A stretch of DNA of 64,000 nucleotides from Acidobacteriota bacterium. GTDB lineage: Bacteria; Acidobacteriota; Thermoanaerobaculia; Gp7-AA8. A program made the translations under genes and the position numbers. Shown in pieces: positions 1 to 64,000 of the stretch (the first letter of the stretch is position 1; each line of letters begins with the position of its first letter). Location of the stretch: contig JAFATB010000006.1 of assembly GCA_019244185.1 (NCBI GenBank), positions 310,001 through 374,000 of the forward strand. Reading direction: 5' to 3'. Under the pieces are notes generated by a model. That model did no database searches. It worked only from the letters and a program-made list of their open reading frames with translations, and was not told where the DNA came from.

Positions 1-305
1 ATGCCGATGAACAGCTTTCCGCCGAAGTCCGCGAGCGCGTACGCGGTCTGCAGCGCGAGCACCATGCCGACGAACGCGGACGTGATGATGACGATCGAGA
101 TCGACCGCACGCCGACCTGCTCGAACTGCGCGATGAGCAGCGGCCGCTCGAGCGGACCGCGCCGCAGCTGCTGGATCGTCTGCATCGCGAGATCGGTGAT
201 GCCGCCGACGTACTCGAACGCGTTGTCCGCGCGCTCGCGGACGCGCGTGAAAAAGCCGGGCGCTTCCGGCGCGGTCGAGTCATCGAGAATCGGTGCAGTG
301 GTCAT
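1..305 (-). CDS. mlaE: MlaE-family ABC transporter permease, N-terminal part (cut by window edge)
   Basis: Only the first 101 codons are in the window; the gene runs off the left edge. The reverse-strand translation begins MTTAPILDDSTAPEAP and contains QFEQVGVRSISIVIITSAF followed by GMVLALQ. This matches the conserved start of MlaE/YrbE permeases, which form the membrane part of retrograde phospholipid or lipid transporters that keep the outer membrane asymmetric. The start is the ATG at 305; no strong ribosome binding site is visible before it. It lies 118 nt downstream of the PBP gene on the same strand. The six-frame track lists only an antisense ORF here, because this gene is open at the edge. 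MlaE is the best match, though a related YrbE-type permease cannot be excluded from the N-terminus alone. Confidence 0.8.
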   Translation of the reverse strand, partial: MTTAPILDDSTAPEAPGFFTRVRERADNAFEYVGGITDLAMQTIQQLRRGPLERPLLIAQFEQVGVRSISIVIITSAFVGMVLALQTAYALADFGGKLFIG

Positions 306-423
306 GCGTGTCGTTCAACGTCGAGCGAGGGAACTTTAATCACTCCACGCGAAATCCAGGGCGAACTATGCCATGCCAGCAACTTGCGCGCCGTCGCGGC
401 AGAATCCGCTATCCGCGGCATGC

Positions 424-2898
424 TCAGCGGCCGTTGTCCCCGAAGATGCGCCGCAGCAAACGCCGGATCGAGTTCTCTTTTTCCTTCGCCTTCTTCTTCT
501 GCTCCTCGGCACGCCGCGCCGCGTCGGCCGCGTCCGAGACCGGCGGCGGCGGTGGCAGCGTGCGCTCGCCCGTCAGCACCGGCGGCTCCGGCCAGAACGG
601 ACTCGGCTCGCCGCTGCCGGCGTGCAGCGGACAGACCGACTGCGGCTCGGTGCCGGCGACGAAGACTTCGCTGCGCGTCTGCGGGCAATACGGCGTGGCG
701 AGCATGCCCGACTCCGGGTCGATCTCGCGCGTGGTTACGTCCTCGGGGCGCCGCCAGTCGACGTCCGGCACCGCGCCGTCGATGCGGTTCATGTGGCGCG
801 TCCAGATCGGCAGGCACGCGTCGCCGCCCGCGAGGCGCACGCTGTGGCCGTCGTCGAAGCCGATCCAGATCAGCGACAGGATGCGCGGCGAGTAGCCGAT
901 GATCCACGCGTCGCGATAGTTGCTCGTCGTGCCGGTCTTGCCGGCGTACGCGCGCGTCACGCCGAGCGAATGCGCGCGGCCCGCGGTGCCGTACGTGAAG
1001 ACGTCCTTGAGGATGTCGTTCATCACGTAGCAGACCGACGCGGGCGCGACGCGCTTCATCTTCACGTTGCGCGTTTCGAGGAGTTGGCCGTCGCGCGTGA
1101 CGACGGCGAGGATCGACACCGGTTCTGCTTTCACGCCGAGGTTGGCGAAGACGGAGTAGGCGTAGGCGATCTCGAGCGGCGTGACTTCGAACGAGCCGAG
1201 CGCCATCGACGGATACGGCTCGAGCTTCGACTCGACGCCGATCGCGGTCGCGGTCTTGATCACGTTCGGCACGCCCGCATCGATCGCCGCGCGCACCGCG
1301 GGGATGTTGTACGAATGCGCGAGCGCCTCGCGCACGGTGACGCGGCCGTGGAAGCGGTTGTCGTAATTCTGCGGACGCCACACCGCGGCGCCGGCCTGAA
1401 TCGCGATCGGCGAGTCGTCGAGCACCGTCGACGCGGTGAGCGCCTGCTCGTGCCGCGCGGGATCCATCGCCGTCACGTAGACGAACGGCTTGAAGAGCGA
1501 TCCCGGCTGGCGGCGCGCCTGAATGGCGCGGTTGAACTGCGTCTTCGAGTAATTGCGTCCGCCGACGAGCGCCTTCACGTAGCCGGTGCCCGGCTGGATC
1601 GTGACGATCACGCCTTCGAGCGGCGTGTCGGACTTCTTGATGTGCTTGTAGCGCTTCGTGAGATCGCCGATGCCGTAGTCGAGCGCCTCTTCGGCGGAGC
1701 GCTGCATGATCGTGTCGAGGGTCGTGAAGATGCGCAGGCCTTCGGTCTTCAGCTGCGTCTCGGGATACGTCTCGCGCAGTTGCTTGAGCACGAGGTCCAC
1801 GAAGAACGGCGCGCTGCGCGACGTCTTCGGAAAGCGCGCGGTCGCGAGCGGCGAGGCCGCGGCCTCTTCGAACTCGCGGTCGCTGATCTTCTGCTGGTCG
1901 TGCATCAGCTTCAGCACGACGTCGCGACGCGGCTTCGCGCGCTCCGGATACTTGAGCGGCGAGAGCATGTTCGGCGAGTGGATCATCCCCGCCAGCGTCG
2001 CCGCCTCGGGCAGCGTCAGATACGTCACGTGCTTGCCGAAGTAGACCTGCGACGCCTGCTCGACGCCGATGATCTGCACCGAGCCGTTCTGCCCGAGGTA
2101 GATCTCGTTGAGGTAGGCCTCGAGGATTTCGTTTTTCGAGTAGCGCGCCTCGAGCAGCACCGCCATCAGCGCCTCGTGCGCCTTGCGGCGGAACGTGCGC
2201 TGCGGATTGAGAAAGAGATTCTTCACGAGCTGCTGCGTGAGCGTCGAGCCGCCTTCCGCGAGCGACTTGCTGCGCAGATCGTTGACCAGCGCGCGCAGCG
2301 TGCCGCGGATGGAGATGCCCTGATGCGAATAGAAGCTGCGATCTTCGGTGGCGATGATCGCGTCGATCAGCACTTTCGGGACGGCTTCGACGGAGACCGG
2401 CACGCGGTCTTCCATCTCGTTGTTGTAGATCGACGTGATCAGCTCCGGCTCGAGCCGCACGCCGCGCAGCGTCACGCCGTCGGTGAGGCGCTTCACGCCG
2501 CGGATCGTCGTCGCGCCGTCCATCTCCACGAGCACCGGCATGGCGTGGAACTCCATGTCCGGATACTCGAAGTTGTTGAGATAGAGCTCGAGATCGTCGC
2601 CGGCGTAGCGGTACTCGCCGGGATTCTCGACGCGCTTGTGCACCTCGTGATAGCCGACGTGGTTGAGCTTCGGCTCGAGCAGCGCGCGCGGATAGCGCAT
2701 GCCGGGGACGAGCGGCGTGGCGTCGGAGTAGACGCGGCTCGGCAGATCCCAGCGCCGCGACGAATCGAACTTCTTCGTGATGACGATGTACGTGTAGCCG
2801 ACGAAGCCGATGAACGCGACGAACAGCGCCATCGCGACCATGGCCAGGCCGGCGGAATGCCGCCAGAGGAAGTCCTTGAAGCGGGATCGATTGGCCAT
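424..2898 (-). CDS. mrcB: Class A penicillin-binding protein (PBP1B-like), bifunctional transglycosylase/transpeptidase
   Basis: The 824 aa product polymerises and cross-links peptidoglycan at the outer face of the inner membrane. A short cytoplasmic tail and one membrane segment (about residues 17-40) are followed by a UB2H-like region (about 55-130). That region is typical of PBP1B and would contact an outer-membrane activator. The GT51 domain has the catalytic EDRSFYSHQG near residue 185 and GGSTLTQQLVKN. The transpeptidase domain has SLFKPF (SxxK), HSYN (SxN-type) and KTGTT. The C-terminus is proline-rich, then charged. The start is the ATG after the rho terminator hairpin, so it probably has its own promoter. 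Length and motif order fit the family. The exact symbol (mrcB or a generic pbp) is less sure than the family. Confidence 0.95.
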   Translation of the reverse strand: MANRSRFKDFLWRHSAGLAMVAMALFVAFIGFVGYTYIVITKKFDSSRRWDLPSRVYSDATPLVPGMRYPRALLEPKLNHVGYHEVHKRVENPGEYRYAGDDLELYLNNFEYPDMEFHAMPVLVEMDGATTIRGVKRLTDGVTLRGVRLEPELITSIYNNEMEDRVPVSVEAVPKVLIDAIIATEDRSFYSHQGISIRGTLRALVNDLRSKSLAEGGSTLTQQLVKNLFLNPQRTFRRKAHEALMAVLLEARYSKNEILEAYLNEIYLGQNGSVQIIGVEQASQVYFGKHVTYLTLPEAATLAGMIHSPNMLSPLKYPERAKPRRDVVLKLMHDQQKISDREFEEAAASPLATARFPKTSRSAPFFVDLVLKQLRETYPETQLKTEGLRIFTTLDTIMQRSAEEALDYGIGDLTKRYKHIKKSDTPLEGVIVTIQPGTGYVKALVGGRNYSKTQFNRAIQARRQPGSLFKPFVYVTAMDPARHEQALTASTVLDDSPIAIQAGAAVWRPQNYDNRFHGRVTVREALAHSYNIPAVRAAIDAGVPNVIKTATAIGVESKLEPYPSMALGSFEVTPLEIAYAYSVFANLGVKAEPVSILAVVTRDGQLLETRNVKMKRVAPASVCYVMNDILKDVFTYGTAGRAHSLGVTRAYAGKTGTTSNYRDAWIIGYSPRILSLIWIGFDDGHSVRLAGGDACLPIWTRHMNRIDGAVPDVDWRRPEDVTTREIDPESGMLATPYCPQTRSEVFVAGTEPQSVCPLHAGSGEPSPFWPEPPVLTGERTLPPPPPVSDAADAARRAEEQKKKAKEKENSIRRLLRRIFGDNGR

Positions 2899-2928
2899 CA
2901 GGTTCGTCCGTCAGCGTAACAAACAACG

Positions 2929-2954
2929 AAGGCGGCCGGATGCCCGGCCGCCTT
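2929..2954 (-). terminator. Rho-independent terminator downstream of rho
   Basis: An 11-bp perfect GC-rich stem (AAGGCGGCCGG and its complement) with a 4-nt loop lies 29 nt past the rho stop codon. On the minus strand it is followed by CGTTGTTTGTT. It would end rho transcription before the PBP gene. Confidence 0.8.
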
Positions 2955-2983
2955 GGGGAAGGCAAACGTCTGGTCGCGCGGCG

Positions 2984-4543
<1,560 letters not shown>

Positions 4544-4558
4544 GGTGTCCTCGGCTTC

Positions 4559-5140
4559 TCAGAGTCGCGCGACGATCTCGCGCCGGATCTCGTCGATTCC
4601 TTTTTTCGTTACGGCCGACGCCGCGATCAGTTGCGCGTCGTCGACTTCGAGTGTTCGTGCAATCTCCCGCCGCTGCGTGGCGAGCTGGTTGTTGGATAGC
4701 TTGTCGCTCTTGGTCAGCACGATGCGCTCGTCGACGTCCGTCAGCGCGCGTGCCCACTCGTGCATCGTCAGGTCCTGTTCGGCCGGTTCGCGCCGGACGT
4801 CGAGCAGCAGAAAGATCAGCCGCAGGTCCTCGGCTTCCTCGAGGTATCCGCGGATCAGGTCACCCCACGTGCGCAGGACGCTTTTCGGCACCTTCGCGTA
4901 GCCGTAGCCCGGGAGGTCGACCAGATAAAACTTTTCGTTGATGAGATAGAACTGAATCGCCTGGGTCTTGCCGGGCGTCTGGCTGACGCGGGCAATGCCC
5001 TTGCGATGAAGCACGGCATTGATCAGCGACGACTTGCCGACGTTCGATCGACCCACCATCGCGAACTGCGGTCTGCGATCGCGCGGAAAATCGCCAGGGT
5101 GGTACGCCGCCCGAGAAAACGTGACTGACCGGATGTCCAC
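4559..5140 (-). CDS. engB: Ribosome-biogenesis GTPase EngB/YsxC/YihA
   Basis: This 193 aa protein is a TrmE-Era-EngA-EngB-type GTPase that assists large-subunit assembly. Visible GTPase motifs are G1 GRSNVGKSSL, G2 TPGKTQ, G3 DLPGYGYAKV, G4 TKSDK and G5 SAVTKKG. The length is typical. The start is GTG at 5140, chosen because it precedes the conserved region by the normal distance. A consensus-like promoter lies about 120 nt upstream. It is followed by rho after 15 nt. Confidence 0.96.
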   Translation of the reverse strand: MDIRSVTFSRAAYHPGDFPRDRRPQFAMVGRSNVGKSSLINAVLHRKGIARVSQTPGKTQAIQFYLINEKFYLVDLPGYGYAKVPKSVLRTWGDLIRGYLEEAEDLRLIFLLLDVRREPAEQDLTMHEWARALTDVDERIVLTKSDKLSNNQLATQRREIARTLEVDDAQLIAASAVTKKGIDEIRREIVARL

Positions 5141-5261
5141 GCGAATTGTACTTGCTGGTTTGCTGAACTACGGATATCCGGCGATGCGGATATTTGAGAA
5201 AAGCCGGTGTGGCGAACTGCGAAGGAAACCTGAAGATCTGACTTGTCGGTGAACGCGGGAG

Positions 5262-5290
5262 ATTGTGAGGATATTCGCCCGCGCTGTCAA
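5262..5290 (-). promoter_or_regulatory. Sigma-70-type promoter for engB-rho
   Basis: On the minus strand TTGACA is followed by exactly 17 nt and then CACAAT. It lies in the intergenic space between lon and engB and points toward engB. The transcript would start near 5254 and carry a leader of about 115 nt. The prediction is from sequence only. Confidence 0.55.
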
Positions 5291-5304
5291 TGAACGGTGT
5301 TGTG

Positions 5305-5331
5305 AAAACGGCGGGCCGGAGCCCGCCGTTT

Positions 5332-5332
<1 letters not shown>
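5305..5332 (-). terminator. Rho-independent terminator at the end of lon
   Basis: A 12-bp perfect stem AAAACGGCGGGC / GCCCGCCGTTTT with a 4-nt loop. The stem abuts and shares a base with the lon stop codon. Read on the minus strand it ends in TTTTCAC. It would close the clpX-lon transcript. Confidence 0.85.
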
Positions 5333-7728
<2,396 letters not shown>

Positions 7729-7778
7729 GTTCGTGTCTCTTATACAGCGGTGAGGGGGCAAATGCTTCCCGATACAGG

Positions 7779-7804
7779 AAGGGCCGCGTGAAGCCGCGGC
7801 CCTT
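7779..7804 (-). terminator. GC hairpin between clpX and lon, possible attenuator
   Basis: A 10-bp perfect stem AAGGGCCGCG / CGCGGCCCTT with a 6-nt loop lies 26 nt past the clpX stop. No T-tract follows on the minus strand, so it is a weak terminator at best. It may set the clpX/lon expression ratio or protect the mRNA end. Confidence 0.4.
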
Positions 7805-7830
7805 CGCTCGGATGAACAACTTCGTATTCC

Positions 7831-9081
<1,251 letters not shown>

Positions 9082-9186
9082 TTCCGATTGGGTCCTTTTT
9101 GTGAGCTCGTCGAAGAGATTGAACTCCTCGGCGTCGCCCAAGTCAACTCGGCCCCGGCGAGGCGCATTCCACGCGAGGAAGAGCCC

Positions 9187-11226
9187 TCAGCGCGGCAGCA
9201 CCGAACGCCGCCGTGGCGGCGACGGAATGTCGATGCTCCACAAGCCCCGGCTCCAGACCGAGGCCCACAGCGTCGACGTGCCCGGAGCGAATTGCAGTTG
9301 CGGAATGCGCGCGCTTCCGGCGATCCCGTCCGCCTGCACCCACGTCGCGCCACCGTCCGCCGTACCGTACAGTCCGGAGCTCCCTCCGACGAACCAATAG
9401 TCCGCGCGCCGCGGATGCCGCGCGAAGTCGAGCAGCCCGCCGCCACCGATGCCGTTTCGCCATGCGACCGGCGCGGTGGCGGTCGCATCCTTCCACGTCG
9501 CGCCGCCGTCGCGCGAGACCTGCAGCGACTTCGTGAGCAGCACGTACAGCGTCTTCGGATCGTCCGCATCGACGACGACTTTCACGAGCGGACCGAGACT
9601 GCGGTCGAACTGCGCGACGCGCGTCCACTCCGGCGCGTCCGCGAGCGCGTTGCGCGTGCGATACAGCTCGCGCGTGCTGTCGCCGGTGTAGACGACGTTC
9701 GAGTCGCCGGGCTGCACCGCGATCGCTGCCATCGCGATCTCGCCGCTGTACGTGCGGACCGTCGTGATCTTCCGCGGCAGCGCGCTCTGGATGCCGTCGA
9801 GCCGCAGGAGCTGCGAGCTGCCGATGAACATGCGCGACGATTCATTCGGATCGATCGTCCAGGCGGCGTAGAACGGATCCGTCCCGCTGCGCCGCGAATC
9901 CGCGAAGATCGTCTGCGGCGGCCACTTCGTGACGACCGCGCCCGGCGTCGCACCGAAGCCGAAGATCGAGACAAAGTACGCGCGGTCGTCGAGCGGATCG
10001 AACGCGATGCGGAACACGTCGCCGTCGCCGAGGTGCTCGGCGGTCGTCTCGCCGATCTCCAGCACGCCGAGACCGGTGTCCTGCATGCCGAACGCGACGC
10101 GTCCGCTGCGATGGATGTCGAACGCGTAGATCTGCGCATTGACGAGTCCCATCGTGAGGTGCTGCCAGGCGATGTGCGGCGCGGTGATGTCGTCGGTGCG
10201 GTAGATGCCGCCGTCGCCCCAGACGAAGACGCGGCGGTTCGTCGTGCCGTCGAACGCGGGATCGGCGGCCACGCCGTGCACGTCCGCATGCGGCTCCTGA
10301 TTGAGGCCGTCGGCACCGTACGCCGCCTCGCTCGTTCTTCCGCCGTCGAGGCTGCGCCCGAGCACGATTGCACCGGTGACGATCACGTCGCGCGGCGCGA
10401 CGAGCAGCGCGGCCACGCGCAGCGTGTAGCCGTACGTCGGCGTGGTGCCGAGGAGCGTGAAGCTCGCGCCGTCGTCATCGGAGCGCAGCAGTTTCTCATC
10501 GAGCGTGCCGGTGCGCGTCGCATACGCCACGATCGACGTGCTGCCCGGAACGTATTCGAGCGCGAGACCGTCGATTTCCGCGTCGAGCCCGCCGGTGGAG
10601 GTCCACGTCTCGCCGCCGTCTTTCGTCACGAGACCGCCGACGTGACCGCTGCTGGTGCCGACGGCCGCGACCGCGCGCAGCGGATCGCTCGGATGAAACC
10701 GTACTTTCGTGAAATAGGTCGTGTTGTCGACGATGTAGTGCTGCCACGTCGCGCCGCCGTCGCGCGAGAGCTCGATGCCGCTGAGGCGCGCGACGAGCAC
10801 GCGCGATCCGTCGGCGGAAACCGCGACGGAGAACACCTGCCACCCCGCCGTCGCGGGCAGCAGCGTCCAGGTCGCGCCGCGGTCGTCGCTGCGAAAGAGT
10901 CCGCGCGGCGACACGTAGCCGCCCGCGTACAACACGTCGTGGTGCACCGGATCGCGCTCGAGGCAGCTGACGTTCAGCCCGTCGAACGCCGCGAGCGACC
11001 ACGTCGCGCCGGCGTCGCCGCTCGCCCAGATTCCGCCGGCGGTTGCGGCGAGATATCGGTTCGCGTCGTCGGGATCGAAGACGAACGCGTTGACGACGCC
11101 GCTCAGGTCCGACGGCCCGCGCGACACCCACGCGTGTCCCGAAAACGGCGACGACGCTGCATCGAGATGCAGCGTCGTCAGCGTGAGCACCGCCGTTACG
11201 ACCACAACGTGCAGCGCGCGCGTCAT
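9187..11226 (-). CDS. Secreted Asp-box (BNR) beta-propeller protein inserted between clpP and clpX
   Basis: The 679 aa product begins with a signal peptide (MTRALHVVVVTAVLTLTTLH, likely cut after LDA). It then has at least seven Asp-box motifs of the form SxDxGxTW: SGDAGATW, SDDRGATW, SRDGGATW, TKDGGETW, SDDDGASF, a second SRDGGATW and TADGGATW. Such proteins fold as sortilin- or sialidase-like propellers, but no sialidase catalytic set is evident, so no reaction is assigned. It starts 10 nt after the clpP stop and ends 105 nt before clpX, in the same direction, so it is very likely co-transcribed with the Clp genes. Base composition resembles its neighbours, so recent transfer is not evident. 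A role in the periplasm or outside the cell is inferred from the signal peptide. Confidence 0.85.
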   Translation of the reverse strand: MTRALHVVVVTAVLTLTTLHLDAASSPFSGHAWVSRGPSDLSGVVNAFVFDPDDANRYLAATAGGIWASGDAGATWSLAAFDGLNVSCLERDPVHHDVLYAGGYVSPRGLFRSDDRGATWTLLPATAGWQVFSVAVSADGSRVLVARLSGIELSRDGGATWQHYIVDNTTYFTKVRFHPSDPLRAVAAVGTSSGHVGGLVTKDGGETWTSTGGLDAEIDGLALEYVPGSTSIVAYATRTGTLDEKLLRSDDDGASFTLLGTTPTYGYTLRVAALLVAPRDVIVTGAIVLGRSLDGGRTSEAAYGADGLNQEPHADVHGVAADPAFDGTTNRRVFVWGDGGIYRTDDITAPHIAWQHLTMGLVNAQIYAFDIHRSGRVAFGMQDTGLGVLEIGETTAEHLGDGDVFRIAFDPLDDRAYFVSIFGFGATPGAVVTKWPPQTIFADSRRSGTDPFYAAWTIDPNESSRMFIGSSQLLRLDGIQSALPRKITTVRTYSGEIAMAAIAVQPGDSNVVYTGDSTRELYRTRNALADAPEWTRVAQFDRSLGPLVKVVVDADDPKTLYVLLTKSLQVSRDGGATWKDATATAPVAWRNGIGGGGLLDFARHPRRADYWFVGGSSGLYGTADGGATWVQADGIAGSARIPQLQFAPGTSTLWASVWSRGLWSIDIPSPPRRRSVLPR

Positions 11227-11236
11227 GGGAGTGGCG

Positions 11237-11824
11237 TCAGTCGCGCTTCGCGATCACCTGATCGACGAGGCCGTACTCCTGCGCCTGCGGCGCCTGCAGG
11301 ATGTAGTCGCGGTCCGTGTCCTTGTCGATCTTCTCGATCGGCTGGCCGGTGTGGTTGGCGAGGATGGAGTTGAGGCGCGCCTTCATCTGCATGATGTCGC
11401 GCGCGTGGATGTCGATCTCGGTGGCTTGTCCGCCGAGGCCGTGCATGAGCGGCTGGTGGATGAGGACGCGCGAGTTCGGGAGGCAGTAGCGCTTCCCCTT
11501 CGTGCCGCACGCGAGCAGCACCGCGGCCATCGACGCCGCCTGACCGATGCAGATCGTGGCGATGTCGGGCTTCACGTATTGCATGGTGTCGTAAATCGCG
11601 AGGCCGGCCGTGATGGAGCCGCCCGGCGAGTTGATGTAGATCGAGATGTCCTTCTCCGGGTTCTCGGCCTCGAGGAAGAGCAGCTGCGCGATGATGAGGT
11701 TGGAGACGTTGTCGTCGATCGGCTGGCCGAGGAAAATGACGTTGTCTTTGAGGAGGCGCGAGTAGATGTCGTACGCGCGTTCGCCGCGCGACGTCTGCTC
11801 GACCACCATCGGGATGAGGACCAT
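11237..11824 (-). CDS. clpP: ATP-dependent Clp protease proteolytic subunit ClpP
   Basis: Serine protease subunit that forms the tetradecameric chamber used with ClpX. The catalytic triad is visible: Ser in [12 protein letters not shown], His in [10 protein letters not shown], and Asp in DKDTDRDY. The product is 195 aa. The ORF track extends 43 codons upstream into the inverted repeat. The ATG at 11824 is preferred because AAAGGAG lies 10 nt before it and because [20 protein letters not shown] matches the family start. The upstream codons of the long ORF only translate repeat arms. The gene follows tig, with one heptamer repeat copy in the gap. Confidence 0.97.
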
Positions 11825-11878
11825 GGGGATGAATCTCCTTTGCGAGAGGGATTCTATGCGAAGGGGGAGAGGGGACCG

Positions 11879-11984
11879 AAAAGCTGAATGAAGAACGCAG
11901 AACGCAGAATGAAGAATTGAGAATGAGAGACCGCGCGGGCGGGGGCTTCTCAATTCTTCGTTCTGCGTTCTTCATTCAGCTTTT
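11879..11984. repeat. Heptamer inverted repeat, copy 1 (tig-clpP gap)
   Basis: The left arm (11879-11923) begins AAAAGCTGAATGAAGAACGC and consists of 7-nt units TGAAGAA, CGCAGAA, CGCAGAA, TGAAGAA, TTGAGAA. The right arm (11947-11984) is its reverse complement with one unit fewer. The 23-nt loop is GC-rich and contains GACCGCGCGG. The outer end touches the tig stop codon. The arms are far richer in A than the surrounding DNA. Confidence 0.9.
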
Positions 11985-13255
11985 CAGCGCGTCCGCGCCT
12001 CCTTCAACACCACCTCCAGCGCCCGGTCCTGCGCCATGCTCGCGCGCAGCGCCTCGTAGCCGCCGTCGTGCTTGAGGTGGTGCTTGACGTCGGCGAACTC
12101 GCGGTCCTGCTCGCGCGCCGCGCGGCGGATCTCCGCGTCGACTTCGACGTCGCTGACGGTGATGTTCTCCTTGCGCGCGATGGCCTCGAGAATCAGGCCG
12201 CGCTTGACGCGCTTGACGGCTTCCGGCCGGAACTCTTCGCCGATCTTCCGCCAGTCCATTTCTACGTTCTGTAGATCGACGCCCTGCGACGCGAGATAGC
12301 GCGCGTAGTTGTTGAGCGACTTCCCGAGCTCTTCTTCGACCAGCGCCTCCGGCACGTCGAACGGATGCGCGGACACGAGCTTCTCGCCGAGTTGATTGCG
12401 CTTGAACCGCAGCGCCTCGGCTTCGCGGTGGCGGCGGATGTCGGCTTCGATCGTCGAGCGCATCTGCTCGACGCTCTCCCAGCCGCCGACGCTGTTCGCG
12501 AACGCGGCGTCGACGTCCGGCTTCTCCTGCACGCGGATCTCTTTGAGCGTCACGTCGTGATGCACGGTCTTGCCGCGCCACGCTTCCTGATTCGCGTCTT
12601 CGCCGTATGCCTTGTCGAACGAGGCGGTGTCGCCGGCCTTCTTGCCGCGCAGCGCGTCGTGCAGCTCGGGGAGCGGCGTCTCCTCGCCCATCTTGAAGTG
12701 ACCCTGATCGGTCTTCGGCTCGATGTCTTCGCCCGACGAGGCGATCTCGATCACCGCGAAGTCGCCCTCATCGAGGCCGCGCTCGGACTCGATGCGATAG
12801 CTGCTGGCCTGATCGCGCAGGCGCTCGATCATCGACTCGACGTCGTTCTCCAGGACCTCGATCTTCGGCTCGTCGATCTCGAGGCCGCGGTACTCGCCGA
12901 GCTCGATCTGCGGCTTGACTTCGAACTTCGCCTTGAACTTCATCGGCGCGCCGTCGATGAAGGGATCGAGGTGCTCGAGCTGCGGCTCGCCGACCGGCTC
13001 GAGGCCTTTGTCGCGCACGACGTCACGGAAGCTCTGGCCGAGGACGCGCTGGACGACCTCTTCCTGAATCTCTTTCGCGAACCGCGTCCGCACCACGCTC
13101 GCCGGCACTTTGCCGGGCCGGAAGCCGGGCACCTTCGCCTGGCGGCCGAACTCGGACGTCACCTTGTTCGCCTCACGCGAGAGCAGATCGGCCGGAATTT
13201 CGACCTCGACGGACTTCTGGACGGGAGAGAGATCTTCGAAATTGAGGACTGTCAT
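11984..13255 (-). CDS. tig: Trigger factor, ribosome-associated chaperone and prolyl isomerase
   Basis: The 423 aa protein binds the ribosomal exit tunnel and shields nascent chains. The N-terminal ribosome-binding domain carries the GFRPGKVP signature. A FKBP-like PPIase domain follows (about 150-245, GDFAVIEIASSGED), then the helical C-terminal substrate arms. Length is normal. It is the first gene of the tig-clpP-clpX-lon module. Both ends are bounded by copies of the heptamer inverted repeat: copy 2 ends 18 nt upstream of the start and copy 1 begins at the stop codon. Confidence 0.96.
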   Translation of the reverse strand: MTVLNFEDLSPVQKSVEVEIPADLLSREANKVTSEFGRQAKVPGFRPGKVPASVVRTRFAKEIQEEVVQRVLGQSFRDVVRDKGLEPVGEPQLEHLDPFIDGAPMKFKAKFEVKPQIELGEYRGLEIDEPKIEVLENDVESMIERLRDQASSYRIESERGLDEGDFAVIEIASSGEDIEPKTDQGHFKMGEETPLPELHDALRGKKAGDTASFDKAYGEDANQEAWRGKTVHHDVTLKEIRVQEKPDVDAAFANSVGGWESVEQMRSTIEADIRRHREAEALRFKRNQLGEKLVSAHPFDVPEALVEEELGKSLNNYARYLASQGVDLQNVEMDWRKIGEEFRPEAVKRVKRGLILEAIARKENITVSDVEVDAEIRRAAREQDREFADVKHHLKHDGGYEALRASMAQDRALEVVLKEARTR

Positions 13256-13273
13256 GGATTGGGTCTCGTTCTG

Positions 13274-13382
13274 AAAAGCTGAATGAAGAATGCAGAACGC
13301 AGAATGAAGAATTGAGAAAGCGCGCCGGTCGCCTCCTTTCTACGTTCTTCATTCTGCGTTCTGCATTCTTCATTCAGCTTTT
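13274..13382. repeat. Heptamer inverted repeat, copy 2 (tRNA-Leu to tig gap)
   Basis: The left arm (13274-13318) runs from AAAAGCTGAATGAAGAATGC to TTGAGAA. The right arm (13337-13382) reads TTTCTACGTTCTTC onward and ends in GAATGAAGAA-type units and AGCTTTT on the other strand. The two arms are nearly perfect complements over about 38 nt. The loop contains GCGCGCCGGTC. Confidence 0.9.
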
Positions 13383-13388
13383 GGTCTT

Positions 13389-13474
13389 TGGTGCGAAAGG
13401 TGGGACTCGAACCCACACGGCTTTGGGCCACTGGATCCTAAGTCCAGCGCGTCTGCCAATTCCGCCACTTTCGC
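13389..13474 (-). tRNA. tRNA-Leu (anticodon TAG)
   Basis: Reverse strand: the acceptor stem GCGAAAG pairs with CTTTCGC. The anticodon stem CTGGA-loop CTTAGGA-TCCAG places TAG at the anticodon. A long variable arm typical of leucine tRNAs and the T-arm GTGGGTTCGAGTCCCAC are present. The 3' ACCA is encoded (13389-13392). Total length with CCA is 86 nt. Confidence 0.95.
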
Positions 13475-13512
13475 GCGCGGGCGAGTCTATCGAATTTTTC
13501 GCGAGGAGGAGT

Positions 13513-13588
13513 TGGTGCCCCCACCAGGACTCGAACCTGGAACCAACGGATTAAGAGTCCGCTGCTCTACCAATTGAGCTATGGAGGC
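13513..13588 (-). tRNA. tRNA-Lys (anticodon CTT)
   Basis: Reverse strand: the acceptor stem GCCTCCA pairs with TGGGGGC (one G-T pair). The D-arm is AGCTCAATTGGTAGAGC. The anticodon loop CTCTTAA gives CTT. The T-arm is CCAGGTTCGAGTCCTGG and ACCA is encoded. It is 76 nt long. It precedes tRNA-Leu on the same strand and has a good promoter just upstream. Confidence 0.95.
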
Positions 13589-13620
13589 GCGAGAGCCCCG
13601 CGTACAACAAGCGGGAGCGC

Positions 13621-13649
13621 AAACTATTTCGGTTGCCGGTTCCTGTCAA
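13621..13649 (-). promoter_or_regulatory. Sigma-70-type promoter for the tRNA-Lys/tRNA-Leu pair
   Basis: On the minus strand TTGACA, exactly 17 nt, then TAGTTT. The -35 box overlaps the last codons of pgsA. Transcription would start about 25 nt before the mature 5' end of tRNA-Lys. It could also feed tRNA-Leu and, by read-through of repeat copy 2, tig. Confidence 0.65.
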
Positions 13650-14212
13650 GCCTGCGCGAGCGGCTCGTCGGTGAGGAGCTGACTGGCGCGCCGCAGATAG
13701 CCCCAACCCGAGAAAAGCGTCGTCACCACGGAGACGTGAAAGAGCACGTCCGCGAGCCGCTCCACCTGCGGAAGAAAGCCGTTCGCCGCGATCGCCGCGC
13801 CGAGCGTCGCGGCCTGCACCATCGTCGAAATCTTCCCCGCCGCCGACGGCGGAAAGCGCGTCACGCGGATGCGCGTGTAGAGCAGATACACGAACACCAC
13901 GATGAGGAAGTCGCGCGCGAACACCGTGAACGTGAGCCAGCCCGGAATGGCCACGCGCGGCAGCACGCTGCTGAACGTGTAGTAGAGAAAGCCGCAGATC
14001 ATCAGCGTCTTGTCGGCCAGCGGATCGAGCAGCGCGCCGATGCGCGAGCGCACGTTGAAGCGGCGCGCGATCGCGCCGTCGAAGATGTCCGTCACCGCCG
14101 CGGTCACGAACAGCACGAACGCGAGCGTGTACATGCGCTGCATCGACGCCACCAGAAAACAGGGGACGAGCACGAGGCGCAGCGACGTCAGAAGATTCGG
14201 GATGTGGCGCAA
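13646..14212 (-). CDS. pgsA: CDP-alcohol phosphatidyltransferase, probable phosphatidylglycerophosphate synthase
   Basis: Integral membrane enzyme of 188 aa that would transfer a phosphatidyl group from CDP-diacylglycerol to glycerol-3-phosphate. The CDP-alcohol signature D-G-x2-A-R-x8-G-x3-D-x3-D is complete: FDGAIARRFNVRSRIGALLD then PLADK. Several hydrophobic helices are present. The start is TTG at 14212, which gives MRHIPNLLTSLRLVLVP, the usual PgsA-like N-terminus. It begins 4 nt after the Crp-like gene and is likely in one operon with it. The acceptor alcohol is inferred from similarity; another CDP-alcohol transferase is possible. Confidence 0.85.
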   Translation of the reverse strand: MRHIPNLLTSLRLVLVPCFLVASMQRMYTLAFVLFVTAAVTDIFDGAIARRFNVRSRIGALLDPLADKTLMICGFLYYTFSSVLPRVAIPGWLTFTVFARDFLIVVFVYLLYTRIRVTRFPPSAAGKISTMVQAATLGAAIAANGFLPQVERLADVLFHVSVVTTLFSGWGYLRRASQLLTDEPLAQA

Positions 14213-14216
14213 AGAA

Positions 14217-14897
14217 TCACAGCTCGGAACGGAACTGATCGAGTGCCGTCTTCCGCAGGTAGATGGTCTTGCCTTCCGACAGCAGCAGGTTCTGGCGCAT
14301 CAGATCGTGGATCAGCCGCGACACGGTCTCGCGCGAAGTGCCGATCATGTTCGCGATCGACTGGTGCGTCGGCCGCGTCACCGCGACGTAGCCGTTGTCG
14401 AGCACCTTCCCCTGATCCTTCGCCAGATCGAGAAAGAAGCGCGCGAGCCGGCCGTAGACGTCCATCGTCGCCAGCGACTCGATGCGGTTCGACGCGTTGC
14501 GCAGCCGCCGCGAGATCTCGGCGAGCACTTTCTTGGCGATCGAGAAGTTCTCCGCGAGGATCTGCAGGAAGTCGCTGCGCCAGATCGTCACGAGCTCGAG
14601 CGGCTCGGTGGCCATGACCGTCGCCGAGCGCGGCTCGTCGTCGAGCAGCGCCATCTCGCCGAAGAAGTCGCCCGGCCCCAGCAGCGACAGGATGATCTCC
14701 TTCCCTTCCGGCGAGATCATCGTGACCTTCACCTGCCCTTCGCGAATGAGGCAGAACACGTCGCCGCTCTCGTCCGCGTGGAACACGACGTCGTCCTTCG
14801 CGTAGCGGCGCGTCTTCGCCACGGCGGCGATCGACGCGAGCTCGCGGTCGTCGAGATCCGCGAACAGCGGGAACTTCCGAAAGAAGGAAGGCTGCAT
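14217..14897 (-). CDS. Crp/Fnr-family transcriptional regulator
   Basis: The 226 aa protein has an N-terminal cyclic-nucleotide-binding fold (about 10-125, with GEMALLDDEPRSATVMA resembling the phosphate-binding cassette) and a C-terminal winged helix (SIANMIGTSRETVSRLIHDL as recognition helix). The cassette sequence E-x-A-L-x-x-x-x-R-S-A makes cAMP- or cGMP-like ligand binding plausible. Fnr-type iron-sulfur cysteines are absent. TACAAT occurs upstream as a possible -10 box. It is divergent from the MinD-like gene with a 49-nt gap. Targets are unknown. Confidence 0.9.
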   Translation of the reverse strand: MQPSFFRKFPLFADLDDRELASIAAVAKTRRYAKDDVVFHADESGDVFCLIREGQVKVTMISPEGKEIILSLLGPGDFFGEMALLDDEPRSATVMATEPLELVTIWRSDFLQILAENFSIAKKVLAEISRRLRNASNRIESLATMDVYGRLARFFLDLAKDQGKVLDNGYVAVTRPTHQSIANMIGTSRETVSRLIHDLMRQNLLLSEGKTIYLRKTALDQFRSEL

Positions 14898-14946
14898 CTG
14901 ACGAAGCGAATTGTAGCGTGTGTCGGCTCAGGTAGACTGAGACGCG

Positions 14947-16230
14947 GTGGCGATCAAGCGCATCATCCCGGTGTCGTCGGGGAAAGGCGGCGTCGGAAAG
15001 ACCACGTTCGCGGTCAACTTCGCGCTCGCGCTCTCGCGCCATGGCCGCACCGTGCTCGTCGATCTCGACACCGGCACGTCGGCCATCCGCAACGCCATCG
15101 ACGTCCCCATCGAACGCGACCTCTATCACTTCTTCCGCCGCGGCGAGCCGCTCGCGAACTGCATCACGCAGCTCGACGACAAGCTCGACCCGCAGCATCA
15201 GTGGCGCAACTTCGGCTTCATCGCCGGACCGCTGCATCTCATCGACGAGATCACGAACTTCGGCGCGGCGCACAAGGCGCGGCTCATCGAGGCCATCAAC
15301 ACGCTGCCCGCCGACTACGTCATCCTCGACATGCGCGCGGGTCTCGATGCGAACGTCATCGACTTCCTGCCGTTCTCGAACTCCGGCATCCTCATCTTCA
15401 CGCCGCATCTGCCGAGCGCCACGCTCGCGGCGTCCGACATCGTCAAGGCGATCCTCTTCCGCAAGCTGCGCCTCATCTTCAGCAAGGAGTCGCCGTTCTT
15501 CGCGACCGTCGACGGCGGCCTGAATTTCTGGAAGCTGATCAACGACCTCATCGACCGCGTGGAAGACGTCTACGACTCGTCCGTCGCGAACCTCGACGCG
15601 TTCGCGCTCGACCTCGCCCAGAACCTCGGCGATCACCCGATCACGCGCACCGTGCAGACGACCATCGACGAGTTCCGCGTGCATTACGTGCTCAATCTCT
15701 TCAACGGCGTCGACGATTCGTTCAACACCGCCGTCAAGCCGTTCCTCGACAATCTGACGAAGAACGTTTCCTCGCACTGCGGCGTGACGAACCTCGGCTG
15801 GGTCACGCGCAGCGCCGCCATCCACCGCGCGAACTGCAACTGCGTGCCCGCGCTCCTGTTGCCGCGCGACGCGAAGAAGGCGCCGAAGGCGAACCGCATC
15901 GCGCAGGAGCTCGAGGACCTGCGCCTCACCGCGATCGGGCTCGAGCCGCCGAAGCGGAAACAGGCGCAGACGGCGCCGTCCGCGTCGCGTGCCGCCGAGG
16001 ATCCGCTGGCGCGCCAGCTCGACGTACTGAAGGCGATGTTCGAGCAGAAGAAAGACGACGACTACTACGCGAACTTCGACTACGTCACGCAGCGCACGCT
16101 GTTCGCGATGAAGAACCGCCGGCCGAGCGAGTTGGGCGACACGCGCATCTACACGCCGCAGGAGATGCTCGCGTCGCTGTTCGCCAAATCCAACGTGCCG
16201 ACGACGATCGACTGGACCGAGCTCGAATGA
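14947..16230 (+). CDS. MinD/ParA-like ATPase of unknown role
   Basis: The 427 aa protein starts with the deviant Walker A SSGKGGVGKTTFAVNFA, then VLVDLDTGTS and DYVILDMRAGLDANVID, which mark the SIMIBI MinD/ParA class. The N-terminal 260 residues form the ATPase. The C-terminal part contains NCNCVPALLLPR and a charged tail with no domain I recognise. No MinD membrane-targeting helix is evident at the C-terminus. The start is GTG at 14947. TTGTAG-N16-TAGACT just upstream would place the transcript start next to this codon, so a leaderless mRNA is possible. The stop overlaps the M28 peptidase start (ATGA), so the two are translated together. Function cannot be given. Confidence 0.8.
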   Translation: MAIKRIIPVSSGKGGVGKTTFAVNFALALSRHGRTVLVDLDTGTSAIRNAIDVPIERDLYHFFRRGEPLANCITQLDDKLDPQHQWRNFGFIAGPLHLIDEITNFGAAHKARLIEAINTLPADYVILDMRAGLDANVIDFLPFSNSGILIFTPHLPSATLAASDIVKAILFRKLRLIFSKESPFFATVDGGLNFWKLINDLIDRVEDVYDSSVANLDAFALDLAQNLGDHPITRTVQTTIDEFRVHYVLNLFNGVDDSFNTAVKPFLDNLTKNVSSHCGVTNLGWVTRSAAIHRANCNCVPALLLPRDAKKAPKANRIAQELEDLRLTAIGLEPPKRKQAQTAPSASRAAEDPLARQLDVLKAMFEQKKDDDYYANFDYVTQRTLFAMKNRRPSELGDTRIYTPQEMLASLFAKSNVPTTIDWTELE

Positions 16231-17801
16231 AACTGTTCCGCGCCCCGCTGTACCTCGCCGCCGTCCTCGCCCTCACCCTCAGCGCCGCCGACACGCCCGA
16301 CCTCACCATGGTCGGCCGCATCCGCGACGAGGGCTTCCGCAACTCGAAGGTGATGTCCATCGCGCAGTCGCTCACCGACACGCTCGGCGCGCGCCTCACC
16401 GGCTCGCCCAACGCGAAGCGCGCGAACGACTGGACGCGCGACAAGCTCGCCGAGTTCGGCCTCGCTAACGCGCACCTCGAGGCGTTCGACTTCGGCCGCG
16501 GCTGGACGTCCGACGCGTGCTCCGTGCGCATGGTCGCGCCCGACGTCGAACAGCTCTACGCGCTGCCGAAAGCGTGGTCGCCGGCGACAAACGGCCCCAC
16601 GCGCGGCAAGGTCGTGCACGTGAAGATCGAGACGAAGGAAGACGCCGACAAGTACAAGGGCAAAGTCGCCGGCGCGATCCTGCTCGTCGCCGACGCGCGC
16701 GAGATGAAGCCGCAGGAGAAACCGTATCTCGAGCGTTACGACGAGAAGACGCTCGCCACCGAAGGCGACTACGCGATCCCGCCGTCGCGCGACCCGCAGC
16801 GCACCAAAGACCTCATTCGCCGTCTCGAAAAGCGGAAGCTCATCGCGCAGTTCGCCACCGACGAGAAAGTCGCCGCGATCGTCGACATCGGCTCCGGCGA
16901 AGGCGGCGTCTTCCGCGTGCAGCAGGGCGGTACGTGGCGCGACGACGAGCCAATGGGACCGCCCGTCGTCGGCCTCGCGCCCGAGCAGTACAACCGCATC
17001 CTCCGCCTCGTCGACGCCGGCACGCCGGTCGAACTCGAAGTCGACGTCCGCGCCCGCTTCTTCGACGACCGCAACGCGTACAACACCGTCGCGGAGATCC
17101 CCGGCAGCGACAAAAAGAACAACGAAGTCGTCATGATGGGCGCGCACCTCGACTCGTGGCACACCGCCACCGGCGCCACGGACAACGCCGCCGGCTGCGC
17201 CGTGATCATGGAAGCCGCGCGCATCCTGAAGGCGCTCGGCGTCACACCGCGCCGCACGATCCGCGTCGCGCTCTGGACCGGCGAGGAGCAGGGACTCTTC
17301 GGCTCGCGCGCGTACGCGGCGGAACATTTCGGCAGGCTCTCCGATCCGAAGGATCCCGATCAGCTGAAGCTCCCCGCGTGGGCGCGGACCGAGCGCGGAC
17401 GCACGCTCATCGAGTCGAAGCCGGAGCTCGCGAAAGTCTCCGCGTACTTCAACGTCGACAACGGCACCGGCAAGATCCGCGGCATCTACGCGCAGGAAAA
17501 CGCCGCAGCCGCGCCGATCTTCGAGTCGTGGTTCGCGCCGCTCCGCGACCTCGGAGTCACGACGGTCACGATGCGCAACACCGGCAGCACCGATCACGTC
17601 TCGTTCGACGAGCTCGGCATCCCCGGCTTCCAGTTCATCCAGGACGACGTCGAGTACGAGACGCGCACGCACCACACGAACTGGGACACGTACGAGCGCC
17701 TGCAGCGCGACGACCTGATGCAGGCGGCGGTCGTGGTGGCGACGACGGTGTGGGAGGCGGCGAACCGTCCGGAGATGATGCCGCGCAAGCCGCTGCACTG
17801 A
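16227..17801 (+). CDS. Secreted M28-family zinc aminopeptidase with PA domain
   Basis: The 524 aa product has a signal peptide ([20 protein letters not shown]) and an inserted protease-associated region (about 130-260). The C-terminal M28 domain has zinc ligands in [35 protein letters not shown] and [11 protein letters not shown]. This is the carboxypeptidase Q/PGCP type of M28 peptidase, which trims peptides outside the cytoplasm. The track shows it only as the end of a 1263-codon ORF. The ATG at 16227 is the proper start because it gives the signal peptide and overlaps the upstream stop by ATGA. Confidence 0.92.
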
Positions 17802-17813
17802 GCTCCTGAGATT

Positions 17814-17856
17814 CAGACTAGCGTCTGTTTGCGCTTGACATTCAGACTAACGTCTG
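17814..17856 (+). promoter_or_regulatory. Paired BlaI-type operators with embedded -35 box
   Basis: Two 14-bp near-identical dyads, CAGACTAGCGTCTG (17814-17827) and CAGACTAACGTCTG (17843-17856), start 29 bp apart just before blaI. TTGACA lies between them at 17835-17840. This layout fits autorepression, with dimers covering the promoter. No good -10 box is seen. Confidence 0.7.
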
Positions 17857-17869
17857 TTTTCCTGCGGAC

Positions 17870-18301
17870 GTGTCCACCCGCAGACAGGCGCGGTCGAAAG
17901 ACGCTTCCCCCACGGAGCAATTGCTTCCCGAGGCGGAGATGGAGGTCCTCGCCGTGCTGCACGCGCGCGGCGAGGCCGACGCCCGCGCGATCCGCGAGGC
18001 GCTCGAGCGCTACCGCCCGATGTCGCACGCCTCGGTGCTCACGCTCCTCGGCCGCCTCGAAGCGAAGTCGCTCGTCCAGCGCCGCAAAGGCGAGGTCGGA
18101 AAAGCGTTCGTCTACTCCGCCGCCAAATCCCCGCGCCCGATGATGCGCCGCCTCCTCCGCCGCCTCGTCCAACGCATCTTCGCCGGCGACCCCGCCAGCC
18201 TGGTCGCGTCTCTCTTCGAGGCCAAGCGGCCGACCGATGAAGAGCTGAAGCAGATCCGCGCGCTGGTGGAGGAGATGGAGAAAAAGGGGAAGGGGCGATG
18301 A
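17870..18301 (+). CDS. BlaI/MecI-family transcriptional repressor
   Basis: A 143 aa winged-helix protein: QLLPEAEMEVLAVLHARGEAD, then HASVLTLLGRLEAKSLVQRRKGEVGKAFVYSA, which is the BlaI DNA-binding region. A C-terminal dimerisation helix follows (SLVASLFEAKRPTDEELKQI). The start is GTG at 17870. Family members repress their own operon until a membrane M56 protease triggers their cleavage. The gene is followed by an M56 peptidase gene, and the two dyads upstream are the likely operators. Antibiotic resistance should not be assumed: no beta-lactamase is nearby, and the downstream target appears to be an amidohydrolase. Confidence 0.9.
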   Translation: MSTRRQARSKDASPTEQLLPEAEMEVLAVLHARGEADARAIREALERYRPMSHASVLTLLGRLEAKSLVQRRKGEVGKAFVYSAAKSPRPMMRRLLRRLVQRIFAGDPASLVASLFEAKRPTDEELKQIRALVEEMEKKGKGR

Positions 18302-18362
18302 GGGTGCAGGGCACGAGGAGGGCGGCGCTGCGCGAGTTGATGGAGCAGCGAGGCAACGCGCC

Positions 18363-18527
18363 ATGAGCGCCTCCGCGCCGATGCACACCCTCGTCTTCGC
18401 GAAGTTCGTCGACGTCGCGCATGCGTGGCGGCGGCGGACAGCGGCGACGTGCGCGCCGTTCACGATTGCGCGAACGGCGCGGCCACGACGCTCGCCACGC
18501 GTGAGGCAGCGAGGCAACGCGCGATGA
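18363..18527 (+). pseudogene. 54-codon ORF: partial duplicate of the M56 gene start
   Basis: The ORF starts MSASAPMHTLVFAK, which resembles the start of the next gene, MNASVPTHALALSW. A 17-bp identical block GCAGCGAGGCAACGCGC precedes both starts, 161 nt apart. After about 30 codons the likeness is lost. The stop (18525-18527) overlaps the M56 start as ATGA. It may be a remnant of a tandem duplication, or a coupled leader. Confidence 0.5.
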
Positions 18528-19540
18528 ACGCCTCCGTCCCGACGCACGCCCTCGCGCTCTCGTGGCTCGCCCACGTCGCGCAAGCGCTGTGGCAGGGCAC
18601 GGCGGCGGCGCTCGTGCTGCTCGCGTGCGAGCGGCTGTTACGGCGGCGGTCTCCGCGTCTGCGACACGCGCTGCTGCTGATCGCGCTCATCAAGTTCGTG
18701 CTGCCGCCGATGTTGCCGCTGCCGACCGGCGTTTTCAGCGCGGCGCCGCCCGCGCCGCGGATCCACGCGGTTCGACAGCTCGGCGCGTTGCCTTCGTGGA
18801 TCGTGCTGGCGATCGCGGTGGCGTACGGCGTCGGCGCAACGGTCGCCTTCGCGCGCGTCGCGGCGGGCGCGTGGCACCTGCATGGATTGCGGCGACGCTC
18901 CTTCGCGGCGCCGCGATGGGCCGAGGAGTTGCTCGCGGGCGTCGCGCGCGAACACGGCGTGCGTCCGCCGCGGCTCCTCGCATCGGACGAAGCGGGCGTG
19001 CCGATGACGTTCGGCGTCTTCGCTCCGGCGGTCGTGCTGCCGCGCGCGCTGCCGTCGCTGCTCGATCGCGACGCGTTGCGCGACGTCTTCGCGCACGAGT
19101 TGCTGCACGTCCGCCGCGGCGATCTGCTTCTCAATCTCGCCGGCTCGCTCATCGCCGCCGCATGGTGGTTCCATCCGCTGGTCCAGCTGATTGCTCGGCG
19201 CGCGCGAGCGTTGCGGGAGGAATGCTGCGACGACGAGCTGCTCGCCAGCGGCTTGCACGACGCCGCGGTGTACGCGCGGACGCTCGCCGCCACCGCATCG
19301 CTCCTGCGCGAGCGTCCGCCGTTCGCCGCGGCCGCGGTGGCCGAGGAGCCGCATGCGCTGCTCGCGCGGGTGCTGCGCATCGCGAACGGCGCGCATCCCA
19401 CGCGACGGCTCGGCCTCGCGGCGATCGCGATCGTCATCACCGCCGCGCTGCTGCTCCTGCCGGGACTGCGCGTCTCCTCCGACAACCACTTCGCATTCGA
19501 CCGCGCCACGCTGCGCGCGCTCGGCCTGCATCACCACTGA
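18524..19540 (+). CDS. M56-family (BlaR1-like) membrane metallopeptidase without sensor domain
   Basis: The 338 aa protein has several N-terminal membrane helices and a zinc-protease motif in FAHELLHVRRGD with EECCDDELL further on. This is the BlaR1/MecR1 M56 pattern. It ends soon after the last membrane helix (about residue 320) and lacks the penicillin-binding sensor domain of true BlaR1. Its signal must therefore be sensed otherwise. The start is ATG 18524, chosen by the ATGA overlap with the small upstream ORF and by the normal N-terminus; the track begins 33 codons earlier. It likely activates by cleaving, or triggering cleavage of, the BlaI-like repressor encoded upstream. Confidence 0.87.
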   Translation: MNASVPTHALALSWLAHVAQALWQGTAAALVLLACERLLRRRSPRLRHALLLIALIKFVLPPMLPLPTGVFSAAPPAPRIHAVRQLGALPSWIVLAIAVAYGVGATVAFARVAAGAWHLHGLRRRSFAAPRWAEELLAGVAREHGVRPPRLLASDEAGVPMTFGVFAPAVVLPRALPSLLDRDALRDVFAHELLHVRRGDLLLNLAGSLIAAAWWFHPLVQLIARRARALREECCDDELLASGLHDAAVYARTLAATASLLRERPPFAAAAVAEEPHALLARVLRIANGAHPTRRLGLAAIAIVITAALLLLPGLRVSSDNHFAFDRATLRALGLHHH

Positions 19541-19571
19541 CATCGCATCGCATCAACGAGAGGAACTCGCC

Positions 19572-21131
19572 ATGACTCGAAAACTGACATTAGTCTTTTT
19601 CATTGTGCTGCTGCTGCCGCTGCACGTCTTCGCGCACGGCAACCTGAAATTCGTCAACGGCCGCTGGTTCGACGGCACGCGCTTCGTCGCGAAGACGATG
19701 TACTCCGTCGACAACGTCTTCCGCGAGCACTACGACGGCGAGCTGCGCGCCACGATCGACCTCGGCGGGCGCTACATCATTCCGCCGCTCGCCGACGCAC
19801 ACAATCACGTCCTCGCCGACGGCGGGCCGCACGTCGACGAACAGCTCCGGCAATACCTGCGCGCGGGCATCTTCTACGTTAAGAATCCGAACAACGTGTT
19901 GAAGCTGACGGAGGCCACTCGCGCGCGGATGAATCAGCCCGAATCCGTCGACGTCCGCTGGGCGAACGGCGGCCTGACCGCGACGGGCGGCCATCCCGCG
20001 CAAATCTACGACCGCATCGCGGACGCGATCGGCTGGAAGCGCGAGGACATGCTCGGGCAGGCGTACTTTTTCGTCGACAGCGAAGCCGATCTCGCGCGCC
20101 TCTGGCCCACGATCCGCGCCGGCAAGCCGGACTTCATCAAGACGTACCTCGAGCATTCCGAGGAGTTCGCGAAGCGGAAAGACGACCCGCGGTACTACGG
20201 GCAGCGTGGCCTGGATCCGCGCGTGCTCGCCGCGATCGTGAAGCGCGCGCACGCGGACGGTCTGCGCGTGACGACGCACCTCACCACGACGGCGGACTTT
20301 CACAACGCGATCGCCGCCGGCGTCGACGAGATCGCGCACCTGCCGCTCGCGCCGATCGATCCCGCCGACGCGGCGCTCGCCGCGAAGCAGCACGTCACGG
20401 TCGTCACGACCGTGCTCAGTCATCGGCCGACCACCGGCATCGGCGATCCGATGGCGCTGCACCGCGCGAATCTCGCGCTGCTGAAACGCGCCGGCGTGAC
20501 GATCGTCCTCGGCACCGACAACGGCGAGAAGACCGTCGTCGACGAAGCGGAAGCGGTCGCGCGCCTCGGCGTCTTCACCAACCTCGAGTTGCTGCGGATG
20601 TGGACGAACGCGACGCCGCACGCGATCTTTCCGGAGCGCACGATCGGGACGCTCGCGGACGGCGCGGAGGCGAGCTTCCTCGCGCTCGATGAGGATCCGC
20701 TCGCGAATGTCAGCGCCGTGCGCAAGATCGCGATCCGCGTGAAGCAGGGACACGTCATCGACGTGCCGCCGGAGAAGCCCGGCGTCGCGGACGTGCTGCT
20801 GCCGCTCGCGCGGTCGCGCGGCGCGTCCACTGCCATCGACGAGTACTGGCGTCTCGTGCGCGACGAGCCCGCGCACTACGACTACGGCGAGGCGCAGCTC
20901 AATCGCCTCGGCTATCAGTTGATCAACGACCATCTCGACGCGGCGCTGGCGATCTTCGCGTTCAACGCCGAGCAGTTCCCAACGTCGGCGAACGTTTGGG
21001 ACAGTCTGGCCGAGGCGCAGATGAAGGCGGGGAAACGCGACGAGGCGATCGCGAACTATCGCAAGTCGCTCGCGCTCAATCCGCACAACGCGAACGCGGC
21101 GGCGATGCTGAAGAAGCTCGGCGAGCCGTGA
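19572..21131 (+). CDS. Secreted amidohydrolase-superfamily protein with C-terminal TPR
   Basis: The 519 aa protein begins with a signal peptide (MTRKLTLVFFIVLLLPLHVFAHG). It has the amidohydrolase metal site: ADAHNHV (HxH), the His in VTTHL, a second His in DEIAHLPL, and the Asp in VLGTDNGE. About the last 100 residues form TPR-like helices (NVWDSLAEAQMKAGKRDEAIANYRKSLALNP). The substrate is not predictable. The start is ATG 19572 with AGAGGA upstream; the track ORF extends into the M56 gene. It is probably the output gene of the BlaI/M56 regulatory pair. Confidence 0.87.
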   Translation: MTRKLTLVFFIVLLLPLHVFAHGNLKFVNGRWFDGTRFVAKTMYSVDNVFREHYDGELRATIDLGGRYIIPPLADAHNHVLADGGPHVDEQLRQYLRAGIFYVKNPNNVLKLTEATRARMNQPESVDVRWANGGLTATGGHPAQIYDRIADAIGWKREDMLGQAYFFVDSEADLARLWPTIRAGKPDFIKTYLEHSEEFAKRKDDPRYYGQRGLDPRVLAAIVKRAHADGLRVTTHLTTTADFHNAIAAGVDEIAHLPLAPIDPADAALAAKQHVTVVTTVLSHRPTTGIGDPMALHRANLALLKRAGVTIVLGTDNGEKTVVDEAEAVARLGVFTNLELLRMWTNATPHAIFPERTIGTLADGAEASFLALDEDPLANVSAVRKIAIRVKQGHVIDVPPEKPGVADVLLPLARSRGASTAIDEYWRLVRDEPAHYDYGEAQLNRLGYQLINDHLDAALAIFAFNAEQFPTSANVWDSLAEAQMKAGKRDEAIANYRKSLALNPHNANAAAMLKKLGEP

Positions 21132-21149
21132 GGACGCACTGAACGCGCG

Positions 21150-21827
21150 TCACCAGAAGAAACGCGAGCGCGTCACCGTCCAGGCGATGCGCAGCGTGTC
21201 TTTGAGCGGCCGGTAGTGGCTCGTGGAGATGCCGTCGACGAAGCCGAGCTCGATCGGAATCGTGACGATCTTCAGGCCGCTGCGGCCCGCGCGGACGATC
21301 ACTTCGCTTTCCATGTCGAAGCCGTCGGTGCGCAGCGTGAGGCGGCGGAGCAGACTTGCGGAGTAGAGGCGGAAGCCGCTCTGCGAGTCGGAGATCGGCG
21401 TGCCGGACGTCTTCGCGATGCACCACGCGGAGAAGCGGTTCGCGGCGCGGCGGCGCGGGAGCATGTGCGCGAAGAGGTGCGCGCGTCCGCCGATGATGAG
21501 ATCGGCGCCGGTCTCGGCGCGCGCGGCGAGGAACTTCGGAATCTCGCCCGGCAGATGCTGCCCGTCCGCGTCGAGCGTGATCGCGGCGTCGAAGCTGTTC
21601 GCGAGCGCCCACGCAAACCCGGTCTTGAGCGCGCCGCCTTTGCCTCGATTCACCTCGTGACGCAGAACCTGCGCGCCGGCCGCGCGCGCGACGTCGCCGG
21701 TTCTGTCGCGCGAGCCGTCGTCGATGACGACCACCGGTTCGAGGCGGCGGCGCGCGTCGGCGACGATCGGCGGCAGCGTGCGTTCGGCGTTGAGCGCCGG
21801 AATGAGCACGCAGACGCGCTCGGTCAC
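21150..21827 (-). CDS. Family 2 glycosyltransferase (dolichyl-phosphate-mannose-synthase-like)
   Basis: This 225 aa GT-A enzyme has VLIPALNAERTLPPI, VVVIDDGSRDRT, the DxD-type AITLDADGQH, and QSGFRLYS, all typical of DPM1/DPG-synthase-like GT2 enzymes. It would transfer a sugar from a nucleotide-sugar to a lipid or other acceptor at the membrane. The start is GTG at 21827, overlapping the stop of the degenerate ketosynthase (GTGA). It is therefore the last gene of the ACP-to-KS operon and may glycosylate its product or a carrier lipid. The link to the cluster is inferred from position. Confidence 0.88.
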   Translation of the reverse strand: MTERVCVLIPALNAERTLPPIVADARRRLEPVVVIDDGSRDRTGDVARAAGAQVLRHEVNRGKGGALKTGFAWALANSFDAAITLDADGQHLPGEIPKFLAARAETGADLIIGGRAHLFAHMLPRRRAANRFSAWCIAKTSGTPISDSQSGFRLYSASLLRRLTLRTDGFDMESEVIVRAGRSGLKIVTIPIELGFVDGISTSHYRPLKDTLRIAWTVTRSRFFW

Positions 21828-23014
21828 GCCGCCTCCCGCGAGACCACGGCGCAGACGATGCCGCCGCCGGCGCTGATCGCGTTGACGAGCACGTGGCGCA
21901 GCTCCGCCCCGCGCACACTGCGATTCACGGCGAGGTCGCTCTCATCCGATCCGACGGACGCGTGCAGCCGTTGCTCGTCGATGGCGACGATCGCGCTCGC
22001 GAGTTGCAGCGCGCCACCCGCGGCGTATTCGCCGAAGATCCCTTTCGTCGCGACGACCGCCGGCATGCGCGCGCCGAACAGCAGTTCGATTGCGCGCGCC
22101 TCGACGTCATCGCCGCGGCGCGAGCCGTTCGCCGACGCGTAGACCGCGTCGATGTCGTCGGGCGTCAGCTCCGCGTCGTCGATCGCGGCGCGCATCGCGG
22201 CGGCGACGCTCGACGGATCGGAGCCCCAATCGGAGATCGACGCCGTGGTGTCGCGAGCGACGCCGAAGCCGGAGAGCCACGCGTACGGCTTGCGCGTGCC
22301 GCCGTTGCCCGCGACGAGCACGCAGCCGCCTTCGCCGAGAACGAGACCGTTGCGGCGGCGGTCGAAGGGACGCGCGGCTTCGTCCAGCACCGCGCCGTTC
22401 GCGTGCGCGAGGGCGCCGAGTCGATCGAGCACGCTGAAGAGCATCTCGTTCGCCTCCTCGACGCCGCCGATGAGCGCCGCGTCGACGGTGCCCTTCAGCA
22501 GTTGCGACGACGCGTACATCGCGGCAGCGAGGACGGACGACTCGCGCTGCGTCGTCGTCAGATTGAAGCCGCGCAGGTTCCATTCGATCGCGATGTGGCT
22601 GCCGGGCGCGTTCGCCACCGACTCGGCGAAGAGTTGCGGCGGCGCGAGCGCGGCGCCTTTCTCGACGTAATCCTGCATGTACTCGACAGACGTCTGCACC
22701 GGACCGAACGCGGTGCCGATGGCGACGCCGGTGTTCTGGCCGGGCGCCGCGCCGGCGTCGTCGATGGCGAGCTTCGCGGCCGCGAGGCCGAGGCGCGAGA
22801 GCGCGTTCATGCGCCGCATTTTCATCGGTGCGATGAAGTCGCGCGGACTGAAGCCATTCACGAGCGCCGCCTTGTGCGCGGAAAGGCCGGTGGTGTCGAA
22901 GCGTTCGACGTCGGCGACGGCGCTCCGCCCTTCGGCGAGCAGCCGGCGGAATGCGTCGAGGCCGATCGCGCCGGGCGCGATGACGCCGATTCCGGTGACG
23001 GGGATGCGCACCAT
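21824..23014 (-). CDS. Degenerate beta-ketoacyl synthase, chain-length-factor-like partner
   Basis: The 396 aa protein has the thiolase-fold KS pattern from VTGIGVIAPGAIGLDAF to the C-terminus. The catalytic positions are changed. The nucleophile region reads LTTTQRESSVLA instead of TACASS (Cys aligned with Arg). The first His region reads YASANGSRRGDD instead of NAHGTGT, and the second reads KGIFGEYAAGGA instead of KSYFGHTLGASGA. It should be unable to condense by itself and probably pairs with the intact KS next to it, as CLF/KS-beta proteins do in type II PKS and aryl polyene systems. It starts 14 nt after the KS gene. Confidence 0.87.
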   Translation of the reverse strand: MVRIPVTGIGVIAPGAIGLDAFRRLLAEGRSAVADVERFDTTGLSAHKAALVNGFSPRDFIAPMKMRRMNALSRLGLAAAKLAIDDAGAAPGQNTGVAIGTAFGPVQTSVEYMQDYVEKGAALAPPQLFAESVANAPGSHIAIEWNLRGFNLTTTQRESSVLAAAMYASSQLLKGTVDAALIGGVEEANEMLFSVLDRLGALAHANGAVLDEAARPFDRRRNGLVLGEGGCVLVAGNGGTRKPYAWLSGFGVARDTTASISDWGSDPSSVAAAMRAAIDDAELTPDDIDAVYASANGSRRGDDVEARAIELLFGARMPAVVATKGIFGEYAAGGALQLASAIVAIDEQRLHASVGSDESDLAVNRSVRGAELRHVLVNAISAGGGIVCAVVSREAA

Positions 23015-23027
23015 GCGAAGGCGCCGG

Positions 23028-24257
23028 TTATAGCACGCGGCGGAACAGCAGCGACACGTTGCTGCCGCCGAAGCCGAACGTGTTCGAGAGCACGTTCGCC
23101 ATCGCCAGCGGCCGCGGCGCGTGCGGGATGTAATCGAGCGGACAATCGTCCGCGCGCGCCTGCAGACGCAGCGTCGGCGGCGCGATCTGGTTGCGCAGCG
23201 CGAGCACGCTCACGACCGCTTCCACCGCGCCCGACGCGCCGAGCGTGTGGCCGAAATACGACTTGCTCGACGACACCGGCACGTCCATGCCGAGCGCCGC
23301 GATGATCGCCTTCGTTTCCGCGGAGTCATTGAGCAGCGTGCCGGTGCCGTGCGCGTTGACGTAGTCGACGTCGGCGGTGTCGAGCCGACCTTCCGCGAGC
23401 GCCGCGCGCATCGCCGCCTCCGCGCCGCGACCGTCTTCCGCCGGCGCGGTCTGATGATGCGCGTCGCACGACGCGCCGTAGCCGGAGAGCTCGGCGAGAA
23501 TCGTCGCGCCGCGCGCGACCGCGTCGTCCCAACGTTCGAGCACGAGATAGCCCGCGCCTTCGCCGAGGGTGATGCCTTTGCGATCCGCGCCGAACGGCGA
23601 ACAGGGCGCGGGATCGACCGCCTGCAGCACGTTGAAGCCGCTGTACGTGAGGCGACAGAGCGCGTCGCTTCCGCCCGCGACCGCGACGTCCGCGTGACGA
23701 GAGCGCAGGTAGTCGGCAGCCATGCCGATCGCCGCACCCGCCGACGCGCATGCCGTTGCGTTCGAAACGACGCCACCGCCGAGACTGAAGGCGCGCGCGA
23801 CCGCATCGGACGGACCCGACGTCGGCTGCTGCAACACGTGCGACGCGGCCGCGCGCCTACGACCACGCGATCTACGATGGAAATAGTAGTTCTCGCCTTC
23901 GAGCAGACCGCCGGTCGATGTACCGGTCGAGACGATGGCGCGCTCGCGCGGCAGCGGCGTCGTCGCATTCGCGTCGGCGTCGTCGAGCGCTTCCTTCGCC
24001 GCGATCACGGCGAGGAGATCGGTGCGCGAGAGCCGCCGCAACGCGCGTTTCCCATCCGGCAGCAATGACGCGAGATCGCTCTCGACTTCTGCCGCGAGCT
24101 CGGTCGGAAACGTTTCGCCGGGAAAGCGCGTGAGCCGGTCGATGCCCGCGCGCGCGTCGACGATCGCCTGCCAAACCTCGGCTTTGTTGCGGCCGATGGA
24201 GCAGATGATGCCGGCGCCGGTGACGGCGATGCGCTGCTGCGGGTCAGGTGGTCTCAC
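23028..24257 (-). CDS. Beta-ketoacyl-ACP synthase (FabF/type II PKS KS-like), catalytically intact
   Basis: The 409 aa protein has the full Cys-His-His set: Cys in SNATACASAGA, His in YVNAHGTGTLLND, His in SSKSYFGHTLGASGA, and ends with NTFGFGGSNVS. It condenses an ACP-bound extender with a growing acyl chain. An Arg-rich stretch HRRSRGRRRAAASH around residue 127 is unusual for FabF. The start is taken as GTG 24257, which overlaps the dehydratase gene by 14 nt. Its partners are likely the downstream degenerate KS and the upstream ACP. Primary FabF seems less likely, because no fabD, fabG or fabH is near. Confidence 0.92.
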   Translation of the reverse strand: MRPPDPQQRIAVTGAGIICSIGRNKAEVWQAIVDARAGIDRLTRFPGETFPTELAAEVESDLASLLPDGKRALRRLSRTDLLAVIAAKEALDDADANATTPLPRERAIVSTGTSTGGLLEGENYYFHRRSRGRRRAAASHVLQQPTSGPSDAVARAFSLGGGVVSNATACASAGAAIGMAADYLRSRHADVAVAGGSDALCRLTYSGFNVLQAVDPAPCSPFGADRKGITLGEGAGYLVLERWDDAVARGATILAELSGYGASCDAHHQTAPAEDGRGAEAAMRAALAEGRLDTADVDYVNAHGTGTLLNDSAETKAIIAALGMDVPVSSSKSYFGHTLGASGAVEAVVSVLALRNQIAPPTLRLQARADDCPLDYIPHAPRPLAMANVLSNTFGFGGSNVSLLFRRVL

Positions 24258-24612
24258 GCGACGCGAGATAAAACCGGCCGCGTACGGCTTCTACTCCACC
24301 GATCCGTCCGCTTCCGCTGAATCGGAACGTCCCGCCGAACTCCGCCTCGAGCGTCACCGTGATCTCGACCGCGTCGCCCGGCTCCGGCACGCGCAGCACC
24401 TCGCAGCGGTCGATGCCGGTGAGGAAGCCCTGCTCGCGCAGGACGAGGCCGCCGGCGAACTGCGCCATCGCCTCGACGACCATCACGCCCGGCGGCAGGA
24501 CGTCGTTCGTCGTGCAGATGTACACGCCTTCGGTGGTCTTCTCGTCGCTGCGCCGCACCGCGCTGGCGGCGCGGAACGGAATCTGGTGAGGGAGATTGGC
24601 GAGCCAGGACAA
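24244..24612 (-). CDS. FabZ/FabA-like hotdog dehydratase with altered active site
   Basis: The 122 aa product has the start of a FabZ-type hotdog fold (LPHQIPFRAAS) and the central helix with the catalytic acid (GVMVVEAMAQFAGGL). The GHFPGRP loop that carries the catalytic His in FabZ is missing: DVLPPG joins directly to the helix. Either it uses another His, or it binds acyl-ACP without dehydrating it. The start is TTG at 24612, 6 nt after the ACP stop; there is no better in-frame start. It sits between ACP and KS in one operon. Confidence 0.8.
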   Translation of the reverse strand: MSWLANLPHQIPFRAASAVRRSDEKTTEGVYICTTNDVLPPGVMVVEAMAQFAGGLVLREQGFLTGIDRCEVLRVPEPGDAVEITVTLEAEFGGTFRFSGSGRIGGVEAVRGRFYLASRETT

Positions 24613-24618
24613 GGGCGA

Positions 24619-24888
24619 CTACGCCTGCGGCTGCTCCTGCGCGAGCTTCGCGCCGACGAAATCGGCGAGCGTGGCCACCGAGCGGAACGAGTCGCGCGCG
24701 GAGGTCTCGTTTTTCACCTTGATGCCGAACTCGCTCTCGAGCATCACCACGATTTCGAGCGCGTCGATGGAGTCGAGGCCGAGGCCGCCGGCGAAGAGCG
24801 GCTCGTCATCGGCGATGTCGTCGGGGGTCATGTCTTCGAACTTCAGCCGCTCGATGAGCAGCTCTTTGAGTTTGCGTTTGAGATCCAT
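24619..24888 (-). CDS. Acyl carrier protein
   Basis: An 89 aa acidic helical protein with the phosphopantetheine attachment motif GLDSIDALE (Ser about residue 39). It is the first gene of the operon ACP-dehydratase-KS-KS-like-GT2, and divergent from the AMP-ligase with a 68-nt gap. It is probably a dedicated carrier for the cluster, not the housekeeping AcpP, because no fab genes adjoin it. A phosphopantetheinyl transferase is needed but is not in this window. Confidence 0.93.
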   Translation of the reverse strand: MDLKRKLKELLIERLKFEDMTPDDIADDEPLFAGGLGLDSIDALEIVVMLESEFGIKVKNETSARDSFRSVATLADFVGAKLAQEQPQA

Positions 24889-24956
24889 GTCAGGTGCAGT
24901 CTATCGCGGGAATCAACGGCTCGGAGAGCGCATGTTATTCTGCGCAACGGTCCTCT

Positions 24957-26312
24957 ATGTACCTAAGATTTCAATCCCTTGTCGACGCCGATCCGCACGC
25001 GGCGGCGCTGATCGACGGCGAGCGCGGCACGCTCGTCACGCGCGCGGAACTGCTCGACCGCGCCGCCGAGCTCGCCGCGCGCCTCTCCGCCTCCGGCCTT
25101 CGCGAACGCGACGCGCTCGCGGTGAAGCTCCCGAATTCCATCGACCTCGTCGCGGTGATTCTCGCCGCGTTGCGCCTCCGCCTCGTCCTCATCCCGATCG
25201 ACCGCGACGCGAACGAATCCGAAGTCGCCTCGATCCTCGGCCACTTCGCCGTCAAAGGTCTCGCCTATCGCTCTGATCCCGAGACCACGTCGTTCTCGAC
25301 GCGCAGCGTTGCGGAGCGCCCGCTCGTTCCCGACGACGCCGTGCTCGTCAAGCTGACGTCGGGCTCGACCGGCAAGCCGAAGGGCATCGTCACGACGGAA
25401 GCGAACCTCCTCGCCGACTGCACGAACATCTGCGCGACGATGGACATCCGAGCCATGGACGTTAATCTCGGCGCGATCCCGCTGTCGCATTCGTACGGCT
25501 TCTCGAACCTCGTCACGCCGCTCTTCGTGCAGGGCACCGCGCTCGTCATCACGAATGACTACCTGCCGCAGTCGCTGATCGAGCTCGCGAACCGCCACGG
25601 CTGCACGGTCGCGCCGCTCATCCCGATGGTCTTCGAGCATCTCGCGAGCGCCGCGCACGGCGAGTTCACGAGCATCCGGACGTTTCTCTCCGCCGGCGCT
25701 CCGCTGCCGCCGTCGACGTCGCGCCGTTTCCGCGAGCGCTTCGGCGCGGCGATTCATTCGTTCTATGGCTGCAGCGAATGCGGCGGCATCACGTACGACC
25801 GCGCGGGCGGCGCCGTCGAGCGCGGCACCGTCGGCACGCCGCTCGACGGCGTCACGCTCGCGCTCGAGCGCGGACGTCTCACCGTGCGCAGCGCGTCCGT
25901 CGCCGCGGGGTATCTCTTCGATGCGGCGACGTTCACGCCGTTCCCGAACGGCGCGTTCACGACGGACGATCTCGTCGAGCTGCGCGCGGACGGCGAGGTC
26001 GCGCTGACCGGACGCGCGAGCGATCTGATCAACACCGCCGGCAAGAAGGTGAACCCGCGCGAAGTCGAGGCGGTGATCCTGCAGCTCGACGGCGTGCGCG
26101 AGGCGAAGGTCTACGGCGAGGCGGCCGGAGCGCGCGGCGAAGTCGTGGCCGCGGCGGTCGTGGCGACGCCGAACGTGACGCGCGAGCTCGTACGCGAGTT
26201 CTGCCGCGCGCGGCTCTCCGCGCACAAGGTCCCGCGCATCGTGAAGCTCATCGAGGAGCTGCCGGTGGATGAGCGGGGGAAGGTTCGGCGCGCGGCTCTG
26301 GCGACGCTATAG
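24957..26312 (+). CDS. AMP-dependent acyl/aryl ligase (ANL superfamily)
   Basis: The 451 aa protein activates a carboxylic acid as an adenylate, then passes it to CoA or an ACP. ANL motifs: KLTSGSTGKPKGI (P-loop), SFYGCSECGG, FTTDDL, and the C-terminal hinge GRASDLINTAGKKVNP with a downstream Lys-containing GKVRRAA. It is shorter than long-chain acyl-CoA synthetases and close in size to aryl or medium-chain ligases. The start is ATG 24957; the track start adds 21 codons of non-conserved leader. It is divergent from the ACP gene and probably loads a starter unit. Its 3' end overlaps the convergent flavoprotein gene by 65 nt. Confidence 0.9.
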   Translation: MYLRFQSLVDADPHAAALIDGERGTLVTRAELLDRAAELAARLSASGLRERDALAVKLPNSIDLVAVILAALRLRLVLIPIDRDANESEVASILGHFAVKGLAYRSDPETTSFSTRSVAERPLVPDDAVLVKLTSGSTGKPKGIVTTEANLLADCTNICATMDIRAMDVNLGAIPLSHSYGFSNLVTPLFVQGTALVITNDYLPQSLIELANRHGCTVAPLIPMVFEHLASAAHGEFTSIRTFLSAGAPLPPSTSRRFRERFGAAIHSFYGCSECGGITYDRAGGAVERGTVGTPLDGVTLALERGRLTVRSASVAAGYLFDAATFTPFPNGAFTTDDLVELRADGEVALTGRASDLINTAGKKVNPREVEAVILQLDGVREAKVYGEAAGARGEVVAAAVVATPNVTRELVREFCRARLSAHKVPRIVKLIEELPVDERGKVRRAALATL

Positions 26313-27813
26313 CGCGGCGCCGCATCCGCCGCACCTTCCACTGCAACCGCAGCGCATCGAGCTCGGCGCGCATCCAGAACATCCAGCCGCGAACGGCCAT
26401 GCGGATCGGCGCGAAGCCGAGGTTGTAGTACGCGGTGATGCGGCGTCCGTCGTTGCGCGCGCCTTCTTCGCCGGCGGCGCGGCGCAGTTCTGCGATCGCT
26501 TTGAAGCGCCGGTTGTAGAGCTGCATGAAGTGATAGCTGATGAACGCCGGCTTCGGCCCGAGCACCGGCATCCAGTCGAAGCGGCGCAGGATGCGATACG
26601 CGTGGATCACCACGAAGATGTAGTACTGCGCGGTATCGATGAGGAACGACGCCGAGAGCAGATCGGCCTCGCCCATGTAGTAGTACTTGTCCTTGTAGGC
26701 GGCGCGGAAGAAGCGTTCGTACGAGCGTGCGAACGTCGCGTTGTGCTCGGCGATGCGCGCGGTGACGTCCTCGCCCATCTGCTGCTGCTTGATGATGCCG
26801 ACCGTGGCGTCGACGGTGAACGCCGCGTGATCGAGTCCCGGCGAGTAGTACGGATCGAGGAATGCCGCGGCATCGCCGAGGAGCGACCAGCCGCGTCCCA
26901 TGTACTGCTTCGAGACGTACGGCAGGTGCGAGTAGAAGCGCAGATCTTCGAGCCGCGGCTCGGCGCCGTCGAGGATCTCGGAGAGCGACGGAATGGCTTT
27001 CAGAAACGCGACGAAGTCTTCCGCGCGGTTCTTGCTGTGATGGAGATCGACGAGGCGTTTGTCGAAGACGACGCCGATGCTCGTCTCGCTGTTGCCGAGC
27101 GGAATGACCCAGATCCAGAAGCCGTAGCCGGTGTAGTGATTCGTCGCGAGGCGGCGCGAGCCGACGTTGTTCGGTGCGATGCCGAGGCGCACGGCGAGAT
27201 CGTCGATGTGCCGGACGTTCTTCCAGCGGCACCAGATGGCGGCAGTGGGATGCTCGTCGTTGCGCGTGACGAGATCGAGCTTGCGTCCGATGAAGTTCGC
27301 GCGGCCGGTCGCGTCGAGGATCCACTTGCACGTGATCGTGCGCATCGCGCCGCCGGCGCCGAGCGTCAGCGTGTGCGAGAACTCGCCGAGCGCGACGTCG
27401 AGCGCGCGCGCGGGACGCCACAGATCCGCGCCTTCCGCGACGGCGGTGGCGAGCAGATGCTCGTCGAGCGCATCGCGGCGCAGCTGAAAGGCGGGGACCG
27501 TGCTGCGGATGTAGCCGCCGGCTTCGGTCGCATTCGCGTGGCCGGTGACTTTCGCGTTCGAGAACCAGTAGCGCAGCCCTTCCTTCGGCAGCTGTTCGCG
27601 TTCAAGGTGGTGCCACATCGCGAGGCGGCGCGTGAGGAACATCGCCGACATCTCCGTCGTGGCCTCGCCGACCTTCTCGTCGAACGCTTCCGCTTTCTCG
27701 ACGATGAGCACGCGCAATGCGGGGAGCTCGCGGCGCAGCAGAATGGCGGCGGCAGCGCCGCTGAAGGCGCCGCCGAGCACGACGACGTCGTACGAGCCGG
27801 GCGAGTCGGGCAT
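26248..27813 (-). CDS. Halogenase-like FAD-dependent oxidoreductase
   Basis: The 521 aa flavoprotein has an FAD-binding start VVVLGGAFSGAAAAILL and GEATTEMSAMFL. The motif WIWVIP fits WxWxIP of flavin-dependent halogenases, and LLGDAAAFLDPYYSPGLDHA resembles the halogenase/tryptophan-halogenase family. It could halogenate, hydroxylate or dehydrogenate an acyl or aryl substrate; the reaction is not settled. The C-terminal 100 residues are basic and end in a Pro/Ala-rich tail read antisense to the ligase gene. The start is ATG 27813 (MPDSPGSYDVVVLGG) in place of the longer 27834. It lies next to the ligase, so membership of the KS cluster is likely. Confidence 0.8.
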   Translation of the reverse strand: MPDSPGSYDVVVLGGAFSGAAAAILLRRELPALRVLIVEKAEAFDEKVGEATTEMSAMFLTRRLAMWHHLEREQLPKEGLRYWFSNAKVTGHANATEAGGYIRSTVPAFQLRRDALDEHLLATAVAEGADLWRPARALDVALGEFSHTLTLGAGGAMRTITCKWILDATGRANFIGRKLDLVTRNDEHPTAAIWCRWKNVRHIDDLAVRLGIAPNNVGSRRLATNHYTGYGFWIWVIPLGNSETSIGVVFDKRLVDLHHSKNRAEDFVAFLKAIPSLSEILDGAEPRLEDLRFYSHLPYVSKQYMGRGWSLLGDAAAFLDPYYSPGLDHAAFTVDATVGIIKQQQMGEDVTARIAEHNATFARSYERFFRAAYKDKYYYMGEADLLSASFLIDTAQYYIFVVIHAYRILRRFDWMPVLGPKPAFISYHFMQLYNRRFKAIAELRRAAGEEGARNDGRRITAYYNLGFAPIRMAVRGWMFWMRAELDALRLQWKVRRMRRRAIASPEPRAEPSPAHPPAAPR

Positions 27814-27832
27814 GCTAGGATTCGCGTCCCTC

Positions 27833-28456
27833 ATGGAGTCGATTCGGCATCTGCTGCATTACCTCAGCGACGTGCGCGGCCTCGTGCAGACGGGCGGCTA
27901 CATCGCGCTGGCCATTATCGTCTTCATCGAGACGGGACTCATGGTCGGATTTTTTCTGCCGGGCGATTCGCTGCTCGTGACCGCGGGCCTCTTCGCCGCG
28001 AAAGGCGACCTCAACATCGTTCTTCTCAATCTGCTGCTGATGGTCTGCGCGATCGCCGGCGATGCGACCGGCTACTTCATCGGCCGCCGCCTCGGGCCCG
28101 CGCTCTTCCGCCGCGAGGACTCGCTGCTCTTCAAGAAAAAGCACCTCATCGCCGCGCATGACTTTTACGAGCGCCACGGCGGCAAGACCATCATCATCGC
28201 GCGCTTCGTGCCGGTGATCCGCACGTTCGCGCCGGTCGTGGCCGGCATCGGCAACATGGGCTACCGCCGCTTCGCCGCGTTCAACGTCATCGGCGGCACG
28301 GCGTGGGTGTTCTCGATGACGATGATCGGCTACCTGCTCGTGACGATCTTCCCGGCGACGGAGAAGCACATCGAGACGGTGATCATCGTCGTGATCGCGC
28401 TGTCGCTGCTGCCGGGCGTGATCGAGTGGCTGCGCGCGCGGCGTTCCGCGGCGTAA
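27833..28456 (+). CDS. DedA-family membrane protein
   Basis: The 207 aa polytopic protein has the DedA/SNARE-associated signature: FFLPGDSLLVTAGLFA and ARFVPVIRTFAPVVAGIGNM. DedA proteins are undecaprenyl-phosphate or phospholipid flippases that support envelope integrity. The start is ATG 27833; another ATG in frame lies at 27812. Either way the start is within about 20 nt of the divergent flavoprotein start, so promoters must overlap coding DNA. No link to the KS cluster is proven. Confidence 0.9.
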   Translation: MESIRHLLHYLSDVRGLVQTGGYIALAIIVFIETGLMVGFFLPGDSLLVTAGLFAAKGDLNIVLLNLLLMVCAIAGDATGYFIGRRLGPALFRREDSLLFKKKHLIAAHDFYERHGGKTIIIARFVPVIRTFAPVVAGIGNMGYRRFAAFNVIGGTAWVFSMTMIGYLLVTIFPATEKHIETVIIVVIALSLLPGVIEWLRARRSAA

Positions 28457-28462
28457 TTCAGC

Positions 28463-29038
28463 TCACGCGGCCGCATGCGCGGCGTTGCCGCGAAGCGCGG
28501 CGACCGCCTGCTCCGCCTGCCACAGATGCCGGCGCTCGTGCGCGGCGATGATGCGGAACGCGGAGTAGACGTTGTAGCGCACGCGCTTGTCGAACGGCGA
28601 GACGACTTTGATGCGCTGCAGGTCGTACGCGCGCGCGTCGTGCAGAAGGTCGATGAGCTGTTCCTGCAGCCGCGCGAACTCGTTGAGCGCTTCCGCTTTC
28701 GCGCGCACGGAACGCGGCACGAACGGCGCCGTGGTCTTCGAGCGGATGCGGGTCGGCGGCTCGAGGAACCAGCGCAGCACGCGTCCGAGGACGTCCATCT
28801 TCGGCGCGCGGGCGGCGGTGAGACCGCGCTGCTTCGCCTCGTCGATCGCCTTGCGCAGCACGGGGAGAAACATCTGCGTTGACAGGCTGAGGTGCGAGAG
28901 GCATTCGGCGGCGGACCAGCTGCCGGGATTCGGGCGCACGGTGAAGAGACGGCCGCTCGTTGAGGTGACGAGTGTCGCCGCGCGCGAGGTGGCCTCGTGC
29001 AGTTCCCGTTCGACGTCGTCCAGTACTTCCACCGCCAC
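28463..29038 (-). CDS. DinB-family (DinB_2-like) helical protein
   Basis: This 191 aa helical protein has WSAAECLSHLSLSTQ near residue 40 and a late HERRHLWQAEQ. This gives the His positions of the DinB/YfiT metal-binding four-helix bundle. Family members include thiol-dependent transferases, but many are uncharacterised. The start is GTG 29038, with AAGGAG 8 nt before it inside the proC stop region. The gene follows proC by 2 nt and is probably translationally coupled. It is listed in the track only inside a much longer antisense-like ORF. Confidence 0.75.
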   Translation of the reverse strand: MAVEVLDDVERELHEATSRAATLVTSTSGRLFTVRPNPGSWSAAECLSHLSLSTQMFLPVLRKAIDEAKQRGLTAARAPKMDVLGRVLRWFLEPPTRIRSKTTAPFVPRSVRAKAEALNEFARLQEQLIDLLHDARAYDLQRIKVVSPFDKRVRYNVYSAFRIIAAHERRHLWQAEQAVAALRGNAAHAAA

Positions 29039-29040
29039 TG

Positions 29041-29859
29041 CTACGACTCCTTCTTCAGAATCGCCTCGCCCAGCTCGCGCGAGCGGCGCGTCGCCGCTTC
29101 GACCGCATTCATCAGCGTCGTGCGCACGCCGCCGTTCTCCAGCGTATGCAAACCCGTGATCGCCGTGCCGCCGGGCGAGGTGACCATGTCCTTCAACCGT
29201 CCGGGATGCTCGTTCGTTTCCAGCAGCAGCTTCGCCGATCCGAGCACCGTCTGCGCCGCGAGCAGTTGCGCCGTGCGGCGCGACAAGCCGACCTTCACGC
29301 CCGCATCGCTCAGCGCTTCGAGAATCAGGAACACGTAGGCCGGCCCTGAGCCGGAGAGCCCCGTCACGGCGTCGAGCTGCGATTCCTCGAGGATGACCGT
29401 GAGCCCGATCGCGTCGAAGATCCGCTTCGCGTCGGCGAGATCCGATTCGCGCGCATGCTCGCCGCCGGCGATCGCCGTCGCCGCCGCGTCGACGAGCGCC
29501 GGCGTATTCGGCATCGCGCGCACCACGCGCGTCCCGCTCGCCAGCCGTGCCTGAATCGCCGCGACCGGGATCCCCGCCGCGATCGAAATCACCAGCGCAT
29601 CCGGCGCGATCGCGTCCGCGACTTCCTCGAGCACGCGACTCAGAATCTGCGGCTTGACGGACAACACCACGATGCGCGCCGCCGCCGGAACCTTGTTGTC
29701 CGTCACCGCCTCGATCGCATACCGCTCGCGCAACTCCCGAGCGCGCTCTTCCCGCGGCGCACTCGCCGAAATCTGCTCGGCGGTGAAGGTCCCGCGGAGC
29801 AACCCGCGAATCATCGCCTCCGCCATGTTGCCGGCGCCGATGAAGCCGATGGTGGTCAT
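29041..29859 (-). CDS. proC: Pyrroline-5-carboxylate reductase
   Basis: The 272 aa enzyme makes L-proline from pyrroline-5-carboxylate with NAD(P)H. It begins with a Rossmann motif MTTIGFIGAGNMAEAM. RAMPNTPALV and the C-terminal signature SGSGPAYVFLILEAL with TSPGGTAITGL are present. The start ATG 29859 is chosen because the track ORF adds 43 codons from the upstream hepT frame. The start overlaps the hepT stop (ATGA), so proC is the third gene of a mntA-hepT-proC-dinB operon. Confidence 0.96.
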   Translation of the reverse strand: MTTIGFIGAGNMAEAMIRGLLRGTFTAEQISASAPREERARELRERYAIEAVTDNKVPAAARIVVLSVKPQILSRVLEEVADAIAPDALVISIAAGIPVAAIQARLASGTRVVRAMPNTPALVDAAATAIAGGEHARESDLADAKRIFDAIGLTVILEESQLDAVTGLSGSGPAYVFLILEALSDAGVKVGLSRRTAQLLAAQTVLGSAKLLLETNEHPGRLKDMVTSPGGTAITGLHTLENGGVRTTLMNAVEAATRRSRELGEAILKKES

Positions 29860-30191
29860 GGGTGGTGTGCCTCGATGGCCGCGAGGAGCGGCGGGAGATC
29901 GTCGCGAACCACGGCCCAGACGCGCCGCAGGTCGACGTCCCAATATTGATGCGCGAGCAGGTTGCGCATTCCGCGAATCTGCGACCACGGAATGCCCGGA
30001 ATCGCCGCCATCGCTGCATCCGGCAGCTTGCCGACCGCTTCGCCGATGAGCTCGAGCCGGTGGACAACGGAGTCCTGCGTTTGCACGTCTGCCTCGAACT
30101 TGGCGAAATCGAGGCCGTCGACGTACTGACGAGCAAGGCGCGCCGAAACCAAGATGTCCTCGAGGAGTTCGCGCGGCTCACGCGACGTCAA
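29856..30191 (-). CDS. hepT: HepT-like HEPN ribonuclease toxin (DUF86)
   Basis: The 111 aa helical protein ends with GMRNLLAHQYWDVD, which contains the R-x4-H-x-Y motif of HepT toxins. In characterised MntA-HepT systems the antitoxin MntA adds AMP to the tyrosine of this motif and blocks RNA cleavage. Here Arg, His and Tyr are all intact, so the toxin looks functional. It overlaps mntA by 14 nt at its start and proC by 4 nt at its end. The family assignment is strong; activity is inferred. Confidence 0.88.
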   Translation of the reverse strand: MTSREPRELLEDILVSARLARQYVDGLDFAKFEADVQTQDSVVHRLELIGEAVGKLPDAAMAAIPGIPWSQIRGMRNLLAHQYWDVDLRRVWAVVRDDLPPLLAAIEAHHP

Positions 30192-30492
30192 GCAGCACCG
30201 CCGAGTTGAGGATCGAGTCGCGCCGGTAGCGATTCAGACTGCGCTCGACGCCGTAGCGCGTCAGCAGGTCGACGTCGCGGCCGAACATGCGCTCCAGCTC
30301 CGCCTTCATGTCGACCATGTGCAGCAGCGACCACTCCGCATCCTCCGCGAACGAAACCATCACATCCACATCGCTGTCCGGCCGGAAGTCCTCGCGGACG
30401 GCACTCCCGAAAAGCGCAAACTCCGTGATCTTCCACTTGCGGCAGAAGTCACGGAGTTTGTCTTTATCGATGTCGATGGCGAGGTGCGGCAT
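30178..30492 (-). CDS. mntA: MntA-like minimal nucleotidyltransferase antitoxin
   Basis: A 104 aa protein of the MNT group with the exact GSx10DxD motif in FGSAVREDFRPDSDVDV. It is the usual partner of HepT and would inactivate it by AMPylation. It is the first gene of the operon, 25 nt after the secA stop, so it may be transcribed with secA unless a promoter lies in the short gap. Catalytic residues look intact. Confidence 0.9.
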   Translation of the reverse strand: MPHLAIDIDKDKLRDFCRKWKITEFALFGSAVREDFRPDSDVDVMVSFAEDAEWSLLHMVDMKAELERMFGRDVDLLTRYGVERSLNRYRRDSILNSAVLLDVA

Positions 30493-30517
30493 GCGGCTTC
30501 AGTTTACGCCGCGGGGT

Positions 30518-33253
<2,736 letters not shown>

Positions 33254-33276
33254 CGAAATTAAACCTTATCGCAAAG

Positions 33277-34104
33277 TCAGCGCCGGAGGAGTTCCAGGCG
33301 CGCGTAGGCCATCCAGGTCTGGTGGCCCAGGAAGATCACCAACGCAAAATAGAGCACGGCAATTGCCGCCCGCTGTCCGGCGGTGACCTCGTAGAAGCGT
33401 TTGTCCGTTTTCTCGCGGACGATCGAGGCGTAGACCTGGAACGCGGCGAGCACGGCAATGAGGATGATCAGCGGGTTGGGCTGGTCGATCACTTTGTAGA
33501 CGACCGCGCCGCCGCCGAGAACCCACATCCACTTCGTCACCGCGGCGGAGATGCGTCCGCCGTCGAGCATGCCGATCGGAATGAGATTCATCAAGTTGAG
33601 CGCGAAGCCGAGCAGCGCGATGAGGAGCCACGTCGGCTCGCGCTGCCATTTGTAGATCTCGAGCGTGACGAGCGACGCCGCCGTGCCGGCGGCGGGACCG
33701 GCCAGGCCGATGATGGCGTCGTCGAACGCGGAGCGCGGCTGGTCCTTGAGCGTGACCGCGCCGCCGACGAACGGGATGAACACCATGAAGCCGGCGCGCA
33801 GACCTTTCATGCGGATGGCCACGGCGTGGCCGATCTCGTGGATCAGCGTGATGACGACGAAGCCGATGACGACGGCGAGCGGCGCCTGCGTGGCGTACGC
33901 CGCGATCGTGACGACGAACGAGCCACCGGCGACGGCGTACTGCATCGCGCCGAAGCCTTCGAACGGATTGACGAAGAACGCGCGCCCGCGCTCGAGGAAC
34001 AGCAGCAGCAGCGCCTTCATCTTCAGCGCGATCACGCCGAGGAGCAAAACGGCGCCGGAAAAGATTTGGGGAAGGGTGCGGCGGCGAGGCTGTGGGGAGT
34101 CCAT
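33277..34104 (-). CDS. Site-2-protease-family (M50) membrane metallopeptidase
   Basis: The 275 aa polytopic protein has the zinc motif LIHEIGHAVAIR (HExxH) and the second ligand motif NLIPIGMLDGGRI (NxxPxGxLDG). It has about six hydrophobic segments and no PDZ domain. Such proteins cut membrane-spanning substrates, often to release regulators, but no target is nearby. It starts ATG 34104 and ends 23 nt before secA on the same strand. Repeat copy 3 lies just upstream. Confidence 0.92.
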   Translation of the reverse strand: MDSPQPRRRTLPQIFSGAVLLLGVIALKMKALLLLFLERGRAFFVNPFEGFGAMQYAVAGGSFVVTIAAYATQAPLAVVIGFVVITLIHEIGHAVAIRMKGLRAGFMVFIPFVGGAVTLKDQPRSAFDDAIIGLAGPAAGTAASLVTLEIYKWQREPTWLLIALLGFALNLMNLIPIGMLDGGRISAAVTKWMWVLGGGAVVYKVIDQPNPLIILIAVLAAFQVYASIVREKTDKRFYEVTAGQRAAIAVLYFALVIFLGHQTWMAYARLELLRR

Positions 34105-34152
34105 TAGGGCTCGGGAGGGGAGAACGCGGAAGGGACGGAGGTATTCCGAGGG

Positions 34153-34258
34153 AAAAGCTGAATGAAGAATGCAGAACGCAGAATGAAGAATTGAGAAAGG
34201 GGACCGGCGCGGGTTCTCAATTCTTCATTCTGCGTTCTGCGTTCTTCATTCATCCTTT
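34153..34258. repeat. Heptamer inverted repeat, copy 3
   Basis: The left arm (34153-34197) AAAAGCTGAATGAAGAATGC...TTGAGAA matches copy 2 almost exactly. The right arm (34214-34258) is its complement but diverges at the outer end (ATCCTTT in place of AGCTTTT). The 16-nt loop is AGGGGACCGGCGCGGG, whose complement contains GCGCCGGTC as in copies 2 and 4. It lies between two divergent genes. Confidence 0.9.
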
Positions 34259-34270
34259 ACGATTCGCCCC

Positions 34271-35854
34271 GTGTCCGACGTCGACTCGCTTCGCGCGCAG
34301 CTGCGCGACCGCGGATATCTCACGCATGGAATCGAGCGCTGGTTTGCGCTCGATCCGTGGAGCTCGCGCGCGTTCTGGCTGGAGCTGACGCTGGTCGCGC
34401 TGAAGGCGGCCACGTTGATCGCGGCGTTCGCGGCGCTGCCGATGACGGCGGTGATGCTCGTCCGCAATGCACCGGTGAGCGCGTACGAGACGTTCGCGCT
34501 GTTCGTGTCGTACGCGGCGGCGTGGCTCGTGGCGGTGTTTGCGCTCGTGGTGATCATTGCGCTCGTGCTGAAGGTGCGTCCGGCGCTGCCGATCGACACG
34601 CCGCGGGCGCTGCTGGCGATTTCCGTCGCGGCGGGCGCGCTGCTGGTCGCGCCGGTCGCGTTGTGGTGGTCGCGTTTCGACACGAGTCCGGCGACGGGCG
34701 AGCTCGTGATCGGCGTCGCGTTGTCGGCGGCGTACTTTCTCGTGGCGACGCTCGTCGTCTCGGCGGCGCTGCTGTCGTTCTCGATCTATGAAGTGCGGCG
34801 CATTCCGGCGATCCATCAGAAGCCGCGCGGTGTGCCGCTCGCGGTCGCGGCGGCGGCGCTCATCGCGCTGCTGTTCGTGCCCGCGTACGCGAGCCGCGAG
34901 CGCGTGGCGTCCGAGCCGATGGTCGTGACGACGCCGACGTCGCGCAACGTCGCACTGATCGCGGTCGACGGCCTCACGTACGAGATCTTCGAGTCGCGTC
35001 CCGATCTCGCGCACGCGTTGCGCGCCACGCCGATCGCCGCGATCCCCGGCGATTCGACCACCGAACGCTGGGCGTCCCTCGGCACCGGCGTGCGCACGGA
35101 CGCGCACGGCGTACGGGCGATCGAAGGCGTTCGCTTCCCCGGCGGCGCGCACATCCTGCAGCGCATCTCGCGCGCCGACTTCGTCCTGCTGCACGGCCTC
35201 GCGCGCCGCGAGCCGCTGCCGCCGACCGTGCGGCGCCGCGACTACCTCTGGGAAGTCGTCGCGCGCCGCGGCCTGCCCGCGCTCGCGGTCAACTGGTGGA
35301 CGACCGCCGACGTGCGCGAAGGCGCGCTGACGTCCGTCGGTCCCGACCGCATTTTCGGCAGCGCAGGCGCCGATCCGGTGCGGCTCGACAACGTCGCGCG
35401 CGCCGCGTTTCTCCAGCGCCTGACGTCCGCGCCGCGCTTCGCCACCGTCTACCTCCCCGCGCTCGACGTCATCCTCAATCGCCTCGAGCTCGACCGCACG
35501 ATGCAGCTCGCGCAGTCGCTGCGCGTGCTCGACGGACTCACGCGTCTCATCGGCGAGCTGCGCGCGCGCGGCTACGACGTCGTGGTGGTCGGGCTGCCCG
35601 GCGACGGCCAGCGCGGCGCGGCGGTGCTCGCGTCGGATCTTCCATTGCACGCGACGAGCGCCTGGGATGTCGCGCCGACGCTGCTCGACCTCCTCGGCTT
35701 TCCGCTCTCCGCCGAAATGCCCGGCAAATCCGCGGCGAGCACGAATCCTGAACCGCGCATCGCCACGTACGGCGCGCGCACGTCCGCCGCGTCCGCCACG
35801 ACGCTCAACCAGGAGTACTACGACAACCTTCGATCGTTGGGATACATCCGATGA
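34271..35854 (+). CDS. Membrane protein with alkaline-phosphatase-superfamily (phosphodiesterase-like) domain
   Basis: In this 527 aa protein the first 210 residues hold about five hydrophobic helices. Residues 225-520 look like a type I phosphodiesterase/AlkP fold: NVALIAVDGLTYEIFES, ERWASLGTGVRTDAHGV, LPALDVILN and SAWDVAPTLLDLLGFPLSAEMPG. The nucleophile Thr/Ser position and some metal ligands are not clear, so activity is uncertain. The start is GTG 34271, right after repeat copy 3. It overlaps the S9 peptidase gene by ATGA. Confidence 0.75.
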   Translation: MSDVDSLRAQLRDRGYLTHGIERWFALDPWSSRAFWLELTLVALKAATLIAAFAALPMTAVMLVRNAPVSAYETFALFVSYAAAWLVAVFALVVIIALVLKVRPALPIDTPRALLAISVAAGALLVAPVALWWSRFDTSPATGELVIGVALSAAYFLVATLVVSAALLSFSIYEVRRIPAIHQKPRGVPLAVAAAALIALLFVPAYASRERVASEPMVVTTPTSRNVALIAVDGLTYEIFESRPDLAHALRATPIAAIPGDSTTERWASLGTGVRTDAHGVRAIEGVRFPGGAHILQRISRADFVLLHGLARREPLPPTVRRRDYLWEVVARRGLPALAVNWWTTADVREGALTSVGPDRIFGSAGADPVRLDNVARAAFLQRLTSAPRFATVYLPALDVILNRLELDRTMQLAQSLRVLDGLTRLIGELRARGYDVVVVGLPGDGQRGAAVLASDLPLHATSAWDVAPTLLDLLGFPLSAEMPGKSAASTNPEPRIATYGARTSAASATTLNQEYYDNLRSLGYIR

Positions 35855-37881
35855 GAAAACTGCTGATCTGCTTTTTCCTCGCACTCCCCGTGCTCGCGCA
35901 GCGTCCGATGACGTTCGAGGATCTCGCCGCGATGCGCCGCATCGGCGCGCCGCGGCTCTCGCCCGACGGCCGCTGGATCGCGTACGACGCGTCGACCATC
36001 GACCTCGCCGCGAACGCGCGACGCAGCTCGATCTATCTCTTGCGCGCCGACGGCAGCAGCGCCACCGCGCGGCAGCTCACCGACGGCACGAAACAGGACG
36101 AAGAGCCGGCGTGGTCGCCCGACGGCCGCACGCTCGCGTACGTCTCGAACCGCGACGGCGGCGCGAAGCAGGTCTATCTCTACGACGTCGCGAGCGGGAA
36201 GTCGCGCAAGCTGACCAGCCTCGCCGGCGGCGCGGGCAGCGTGAAGTGGCTGCCCGACGGCTCGGGACTCGTGCTCGTCTCCGACATCTATCCCGAATGC
36301 GGCGTCGATCCGCAATGCACCGAGCAGAAGGACGCGGCCGCGGAGAAGGCACCGACGAAGGCGCGCGTGATCACGAGCCTGCTCTATCGCCACTGGAACG
36401 GTTGGCAGGAGCCGACGCGCGCGCACATCATCTACGTGCCGCTCGACGGTGGCGCGGCGCGTGACCTCACGCCGGGCGCGTTCGATGCGCCGCCGTTCTC
36501 CGTCGGCGGCGGCGGCGAGTTCGACGTCTCGCCCGATAGCCGCGAGCTCGTCTACGCGCGGACAACCGAAGAGCATCCCGAGGTCACGACGAACAGCGAT
36601 TTGTTCCTCGTGCCGATCGGCGGCGGCGACGCGCGACGCATCACGACGCGCACGGGCGCGGACACGAGCCCCGTCTATTCGCCGGACGGCCGCTGGATCG
36701 CGTGGCGCTCGCAGGCGCGCGGCGGCTACGAATCCGATCTCTGGGAGCTCTGGCTGTACGACCGCACCTCGGGTACCTCACAGCGCATCGCGTCGCAGTT
36801 CAACGACTGGATCGAATCCGCGACGTGGTCGCCGGACAGCAAGTCGCTCTTCATCACCGCGCCGCTCAAAGGCAAGGAAGCGATCTACGAGGTCTCGCTC
36901 GACGGACGCACGTCGCTCGTCAACAACAGCGGCTCCGCGTCCGACGTCGCCGTCGCACGCGACGGCAAGACGATCTACTTCTCGATGTCGACGCTGCGGC
37001 GTCCGAGCGACATCTACGCGATGCAGCGCGGCGGCGCGGTCAAACAGCTCACGCACGAGAACGACGCGCGGCTCGCGCAGATCGCCATGGGCGCGACGCG
37101 CGACCTCTGGTGGACCGGCGCCGACAACGCGCAGATCCAGGGACACCTCATCACGCCGCCGAACTTCGATCCGGCGAAGAAGTATCCGGCCATCGTGCTC
37201 ATTCACGGCGGACCGCAGGGCGCGTGGAGCGACGCCTGGTCGTATCGCTGGAACCCGCAAGTCTTCGCCGCGCGCGGCTACGTGATCCTCATGCCGAATC
37301 CGCGCGGCTCCTCGGGCTTCGGCCAGCCGTTCGTCGAACAGATCTCGCGCGACTGGGGCGGCCGCGTCTACACCGACATCATGAACGGCGTCGACGCGTT
37401 CGCGCAGCAGCCGTTCGTCGACGGCACGCGTATCGGCGCCGCGGGCGGCTCGTTCGGCGGCTACATGATCGACTGGATCCTCGGCCACACGAACCGTTTC
37501 AAAGCGCTCGTCTCGCACGCCGGCGTCTACAACCTGCAGTCGATGTACGGCGTGACCGAGGAGCTATGGTTTCCGGAATGGGAGTTCGGCGGCAATCCGT
37601 GGGACAACCCGGAGCTGTACGAGAAGTGGTCGCCGAATCGCTTCGTGAAGAACTTCGCGACGCCGACGCTCGTGTCGCACGGCGAGCTCGATTACCGCGT
37701 GCCGATCGGCGAAGGGCTGCAGCTCTTCACCGCGCTGCAGCGTCGCGGCGTGCCGTCGGAGCTGCTCTACTTCCCCGACGAAGGGCACTGGGTGCTCAAG
37801 CCGCAGAACTCGCGCCTGTGGTACCAGACCGTGGGCGACTGGTTCGACCGTTGGCTGCAGCGCGGAGGGGGCGGCGCGTAG
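35851..37881 (+). CDS. Secreted S9-family peptidase (acylaminoacyl/dipeptidyl-peptidase type)
   Basis: The 676 aa protein has a signal peptide (MRKLLICFFLALPVLAQ). An N-terminal propeller built from TolB/WD-like repeats (SPDGRWIAYD, SPDGRTLAYVS, SPDGRWIAWRS) comes next, followed by a C-terminal alpha/beta hydrolase. The catalytic triad is Ser in GGSFGGYM, Asp in SHGELDYRVP and His in DEGHWVLKP. It releases dipeptides or blocked residues from peptides in the periplasm or outside. It is coupled to the upstream gene by ATGA and ends in a hairpin facing the gvp operon. Confidence 0.94.
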   Translation: MRKLLICFFLALPVLAQRPMTFEDLAAMRRIGAPRLSPDGRWIAYDASTIDLAANARRSSIYLLRADGSSATARQLTDGTKQDEEPAWSPDGRTLAYVSNRDGGAKQVYLYDVASGKSRKLTSLAGGAGSVKWLPDGSGLVLVSDIYPECGVDPQCTEQKDAAAEKAPTKARVITSLLYRHWNGWQEPTRAHIIYVPLDGGAARDLTPGAFDAPPFSVGGGGEFDVSPDSRELVYARTTEEHPEVTTNSDLFLVPIGGGDARRITTRTGADTSPVYSPDGRWIAWRSQARGGYESDLWELWLYDRTSGTSQRIASQFNDWIESATWSPDSKSLFITAPLKGKEAIYEVSLDGRTSLVNNSGSASDVAVARDGKTIYFSMSTLRRPSDIYAMQRGGAVKQLTHENDARLAQIAMGATRDLWWTGADNAQIQGHLITPPNFDPAKKYPAIVLIHGGPQGAWSDAWSYRWNPQVFAARGYVILMPNPRGSSGFGQPFVEQISRDWGGRVYTDIMNGVDAFAQQPFVDGTRIGAAGGSFGGYMIDWILGHTNRFKALVSHAGVYNLQSMYGVTEELWFPEWEFGGNPWDNPELYEKWSPNRFVKNFATPTLVSHGELDYRVPIGEGLQLFTALQRRGVPSELLYFPDEGHWVLKPQNSRLWYQTVGDWFDRWLQRGGGGA

Positions 37882-37889
37882 CCGCCCCC
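37867..37889. terminator. GC hairpin between convergent S9 peptidase and gvpA
   Basis: A 9-bp perfect stem GGGGGCGGC / GCCGCCCCC with a 5-nt loop overlaps the S9 stop codon and lies 17 nt from the gvpA stop. No clear T-tract follows in either direction, so it is a candidate two-way terminator only. Confidence 0.5.
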
Positions 37890-37905
37890 GCGGTTTCGCG
37901 CGGAA

Positions 37906-38190
37906 CTAGGTGCGCGTGGTGCCGGCGGGCGCTGCCGCGCCTGCACCGACACCGCCGCCGCCTTCGCCGGGGCCGAGGGCCGGACGGGCCACGGTCGACG
38001 TGATGCCGACGGCTTCCGCGTACTTGAGGTACGTATCGATCGATGCGATGACGACGCGGGCCTCAACGGTGATCAGGTCGATACCGACGAGAGAGATGCG
38101 AACCCACGCGTCGACGACGATACCTTTGTCGAGAATGCGGTCCAGTACGTCGATGAGACTGGTTCCGCCTGGGGCGCGTTCAACAGCCAT
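37906..38190 (-). CDS. gvpA: Gas vesicle major structural protein GvpA
   Basis: This 94 aa protein forms the ribbed shell of gas vesicles. The conserved core is nearly canonical: [40 protein letters not shown] and [14 protein letters not shown] tail of about 25 residues rich in Gly, Ala and Thr follows. There is only one gvpA in the window, and it is the last gene of the minus-strand gvp operon, 3 nt after gvpJ. A ribosome site AGGCAGG precedes the ATG. Last place is unusual for a protein needed in large excess, so an internal promoter or another gvpA copy is possible. Confidence 0.96.
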
Positions 38191-38193
38191 GAC

Positions 38194-38571
38194 TTACCTG
38201 CCTTTCCTCTCTCCAGGCTTCCCGGCGGGAAGCTCGCGTGCATTGAGTTGACGTTCGAGATCCGCGATGCGGTTGCGCAGCTCGTCGTACTCCTCGGCGC
38301 CGCGCAACGCGCGCGGGTCGCTCGAGTAGAAACGGTCCGAGCGCCACCAGTTGATGCCGATCGCCTCCGCCTTGTCGATCGAACAGATCACGAGGCGCAG
38401 CTGGATCGTCAGCAGCTCGACGTTCGCCAGCGAGACCTTCACGTCTCCGGCGACCACGAGCCCCTTGTCCAGGATTTTGTCGAGGATGTCGACCAACCCC
38501 TGCGGCTGCCGCTGGAGCGATCCTCCCCGATCATCGATAGGCAATCGCGACTCCCATCTTCGAGTGCTCAC
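38194..38571 (-). CDS. gvpJ: Gas vesicle protein GvpJ (GvpA/J/M family)
   Basis: The 125 aa protein has a GvpA-like core with J-type features: LVDILDKILDKGLVVAGDVK, SLANVELLTIQLRLVICSID and KAEAIGINWW. A charged helical C-terminus rich in Arg and Glu follows. Family members are minor components that help nucleate the shell or form its tips. The start is GTG 38571. It comes 31 nt after gvpK and immediately before gvpA. Confidence 0.92.
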   Translation of the reverse strand: MSTRRWESRLPIDDRGGSLQRQPQGLVDILDKILDKGLVVAGDVKVSLANVELLTIQLRLVICSIDKAEAIGINWWRSDRFYSSDPRALRGAEEYDELRNRIADLERQLNARELPAGKPGERKGR

Positions 38572-38602
38572 CTTTTAACGGTGCCGCATCCGCGAGTCAA
38601 CA

Positions 38603-38929
38603 TCATTCCCACATCTTTACCGGGCCCAGCTTGAGATTCAGATCTTCGTCGGACAGGCCGAACGTGCGCTTGAGCTCCGCCATCTTTTCCTCGAGCTTCA
38701 TGAGCGCCGCGCCGACGCGCTCGATCTCGTCGTCGGTGAGGTTGCCCGCGTCCATGCGGCGCAGCGCCTGCTTCTCGAGCAGCTTCCGCACGAGCTCGAC
38801 GATCGACAGCACGAGCTTCGCGAGCCCGTTCTCGACGATCTCCGAGTCGGCGGCGATGCGCTCCGGCACGACCGACTCCGCGAACGTGAGCGCGCGCCGC
38901 AGCTGCTCTTCTTCATTGGTCAGCATCAT
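38603..38929 (-). CDS. gvpK: Gas vesicle protein GvpK
   Basis: The 108 aa helical protein contains ENGLAKLVLSIVELVRKLLE and ALRRMDAGNLTDDEIERVG, then FGLSDEDLNLKLGPV, all typical of GvpK, an assembly factor found in most gvp clusters. The start is the first of two ATGs (38929), with GGAGG 9 nt before it; the track ORF adds 35 codons. It overlaps the upstream GvpF/L gene by 17 nt. Confidence 0.94.
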   Translation of the reverse strand: MMLTNEEEQLRRALTFAESVVPERIAADSEIVENGLAKLVLSIVELVRKLLEKQALRRMDAGNLTDDEIERVGAALMKLEEKMAELKRTFGLSDEDLNLKLGPVKMWE

Positions 38930-39557
38930 CGGCGAAGACCTCCAGCGGCCACGGACCCGACAGCAGAAACGGCACCTGCGCGCACGTGCGGCGCAACTCC
39001 TCGCCGGCGGCGCGCACGTCCTCGACGCGCGCACGCGGCACGAGCGCCGCGAGCTCGATCGACTTCTCGTCGCGATGACTCCAGCGATGTTTTTTGGCGA
39101 ACGGAAGGATGCGCGCCTCTGCTTCTTTCACGAACGCCGGATCGGCGGCGGACGCGTTCGTGGCCTCGTGCAGCGCGCGCAGATACTCCGCGCCGCTCGT
39201 GAAGTCCCGACGATCGGGACGCGGACGCGCGGCAGCGGCGGCGGCTTTCAGCGTCATCTCGACGTCGTCGCGATGCGCGTCGAGGAGACGCGTCCAGCGC
39301 GGCAGATGCGCGGCGCACTTCGACTCCCCTTCCGCGGAGTCGCGCACGGCGAGGCCGTAGCGGATGGCCACGAACGTCGCGCGGTCGAGCAGCCGCGCGC
39401 GCAGCTTCGCGACTGCGACGAGCAGCTCGCGGTCCGAGACCGGCTGCTCGTCCGCGATCGGCAACGCGCTCAGAAAGAGCTCACCGCACGCGAGCGCCTC
39501 GGCAGGCGCGTCGATGTCGTCGCGCCGGCGATGCGCGCCGATGACGACGAATCTCAT
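38913..39557 (-). CDS. GvpF/GvpL-family gas vesicle protein (third copy)
   Basis: The 214 aa protein is a divergent member of the GvpF/GvpL family. The C-terminal signature FLLSGPWPLEVFAD and the ferredoxin-like N-terminal strands (MRFVVIGAH, ELFLSALPIADEQPVSD) support this. GvpF/L proteins bind GvpA and are thought to start assembly. It is the third such protein in this operon. Its start overlaps the stop of the small gvpS-like gene (ATGA) and its end overlaps gvpK. Confidence 0.85.
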   Translation of the reverse strand: MRFVVIGAHRRRDDIDAPAEALACGELFLSALPIADEQPVSDRELLVAVAKLRARLLDRATFVAIRYGLAVRDSAEGESKCAAHLPRWTRLLDAHRDDVEMTLKAAAAAARPRPDRRDFTSGAEYLRALHEATNASAADPAFVKEAEARILPFAKKHRWSHRDEKSIELAALVPRARVEDVRAAGEELRRTCAQVPFLLSGPWPLEVFADDADQ

Positions 39558-39730
39558 CGCTTCGATGTCCGGATGACCGCGTCGACGTTTGCGAGGATGA
39601 CGTTCAGGCCGAGGTAGAGAAGGTCCACGTCGCCGATCGACACGATCGCTTCGCCGGCGATGACCACGCCGCGATCGAGCAGATGATCGAGCATCTCCAG
39701 CAGCGCGAGTTCTTCGACGTTCTCAGACAT
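39554..39730 (-). CDS. gvpS: Short GvpS-like member of the GvpA/J/M/S family (absent from the ORF track)
   Basis: A 58 aa ORF below the track cutoff. The translation contains LALLEMLDHLLDRGVVIAGE and SIGDVDLLYLGLNVILANVD, the GvpA-family core without any tail. By position (after gvpL, before gvpK) and sequence it matches GvpS of Bacillus-type clusters, but it is shorter. It starts 3 nt after the gvpL stop and ends in an ATGA overlap with the next gene. Confidence 0.88.
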   Translation of the reverse strand: MSENVEELALLEMLDHLLDRGVVIAGEAIVSIGDVDLLYLGLNVILANVDAVIRTSKR

Positions 39731-39733
39731 GGT

Positions 39734-40504
39734 TCAGTCGTGGGCAAACGAGTACGGCGGCCACGGCCCGCTCACGCCAACCACCACGCCTTCACCGGCG
39801 TAGCGATCCATGAGCGTCGCGTGCAACTCCTGCAAAGCCGCTTCCTCGTCGCGCTCGAGAAGGATGTTGATCTGTGGAAACGCGCCGTCGCGCCGCTCGC
39901 GCGTCTCCGCGAACGTCTCGCAGCGGAGGCTGCCGGCGACGGCCTGCTCGATCTCCGCGACGACGTTCTGCTCGGCCTCGCGCGACGCGCGCTTCTTCTC
40001 GTCGTCGAGCTTCTTGCGCAGCAGGAACGCGCGTCCCGGCGGCGCGGCGGCGATCTGCGCCTGCAGCTCGCGCAGCGACTCCGCACGCGCGACCAGCGCC
40101 TCGCTCCAGCGCGCCGGCTCGAACTCGACGCGCAGCGTCCACTCCTGCTTGTCGCCGAGGCGCTCGAGCTGCGCGCCTAACAAATGCGCGTGCTCGTGCA
40201 GATACGCGCGCAACGCGTCGGCGCCGGAGAAGAGCGTGAACGCGCGAAGCGGCACGATCGCGGTCAGCTTCATCAATTCGGCGACGACGGCCTGATGCCG
40301 GTAGCCGATCGCGCCGAGCCATTCGAGATCGTTCGCGCGGCGGTCGATCACCTCCTGCGACAGCTCCGCGGACGGCATGGCCGTGAAGACCGCGGCGATG
40401 CCGTCGCTCTCCGCGACGCCGAAGCGACGCGTGCCGTCGATGCCGTCCGTGTCCGGCGTGGCCGGCTCGCGCGTCACGGCGTAGACGTAGAGAACGGTGT
40501 CCAA
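39734..40504 (-). CDS. gvpL: Gas vesicle protein GvpL (GvpF/GvpL family)
   Basis: The 256 aa protein begins TVLYVYAVTREP and ends VVVGVSGPWPPYSFAHD. These are the two conserved ends of the GvpF/L family, with a helical middle. It probably binds GvpA during nucleation. The start is TTG 40504, the only start that keeps the conserved LYVYAV strand near the N-terminus. Repeat copy 4 fills the space between it and the ArsA-like gene, which is the only large gap in the operon. Confidence 0.92.
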   Translation of the reverse strand: MDTVLYVYAVTREPATPDTDGIDGTRRFGVAESDGIAAVFTAMPSAELSQEVIDRRANDLEWLGAIGYRHQAVVAELMKLTAIVPLRAFTLFSGADALRAYLHEHAHLLGAQLERLGDKQEWTLRVEFEPARWSEALVARAESLRELQAQIAAAPPGRAFLLRKKLDDEKKRASREAEQNVVAEIEQAVAGSLRCETFAETRERRDGAFPQINILLERDEEAALQELHATLMDRYAGEGVVVGVSGPWPPYSFAHD

Positions 40505-40521
40505 GAGCGAAACTATAAAAC

Positions 40522-40638
40522 GAATGAAGAACGCAGAACGCAGAATGAAGAACGTAGAAGCGGCACGGCGCGCCGGTCAACGCGCCCGCATCGCGGCGGT
40601 TTCTACATTCTGCGTTCTGCGTTCTGCGTTCTTCATTC
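40522..40638. repeat. Heptamer inverted repeat, copy 4 (inside the gas vesicle operon)
   Basis: The left arm (40522-40559) is GAATGAAGAACGCAGAACGC...GTAGAA. The right arm (40600-40638) is its complement with one extra CGCAGAA-type unit. The 40-nt loop has GCGCGCCGGTC as in copy 2. The outer right end supplies the last bases and stop codon of the ArsA-like gene (GAATGA). Confidence 0.9.
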
Positions 40639-42429
40639 AACGATCGGCACCAAGGCCGCCAGCTCATCCGCTGTCATCGGCGGCGCATCGCGGCGTTCGA
40701 TCAGCACCGCATCCGGCAACGTCGCGAGCGCCATCAGCTCATCCGCGCGTCGTGCGCAATCGCACGCGCAGTCGTTCTCCGGCGTCACGTAGTTCGCGAT
40801 GACGGAGCTCACGCGCAGGCCGCGCTGCGCGACGTCGTCGATGAGGCGCCGCGTCTCGGCAACGACGATGCGCTCGGGTCGCGTGACGACGATAACGGCC
40901 GTGTCGCGCGAACGCAGCGTCGCCTCGAGCTCGCGCATCGCGCGCGATGCATGAACGAGCTCTTCGCCGAGGGAGCCGGCGGGGACGAGGTCCTTGTAGC
41001 GGAGGAGGAGGCGCATGAACTCGCGGACCCATTCCGTGGCCGTCGACGGCAGATCGAGCAGGCGCAGGAAGTGTCCCGTCGGCGCGGTGTCGATGACGAC
41101 GCCGGCGAGCGTTTCATCGCCGAACAGATCGGCGAGGCGCGTGATCGCGAAGAGCTCGTCGGCGCCCGGCGGCGCGATGTCGATGAGCCGGCGCACGGCT
41201 TCCGTGTCGTGCTCGATGGAGACGCCGCGCGGCGTCAGCGCGTCGACCGCACGCTCGATCTCCGCGCCGAGGGTCGCGCGAAAGCGTTCCCACTTTGCGC
41301 GCGTGTCGATCAGCTCGACCGTGAGGTTCGGCGGCGGCGCGTTGTGCGCGAAGACGTCGCGCAGCGAATGCGCGGGATCGACGGAGAGCACGACGTAGCG
41401 CTTTTCCGGATTCGCGCGCGCGAGCTGCAACGCGATCGAGCTCGCACACGACGTCTTTCCCACGCCGCCCTTGCCCGCCAAAAACGTGAAGCGTGCGACG
41501 TCGACACGCGCGTTCGTCGCACGCGGCGTCGTTGCCTCGGTAGCGAGACCGCGCGACTCGCCGCGCAGCCACGCGCGGATCGCGTCGAACGAATCGAGCG
41601 GCGTGCACGCGCGCGGCGCATCGACGACCCTCGCGAACCGCGCCCGCGCCTCGGCATCCCGCTCCGCGAGCTCGCGGTCGCGCGCGCAATCGGCGTCGCG
41701 CACCGCACGGTTCAGGACGACGAAGGGGACGTGAATGTCCGCGTTGCGCACCGTGCGCAGCGTCTGCTCGACGACGAGCGGCTCGGAGAGCATCACCGGC
41801 ACGAACGCCGCGCGCGCGGGATCGTGGAGCAGCTCGCGCCGCGCGCGCGCCCGCGCATCGAAGTCGTCGATGAACGCGTCCATCGCATCGCGCACCTCGC
41901 GCCGCGTGAACTGGTAGACCAGCGCGCGATGCTTCTCCTCCATCGCGTCGAGCGCCGCCGCGAGCTGGCGGAAATGCTCTGAGGCCGACAGCATCCGCTC
42001 CGTGTGTCCCGTCGGCGCGGTGTCGACGACGACGAGCGCACCGGCGTTCTGCTCAACCAGCTCGCCGATGCGCATCCACGCCATCAGCTCGTCGATGCCG
42101 GGCAGCGCGAGCTCCATCAGCCGCCGCAGTTCGTCGCGATCGAGGTACGTGCCGCGGTCGGCGATGGTCAGGAACGACTCGAGATGCTCGCCGAGAAAAC
42201 GCGCGTAGAGCGCGCGGGCATCGAGCGACTCGATGGTGAGATTCGGCGGCGGCGACGACGTGAAATCGCCGAGGTTCGAGGCGGGATCGGTCGTGAAGAG
42301 GATGGTAGGGCGCGAGTCGGAGTAATGCAGCGCGGCCGCGGTCGAGAGCGTGGTCTTGCCGACGCCGCCTTTGCCGCCGAAGAGCACCACGCGGCGCGAC
42401 GCGAGCTCGTCGAGCTCGGAGAGGATCAT
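40633..42429 (-). CDS. Tandem ArsA/Get3-type ATPase within the gas vesicle operon
   Basis: The 598 aa protein has two fused ArsA halves. Each has a deviant P-loop (FGGKGGVGKTTL near residue 18, LAGKGGVGKTSC near 318) and the ArsA/Get3 switch motif DTAPTGHT or DTAPTGHF. Despite the ArsA layout, there are no Cys in about the first 240 residues, where two of the metalloid-binding cysteines of E. coli ArsA lie. No arsB, arsC or arsR is near. A Cys cluster NDCACDCARR lies near the C-terminus. The start ATG 42429 overlaps gvpG (ATGA); the track ORF is longer. A role in handling hydrophobic GvpA-type proteins is my inference. The usual AAA+ ATPase GvpN is missing here. Confidence 0.85.
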   Translation of the reverse strand: MILSELDELASRRVVLFGGKGGVGKTTLSTAAALHYSDSRPTILFTTDPASNLGDFTSSPPPNLTIESLDARALYARFLGEHLESFLTIADRGTYLDRDELRRLMELALPGIDELMAWMRIGELVEQNAGALVVVDTAPTGHTERMLSASEHFRQLAAALDAMEEKHRALVYQFTRREVRDAMDAFIDDFDARARARRELLHDPARAAFVPVMLSEPLVVEQTLRTVRNADIHVPFVVLNRAVRDADCARDRELAERDAEARARFARVVDAPRACTPLDSFDAIRAWLRGESRGLATEATTPRATNARVDVARFTFLAGKGGVGKTSCASSIALQLARANPEKRYVVLSVDPAHSLRDVFAHNAPPPNLTVELIDTRAKWERFRATLGAEIERAVDALTPRGVSIEHDTEAVRRLIDIAPPGADELFAITRLADLFGDETLAGVVIDTAPTGHFLRLLDLPSTATEWVREFMRLLLRYKDLVPAGSLGEELVHASRAMRELEATLRSRDTAVIVVTRPERIVVAETRRLIDDVAQRGLRVSSVIANYVTPENDCACDCARRADELMALATLPDAVLIERRDAPPMTADELAALVPIVE

Positions 42430-42749
42430 CGGTCGCCGTAGCCGGTGTAGATCCCGATGCCGCCTTCGTCTTCGTCGCGCTCGGCCGCGTACTGGCGCGT
42501 GATCGCCTCGCGGCGCGCGCGGATGTCGCGCAGCGCCTGAAACACGATCGCTTCCTCGCGCGTGTACTCCTCTTCCGTGAGCTCGCCGAGCTCGAGCTGC
42601 ATCTGCAGCTCGATCAGCCGTTCCTTCCACGGCTGATCGTTCATCAGTTCCTCATCCGCCATCTTCTGGATCGTGTTCATGACCCACCGAAAGCCCGCGA
42701 TCGGGCCTTTCAGCGGGAGCATGAGGATGTCGTCGAGGAGAAACGCCAT
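42426..42749 (-). CDS. gvpG: Gas vesicle protein GvpG
   Basis: The 107 aa protein starts MAFLLDDILMLPLKGPIAGF, the conserved membrane-like start of GvpG. A charged helix follows with QMQLELGELTEEEYTREEA. GvpG is a small accessory protein usually next to gvpF. The ATG 42749 is chosen because it shares a base with the gvpF stop (TGATG) and gives the family start; the track adds 19 codons. It overlaps the ArsA-like gene by ATGA. Confidence 0.93.
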   Translation of the reverse strand: MAFLLDDILMLPLKGPIAGFRWVMNTIQKMADEELMNDQPWKERLIELQMQLELGELTEEEYTREEAIVFQALRDIRARREAITRQYAAERDEDEGGIGIYTGYGDR

Positions 42750-43543
42750 CAGCGTTCTGCTCTCTCCAGTTTGAGCCGGATGTTCACGAAGTTGTACGGC
42801 GGCCACGGCCCCGTGTAGAGGAACGAGAGCTTGTTCTCGTACTTTTTCGCGATGTCGGAGATCTGATCGTCGAAGGCTTTGGTCTTGTCGCGCTCGACGA
42901 GGAACGCGGCGTTCATGATCATCTTGTCGCCGATCGGCTTGTTCGACCGCGACGCGATCGCGGCGTCGCGCAGCGCCTCGTAGATCTCGGTCACGTACAG
43001 ATCGGCCTTCGCCTGCAGCGCGGACTCGACGACGCGCCCGAGCTGCATGCGCGAGAAGTACGTGGAGGTCGACGTCGACGACTGGATCTCTTCCTTCAGC
43101 CGCCGGATCTCCTCGTTCTCGTTTTCGATCTCTTTGACGACCTGGTCTTTGTCCCAGTTCACCTTGAGACCGAACTCGATCTTCCCTTCCATCTTCTGCA
43201 GCACGTCGCTGAGCGCCTCGTAGGTGCCTTTGAGGAACTCTTTGATGTCGTTCTCGGTGCGGAAGACGGTGCCGAAGCTCATCGGCAGCACGGTGAAGTC
43301 CTTCATCACGAGCTCGTTGACGTGCTCGTGCGCGAGCGCGTTCTCACGCGTCGGATCGAACACGATCAGCGGACAGTTCGACACGACCGCCGCGAACTCG
43401 CGGTAGTGAACGGTGTGAACTTTGTCGCCGCGCCCGCCGATGCCGACCGTGCCGAAGTCGCGCGGCGTCTCGGTTTTGATGATGCAGTAAACGTATTTGC
43501 CCTGTTCGGTATCGGAATCAGTTCCCTGAAGCTGCTCGCTCAT
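42749..43543 (-). CDS. gvpF: Gas vesicle protein GvpF (GvpF/GvpL family), first gene of the operon
   Basis: The 264 aa protein has GKYVYCIIKTE at the N-terminus and FLYTGPWPPYNFVNIRLKLE at the C-terminus, with a long helical region rich in Glu and Lys between them (ENENEEIRRLKEEI). It nucleates GvpA assembly in known systems. The start is ATG 43543; the track adds 13 codons. It is divergent from mutY with only 10 nt between starts, so the operon promoter must lie in or near the mutY start. AT-rich bases (TATTCT, TACAAT) occur there, but no full promoter is clear. Confidence 0.94.
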   Translation of the reverse strand: MSEQLQGTDSDTEQGKYVYCIIKTETPRDFGTVGIGGRGDKVHTVHYREFAAVVSNCPLIVFDPTRENALAHEHVNELVMKDFTVLPMSFGTVFRTENDIKEFLKGTYEALSDVLQKMEGKIEFGLKVNWDKDQVVKEIENENEEIRRLKEEIQSSTSTSTYFSRMQLGRVVESALQAKADLYVTEIYEALRDAAIASRSNKPIGDKMIMNAAFLVERDKTKAFDDQISDIAKKYENKLSFLYTGPWPPYNFVNIRLKLERAER

Positions 43544-43553
43544 CCTGCCCTCG

Positions 43554-44603
43554 ATGACGTTCGCAGAATACAATAACGCCACGTTGCAAGCCCCAGACCC
43601 CGGTCAAATCGCGCGCCGCCTCGAACGCTGGTTCGCGCGCCACCAGCGGCCCCTCCCCTGGCGCAACGGCTACGACCCGTACCACGTGTGGGTCTCCGAG
43701 GTGATGCTGCAGCAGACTCGGATGGAAGTGGTGCTGCCGTATTTCGAGCGCTTCGTGGCGCGCTTCCCGACGCTGCAGGCGCTCGCCGGCGCGACCGAAC
43801 AGGAAGTGCTCGCGGCGTGGTCGGGCCTCGGCTACTACCGGCGCGCGAAGATGCTGCGCGCGGGCGCGATCGAAGTCGTCGCGCGCTTCGGCGGCACCGT
43901 CCCGTCGACCGTCGACGAGCTGCTGACCATCCCCGGCATCGGCCGCTACACCGCCGGCGCGATCGCGTCGGTCGCGTGGAACCGGCACGCGCCGATCGTC
44001 GACGGCAACGTGGCGCGCATCGTCTCGCGCCTCTTCGCCATCGAGCACTCGCTCGGCACGCCCGCGCTGATGAACGCCGCGTGGCAGCGCGCGACGGAGC
44101 TCGTCGATGCGTGCAAGACGCCGCGCGCGTTCAATCAGGGGCTGATGGAAGTCGGCGCGCTCGTCTGCAAGCCGCGCAATCCGTCGTGCCTGCTCTGTCC
44201 CGTCGCGAACGATTGCGTCGCGCGCGCGACCGGCCGCGCCGGCGAGCTGCCGCGGCCGAAGGTGAAAGCGGAGACGCGCGAGCTCAGCATCGCGTTATAT
44301 CTCATCACCGATCGCAAGGGACGCGTGCTCATGCGCCGCGAGTCGGGACCGCTGATGAACGCGATGTATCACCTGCCGCACGGCGACACCTCGCTCCTCA
44401 CCGGCTCGCCGCTCGCCGCCGCGCGCGGCGAGCTCCTCGGCACGTTCCGCCATACCGTGACCACGCGGCGCATCGAGTTCTCGGTCTACGCGGGAGCGGT
44501 GAAGCAGCATCCGCGCGGCGAGTACGCGTGGATCGATCCCGAGGCGCTGCACGACGTTCCGCATCCGTCGTACGTACGAAAAGCGTTGCGGTGGCTTCCT
44601 TAG
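43554..44603 (+). CDS. mutY: A/G-specific adenine glycosylase MutY
   Basis: The 349 aa enzyme removes adenine mispaired with 8-oxoguanine. It has EVMLQQTR, GLGYYRRA, the helix-hairpin-helix IPGIGRYTAGAIAS, the catalytic Asp in VDGNVARI, and the iron-sulfur loop C-x6-C-x2-C-x5-C in CKPRNPSCLLCPVANDC. A C-terminal NUDIX-like recognition domain starts at about residue 240. The start is uncertain: ATG 43554 is used, but TTG 43583 also gives a good N-terminus and would leave room for a promoter shared with gvpF. Confidence 0.95.
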   Translation: MTFAEYNNATLQAPDPGQIARRLERWFARHQRPLPWRNGYDPYHVWVSEVMLQQTRMEVVLPYFERFVARFPTLQALAGATEQEVLAAWSGLGYYRRAKMLRAGAIEVVARFGGTVPSTVDELLTIPGIGRYTAGAIASVAWNRHAPIVDGNVARIVSRLFAIEHSLGTPALMNAAWQRATELVDACKTPRAFNQGLMEVGALVCKPRNPSCLLCPVANDCVARATGRAGELPRPKVKAETRELSIALYLITDRKGRVLMRRESGPLMNAMYHLPHGDTSLLTGSPLAAARGELLGTFRHTVTTRRIEFSVYAGAVKQHPRGEYAWIDPEALHDVPHPSYVRKALRWLP

Positions 44604-44626
44604 TGTCCCGCTAAACTGGAGGACAA

Positions 44627-47302
44627 ATGCGCGGGTGTGTGAAAGCGGTCCTTCTTCTCCTCGTCCTGCTCCTGGCCGTTCCCGTCTTCCCGCAGTGCAA
44701 CTGGACGCCGCGCTACAGTGGCGCGTTCCGTGAGACCGTCTACGACGTCTCGCCCGACGCGGGGAACAGCGTCTGGATCGCCACCGGCTACGGCGTCGAA
44801 GTGCGCGATGCGGACGGCGTGCTCGCGGCGCGCGCGCTCCCCGGCTCGACGCGCGTCGTGCGCGCCATCGGAAACAACGTCGCGTACGCAGGCAGCGGCG
44901 CGCGGCTGTACGTCCTGCGCCGCAGCGGCAGCGCGATCGACATCGTGCGCACGCTCGACGCCGGCGGCACCGTCAACGATCTCCTCGTAGCGCCGCCGTA
45001 CTTTTTCCTCGCCACCAGCGCGGGACTCTTCCACTACGACTTCTTCGATGCGACGAACCCGCAGCGCGCGCCGTTCACGCTGCCGACGTCGTCGCCGAAC
45101 GTCACCTCGCTCGCCTCCGCGGCGGACAAGCTCTACGCCGCCGACGGCGACAGCACGGTCGAGGTCTTCTCGATCGCCTCGCCCGCGTTCCCGCAGCACG
45201 TGGCAACGCTCGACAGCGTCGCGCGCGCGTCGTCGGTGTACGCGTCGGCGGATGACCTGCTGTTCGTCTCCGACAAGTTCGGGCAGAGCACCGATCTCTT
45301 TCAGTCGAACGTGAAGATCAAGACGTTGACCACCGGCGCGACGTCGGTGGCGCCCGCGGGTCCGGGCGAGTGGTTTCTCGCCGGTCCCGACCGCACGCTC
45401 CGCGCGTTCGATCTCACCGCGCTCGAGCGCATCGCGCAGACGTTCGAGACCACGTTCGCGGCGTCCGGCGGCAACGGCGACAACACCATCCACCGCCTCG
45501 TCCGCTCCGGCGACACGCTCTACGTCGCCGCCGGCGACCTCGGCCTGCTCACGCTCGACGCGTCCGCGCTCACGCATCCGTATCCGCTCGTCAGCTACGC
45601 CACCGGCGCGACCACGTCCGCCATCATCGCCGGCGGCAAGGCGTACTTCACGAACGCCGCGGGAACGATCGCGGAATACGCCATCGACGCGAACGGCATC
45701 GCCCTGACGCCGCAACGCACGTGGACGACCATCGCCGGCGCCACGCTGCAGGATCAGGAGACGGTCAAGTTGTTGACTGCCGCCGGCGCGACCGCGACGC
45801 TCTGGTCGCTCGACGCGCAGACCCCGACCGCCGCGCTCACCGTCGCGTTCCGCACGACCATTCGGTCGGCAGTGCTGCGCGGCAACACGATCGTCGCACT
45901 GCTCACCGACGGCTCGCTCTGGACCGCGACGGACGCGACGCCGCATCTCGTCGACATCGGAGCATCGGTCGCACAGCTCGCGCGCTCCGGCGACGCCATC
46001 GCACTGGCCGTGGTGAAGGACGAGCGCACGACGGACGTCCGCTACTACGCGACCGGCGACTTCACCGCGCCGACGCGCACGTACAACGTCGACGGCGTGG
46101 TCTCCGCGCCGCTCGCGCTCGACGCCACGCGCGCCGCCGTCTTTACCTATCGCATCAACGTCATCGACCTCGGCAGCGGCGCGACCCGCGCGCTCGCCGG
46201 CTCCGACGGCTTCATCCCGCGCGGTCTCGCCTTCGCCGGCAGCGACCTCCTCGTGCTCTCGCCGCAGACGCTCGACGTCTGGACGAACGCGCAGACGCTC
46301 GCGCGCAGCCAGCCGCTGCCCGGCGGCGCAAACGCGTTCGCGGGCGCCGCGCCGATCAGCGTCGTCGCGGGCGCCGCCGGCCCGATCGCCATCCGTCCGC
46401 TCGCGCCGCTGCCGCAGCCGGTCGCGCTGCTGCGCAACCAGTTCCCGACCAACGCCGTCATCGGCGGCAATCGGCTCTACCTCCAATCCGACGACCGCAT
46501 CGACATCTACGCGATCGGGACGTCCGTCGCGCCGGTGTACGTCAGCAGCATCCGCTCGGTCGGCGCGTTCGACATCGCGGCGACGAGCGACCGCTTCTTC
46601 ACGCTCTCCGGCAGCGGCACCGTTACCGCGTACTCGACCTCAGGCGCGCTGCTCGCGCAGACGACCATCGACGAAGGCGCCGACGCGCAGCCGCGCGGCA
46701 TCACCACCGCCGGCAACGCGGTGTGGGTCTCGCTGACGAAAGGCTTTCTCACCGGGCAGTCGCAGAAGAAGACGCTCGTCCTCGATCCGCTCTCGCTCGC
46801 CGTCACCGCGTCGCTGAACGGCGGCACGACCGACGTCGTGACGTCCGGCGCGCGCGCGTACGCGCTCTTCTCGCTGCCGGACGAAGTGCGCGTGCTCGAT
46901 CTCGCCGATCCGCTGCATCCCGCGCAACTCGCGTCCGTGAAAGCGCCGGCGAACGCGCTGTCGGTGTCGTACGCGAACAACAACGTCTACATCCTCGCGG
47001 ATCGCATCTACGCCTTCAGCGAGTCGACGCTCGCCGCGAACGGCACGTTCCTGCAAGCCGTCGCCACGACCGGCGCGCAGCTTCGCATCGACGGCGGCTG
47101 CGCGGCGGTCGTCGGACGCGACGCGGCGGTCGATCTTTACGCCGCGAGCACGTGGACGAGCGCGTCCGCGCCGGAGCTGCCGTCGACGCCGCGCGTGCTC
47201 GCGTCCGCGCCCGGCCGGCTCTACGTGCTCACGGATCACTCGATCGAGGTCTGGACACAGACGTCCACGCCGCCGCCCGAGCGGCGCCACAGCGTGCGCT
47301 GA
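44627..47302 (+). CDS. Large secreted beta-propeller protein (LVIVD-like)
   Basis: The 891 aa protein has a signal peptide (MRGCVKAVLLLLVLLLAVPVFP). It is otherwise made of repeated beta-strand blocks that often contain a D-x-S/T or IDLGSG type turn, for example VRVLDLADPLHPAQLASV and FHYDFFDATNPQRA. The pattern resembles LVIVD or YVTN propeller repeats. No catalytic motif was found. A strong ribosome site GGAGGA precedes ATG 44627. Its stop overlaps the crotonase start by TGATG. Surface or periplasmic binding is inferred; the ligand is unknown. Confidence 0.8.
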   Translation: MRGCVKAVLLLLVLLLAVPVFPQCNWTPRYSGAFRETVYDVSPDAGNSVWIATGYGVEVRDADGVLAARALPGSTRVVRAIGNNVAYAGSGARLYVLRRSGSAIDIVRTLDAGGTVNDLLVAPPYFFLATSAGLFHYDFFDATNPQRAPFTLPTSSPNVTSLASAADKLYAADGDSTVEVFSIASPAFPQHVATLDSVARASSVYASADDLLFVSDKFGQSTDLFQSNVKIKTLTTGATSVAPAGPGEWFLAGPDRTLRAFDLTALERIAQTFETTFAASGGNGDNTIHRLVRSGDTLYVAAGDLGLLTLDASALTHPYPLVSYATGATTSAIIAGGKAYFTNAAGTIAEYAIDANGIALTPQRTWTTIAGATLQDQETVKLLTAAGATATLWSLDAQTPTAALTVAFRTTIRSAVLRGNTIVALLTDGSLWTATDATPHLVDIGASVAQLARSGDAIALAVVKDERTTDVRYYATGDFTAPTRTYNVDGVVSAPLALDATRAAVFTYRINVIDLGSGATRALAGSDGFIPRGLAFAGSDLLVLSPQTLDVWTNAQTLARSQPLPGGANAFAGAAPISVVAGAAGPIAIRPLAPLPQPVALLRNQFPTNAVIGGNRLYLQSDDRIDIYAIGTSVAPVYVSSIRSVGAFDIAATSDRFFTLSGSGTVTAYSTSGALLAQTTIDEGADAQPRGITTAGNAVWVSLTKGFLTGQSQKKTLVLDPLSLAVTASLNGGTTDVVTSGARAYALFSLPDEVRVLDLADPLHPAQLASVKAPANALSVSYANNNVYILADRIYAFSESTLAANGTFLQAVATTGAQLRIDGGCAAVVGRDAAVDLYAASTWTSASAPELPSTPRVLASAPGRLYVLTDHSIEVWTQTSTPPPERRHSVR

Positions 47303-48060
47303 TGCCGAAGGTCGCGCTCACGTCCGACGAACACGCGTGGCGCATCACGCTCGACGCGCCGCCGCTGCACATTCTCGACATCGCGCTGCTCGAAGAGCTG
47401 CGCGACGCGCTCGCGCGCGTGACGCCCGATCGCCACGCGCTCGTCATCGCCGCCTCCGGCGACCGCGCCTTTTCCGCCGGCGCATCCGTGCAGGACCACC
47501 TCGGCGATCGCGTCGCGACGATGCTGCGCGTCTTTCACGACTGCTTCCGCGCGCTCGCGCGTCTCGACCTCGTCACCGTCGCGCTCGTGCGCGGCGCCGC
47601 GCTCGGCGGCGGCTGCGAGCTCGCCCTCGCGTGCGACTTCGTGCTCGCCTCCGACCGCGCGCGCTTCGGCCAGCCCGAGATCGCCCTCGGCGTCTTCCCG
47701 CCCGTCGCCGCCTACCAGCTCTCGCGCCAGCTCCCGCCGCGCAAGGGTCTCGAGCTGCTGCTCACGGGCGATGCAATCGACGCCGCGCGCGCGGAACAGC
47801 TCGGCCTCGTCAATGTTGTCTTCACCGACGCGGAGTTCGACGCGCACGCAAACGCGTGGCTCGAACGCCTCTATCGGCACAGCGCGTCGTCGGTGCGTTT
47901 GGCGAAGAAAGCGTTCCGCCTCGCGCAGGCGGACGAGTTCGAAGCGCGGCTCGCCGCGACGGAGCGTCTCTATCTCGACGAGCTCGCGCGGACGCACGAT
48001 GCGAATGAGGGATTGAACGCGTTTCTCGAGAAACGAAGCGCGCGCTGGGAGGGGCGCTAG
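47302..48060 (+). CDS. Enoyl-CoA hydratase/isomerase (crotonase), cyclic-dienoyl-CoA-hydratase-like
   Basis: The 252 aa crotonase-fold enzyme has oxyanion-hole motifs RAFSAGASVQDHL and GAALGGGCELALACDF, and the catalytic Glu in FGQPEIALGVFPPVAA. The stretch around VQDH and the GVFPP motif recalls cyclohexa-1,5-dienecarbonyl-CoA hydratases, but no other benzoyl-CoA genes are near, so the substrate is open. The start is ATG 47302 within the last codon of the propeller gene. It is visible in the track only as the end of an 896-codon ORF. Confidence 0.88.
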   Translation: MPKVALTSDEHAWRITLDAPPLHILDIALLEELRDALARVTPDRHALVIAASGDRAFSAGASVQDHLGDRVATMLRVFHDCFRALARLDLVTVALVRGAALGGGCELALACDFVLASDRARFGQPEIALGVFPPVAAYQLSRQLPPRKGLELLLTGDAIDAARAEQLGLVNVVFTDAEFDAHANAWLERLYRHSASSVRLAKKAFRLAQADEFEARLAATERLYLDELARTHDANEGLNAFLEKRSARWEGR

Positions 48061-48447
48061 TTACTGTTGTTCGAACGCGATGGTCGTGTTCGCGTCGACT
48101 TTCACCATGATCTTCTTCGACGGCACGATCGCCGTCGCGAACCACGCGATGAGCACCACGCCCGAGCTCTTGCCGTCACAGCCGACGGGCATCGGGCGCA
48201 CGACCTTCAGATCGCCGAACTGCTTCGCGATCGTCTTGCCGTGGTCATCGACCCACTCCAGCGGCGGCGCCTGCCGCTTGCCGATCGTGTCGGCGAGCAG
48301 CTGTGCTTCCTGAAACGTGAGCCTGCCGGTCAGCAGCGTCACGACCTGAATGTGGCGCTCGGTGCGGCTGACGAAACGATTGACGCACGCGGCCGGGAGC
48401 GACTGCGCGAACAGACAGAGAGCGAGCAAGAAAGCGGCGATTTTCAT
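48061..48447 (-). CDS. Small secreted protein of unknown function
   Basis: The 128 aa protein has a signal peptide (MKIAAFLLALCLFAQSLPAAC). A mature domain with two more Cys positions, TGRLTFQEAQLLAD and PVGCDGKSSGVVLIAWF follows. I do not recognise the family. The ATG 48447 overlaps the stop of the upstream membrane protein gene (ATGA), so they form a pair. Its stop codon touches the convergent crotonase stop with no space between. The track shows it only within a 442-codon ORF. Confidence 0.7.
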   Translation of the reverse strand: MKIAAFLLALCLFAQSLPAACVNRFVSRTERHIQVVTLLTGRLTFQEAQLLADTIGKRQAPPLEWVDDHGKTIAKQFGDLKVVRPMPVGCDGKSSGVVLIAWFATAIVPSKKIMVKVDANTTIAFEQQ

Positions 48448-49196
48448 GTTCCTGGCAACCGAAGCGGACGTAACGGTTGGCGCCATTGTGCCTCGTTCCC
48501 GGCGAAAGGCCAAACGAAGCCCGTGCGCGCGTACGCCGCCGCGAGCGCGCCGATCGTGAGGAGCAACAGCACGACCAGCGGCGCGACCGCCTCGCGCAGT
48601 TCGACGCGTGTCAGCTGCTCGAAGCGCGATTTCACCGGCGCGAGCGCCGCAACGAACGCAATCACGGCCAATGTCGCCGCCGGCCAAAACGTCGCCCACG
48701 CGCGCAGCGCGAAGCCCAGACCGGCGAACGCGATCGCGCACGGCACGACGCGCAGCAGCCAGAGCTCGACGCGCGTCAGCAGCCGCACGTCGTAGACATT
48801 CGCGAGCATCGCCAGCGCGCGCCGCTCGAACGCGAACGCCGAGGCCGCGCCGAGAAACGCGACGACCAGCGCGACCGCCGACGCATCGCTCGCCGCGTAA
48901 CGCACGCACGGCACGATCGCCAGCGTCTCCGCCAGCACGAACGCCCAATGCCGCGCCGCCAGCGCAGGATGCGACGGCCACAGATGCGCCACCGCCTGCG
49001 CGAGCACGAGCGCGATCAACGCCGCGGTCACCGGCGCCGCGAAGCGCGCCAGCGCCGTCACGATCGACGTCGCGATGAAGAACTGCGCAAACGCGACGAC
49101 CGCCAGCCGCCACGCGGCGGGACGCGGCCGGGAGTCGAACGCGTGAGAGTCGTACACGCGCGCCGAAGTCTGCACGCAACTCTGCGCGGCGCGCAA
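48444..49196 (-). CDS. Polytopic membrane protein of unknown function
   Basis: The 250 aa protein has six or seven hydrophobic segments (for example AWRLAVVAFAQFFIATSIVT and LVVLLLLTIGALAAAYA) and few charges. No family is recognised. The start is uncertain: TTG 49196 is the longest, and GTG codons follow within 10 codons. It is coupled to the small secreted protein gene by ATGA and divergent from the SpoIIE phosphatase gene. Confidence 0.65.
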   Translation of the reverse strand: MRAAQSCVQTSARVYDSHAFDSRPRPAAWRLAVVAFAQFFIATSIVTALARFAAPVTAALIALVLAQAVAHLWPSHPALAARHWAFVLAETLAIVPCVRYAASDASAVALVVAFLGAASAFAFERRALAMLANVYDVRLLTRVELWLLRVVPCAIAFAGLGFALRAWATFWPAATLAVIAFVAALAPVKSRFEQLTRVELREAVAPLVVLLLLTIGALAAAYARTGFVWPFAGNEAQWRQPLRPLRLPGT

Positions 49197-49245
49197 CGTA
49201 CATCACTCTGGGTGCGGCCGGGCGCGCGAGGCGCCGTGTGTCATC

Positions 49246-51222
49246 ATGACCGAGATGGAGCGACTTCCGGGCGCGCAGCCTCCGGAACCGAAACGGCGCG
49301 GCGTTTCGCCGGCGTTCGTGGTGTGGCTGATCGGCATCGGCGCGATCGTCCTCATCAACTACATCCAGTCGCTCGCCGAGCGCTTTCACCGCTCCGTCCC
49401 CAACCTCGGCGTCCTCGAATTTTTCGCCTGGCTACTCGTCTGCTGCCTCACGCTCTACGGCCTCGCCCTCTTCACGCGCTGGTTCCTGCGCAAGCTCTTC
49501 TGGACCGTCGGCCGCCGCCTCTTCCTCAGCTACGTCATGATCGGCGTGCTGCCGTTCTTCCTCTTCGCCGTGCTGCTCGCCGCGATCCTCTACGTCATCG
49601 CCGGCGTCGCCAGCCAGCAGGCGTTCAAAGCCGAACGCCAGTCTTCCCTCGGCCAGCTCGAAGCGCTCAACGCCGACTACGCGCTGCAAGGCAAGCGGCC
49701 GCGCCTCGACGGCATCGAGATCTACGACACCGCCGACGGCTCCGCGAAGAAGCTTCCCGAATGGCTGCACGAGACGACGTACAGCGGCTTCGCGCTGCGC
49801 GCCGGCGTGCCGCTGCTCGTCTCTTCGCGCCAGTATCCGAACGGCCGCACGGTCGTCCTCGCGCTGCCGATGAACGAGCAGTGGGAGCGCGCGCTCGAGG
49901 AACGCGGCGGCATGGTCGTGTCGACGCGGCTCGCCTCGCAGGAAGGCCAAGGCTTCAACATCAGCGAAGGCGACTTCGGCGATTTCACGCGGCGCGGCGT
50001 CGGCTGGCGGCGCATCTTCTTCTACGACATCACCGAGCGCGGCGGCCTCATCGACTGGGAGAGCGGCGAGGCGAATCCGGAGAAACGCCTCTTCACCGCG
50101 ATCTCCAATCCGACCTCGAACCTCGTGCAGTTCTACTTCGGCGGCGCCACGAACTCGAAGATCATGCGCGCGATCTTCGGCATCATCCTCGGCCTCGCCA
50201 CGACGCTGATGCTCGCGTATCTCATCGCCACCGCCTTCGCCGCGGTGCTGATCTTCTCCATCTCCCGCGCCGTGAACCGCATCGAGAAAGGCACGCGTGC
50301 CGTCGAGCGCGGCGACTTCTCGTACCGCATCCGCATGAAGCGCCACAACCAGCTCGGCGCGATGGCACAGTCGTTCGACCGCATGACCGAGTCGATCGCC
50401 AGCCTCCTCGCCAGCGTGACCGAGAAGGAGCGTCTGCAGAGCGAGATCGAGATCGCGGCGTCGATCCAGCGCAACCTCCTGCCGAAGGAAGGGCCGCAGT
50501 TCCGCGGTGTGTCGTTCTCCGCGCACTTCGAGCCGACGGCGTCGATCGGCGGCGATTACTACGACGTCTTCAACATCGACAAGACGCGCCTCGCCGTCGC
50601 CATCGGCGACGTCTCCGGCCACGGCCTCTCCACCGGTCTCGTGATGGCCATGGTGAAAGCGGCGATCACGACGCTGGTCGAGGAAGGCGCCGACGAGGCG
50701 TCGCTCTTCCAGCGCCTCAACGAGCTCGTGTTCCGCTCGACTGAGCGCCGCGCGTTCATGACCCTCGCGTTCACGATCTTCGATCTCGAGCGCGGCACAA
50801 TCCGCCACACCAACGCCGGTCACCTCTATCCGTATCTCGTCCGGCGCGGCGTCGACACGCCGATCTCCATCGAGTCGCCGTCGCTCCCCCTGGGCGTGCG
50901 CAGCACGATGGCCGCGCAGACCGCGGAAGTCGATCTCAAGGAAGGCGACGCGATCGTCTATCTCTCCGACGGCATCGTCGAGGCGCAGGACGAGAACGGC
51001 GATCCCCTCGGCTTCGAACAGCTCGAACGCCTCCTCGCCGCGAACAGCGACCGCTCGCCGTCCGACCTCCGCGACGCGATCCTCGACGCCGTCGCACGCC
51101 ACTCCGGCACGCGCGCCGCCGACGACGACCGCACGGTGATGGTCATCCGCTTCGACAACCTCAAGTCCGCCGCGCCCGACGCGTCGGCGCTTGCGGTGAA
51201 CGGGGCCGCGCTCGTAACGTAG
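49246..51222 (+). CDS. Membrane PP2C/SpoIIE-type serine phosphatase with HAMP domain
   Basis: The 658 aa protein has two N-terminal membrane segments plus a further pair, a periplasmic sensing region of about 180 residues, and a last membrane helix near 325. A HAMP-like linker (VNRIEKGTRAVERGDFSYRI) and a C-terminal SpoIIE phosphatase follow. Metal-binding motifs of the phosphatase are SIGGDYYDVF, GDVSGHGLSTGLVMA and DGIVEAQDENGDPLG with DDDRTVMVI. Such RsbU-like enzymes control anti-anti-sigma proteins, but no partner-switch genes are in the window. The gene is divergent from the membrane protein and followed by a methyltransferase after 4 nt. Confidence 0.93.
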   Translation: MTEMERLPGAQPPEPKRRGVSPAFVVWLIGIGAIVLINYIQSLAERFHRSVPNLGVLEFFAWLLVCCLTLYGLALFTRWFLRKLFWTVGRRLFLSYVMIGVLPFFLFAVLLAAILYVIAGVASQQAFKAERQSSLGQLEALNADYALQGKRPRLDGIEIYDTADGSAKKLPEWLHETTYSGFALRAGVPLLVSSRQYPNGRTVVLALPMNEQWERALEERGGMVVSTRLASQEGQGFNISEGDFGDFTRRGVGWRRIFFYDITERGGLIDWESGEANPEKRLFTAISNPTSNLVQFYFGGATNSKIMRAIFGIILGLATTLMLAYLIATAFAAVLIFSISRAVNRIEKGTRAVERGDFSYRIRMKRHNQLGAMAQSFDRMTESIASLLASVTEKERLQSEIEIAASIQRNLLPKEGPQFRGVSFSAHFEPTASIGGDYYDVFNIDKTRLAVAIGDVSGHGLSTGLVMAMVKAAITTLVEEGADEASLFQRLNELVFRSTERRAFMTLAFTIFDLERGTIRHTNAGHLYPYLVRRGVDTPISIESPSLPLGVRSTMAAQTAEVDLKEGDAIVYLSDGIVEAQDENGDPLGFEQLERLLAANSDRSPSDLRDAILDAVARHSGTRAADDDRTVMVIRFDNLKSAAPDASALAVNGAALVT

Positions 51223-51226
51223 CGGC

Positions 51227-52072
51227 ATGCCTTCACAACCGATACGCAACGTCTCCGACACCGCGCTGTGGGCGGCGGTCTACCGCGCCCGCGAGACCGA
51301 GCGTCCCGACGCGCTGTTCCGCGATCCGCTCGCGCGCAAGCTCGCCGGCGCGCGCGGTCACGACATCAGCGGCCTGCTGCCCGCCAAACATCAGAACGAC
51401 TGGGCGTGGATCACCCGCACGGTGCTGTTCGACCGCTTTCTGCTCGAACAGATCGCATCCGGCGCGGACATGGTCGTCAATCTCGCCGCGGGACTCGACG
51501 CGCGTCCGTATCGCATGCAGCTGCCGCCGAATCTGCACTGGATCGAAGCCGATCTGCCGCCGCTCATCGCGTACAAAGAGGAGCTGCTGCGCGACGAGAC
51601 GCCGAACTGCCGCCTGGAGCGCGTCCCCGTCGATCTCTCCGACCGCAACGCGCGCAAGCCGCTCTTCGAACGCATCGCGGCCGAGTCGAAACGCGCGGTC
51701 GTGCTCACCGAAGGTCTCGTGATCTACCTGACGCGCGAAGGCGTCGGCGAGCTCGCGGACGATCTCGCGGCCATTCCTTCGATGCGCGCGTGGATCGTCG
51801 ACGTGGTGTCGCCCGGCCTGCGCGAGATGCTGATGAAGCAGATCGGCAAGGAGCTGAGCGCCGCCGACGCGCCGCTGCTCTTCTCTCCCGAAGAAGGGTG
51901 GACGTTCTTCGAGAAACACGGCTGGCGCGCGGCCAAGGTGCAGTCGGTCCTGCACGCGGCCGCGGAGCTCAAGCGCCTGAAGCTGCTGTTCCGCTTCTTC
52001 GCGATGTTTCCGCCGCCGAAGCCGCCGCTGGGGAAGCAGCCTTCTTCGGCGATTGTCGTGTTGGAACGATGA
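51227..52072 (+). CDS. SAM-dependent methyltransferase (LCMT/TIGR00027-like)
   Basis: The 281 aa protein has the SAM-binding site VVNLAAGLDARPYRM, an upstream FRDPLARKLAG and the later VLTEGLVIYLTREGV. These mark the leucine carboxyl methyltransferase-like family common in actinobacteria and acidobacteria. Substrates of bacterial members are mostly unknown; some act on polyketides or small acids. It starts 4 nt after the phosphatase gene and is likely in one operon. Confidence 0.88.
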   Translation: MPSQPIRNVSDTALWAAVYRARETERPDALFRDPLARKLAGARGHDISGLLPAKHQNDWAWITRTVLFDRFLLEQIASGADMVVNLAAGLDARPYRMQLPPNLHWIEADLPPLIAYKEELLRDETPNCRLERVPVDLSDRNARKPLFERIAAESKRAVVLTEGLVIYLTREGVGELADDLAAIPSMRAWIVDVVSPGLREMLMKQIGKELSAADAPLLFSPEEGWTFFEKHGWRAAKVQSVLHAAAELKRLKLLFRFFAMFPPPKPPLGKQPSSAIVVLER

Positions 52073-52143
52073 GGCCTCCGGCGGGCCGGCGCGGCCGGCG
52101 GCGCTTAGGGCCTAGCCTATCCGCACGTGGGGTGCAGCTCGAG

Positions 52144-52872
52144 TTAGCGTAGGGCGGCGGTTGCGGAGGACGCGGGGGGATTCGGCGGCTCGGTGGCTTT
52201 GCGGATGTGCTTGGCGATGCGGTTGATGTAGTTGACCGTCTCGCGGAACGGCGGGACGCCGTTGTACTTCCAGATGTTGCCCTCGCCGGCGTTGTACGCG
52301 GCGACGGCGAGGTCGGCGTTGCCGTCGAAGGTCTTGAGCAGCCACCGCAGGTAGCGGACGCCGGCGTAGATGTTCTCCGCGGGATCGAACGCGTTCGTGA
52401 CGCCGAAACGCTCCGCGGTCGCGGGCATCAGCTGCATGAGGCCGCGCGCGCCTTTGTGCGACAGCGTGCGCGGGTCGTAGTCGGATTCCGCTTTGATGAC
52501 GGCGGATACGAGCGCGGCGTCGACGTCGAAATGCCGCGCCGCCTCGATGATGAGGTCGTTGTACTTTGACTTGAAGAGCGGCTTGCTGTTCTCGTCGAAA
52601 CGCCACGAGCGCCTCGGGAACACGCCTTCTTCGACGATCTTTTTCACTTCTTCGACGACCTCGACCGTGGTGATCTCGTCGTCCACGATCCGCTCGATGC
52701 GCGTCAGCGGCATCGACAGCTTTCCGCCGCCGTTCAGCGTCAGATGGATCGTTTCCTCTTCCACCGTGTAGTCGTCGATCTTCATCGAGCGGCCGTCCGC
52801 GAAGAGCGCAATGCTCGCGCTCGCCGTGTTCGCGGCGAGCAGCAGGACTGCGGTGGTGATGAAGGTTTTCAT
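52144..52872 (-). CDS. Lytic transglycosylase (SLT domain, LtgC/Slt-like)
   Basis: The 242 aa protein begins with a signal peptide (MKTFITTAVLLLAANTASA). A small beta region (about 25-80) and an SLT domain (about 105-225) follow. Catalytic Glu is in VIKAESDYDP, then GARGLMQLMP and VAAYNAGEGNI. It cuts peptidoglycan glycan strands. The ATG 52872 is preferred over 52884 because it starts the signal peptide directly. It follows xerD by 66 nt, on the same strand. Confidence 0.93.
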   Translation of the reverse strand: MKTFITTAVLLLAANTASASIALFADGRSMKIDDYTVEEETIHLTLNGGGKLSMPLTRIERIVDDEITTVEVVEEVKKIVEEGVFPRRSWRFDENSKPLFKSKYNDLIIEAARHFDVDAALVSAVIKAESDYDPRTLSHKGARGLMQLMPATAERFGVTNAFDPAENIYAGVRYLRWLLKTFDGNADLAVAAYNAGEGNIWKYNGVPPFRETVNYINRIAKHIRKATEPPNPPASSATAALR

Positions 52873-52938
52873 GGACGCGGTCATAACGGTAGACGCGCGT
52901 CGATTATGCCGGGTTTCGCCCGCTCACGCGCGCGGCCC

Positions 52939-53871
52939 TTACGCGCGCGGGTGAAACGACTCGTACATCCGCTGCAGCCGCGCTCGCGAGACGTGCGTGT
53001 AGATCTGCGTCGTCGAGATGTCGGCGTGTCCGAGCATCATCTGCACCGACCGCAGGTCCGCGCCGTTTTCCAGCAGATGCGTCGCGAACGAATGCCGCAG
53101 CACGTGCGGCGAGATGTGCGTCCGGATGTCCGCCTCGCGCGCGTAGCGGACGATCTTCATCCAGAAGGACTGCCGCGTCATCGGCCGCCCGCGTCGCGAA
53201 AGAAAGAGGTGCGGATCGGCGTACTTGTCGAGCTCCGGACGTCCTTTTTCGAGGTACTCCACCATGACCGCTTTGGCCGTGTCGCCGAACGGCACGATGC
53301 GCTCCTTCGAGCCTTTGCCCATCGTGCGCACGAAGCCGGCGTCGAACACGACCTCGTCGATGCGCACTTTGATGAGCTCACTGACGCGCAGCCCCGTCGC
53401 GTACAGCAGCTCGAGCATCGCCGCGTCGCGCAAACCGTCAGGAGTCGTGCGATCGGGCGCGGCGAGCAGCGCCTCCACTTCCGACGGCTGCAGCGACTTC
53501 GGCAGCGTCGACCACAGCTTCGGGTTCTCGAGGTTCTCCGTCGGATCGACTTTCAGATGGCGCTCCGCGACCAGAAAGCGGAACAGTCCACGGATCGCCG
53601 CGAGCGCGCGCGCGACCGAACGCGCGGAGATGCCCGCGGCGCGCAGCGACTGGAAGTACTTGACGATGTGAATGCGCTCGATCGTCTCGACGTCGAGCCG
53701 CTGCTCGTTGAGCCAGTGGCCGAAGTGCCGCAGGTCGATCGCATACGACGCGAGCGAATTGCGCGCGAGACCTTTCTCGACCGACAGGTAGTCGAGATAG
53801 ATCGGCAGCCAGGTCAGAAAATACGGGCCGGTCTCGCGTTTGTCGGGATCAATTGCCCGCGGCTTGCGCAT
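52939..53871 (-). CDS. xerD: Tyrosine site-specific recombinase XerD-type
   Basis: The 310 aa protein has an N-terminal SAM-like DNA-binding domain (LDYLSVEKGLARNSLASYAI) and a C-terminal catalytic domain. The domain carries Arg in ATGLRVSEL, Lys in GKGSKERIVPF, HVLRHSFATHLL (HxxR), His in MLGHADISTTQIY, and Tyr in IYTHV. It resolves chromosome dimers at dif. The start ATG 53871 is taken because the track adds 30 codons that only translate lipA. It overlaps lipA by 23 nt. No neighbouring phage genes suggest a phage integrase. Confidence 0.93.
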   Translation of the reverse strand: MRKPRAIDPDKRETGPYFLTWLPIYLDYLSVEKGLARNSLASYAIDLRHFGHWLNEQRLDVETIERIHIVKYFQSLRAAGISARSVARALAAIRGLFRFLVAERHLKVDPTENLENPKLWSTLPKSLQPSEVEALLAAPDRTTPDGLRDAAMLELLYATGLRVSELIKVRIDEVVFDAGFVRTMGKGSKERIVPFGDTAKAVMVEYLEKGRPELDKYADPHLFLSRRGRPMTRQSFWMKIVRYAREADIRTHISPHVLRHSFATHLLENGADLRSVQMMLGHADISTTQIYTHVSRARLQRMYESFHPRA

Positions 53872-54727
53872 GTTCGTGAGCGACGAGATCGGCCATGTAC
53901 GAGCTCCGCACGAACGGGCCGGAGAACACCGCGCGGAAGCCGAGCTCCTCGCCGATCTCACGGTACTCCTCGAACACCGCCGGATGCACGTATTCGACGA
54001 CGTCGAGCTTCTCGCGCTTCGGCTGCAGGTACTGGCCGATCGTCACGATCTCGACGTGCGACTCGCGCAGGCGCTGCAGCGCTTCCACGACTTCGTCGCG
54101 CCGCTCGCCGAGTCCGAGCATGAGCCCCGACTTCGTCGCGATCGTCGGATCGATCGCCTTCGCCTCGCGCAACACCGCGAGCGAGCGCTCGAAGCGCGAG
54201 CCGGGCCGCACGTAGTCGTAGAGCCGCGGCACGGTCTCGACGTTGTGGTTGAAGTAATCGGGCCGCGCCTCGACGACGATGCGCACCGCGTCGAGATTGC
54301 CGCGGAAATCCGAGGTCAGCACTTCGACCGCCGCGTGCGGCAAGAGCGCGCGCAACTCGTGAATCGTTTCCGCGAACTGCTGCGCGCCGCCGTCGTCGAG
54401 ATCGTCGCGCGTCACCGACGTCACGACGACGTGCTTCAGGCCCAGGCGTCGCGCCGTCTCCGCGACCGCGCGCGGCTCGGCCGGCGACGGCGGCGCGTAC
54501 GGGCGTCCCGTCGTCACATTGCAGAAGCCGCACGAGCGCGTGCAGATGTCGCCGAGGATCATGAAGGTGGCCGTGCCGCGCGAGAAACACTCCGTGCGGT
54601 TGGGGCACGCGAGCGACTCGCACACCGAGTGCAGATCGCGCTCGCGCAGCATCGTCTTGACCTCGCGCAGCGAGGCGAGGTTCAGCTTTTTCTCACGGAT
54701 CCAGGGAGGCAAGCGTTGGGAGGACAT
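53849..54727 (-). CDS. lipA: Lipoyl synthase
   Basis: The 292 aa radical-SAM enzyme inserts sulfur into octanoyl-protein to make lipoate. The auxiliary cluster motif is CESLACPNRTEC (C-x4-C-x5-C), the SAM cluster is CTRSCGFCNV, and the C-terminal RSSY is present. Length is standard. No lipB is near. It is followed by xerD with a 23-nt overlap, and repeat copy 5 lies upstream. Confidence 0.97.
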   Translation of the reverse strand: MSSQRLPPWIREKKLNLASLREVKTMLRERDLHSVCESLACPNRTECFSRGTATFMILGDICTRSCGFCNVTTGRPYAPPSPAEPRAVAETARRLGLKHVVVTSVTRDDLDDGGAQQFAETIHELRALLPHAAVEVLTSDFRGNLDAVRIVVEARPDYFNHNVETVPRLYDYVRPGSRFERSLAVLREAKAIDPTIATKSGLMLGLGERRDEVVEALQRLRESHVEIVTIGQYLQPKREKLDVVEYVHPAVFEEYREIGEELGFRAVFSGPFVRSSYMADLVAHEHAQAAGN

Positions 54728-54734
54728 GGTCGAT

Positions 54735-54830
54735 TCAAAGCCGAACGAAGAATTTCGAATGAAGAATGCAGAAAGCGCGTCCGGCGCTCTTCATTCTAAA
54801 TTCTTCATTCGAAATTCTTCATTCTTTCAA
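54735..54830. repeat. Heptamer inverted repeat, copy 5 (variant, lipA-carD gap)
   Basis: The arms contain GAAGAATTTCGAATGAAGAAT and its perfect complement around a 14-nt GC-rich loop. Units read CGAAGAA, TTTCGAA, TGAAGAA, TGCAGAA on the left. The variant TTTCGAA unit is not in copies 1-4. It lies just past the carD terminator. Confidence 0.8.
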
Positions 54831-54835
54831 ACGAA

Positions 54836-54857
54836 AACGCCGCCTTGCGGCGGCGTT
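54836..54857 (-). terminator. Rho-independent terminator of carD
   Basis: A 9-bp perfect stem AACGCCGCC / GGCGGCGTT with a 4-nt loop lies 25 nt past the carD stop. On the minus strand it is followed by TTCGTTTG. It separates carD from repeat copy 5 and lipA. Confidence 0.8.
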
Positions 54858-54882
54858 CGAAGCAGCGTCTCTCGATCGTGCG

Positions 54883-55413
54883 CTAGTGTCCGGTGGCAAC
54901 GGCCACGGGCGACAGCGACTTCTCGAGGCACTTGTGGATCAGCTTCTCGGCTTCCGGCTCGGGGATGTTCTTCACGATCGCGACCTCGGAGACGAGGAGA
55001 TACTTCGCGCGGTCGTACATCTTCTTCTCGCGGAACGAGAGGCTCTTTTTCTTCTGCACCTCATTGAGGTTCTTGAGGACCTCAGCGACATCTTCGAGAC
55101 GACCGGTCTTCATCTTCTCGAGGTTCTCGCGGTAGCGGCCCTTCCAGTCCGTGTGGCTCTTGACCGTCTTCTCCTCGAGCAGGCCGAGGAGACCCTTGAT
55201 CTCTTTCTGCTGGTAGAGGCGGCGCAGACCGACGCGGTCCGTGTTCGTGATCGGCACCACCAGCCGCGAGTTGTTCGCAAGAAGACGCAGGTGATAGTAG
55301 CTGTCACCCGAAGGCATGATCGGCGACTCGCCGATGTGCTCGACCACGGTCACACCATGGTTCGGATAAACGAGCTTGTCCCCGACCTTGAAACCCAATT
55401 TCATTGACGACAA
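54883..55413 (-). CDS. carD: CarD-family RNA-polymerase-binding transcription regulator
   Basis: A 176 aa protein with an N-terminal Tudor-like RNAP-interaction domain (FKVGDKLVYPNHGVTVVEHIG) and a C-terminal helical DNA-binding domain (about 65-165). CarD stabilises open promoter complexes at rRNA and other promoters. The start is set at TTG 55413 because AAAGGAG lies 6-7 nt before it; ATG 55404 is 3 codons later and too far from that site. A consensus-like promoter lies about 50 nt upstream and a clean terminator follows, so it is a single-gene unit. Confidence 0.94.
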   Translation of the reverse strand: MSSMKLGFKVGDKLVYPNHGVTVVEHIGESPIMPSGDSYYHLRLLANNSRLVVPITNTDRVGLRRLYQQKEIKGLLGLLEEKTVKSHTDWKGRYRENLEKMKTGRLEDVAEVLKNLNEVQKKKSLSFREKKMYDRAKYLLVSEVAIVKNIPEPEAEKLIHKCLEKSLSPVAVATGH

Positions 55414-55462
55414 GTGAGGCTCCTTTCGGAAAGCGCTTAGGGATACAACATGAGGGACGGGC

Positions 55463-55491
55463 ATTCTACGCCAGCGACCTCGGTGCGTCAA
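55463..55491 (-). promoter_or_regulatory. Sigma-70-type promoter of carD
   Basis: On the minus strand TTGACG, exactly 17 nt, TAGAAT. The transcript would begin near 55456, giving a leader of about 43 nt before the TTG start. It is the best promoter match noticed in the window. Confidence 0.75.
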
Positions 55492-55539
55492 ACTTCCGAC
55501 GACGCCCGTTCTGCTGAAAACACCCAATAAATAGGCCGA

Positions 55540-55561
55540 AAACCGGCGGTTTCGCCGGTTT
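55540..55561 (-). terminator. Terminator after the deoB operon
   Basis: A 9-bp stem AAACCGGCG / CGCCGGTTT with a 4-nt loop lies 45 nt past the stop of the secreted Ala/Gln-rich protein gene. On the minus strand it is followed by TCGGCCTATTTATT. The space 55414-55605 holds only this hairpin and the carD promoter. Confidence 0.7.
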
Positions 55562-55605
55562 GCAAGTTTCGCGCGCGGCGCGCGAATGGCGTTCTCAGCG
55601 ACCGC

Positions 55606-56622
55606 TCAGCGGCGCATGCGGCGGATCAGCTGATGCAGCCGGTCGAGTCCTTCGCGACGCTCGCTTTCGCTGCCGGTGAGCAGGTCTTCGATCATCTGCA
55701 GCTCGGTCTGCATCTCGAGCTCGGTGGCGGCGTCGCGCGACGCGGTGACGGTGACGTTCGACTGCGCGGGCGCCGGCGTCGCGGGTGACGAGGTCGCGAT
55801 GACGGGCGCGGCGTTGCGCGTCTGCGCGCCGAGGGTGTCGCGCATGCGCTGCGCCATCGCGCGGATCGACTTCACGTCGTTGTTGTCGAGCGCGCGCAGC
55901 ACCGCTTTCGCGCTTTCCACGGCGTCGATGTACGGGCTGTCGGGACGGTCGACGATCTTCGCGTGCACGAGCGTGAGGTCGAGGTTGCCGTAGCCCGCTT
56001 TCGGATCGGCGGAGGCGATGACGTGCACGGTGACCTGGCGTCCGATCGACGGCAGATCGAGCGGCTTCGTCTCGCCCGGCTGCAGCCACGCCTTGACGTC
56101 GATGGTCTGGCGCTCGGGGGCCGCGGAGCCTTGCGGCATGAGCTCGTAGTCGACGCGCTCGACCCACACCGGATTGTTCTTGCGCACGAGCAGACGGCGC
56201 GTCGGCACTTCGAGGATGACGCGGTAGATGAACGCGCCTTTCAATTCGAGCGTCGACATCTTGTCGGCGCGCGGCTGCACGGTGAACGAATCGCTCGTGC
56301 GTCCCGACTCGAAGCGCTCGAACGTCGCGTAGTCGTACGTGCCGTCGGAGCGCTTGCCGCGCAGCGCGTCGATGTCTTCGTTGACGATGCGTTTGAGAAG
56401 ATCGGCCGGAAGATCGCGCTTGCTCGCCTGCGCGACGCGGTCGAGCACGATCGCGTCGTCGGCGACCTGAGCGAGGTTCACCGGCGCAGCAGCCGGCGGC
56501 GTGACATTGCTTTGCGCGACGTTGCTTTGCGCGACGTTGCTCTGCGCGACCTTGCTCTGCGCGAATAGTGGCGCGGCGAAGAGGAACGTTGCGATCGCGG
56601 CGCGTTTCATCGAGGACATCAT
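55606..56622 (-). CDS. Secreted protein of unknown function with AQSNV repeats
   Basis: The 338 aa protein has a signal peptide ([17 protein letters not shown]). The mature start carries tandem pentapeptides [20 protein letters not shown] encoded by 15-bp DNA repeats. The rest is a beta-rich domain ([20 protein letters not shown]) and a C-terminal helical tail with many Glu and Arg. I do not recognise the family. The start ATG 56622 overlaps the deoB stop by ATGA; the later ATG before KRAAIA could also serve. It is the last gene of the operon. Confidence 0.75.
56505..56570. repeat. 15-bp tandem repeat in the secreted protein gene
   Basis: Four consecutive 15-bp units near TTGCTTTGCGCGACG (plus strand), with one or two changes each. 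They encode the AQSNV-type pentapeptides right after the signal peptide. Unit number could vary between strains without a frameshift. Confidence 0.85.
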
Positions 56623-57794
56623 TCGACTCCGAGCTCCGGCAGCGCGCTCGTGCCGGCGAGGCCGGCCGACGGCAGGCGGAGGTAATCGCAGACCGTGGCG
56701 CCGAGGTCGGCGAACGTCGTGCGCGTACCGAGCGGGCGCGCGCCGCGGATGCGCGGACCGGTGATGATGAGCGGCACGTACTCGCGCGTGTGATCGGTGG
56801 AGACGTCCGTCGGATCGCAGCCGTGATCGGCGGAGATGAAGACGAGGTCATCCTCCCGCAGCGATGCGAGCAGCGCCGCGAGCTCGCCGTCGAACGTCTC
56901 CAGCGCTCTCGCGTAGCCGACGGCGTCGTTGCGGTGGCCGTACTTCGAGTCGAAGTCGACGAGGTTCGTGAAGATGAAGTCGGCGTTCGACTCGCGCACG
57001 AGCTCGAGCGTCTTGCGCATGCCGTCGGAGTTCGATTCGGTGCGGATCTCGCGGCCGATGCCAACGCGGTCGAAGATGTCGGCGATCTTGCCGAGGCCGA
57101 TGACTTCGCGTCCGGCGTTGTGCGCGCGTTCGACGACGGTCTCGCCGGTGGGCCGCACGGAAAAGTCTTTGCGGTTCGCGGTGCGTTTGAAGTGTCCCGC
57201 GCCGCTGCCGACGAATGGCCGCGCGATGATGCGGCCAATGTTGTGCTCGCCGCGCATGAGCTCGCGCGCGATCGCGCAGATCCGCCACAGCTCCTCGACC
57301 GGAATCACGTCCTCGTGCGCGGCGACCTGAAACACGGAATCGGCGGACGTGTAGACGATCGGCGAGCCGGTGCGCATGTGCTCTTCGCCGAGCTCGTCGA
57401 GGATGACCGTCCCCGACGCCGGCTTGTTGCCGAGCGTCTTCCGTCCGATGCGCCGCTCGTACTCGTCGATGATCTCGCGCGGAAACCCGTTCGGATACGT
57501 CCGGAACGGGTCGGCGACGATGAGCCCCATCATTTCCCAATGCCCCGTCGTTGTGTCCTTCCCCGCGCTGACTTCGTTCATGCGCCCGAACGCCGCCGCC
57601 GGAATGTCCGTCGACGCCGGCGAAGGGAGCGTGTGCAAAAGCCCGAGCCGCGTGAGCGTCGGCAGCTGCGGATGCTGCGCCTCGAGCACATGTCCGAGCG
57701 TGTTCGAGCCTTCATCGCCAAAGTCGCGCGCGTCCGGCAGCTCGCCGACGCCGAGGGAGTCGCAGATGAGAGTGATGACGCGGCGGTTGGTCAT
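56619..57794 (-). CDS. deoB: Phosphopentomutase DeoB
   Basis: The 391 aa enzyme interconverts ribose- or deoxyribose-1-phosphate and the 5-phosphates. It is an AlkP-superfamily member: metal motif [17 protein letters not shown], the phosphorylated Thr in [14 protein letters not shown], and [20 protein letters not shown]. It acts with the pyrimidine nucleoside phosphorylase encoded upstream, in nucleoside salvage. It is coupled by ATGA to genes on both sides. Confidence 0.96.
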
Positions 57795-58060
57795 GAACCT
57801 GCTTTCTTGCGTGTCGTTTTCGGCGCCGCCGCCGTCTTCGCGCTCACGCGCTGCGGCTGCGCGGCGGAGGAGAGGCGGACGAGCGTGCGGAGGGCTTCGT
57901 TGACGGCTTGGTTGTCGGGGAAGACGGCCGCGAGATCTTCATCGAGCACGCGGATCACTTTCGGCCCGTGATACGCGACGAAGTAGGGATTCGGGCGGCC
58001 GTTGCTGAAGTCGATCTCGCGGTCGAGCGGATCGTCGTCAGCGGTTTGCTTTTTCTTCAT
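57791..58060 (-). CDS. Small conserved-type protein, antitoxin-like fold possible
   Basis: This 89 aa protein is highly charged at both ends. The core [20 protein letters not shown], then [25 protein letters not shown], resembles small proteins often annotated as BrnA- or RHH-like antitoxins (D-x-D-V-A-x-x-F-P-D-S/N). No toxin gene adjoins it, so this is a weak hint. The basic tail KTTRKKAGS could bind nucleic acid. It overlaps deoB by ATGA and lies 92 nt after the pdp gene. Confidence 0.6.
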
Positions 58061-58152
58061 AGGTTGGTTCTGCGTCGCACAGACATCAGGAGGCGCTCGT
58101 GTCTAACACCCCGATGATAAATCGCTCGTTACATGAAGAGCACAGCTCGGAA

Positions 58153-59466
58153 TCATCGCAAATGCTCATGCACCATCGGTCGCTCCGCGGGGACCGCGTC
58201 GCTGATGGTCACGAACGACAAAAACTTCGAGCGCAGCTCGTCGGCGTCGCGATCGCTCGTGCCGAGTTGGATGCGGGCGATGGTGTCGCCGGCGCGGACT
58301 TCGTCGCCGACGTTCAAGTCGAAGAGCACGCCGGCGGCGTAGTCGATCACGTCGTCGGCTTTCTTGCGGCCGGCGCCGAGGTCGACGGTGAACATGCCGG
58401 CTTGGTAGGTGTCGATCGCGGTGAGAGCGCCGGATTGCGGGGCTTTCACCTCAATGGTCGTGCGCGGCTGCGGGAGGAGCGAGTAGTCGTCGACGATGTT
58501 CGGGTCGCCGCCCTGCGCGGCGATCCACTTGCGCGTCTGCTCGAGCGCGCGGCCGGAGGTCAGCGCGTCTTCGAGCGCGCGGTTCGCGGACGCCTCGTCG
58601 AAGCGTCCCGACATCACGAGAATGCGTTCGGCCTGCGCGCGCGTGACTTCGAGCACGTCCGCGGGACCGCGGCCTTTCAGCACTTCGATCGTCTCGACGA
58701 TCTCGTTCGCGTTGCCGGCCGCGATGCCGAGCGGGCGGTCCATGTCCGTGATCAGCGCCTCGACGCGCGTGCCGGATCCCGCGGCTGCCGCGATGAGGCT
58801 CTGCGCGAGCGCCTTCGAGTCCTGGTAGATGCGCATGAACGCGCCGCTGCCCGTCTTCACATCGAGGATCAGTGCCGACGCGCCCATGGCGAGCTTCTTC
58901 GACATGATCGACGCGGTGATGAGCGGCAGCGACTCGACCGTGCCGGTCACATCGCGCAGCGCGTAGATCTTCTTGTCGGCCGGCGCGATGCCTTCGGTCG
59001 ACGTCGAGATGACGCAGCCCGCATCGGCGACGCAGCGCTCGAACTCCTCGCGCGAGAGCCGCGCGTTGAAGCCGGGGATCGCCTCGAGCTTGTCGAGCGT
59101 GCCGCCGGTGTGCCCGAGTCCGCGGCCGGAGAGCATGCCGATCTTCACGCCGCACGCGGCCACCCACGGCGAGAGCACGAGCGACACCTTGTCGCCAACG
59201 CCGCCCGTCGAATGCTTGTCGGCGATGAAGTCGTACGAGTCGCGCAGATGCCACTGCTCGCCCGAGCGCAGCATGGCCTGCGTCAGCGTGGCCATCTCCT
59301 CCGCGGTCATGCCGTTGATCGCGATGGCCATCAACAGCGCCGACATCTGATAGTCGGGGATCGTGCCGCGCGTGAAGCCTTCGACGAAGAACTCGATCTC
59401 GCGCGGATCGAGCGGCGCGCCGCGGCGCTTGCGGTTGAGGAGCTCGTAGACGCTGTAGTCAGCCAT
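58153..59466 (-). CDS. Thymidine/pyrimidine-nucleoside phosphorylase
   Basis: The 437 aa enzyme splits pyrimidine nucleosides with phosphate, giving (deoxy)ribose-1-phosphate for DeoB. Motifs: KHSTGGVGDKVSL, the signature SGRGLGHTGGTLDKLE, and SKKLAMGASALILDVKTGSGAFM. Whether it is DeoA (thymidine) or Pdp (thymidine and uridine) is not decided. The start ATG 59466 gives MADYSVYELLNRKR; the track adds 8 codons. It is divergent from queC with 22 nt between starts. Confidence 0.95.
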   Translation of the reverse strand: MADYSVYELLNRKRRGAPLDPREIEFFVEGFTRGTIPDYQMSALLMAIAINGMTAEEMATLTQAMLRSGEQWHLRDSYDFIADKHSTGGVGDKVSLVLSPWVAACGVKIGMLSGRGLGHTGGTLDKLEAIPGFNARLSREEFERCVADAGCVISTSTEGIAPADKKIYALRDVTGTVESLPLITASIMSKKLAMGASALILDVKTGSGAFMRIYQDSKALAQSLIAAAAGSGTRVEALITDMDRPLGIAAGNANEIVETIEVLKGRGPADVLEVTRAQAERILVMSGRFDEASANRALEDALTSGRALEQTRKWIAAQGGDPNIVDDYSLLPQPRTTIEVKAPQSGALTAIDTYQAGMFTVDLGAGRKKADDVIDYAAGVLFDLNVGDEVRAGDTIARIQLGTSDRDADELRSKFLSFVTISDAVPAERPMVHEHLR

Positions 59467-59488
59467 AGCGGGGTAGCATAGCCGACCC

Positions 59489-60163
59489 ATGAAAGCGGTG
59501 ATCCTGCTGTCCGGCGGACTCGATTCCGCGACGGTTCTGGCGATGGCGAAGGCGGAAGGTCGCGTCTGTCACGCGCTGTCGATCGTCTACGGCCAGCGCC
59601 ACTCCGTCGAGCTCGAGGCGGCGAAGCGCGTTGCCTCGGCGATCGGCGTCGCCGAGCACGACATCCACGCGCTCGATCTCCGCGCGTTCGGCGCGAGCGC
59701 GCTCACGAGCGACATCGACGTCCCGAAAGACGCCGTCGGCGCGCCCGGCATCCCGATCACCTACGTCCCCGCGCGCAACACGATCTTCCTGGCGCTGGCG
59801 CTGGGATTTGCGGAAGCGCGCGGCGCCGACGAGATCTGGATCGGCGTCAACGCGCTCGACTACTCCGGCTATCCGGACTGCCGTCCGGAGTTCATCGACG
59901 CCTTTCAGGACGTCATCCTCAAAGGCACGCGCAGCGGTGTCGAGCGCGGCACGCCTCGCCTCGTCGCGCCGCTGCTGCATCTCACCAAAGCGGACATCAT
60001 CCGCCGCGGCATCTCCCTCGGCGTCGACTACGCGATGACGCATTCGTGCTACGACCCCGCGTCCGACGGACGCGCGTGCGGCCACTGCGACTCGTGCATC
60101 CTGCGGCGGAAGGGATTCGCGGAAGCGGGCGTTGAAGACCCGACGACGTATGCGGGTCACTGA
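59489..60163 (+). CDS. queC: 7-cyano-7-deazaguanine synthase QueC
   Basis: The 224 aa enzyme makes preQ0 for queuosine or archaeosine-type tRNA changes. The ATP pyrophosphatase motif [10 protein letters not shown] is at the start. The zinc site near the end has Cys in SCYDP and CGHCDSC. It overlaps queE by 14 nt. No preQ1 riboswitch fits in the 22-nt gap upstream. queD and queF are not in the window. Confidence 0.97.
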
Positions 60164-60782
60164 GATCTTCCATTCGATTCAGGGCGAGTCGACGCACGCG
60201 GGACGTCCTTGCACGTTCGTGCGCCTCACCGGCTGCAACCTGCGTTGCCGCTGGTGCGACTCCGCGTACACGTTCGCCGGCGGCGAGAAGCTGTCGCTCG
60301 ACGACGTCGTCGCGCGCGTCGAAGCGTACGGCTGCAACCTCGTCGAGATCACCGGCGGCGAGCCGCTCGCGCAGCAGGAAGCGTTCGCGCTGATCGCACG
60401 ACTCTGCGACGCCGGCTACGAAGTGCTCATCGAAACGTCGGGCTCCATCGACACGGCTCCGGTCGACGGGCGCGCAAAGCTGATCCTCGATATCAAGTGT
60501 CCCGGCAGCGGCGAAGCCGCGAAGAACCGCTGGGAGAATCTCGAGCAGTTGCGCGCGCACGACGAGCTGAAGTTCGTGATCGCCGATCGCGCGGATTACG
60601 ATTGGGCGCGGCGCGTGATCGCGGAGCGCGGGCTCGCCTCGCGCACGATTCTCTTCTCGCCCGTCTGGGGAGAGCTCGACATGAAGGCGCTCGCCGAATG
60701 GATGCTGGCCGACCGCGTTCCGGCGCGCCTGCAAACGCAGCTACACAAACACATCTGGGGTGCGGAGGCTCGCGGAGTTTGA
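60150..60782 (+). CDS. queE: 7-carboxy-7-deazaguanine synthase QueE
   Basis: The 210 aa radical-SAM enzyme contracts the ring of carboxytetrahydropterin to form CDG, which QueC uses. The motif CNLRCRWCD (C-x3-C-x2-C) follows [13 protein letters not shown], as in Que[12 protein letters not shown] is the GGE-type SAM contact. The start is ATG 60150 ([14 protein letters not shown]); the track ORF begins 6 codons earlier. Its stop overlaps the TTG start of the epimerase gene. Confidence 0.96.
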
Positions 60783-61183
60783 ATCCACCAAAACTCGATC
60801 ACATCGGCATCGCCGTCCGCTCGCTCGACGCCGCGCGCGTCTACGAGGCCCTCGGCATGCGCATCGACCACGTCGAAACCGTCGCGTCGCAGGGCGTGAA
60901 GACGGCGTTCCTCTCCGCCGGCGACGCGAACCTCGAATTGCTCGAGCCGACCGGCCCCGATTCCACCGTCGCGAAGTTCATCGAGAAGCGCGGCGAAGGC
61001 ATCCATCACATCTGCCTGCGCGTCGACGACATCGAGGCGCATCTCGCGAAGCTGAAGGCGGAAGGCTTCCGCCTCATCAACGAGGCGCCGGTGCCGGGCG
61101 CGCACGGCTGCCGCGTCGCGTTCCTGCATCCCGCCGCGGGCAACGGCGTGCTCATCGAGCTGTCGGAGAAGCGCGAAGAATGA
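60779..61183 (+). CDS. mce: Methylmalonyl-CoA epimerase
   Basis: This 134 aa glyoxalase-fold enzyme interconverts (R)- and (S)-methylmalonyl-CoA. It starts KLDHIGIAVRSLDAA and has ANLELLEPTGPDS, GIHHICLRVDDIE and GVLIELSEK, giving the His and Glu metal ligands. The start is TTG 60779, inside the queE stop, with GGAGG 10 nt upstream. No mutase gene adjoins it. The next gene starts inside its stop codon (ATGA). Confidence 0.93.
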   Translation: MNPPKLDHIGIAVRSLDAARVYEALGMRIDHVETVASQGVKTAFLSAGDANLELLEPTGPDSTVAKFIEKRGEGIHHICLRVDDIEAHLAKLKAEGFRLINEAPVPGAHGCRVAFLHPAAGNGVLIELSEKREE

Positions 61184-61506
61184 TTGAAGGCTTCGAGCCG
61201 TCGTCGCTCGTCATCGTGAACCTCGTCAATCCGAAGGAGAAATTCTTCGGCGTGCTGCGCTCGCTCTCCGCGGCCGGCATCACGATGCGCGCGATCAATC
61301 TCGATTCGTTCGACGACTGGATCCGGCAGATCTCGCGCGGCGAAGAATCCGACATCGAGATGGTGACGATGTTCGTGCCGCTGTTCCGCGTCGAGCGCAT
61401 CTTCCTCGACGAGCCGATCGGCGCGATCCGTTCGTACGCGCAGCGCTTCGCCGACGTCGTCGGCACGGACGTCGCCGCATACCTCGGATTGCCCGCAAAC
61501 ATCTGA
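61180..61506 (+). CDS. Small protein of unknown function coupled to mce
   Basis: The 108 aa acidic, soluble-looking protein starts MIEGFEPSSLVIVNLVNPKE and contains KFFGVLRSLSAAGITMRAIN and RVERIFLDEPIGAIRSYAQRF. No family is recognised. The start overlaps the mce stop by ATGA, so it is made together with the epimerase. A regulatory or acyl-CoA-related role is only a guess from position. The track lists it inside a longer ORF. Confidence 0.75.
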   Translation: MIEGFEPSSLVIVNLVNPKEKFFGVLRSLSAAGITMRAINLDSFDDWIRQISRGEESDIEMVTMFVPLFRVERIFLDEPIGAIRSYAQRFADVVGTDVAAYLGLPANI

Positions 61507-61559
61507 GCGCGTCCCTCCGTATAGAATTCGCCGCGAAAACCGCTGCTCTGGAGGCAACG

Positions 61560-62105
61560 TTGTCGAAAACCACCCGTCTGCTGCTGCTGTCCGCGCTCCT
61601 CGTCGTCGCCGCGATTCTCGCGGGATGCAAAGGCCAGGAGGAGTACGCCGAGCCCGAGGCGTTCAGCTTCGTCGTCTATCCCGGCGCGCGGTACCTGGGG
61701 CAGCTTACCGAGATCACCAAACAAGCGCACCGGACGCTCAATCCGGGGCAGGAACCGCCGCCGATCGCGATCTACGACGCCGACGTGCCGGTCGAGAAGG
61801 TCGCGGAGTTCTACGCGAAAGAGTATGGATACGCGCAGGTCGCGCCGGACGCGACGAACAACCTCAGCGCGGCGAAGCCCGAGGCGTACTACCGCGCGGG
61901 CGATCTCGCCACCGATGCGCGCGCGATCCAACCGCTGATGGAGCGGATGAACGTGCACGCCGACATCAGCAAGGCGACCGGCAGCTACAAAGCGGCCGAG
62001 ATCGCGCCGCGTCCGAACCGTCCGCGCGTCACCGTGCAGCGGCCGTACTTCGACGTCACGAGCTCGCAGGTCGTCGACCGCACGCTCATTCTGATGTCGC
62101 GTTAA
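61560..62105 (+). CDS. Lipoprotein of unknown function
   Basis: The 181 aa protein has a lipoprotein signal MSKTTRLLLLSALLVVAAIL ending in the lipobox LAGC. The mature part has VVYPGARYLGQLTE and PVEKVAEFYAKEYGYAQV, a pattern seen in periplasmic proteins where YPGA and KVAxFY blocks recur. The start is TTG 61560 with GGAGG 7 nt before it. Function is not known; it may be anchored in the outer membrane. Confidence 0.8.
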   Translation: MSKTTRLLLLSALLVVAAILAGCKGQEEYAEPEAFSFVVYPGARYLGQLTEITKQAHRTLNPGQEPPPIAIYDADVPVEKVAEFYAKEYGYAQVAPDATNNLSAAKPEAYYRAGDLATDARAIQPLMERMNVHADISKATGSYKAAEIAPRPNRPRVTVQRPYFDVTSSQVVDRTLILMSR

Positions 62106-62113
62106 CCACGCCG

Positions 62114-62866
62114 ATGCCGCGCGAGGCGCTGATCGTCGGACTCGGTCTGATCGGCGGCTCCGCCGGCATCGCGTTGCGCGCGCGCGACTGGCGCGTGCGG
62201 TACGTCGATCCGAACGTCGCGCTCGAAGACGCGCTCGCGAAACAAGCCGCGCACGAGCGCGTCGACGCGATCGACGATGCGTCCGACGTCATCGTCTTCG
62301 CGACACCGATCGACGCCGCGGTGCGCGAGCTCGCGACGCTGCGCGCGCGCTGCATCGTGACGTCGACGTGCAGCGCGATGCGCGCGTTGCGCGCGTTGGC
62401 GCGGACGCCGTTCGTCGCCGGACATCCGATGGCCGGCTCGCACGAGCAGGGACTCGCGGCCGCGCACGGTAATCTCTTTCGAGAGAAGCGCTGGTTCGTC
62501 GACGGCGACAATGCGATCGTCGACGAACTGATTCGCGACTGCGGCGCGACGCGCGACAAGGTCGACGCGGAGACCCACGACGCGGCCGTCGCGCTGACCA
62601 GCCATCTGCCGCAGGTGCTCTCGACGGCGCTCGCCGCGTATCTGCAAGGACAGTCGATCGATCCACGTTTCGTCGGCAGCGGGCTGCGCGACTTTCTGCG
62701 GCTCGCCGGAAGTCCCGCGTCGATGTGGGCGCCGCTGCTCGCGGCAAACGGCGACAACATCGCGCCGCACGCGGAAGGCGTCGCGCGCATCGTGCGGTCG
62801 ATGCTCGAGAGCGGCGACGCCATGCGCACGTTCGAGGACGCGCGGGCGTTCTGGCGGACGCTGTGA
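62114..62866 (+). CDS. Prephenate/arogenate dehydrogenase-like protein (TyrA family)
   Basis: The 250 aa protein has the Rossmann start EALIVGLGLIGGSAGIALRA, VIVFATPIDAAVREL, and FVAGHPMAGSHEQGL, which is the prephenate-dehydrogenase GHPMAG motif with His. The helical dimerisation domain has TSHLPQVLSTALAAYL. It makes hydroxyphenylpyruvate or tyrosine from prephenate or arogenate. It is shorter than most TyrA proteins and lacks an ACT or chorismate-mutase domain. The start is ATG 62114. It overlaps the membrane protein gene by GTGA. Confidence 0.88.
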   Translation: MPREALIVGLGLIGGSAGIALRARDWRVRYVDPNVALEDALAKQAAHERVDAIDDASDVIVFATPIDAAVRELATLRARCIVTSTCSAMRALRALARTPFVAGHPMAGSHEQGLAAAHGNLFREKRWFVDGDNAIVDELIRDCGATRDKVDAETHDAAVALTSHLPQVLSTALAAYLQGQSIDPRFVGSGLRDFLRLAGSPASMWAPLLAANGDNIAPHAEGVARIVRSMLESGDAMRTFEDARAFWRTL

Positions 62867-64000
62867 ACGTCACCTGGCTTTACGTCGCGTGCGTCTACGC
62901 GGCGGCGGTGGCGCTCATGCGCCGCGCGCGGGTCGCGTTTCCGTGGTGGACGGCGGGGCTCTTCTACGCGCTCGTGCTCGCGTATTTCTGGAAGTCGATG
63001 ACCGGCCCGTACGTGAACGTCGCCGCCGACATCCTGCAGTTCATCCCGCCGTGGTCGGCATCCGCGCCGTCGACGCTGACGAAAGTCACGGCGTCGAACT
63101 ACGAGCTGCAGGACGTGCTCTTCCAGATCGCGCCGTGGTTCGCGCAGGTGCGCGCGTCGTGGCTCGCGGGCCACGTGCCGCTCTGGAACGACCTCACCGG
63201 CTGCGGCTATCCGCTCGCGGCGAACATGCAATCCGAGGCGTTCGCGCCGCTGCGGATCCTCGCGCTGCCGCTCGCGCTGGGACATGCGATCGCGGCGGAA
63301 GCGGCCATGAAAGTGCTCGTCGCGCTGACGGGCGCGTTTCTGTTCTGCAGGCGCAAATGGGACGTGGTGCCGAGTCTCGCGGGCGCGATCGCGTTCGGCT
63401 TCGGCACCGCGGTCATCACGTGGGTGCACTTTTCTGCATCTTCCGTGTGCATTTTGCTGCCGCTCGTGCTGCTGCAGCTCGATCTGCTGGCGGAATCGTG
63501 CACCTTCGGACGCTTCGCGTTCGCCACGGCGCTGGGACCTGCGGCATTCTTCGGTGGACATCCGGAGACGGCGGCGCATCTGGTCTTCTTCGGCGCGCTG
63601 TACGCGCTCTGGCTGCGGCGCGACTGGCGCTGGCTGCGGACGCTGGCTTGTCTCGCTGTCGTCGCGATGCTGCTCGCCGCGCCGCTGCTCGCGCCGTTCC
63701 TCGAGTCGATGCACAAGACCGCGCGCTACCAGCAGCTGGAAGTGCGCGCGCACGGCGGCGCGACCGCGTACTCCGATCTGCCGACGATCACGCCGATGAT
63801 CCAGCCGCGCTTCTTCGGCACGCGTCCCGAGCCGCTGCGCGGCCCCGCGATCAGCGAGACCGTCGACGGCTTCGCCGGCCTCCTCGGCATCGGCGCGTGG
63901 TTCGGACTCGTCGCACGGATGCTGCTGCGGCGGCGGTTTCGGGATACCGAGGCGTTTCTCGTGTTCGGGATGCTCTTCGTGATGCTCGTGCTCGCGGACG
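62863..64000 (+). CDS. Polytopic membrane protein, YfhO/GT-C-like, cut by window edge
   Basis: At least 379 codons are open to the right edge, starting with GTG 62863 inside the tyrA-like stop codon (GTGA). The ORF track misses it because it is open. The translation starts MNVTWLYVACVYAAAVALMR, and has many hydrophobic helices with the sequence VPLWNDLTGCGYPLAANMQ and FGGHPETAAHLVFFGALYAL. This resembles YfhO and other GT-C membrane glycosyltransferase-like proteins. The C-terminus is not seen. Confidence 0.75.
   Translation, partial: MNVTWLYVACVYAAAVALMRRARVAFPWWTAGLFYALVLAYFWKSMTGPYVNVAADILQFIPPWSASAPSTLTKVTASNYELQDVLFQIAPWFAQVRASWLAGHVPLWNDLTGCGYPLAANMQSEAFAPLRILALPLALGHAIAAEAAMKVLVALTGAFLFCRRKWDVVPSLAGAIAFGFGTAVITWVHFSASSVCILLPLVLLQLDLLAESCTFGRFAFATALGPAAFFGGHPETAAHLVFFGALYALWLRRDWRWLRTLACLAVVAMLLAAPLLAPFLESMHKTARYQQLEVRAHGGATAYSDLPTITPMIQPRFFGTRPEPLRGPAISETVDGFAGLLGIGAWFGLVARMLLRRRFRDTEAFLVFGMLFVMLVLAD

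Follow-up and report, generated by a model that had tools for sequence, protein, structure and literature searches.

Which product is made by a compact set of ACP, dehydratase, ketosynthase (KS) and glycosyltransferase genes in an uncultured member of the Acidobacteriota, class Thermoanaerobaculia, and does the locus represent a pathway or a part of one? The set lies within a 64,000-nucleotide stretch of DNA, which as a whole is called the window here. A reading made from the letters of this DNA (the sequence-only reading) had left the set unassigned and had suggested that the product may be short. One-by-one homology to the ape proteins lets the unit be placed in the aryl polyene (xanthomonadin/APE/arcuflavin) group, and the locus is probably the chain-elongation core of a dispersed, 3-hydroxybenzoate-primed, xanthomonadin/APE-like aryl-polyene pathway, which would yield a yellow pigment.

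The five genes form a single minus-strand operon (24888-21150), transcribed in the order ACP, hotdog, KS1, KS2 and GT2. The spacing is tight, with overlaps of 14 bp (hotdog/KS1) and 4 bp (KS2/GT2) and remaining gaps of 6-13 bp. An AMP-forming acyl ligase (24957..26312) is encoded on the opposite, plus strand, with 68 bp between its start and the ACP start, and a flavin-dependent halogenase-like protein (26248..27813, minus strand) overlaps the 3' end of the ligase gene by 65 bp. The operon, the divergent ligase and the adjoining flavoprotein were all found where the sequence-only reading had placed them.

Comparison with the aryl polyene system of E. coli CFT073 (apeA-R) revealed counterparts for most of these proteins. 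The ACP (24619..24888, minus strand; Pfam PF00550) carries the phosphopantetheine site GLGLDSIDALE and, as expected for a dedicated ApeE-type ACP, shares 49% identity with E. coli ApeE over 82 aa (E 7e-23); its score against the NCBIfam model NF006617 is 67.1 bits, with a cut-off of 70. The hotdog protein (24244..24612, minus strand) gave no match over the cut-off in the Pfam search and is FabZ-like in the NCBIfam search. Its AlphaFold model (pLDDT 86) adopts a FabZ fold, with a Foldseek TM of 0.86 to 4h4g. Alignment with ApeP and the dehydratases of sister clusters shows that LPH and E-x-M-A-Q are retained and that the FabZ catalytic GHF segment is absent, consistent with a dehydratase subunit of the ApeP type. 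Its start codon is TTG, and the relatives begin with ATG at MSWL. GT2 (21150..21827, minus strand; PF00535) is a homologue of the N-terminal domain of ApeJ (34% identity over 229 aa, E 6e-28) and, unlike ApeJ, has no acyltransferase half; glycosylation of the product is possible. The ApeH/ArcT-like ligase contains PF00501 and PF13193 and shows weak similarity to ApeH (23% identity, E 7e-11). We propose that it loads an aromatic starter on the ACP. In contrast to the E. coli system, the locus has no counterparts of ApeR, ApeI, ApeK, ApeL, ApeM, ApeN, ApeQ, ApeB and ApeD.

The flavoprotein matches PF04820 (2e-13), with CmlS as its best PDB match (1e-17), and its alignment shows the WxWxIP and FxDPxxSxG motifs together with an invariant Lys. 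It is present in 50 of 148 class genomes, and halogenation of the product is possible. The AlphaFold model of this protein (pLDDT 52) was left out of use. A second halogenase-like flavoprotein of about 417 aa, FAD2, stands at the operon head in many relatives and is absent from the operon of the window. An apparent 44-residue remnant of FAD2 was seen in G009, and the distribution looks like repeated loss.

The two KS proteins differ in their active sites. KS1 (23028..24257, minus strand) keeps the complete Cys-His-Lys-His set and shares 36% identity with ApeO (E 2e-67), in agreement with an ApeO-type active KS. In KS2 (21824..23014, minus strand), a full-length protein of 396 aa, the active-site Cys is replaced by Glu within a T-Q-R-E motif and the two His columns hold Ser and Glu, with the Lys kept; the protein is degenerate in 13 of 13 aligned family orthologs. 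The relatives' KS2 proteins are 54-71% identical, and the nearest other KS is at about 30%. In the KS/CLF phylogeny, suggested as a check by the sequence-only reading, KS1 groups at 97/91 with ApeO and the highly reducing type II KS, apart from FabF; the ApeO branch is long and its exact position loose. KS2 belongs to one 100/100 clade of 15 inside a branch made up of chain-length factors (CLFs) only. The genome's own FabF, located beside AcpP at another locus, sits elsewhere in the tree, and both proteins fall outside primary fatty-acid synthesis. Searching with the KS2 profile (A1) gave no match to ApeC (E 1.1), the half-size CLF of the aryl polyene system. As KS2 is full length and ApeC is unmatched, the CLF is of a different sort from that of proteobacterial APE systems, and the system is a variant rather than a plain APE member. 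The sequence-only reading had expected a short product, whereas the KS/CLF pair together with the dehydratase suggests a conjugated polyene. In one genome only, G023 (L044), KS2 lies among biotin genes, and a pimelate route was considered there and set aside.

Similar to the KS-CLF pairs of actinobacterial type II PKS, the KS1 and KS2 genes are adjacent and KS2 shares a branch with the actinobacterial CLFs. However, the Cys is replaced by Glu (TQRE) here and by Gln there, KS1 lies outside the T2PKS KS clade, and no cyclase/aromatase is found among the operon genes. On the KS tree, both primary FAS and a classical aromatic type II PKS were rejected. The best PDB match of KS2 is chain C of the KS pair 9s5h/9s5i, in which the Cys is likewise missing and Glu occupies the position of the second active-site His; chain B is among the best KS1 matches. 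The literature search found no paper for 9s5h.

The core unit is conserved beyond chance. It turned up in every one of the 17 family relatives sampled and in one relative at order level, and the order of the ligase, divergent from ACP-hotdog-KS1-KS2-GT2, is kept in these 18 as far as each contig reaches; contig ends truncate the unit in G006, G010 and G013, and G007 has no ligase on its stretch. Wherever a relative's contig extends to the ligase gene, the ligase stands divergent to the operon, and crp is near the unit in the 14 loci reaching that far. Counts in relatives are based on tblastn, because the codon-based caller missed some genes. The window's genome was covered by searches and by individual stretches, and the contig scan yielded four loci only. 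A decaying cluster fragment was ruled out for the core, since active-site residues and gene order are kept among its members.

The rest of the genome offers a candidate source of the aromatic starter. A Hyg5-type chorismatase is encoded at C22:3217-4089, unlinked to the core, and it has the catalytic Glu as well as the Cys and Gly of 3-hydroxybenzoate-forming Hyg5 (diagnostic residues from PMC7170507). In nine genomes a chorismatase lies near the orthologous KS locus. KS2 is carried by 54 and chorismatase by 39 of the 148 class genomes, and 35 carry both (Fisher p 7e-16, kinship ignored). In 6 of the 18 core-bearing family genomes, including the same-genus G001 (96% complete, 50 contigs), the searches found no chorismatase, which implies either another starter source or a different starter there. 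The sequence-only reading had seen no ammonia lyase; the sole aromatic lyase found in the genome (C7) has histidine-lyase-like motifs and lies beside hisS. For this reason, the starter probably comes from chorismatase rather than from an ammonia lyase.

Other parts missing from the locus were found in fuller clusters, both within the class (families f6, f8, f12, f13 and f15) and outside it (f21, f34, f59, f67 and f82). These acidobacterial clusters hold, in varied combinations, a ketoreductase (KR), an MMPL exporter, an LPLAT acyltransferase, a PDA deacetylase, a methyltransferase and ApeI/ApeP-type dehydratases, among them an ApeI-type partner. No KR, ApeI-type partner, LolA or dedicated exporter is present in or near the locus of the window. 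The ketoreductase, acyltransferase and exporter that the sequence-only reading had missed occur in sister clusters, and orthologs of the LpxL-like acyltransferase (LPLAT) and the polysaccharide deacetylase (PDA) occur in the same genome at C4:285.6-287.7 kb. The best KR candidate there is FabG-like and unlinked (C9:13116-13835), with 47% identity to a sister-cluster KR; it scores 265 bits against a FabG cut-off of 298 and may simply be the housekeeping FabG. The genome's MMPL (C6), beside a BioY-like gene, was rejected as a dedicated exporter, being generic and HpnN-like.

Based on these comparisons, we propose a pathway in which the remote chorismatase would convert chorismate to 3-hydroxybenzoate, which the ligase would activate and load on the ApeE-like ACP. 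KS1, paired in a heterodimer with KS2 as its full-length CLF-like subunit, would carry out repeated condensation with malonyl-ACP. A KR from elsewhere, with the C9 protein as candidate, would act on each 3-keto group. Each double bond would be completed by the ApeP-type dehydratase, working with a FabZ- or ApeI-like protein encoded elsewhere, and the result would be an aryl polyene acyl-ACP. For the flavoprotein, a role in halogenating or hydroxylating the aryl end is possible. GT2, together with the remote acyltransferase and deacetylase, would join the polyene to a cell-envelope (glyco)lipid.

The arcuflavin cluster comprises a halogenase, chorismatase, AT, GT, KR, DH, KS, N-terminal-only KS, PS-deacetylase, exporter, AMP ligase and ACP (PMC3949708). 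Like xanthomonadin and arcuflavin (Xanthomonas xan, Azoarcus arc), the system proposed here combines a KS and a KS-like CLF with an ACP, AMP ligase, dehydratase, GT, halogenase and hydroxybenzoate-supplying chorismatase, and the sister clusters add KR, AT, PS-deacetylase and exporter. It differs in its full-length TQRE CLF, theirs being N-terminal-only, and in being spread over several loci in the window's family. This item-by-item match bears on a rival reading, in which the acyl chain is non-aromatic and either polyunsaturated or modified (ladderane-, ishigamide- or PUFA-like), is primed with a fatty acid by the ligase and is put on a membrane glycolipid by GT2 and the acyltransferase. Such a chain would suit the ligase, closest to long-chain fatty-acid ligase models, as well as the nearness of KS1 to highly reducing actinobacterial KS, the resemblance of GT2 to polyprenyl-phosphate glycosyltransferases and the unlinked, not always detected chorismatase of the window's family. 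Against the parts match, the nine linked chorismatases and the wide co-occurrence, we consider it unlikely.

A second branch of fatty-acid synthase, in which an alternative KS/ACP set would serve ordinary lipid synthesis instead of specialised metabolism, would explain the fixed, core-function-like chromosomal place in every family member and the best NCBIfam scores of KS1, which are to general FabF models. It appears improbable given the separation of KS1 and KS2 from the genome's FabF, the loss of all three catalytic residues in KS2, and the company of an ApeE-type ACP, an ApeJ-type GT2 and a halogenase-like flavoprotein. Very improbable is a flexirubin-like pathway with a 4-coumarate starter from tyrosine ammonia-lyase, possibly yielding a dialkylresorcinol ester. 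Several KS, dehydratases, a PS-deacetylase, acyltransferase, GT, exporter and AMP ligase also occur in the flx clusters of Chitinophaga and Flavobacterium, and FlxA itself has a HAL-like motif 1 (PMC3992019), so that lyase motifs alone are no proof. Nevertheless, the Hyg5-type chorismatase is present instead, tyrosine ammonia-lyase was not found, the only aromatic lyase adjoins hisS, and KR is seen only as the unlinked FabG-like candidate. The sequence-only reading's view of a type II FAS/PKS-like set with a likeness to aryl polyene loci is borne out by homology to ApeE, ApeO, ApeJ and ApeP.

Few bacterial natural products are as widespread as the aryl polyenes, and the experimental work on them found in our literature search concerns Proteobacteria and Bacteroidota. 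The parts list of the proposed aryl-polyene pathway is known from Xanthomonas-type pigments; the split-locus acidobacterial version with a full-length TQRE CLF is new, and this CLF type is offered for structural comparison with the half-size ApeC. A cluster-bound reading misleads here, as only a fragment is visible and the other candidate genes lie at other loci; through comparison, the unassigned fragment becomes a pathway that has a named starter and can be put to the test. More tentatively, the Acidobacteriota may hold a distinct aryl polyene lineage defined by the TQRE CLF and 3-hydroxybenzoate, and in the window's family this pathway would be vertically inherited and dispersed and would make a halogenated aryl polyene, anchored on an envelope glycolipid, that is a core membrane component and not an accessory metabolite. 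The locus provides a conserved envelope-pigment candidate for the uncultured Thermoanaerobaculia.

Every gene that the sequence-only reading had assigned to the cluster was confirmed at its position; the source assembly comprises 26 contigs and 5.3 Mb. The genes of the ACP, the ApeP-type hotdog dehydratase, the active ketosynthase KS1, the degenerate, chain-length factor (CLF)-like KS2 and the glycosyltransferase GT2 all lie on the minus strand (24888-21150), with neighbours overlapping or a few bp apart. The AMP ligase is divergent from this operon, with 68 bp between the starts, and convergent with the Trp-halogenase-like flavoprotein. A DedA gene (about 27833-28456, plus strand, start placed by homology) and an amidohydrolase gene flank the set. 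Each of the 18 genomes sampled from the family and order carries the arrangement ligase // (FAD2)-ACP-hotdog-KS1-KS2-GT2, its order kept wherever the contig permits. The crp gene is near the core in all 14 loci whose stretch extends that far, and the further neighbours common to relatives include the window genes W05, W06, W08, W09 and W10, read as lon, clpX, clpP, trigger factor and pgsA. Rather than a sporadic cluster, the core is a fixed locus that has been inherited vertically. In many relatives the operon begins with FAD2, a second halogenase-like flavoprotein, which the window's operon lacks; in the relative G009, what looks like a 44-residue C-terminal FAD2 remnant directly upstream of the ACP (C23:58967-59098) points to ongoing gene decay.

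KS1 retains Cys-His-Lys-His. The Cys and both His of KS2 are gone in every aligned ortholog; the Cys column is embedded in a T-Q-R-E motif, and at the second His column stands Glu, or Asp in two distant members. In a tree of 51 KS proteins, KS1 falls into a single clade close to ApeO and to highly reducing KS from actinobacteria. KS2 forms a clade (100/100) within a CLF branch (97/99) that also holds two Streptomyces CLFs and PDB 9s5h_C. The tree does not place the two proteins in primary fatty-acid synthesis, the outcome that would have refuted the sequence-only reading: the genome's own FabF, which adjoins AcpP on contig C26, falls apart from both. Named sequences related to KS2 come from one uncultured Acidobacteria MAG and one Thermoanaerobaculia MAG. 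The hotdog protein has the FabZ fold without the GHF segment bearing the FabZ catalytic His and keeps E-x-M-A-Q, as do ApeP and the sister-cluster dehydratases. Compared with the E. coli CFT073 ape cluster, identities are 49% (ACP to ApeE), 36% (KS1 to ApeO), 34% (GT2 to the ApeJ N-domain) and 23% (ligase to ApeH). The window version departs from known aryl polyene systems in that its genes are dispersed, its locus lacks both a second KS (ApeR) and a second ACP, and its TQRE CLF is full-length where ApeC/ArcJ are half-size.

The TQRE CLF occurs in 54 of the 148 Thermoanaerobaculia genomes, and in further classes of the phylum sample; the flavoprotein occurs in 50 of the 148. Fuller gene sets flank orthologous ACP-KS1-KS2 in families f6, f8, f12, f13 and f15 of the class and f21, f34, f59, f67 and f82 outside it. 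These sister clusters combine, variously, GT2, KR, MMPL, methyltransferase, LpxL-like acyltransferase, polysaccharide deacetylase and AMP ligase, with ApeI- and ApeP-type dehydratases that are fused in some. Arcuflavin/xanthomonadin and flexirubin clusters are built of the same parts (PMC3949708, PMC3992019). The kind itself is not new, since bulk reports of highly divergent arylpolyene clusters from acidobacteria already exist (PMC8692599); our literature search turned up no publication that deals with their chemistry or with the chorismatase link. Another aryl-polyene-like type, with KS2 only 36-38% identical to that of the window, was seen in families f58 and f69 (L104-L107), also in single-contig genomes. 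One relative (G023) carries a window-type AMP ligase-KS1-KS2 set (positions 6990-10794 of stretch L044, contig C1) adjoining putative biotin synthesis genes, perhaps by chance, perhaps through a pimelate link.

In L098 and eight more genomes, the KS locus contains an FkbO/Hyg5-type chorismatase gene or has one no more than about 12 kb away. The window's genome has its own, unlinked to the core (C22:3217-4089), whose closest PDB entry is 5ag3 (E 8e-36), which we take to be Hyg5. Its alignment shows the catalytic Glu, together with the Cys and Gly described in the literature as markers of enzymes forming 3-hydroxybenzoate (3-HBA) (PMC7170507). KS2 and chorismatase occur together in 35 of the 148 class genomes (carriers: 54 and 39), with a Fisher p of 7e-16 that overstates the association because kinship of the genomes is uncorrected; physical linkage supports the association independently. 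No chorismatase was found in 6 of the 18 core-carrying family genomes searched, including same-genus G001. The sole ammonia lyase found in the window's genome resembles histidine lyase. This divergent 571-residue aromatic amino acid lyase (positions 9209-10924 of stretch L093, contig C7) adjoins a hisS-like gene and stands in for the ordinary HutH-type enzyme across most of the family; its motifs suggest histidine as substrate.

Orthologs of the sister-cluster acyltransferase and deacetylase lie side by side at C4:285.6-287.7 kb, within a glycosyltransferase/ABC locus that three further family genomes inspected for it also keep. A FabG-like enzyme on C9, 47% identical to the sister-cluster KR, probably serves as the KR; it may be the housekeeping FabG. 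From shared gene content, we infer that these remote genes serve the pathway of the core; a remote chorismatase supplying a cluster has precedent in nat-hyg5 (PMC7170507). We propose, with good though not full confidence, an aryl polyene pathway. Chorismatase would likely convert chorismate to 3-HBA, which the AMP ligase would likely load onto the ACP; KS1/KS2 would elongate the chain, and KR and DH would process it to an aryl polyene. The flavoprotein retains WxWxIP, FxDPxxSxG and a Lys at the expected position, all typical of flavin-dependent halogenases. These motifs do not prove halogenation, and in tailoring the product it might about equally well halogenate as hydroxylate or act otherwise. 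GT2 and the LPLAT could plausibly attach the product to a lipid or glycolipid, on the model of the role proposed for ApeD/ApeJ (PMC8253772).

A second KS unit is conserved in the family (L047, G000:C3:21001-41000, genes 9676-12697; orthologs in L050 and L051): a solo KS, 77-80% identical between genera, in an operon with a methyltransferase-like protein and an FAD oxidoreductase. The window also holds a compact gas vesicle gene set on the minus strand (37906-43543), with two GvpA-type proteins, GvpK, three GvpF/L, GvpG and an ArsA-like ATPase by Pfam. Gas vesicles in an acidobacterial group would bear on its habitat.
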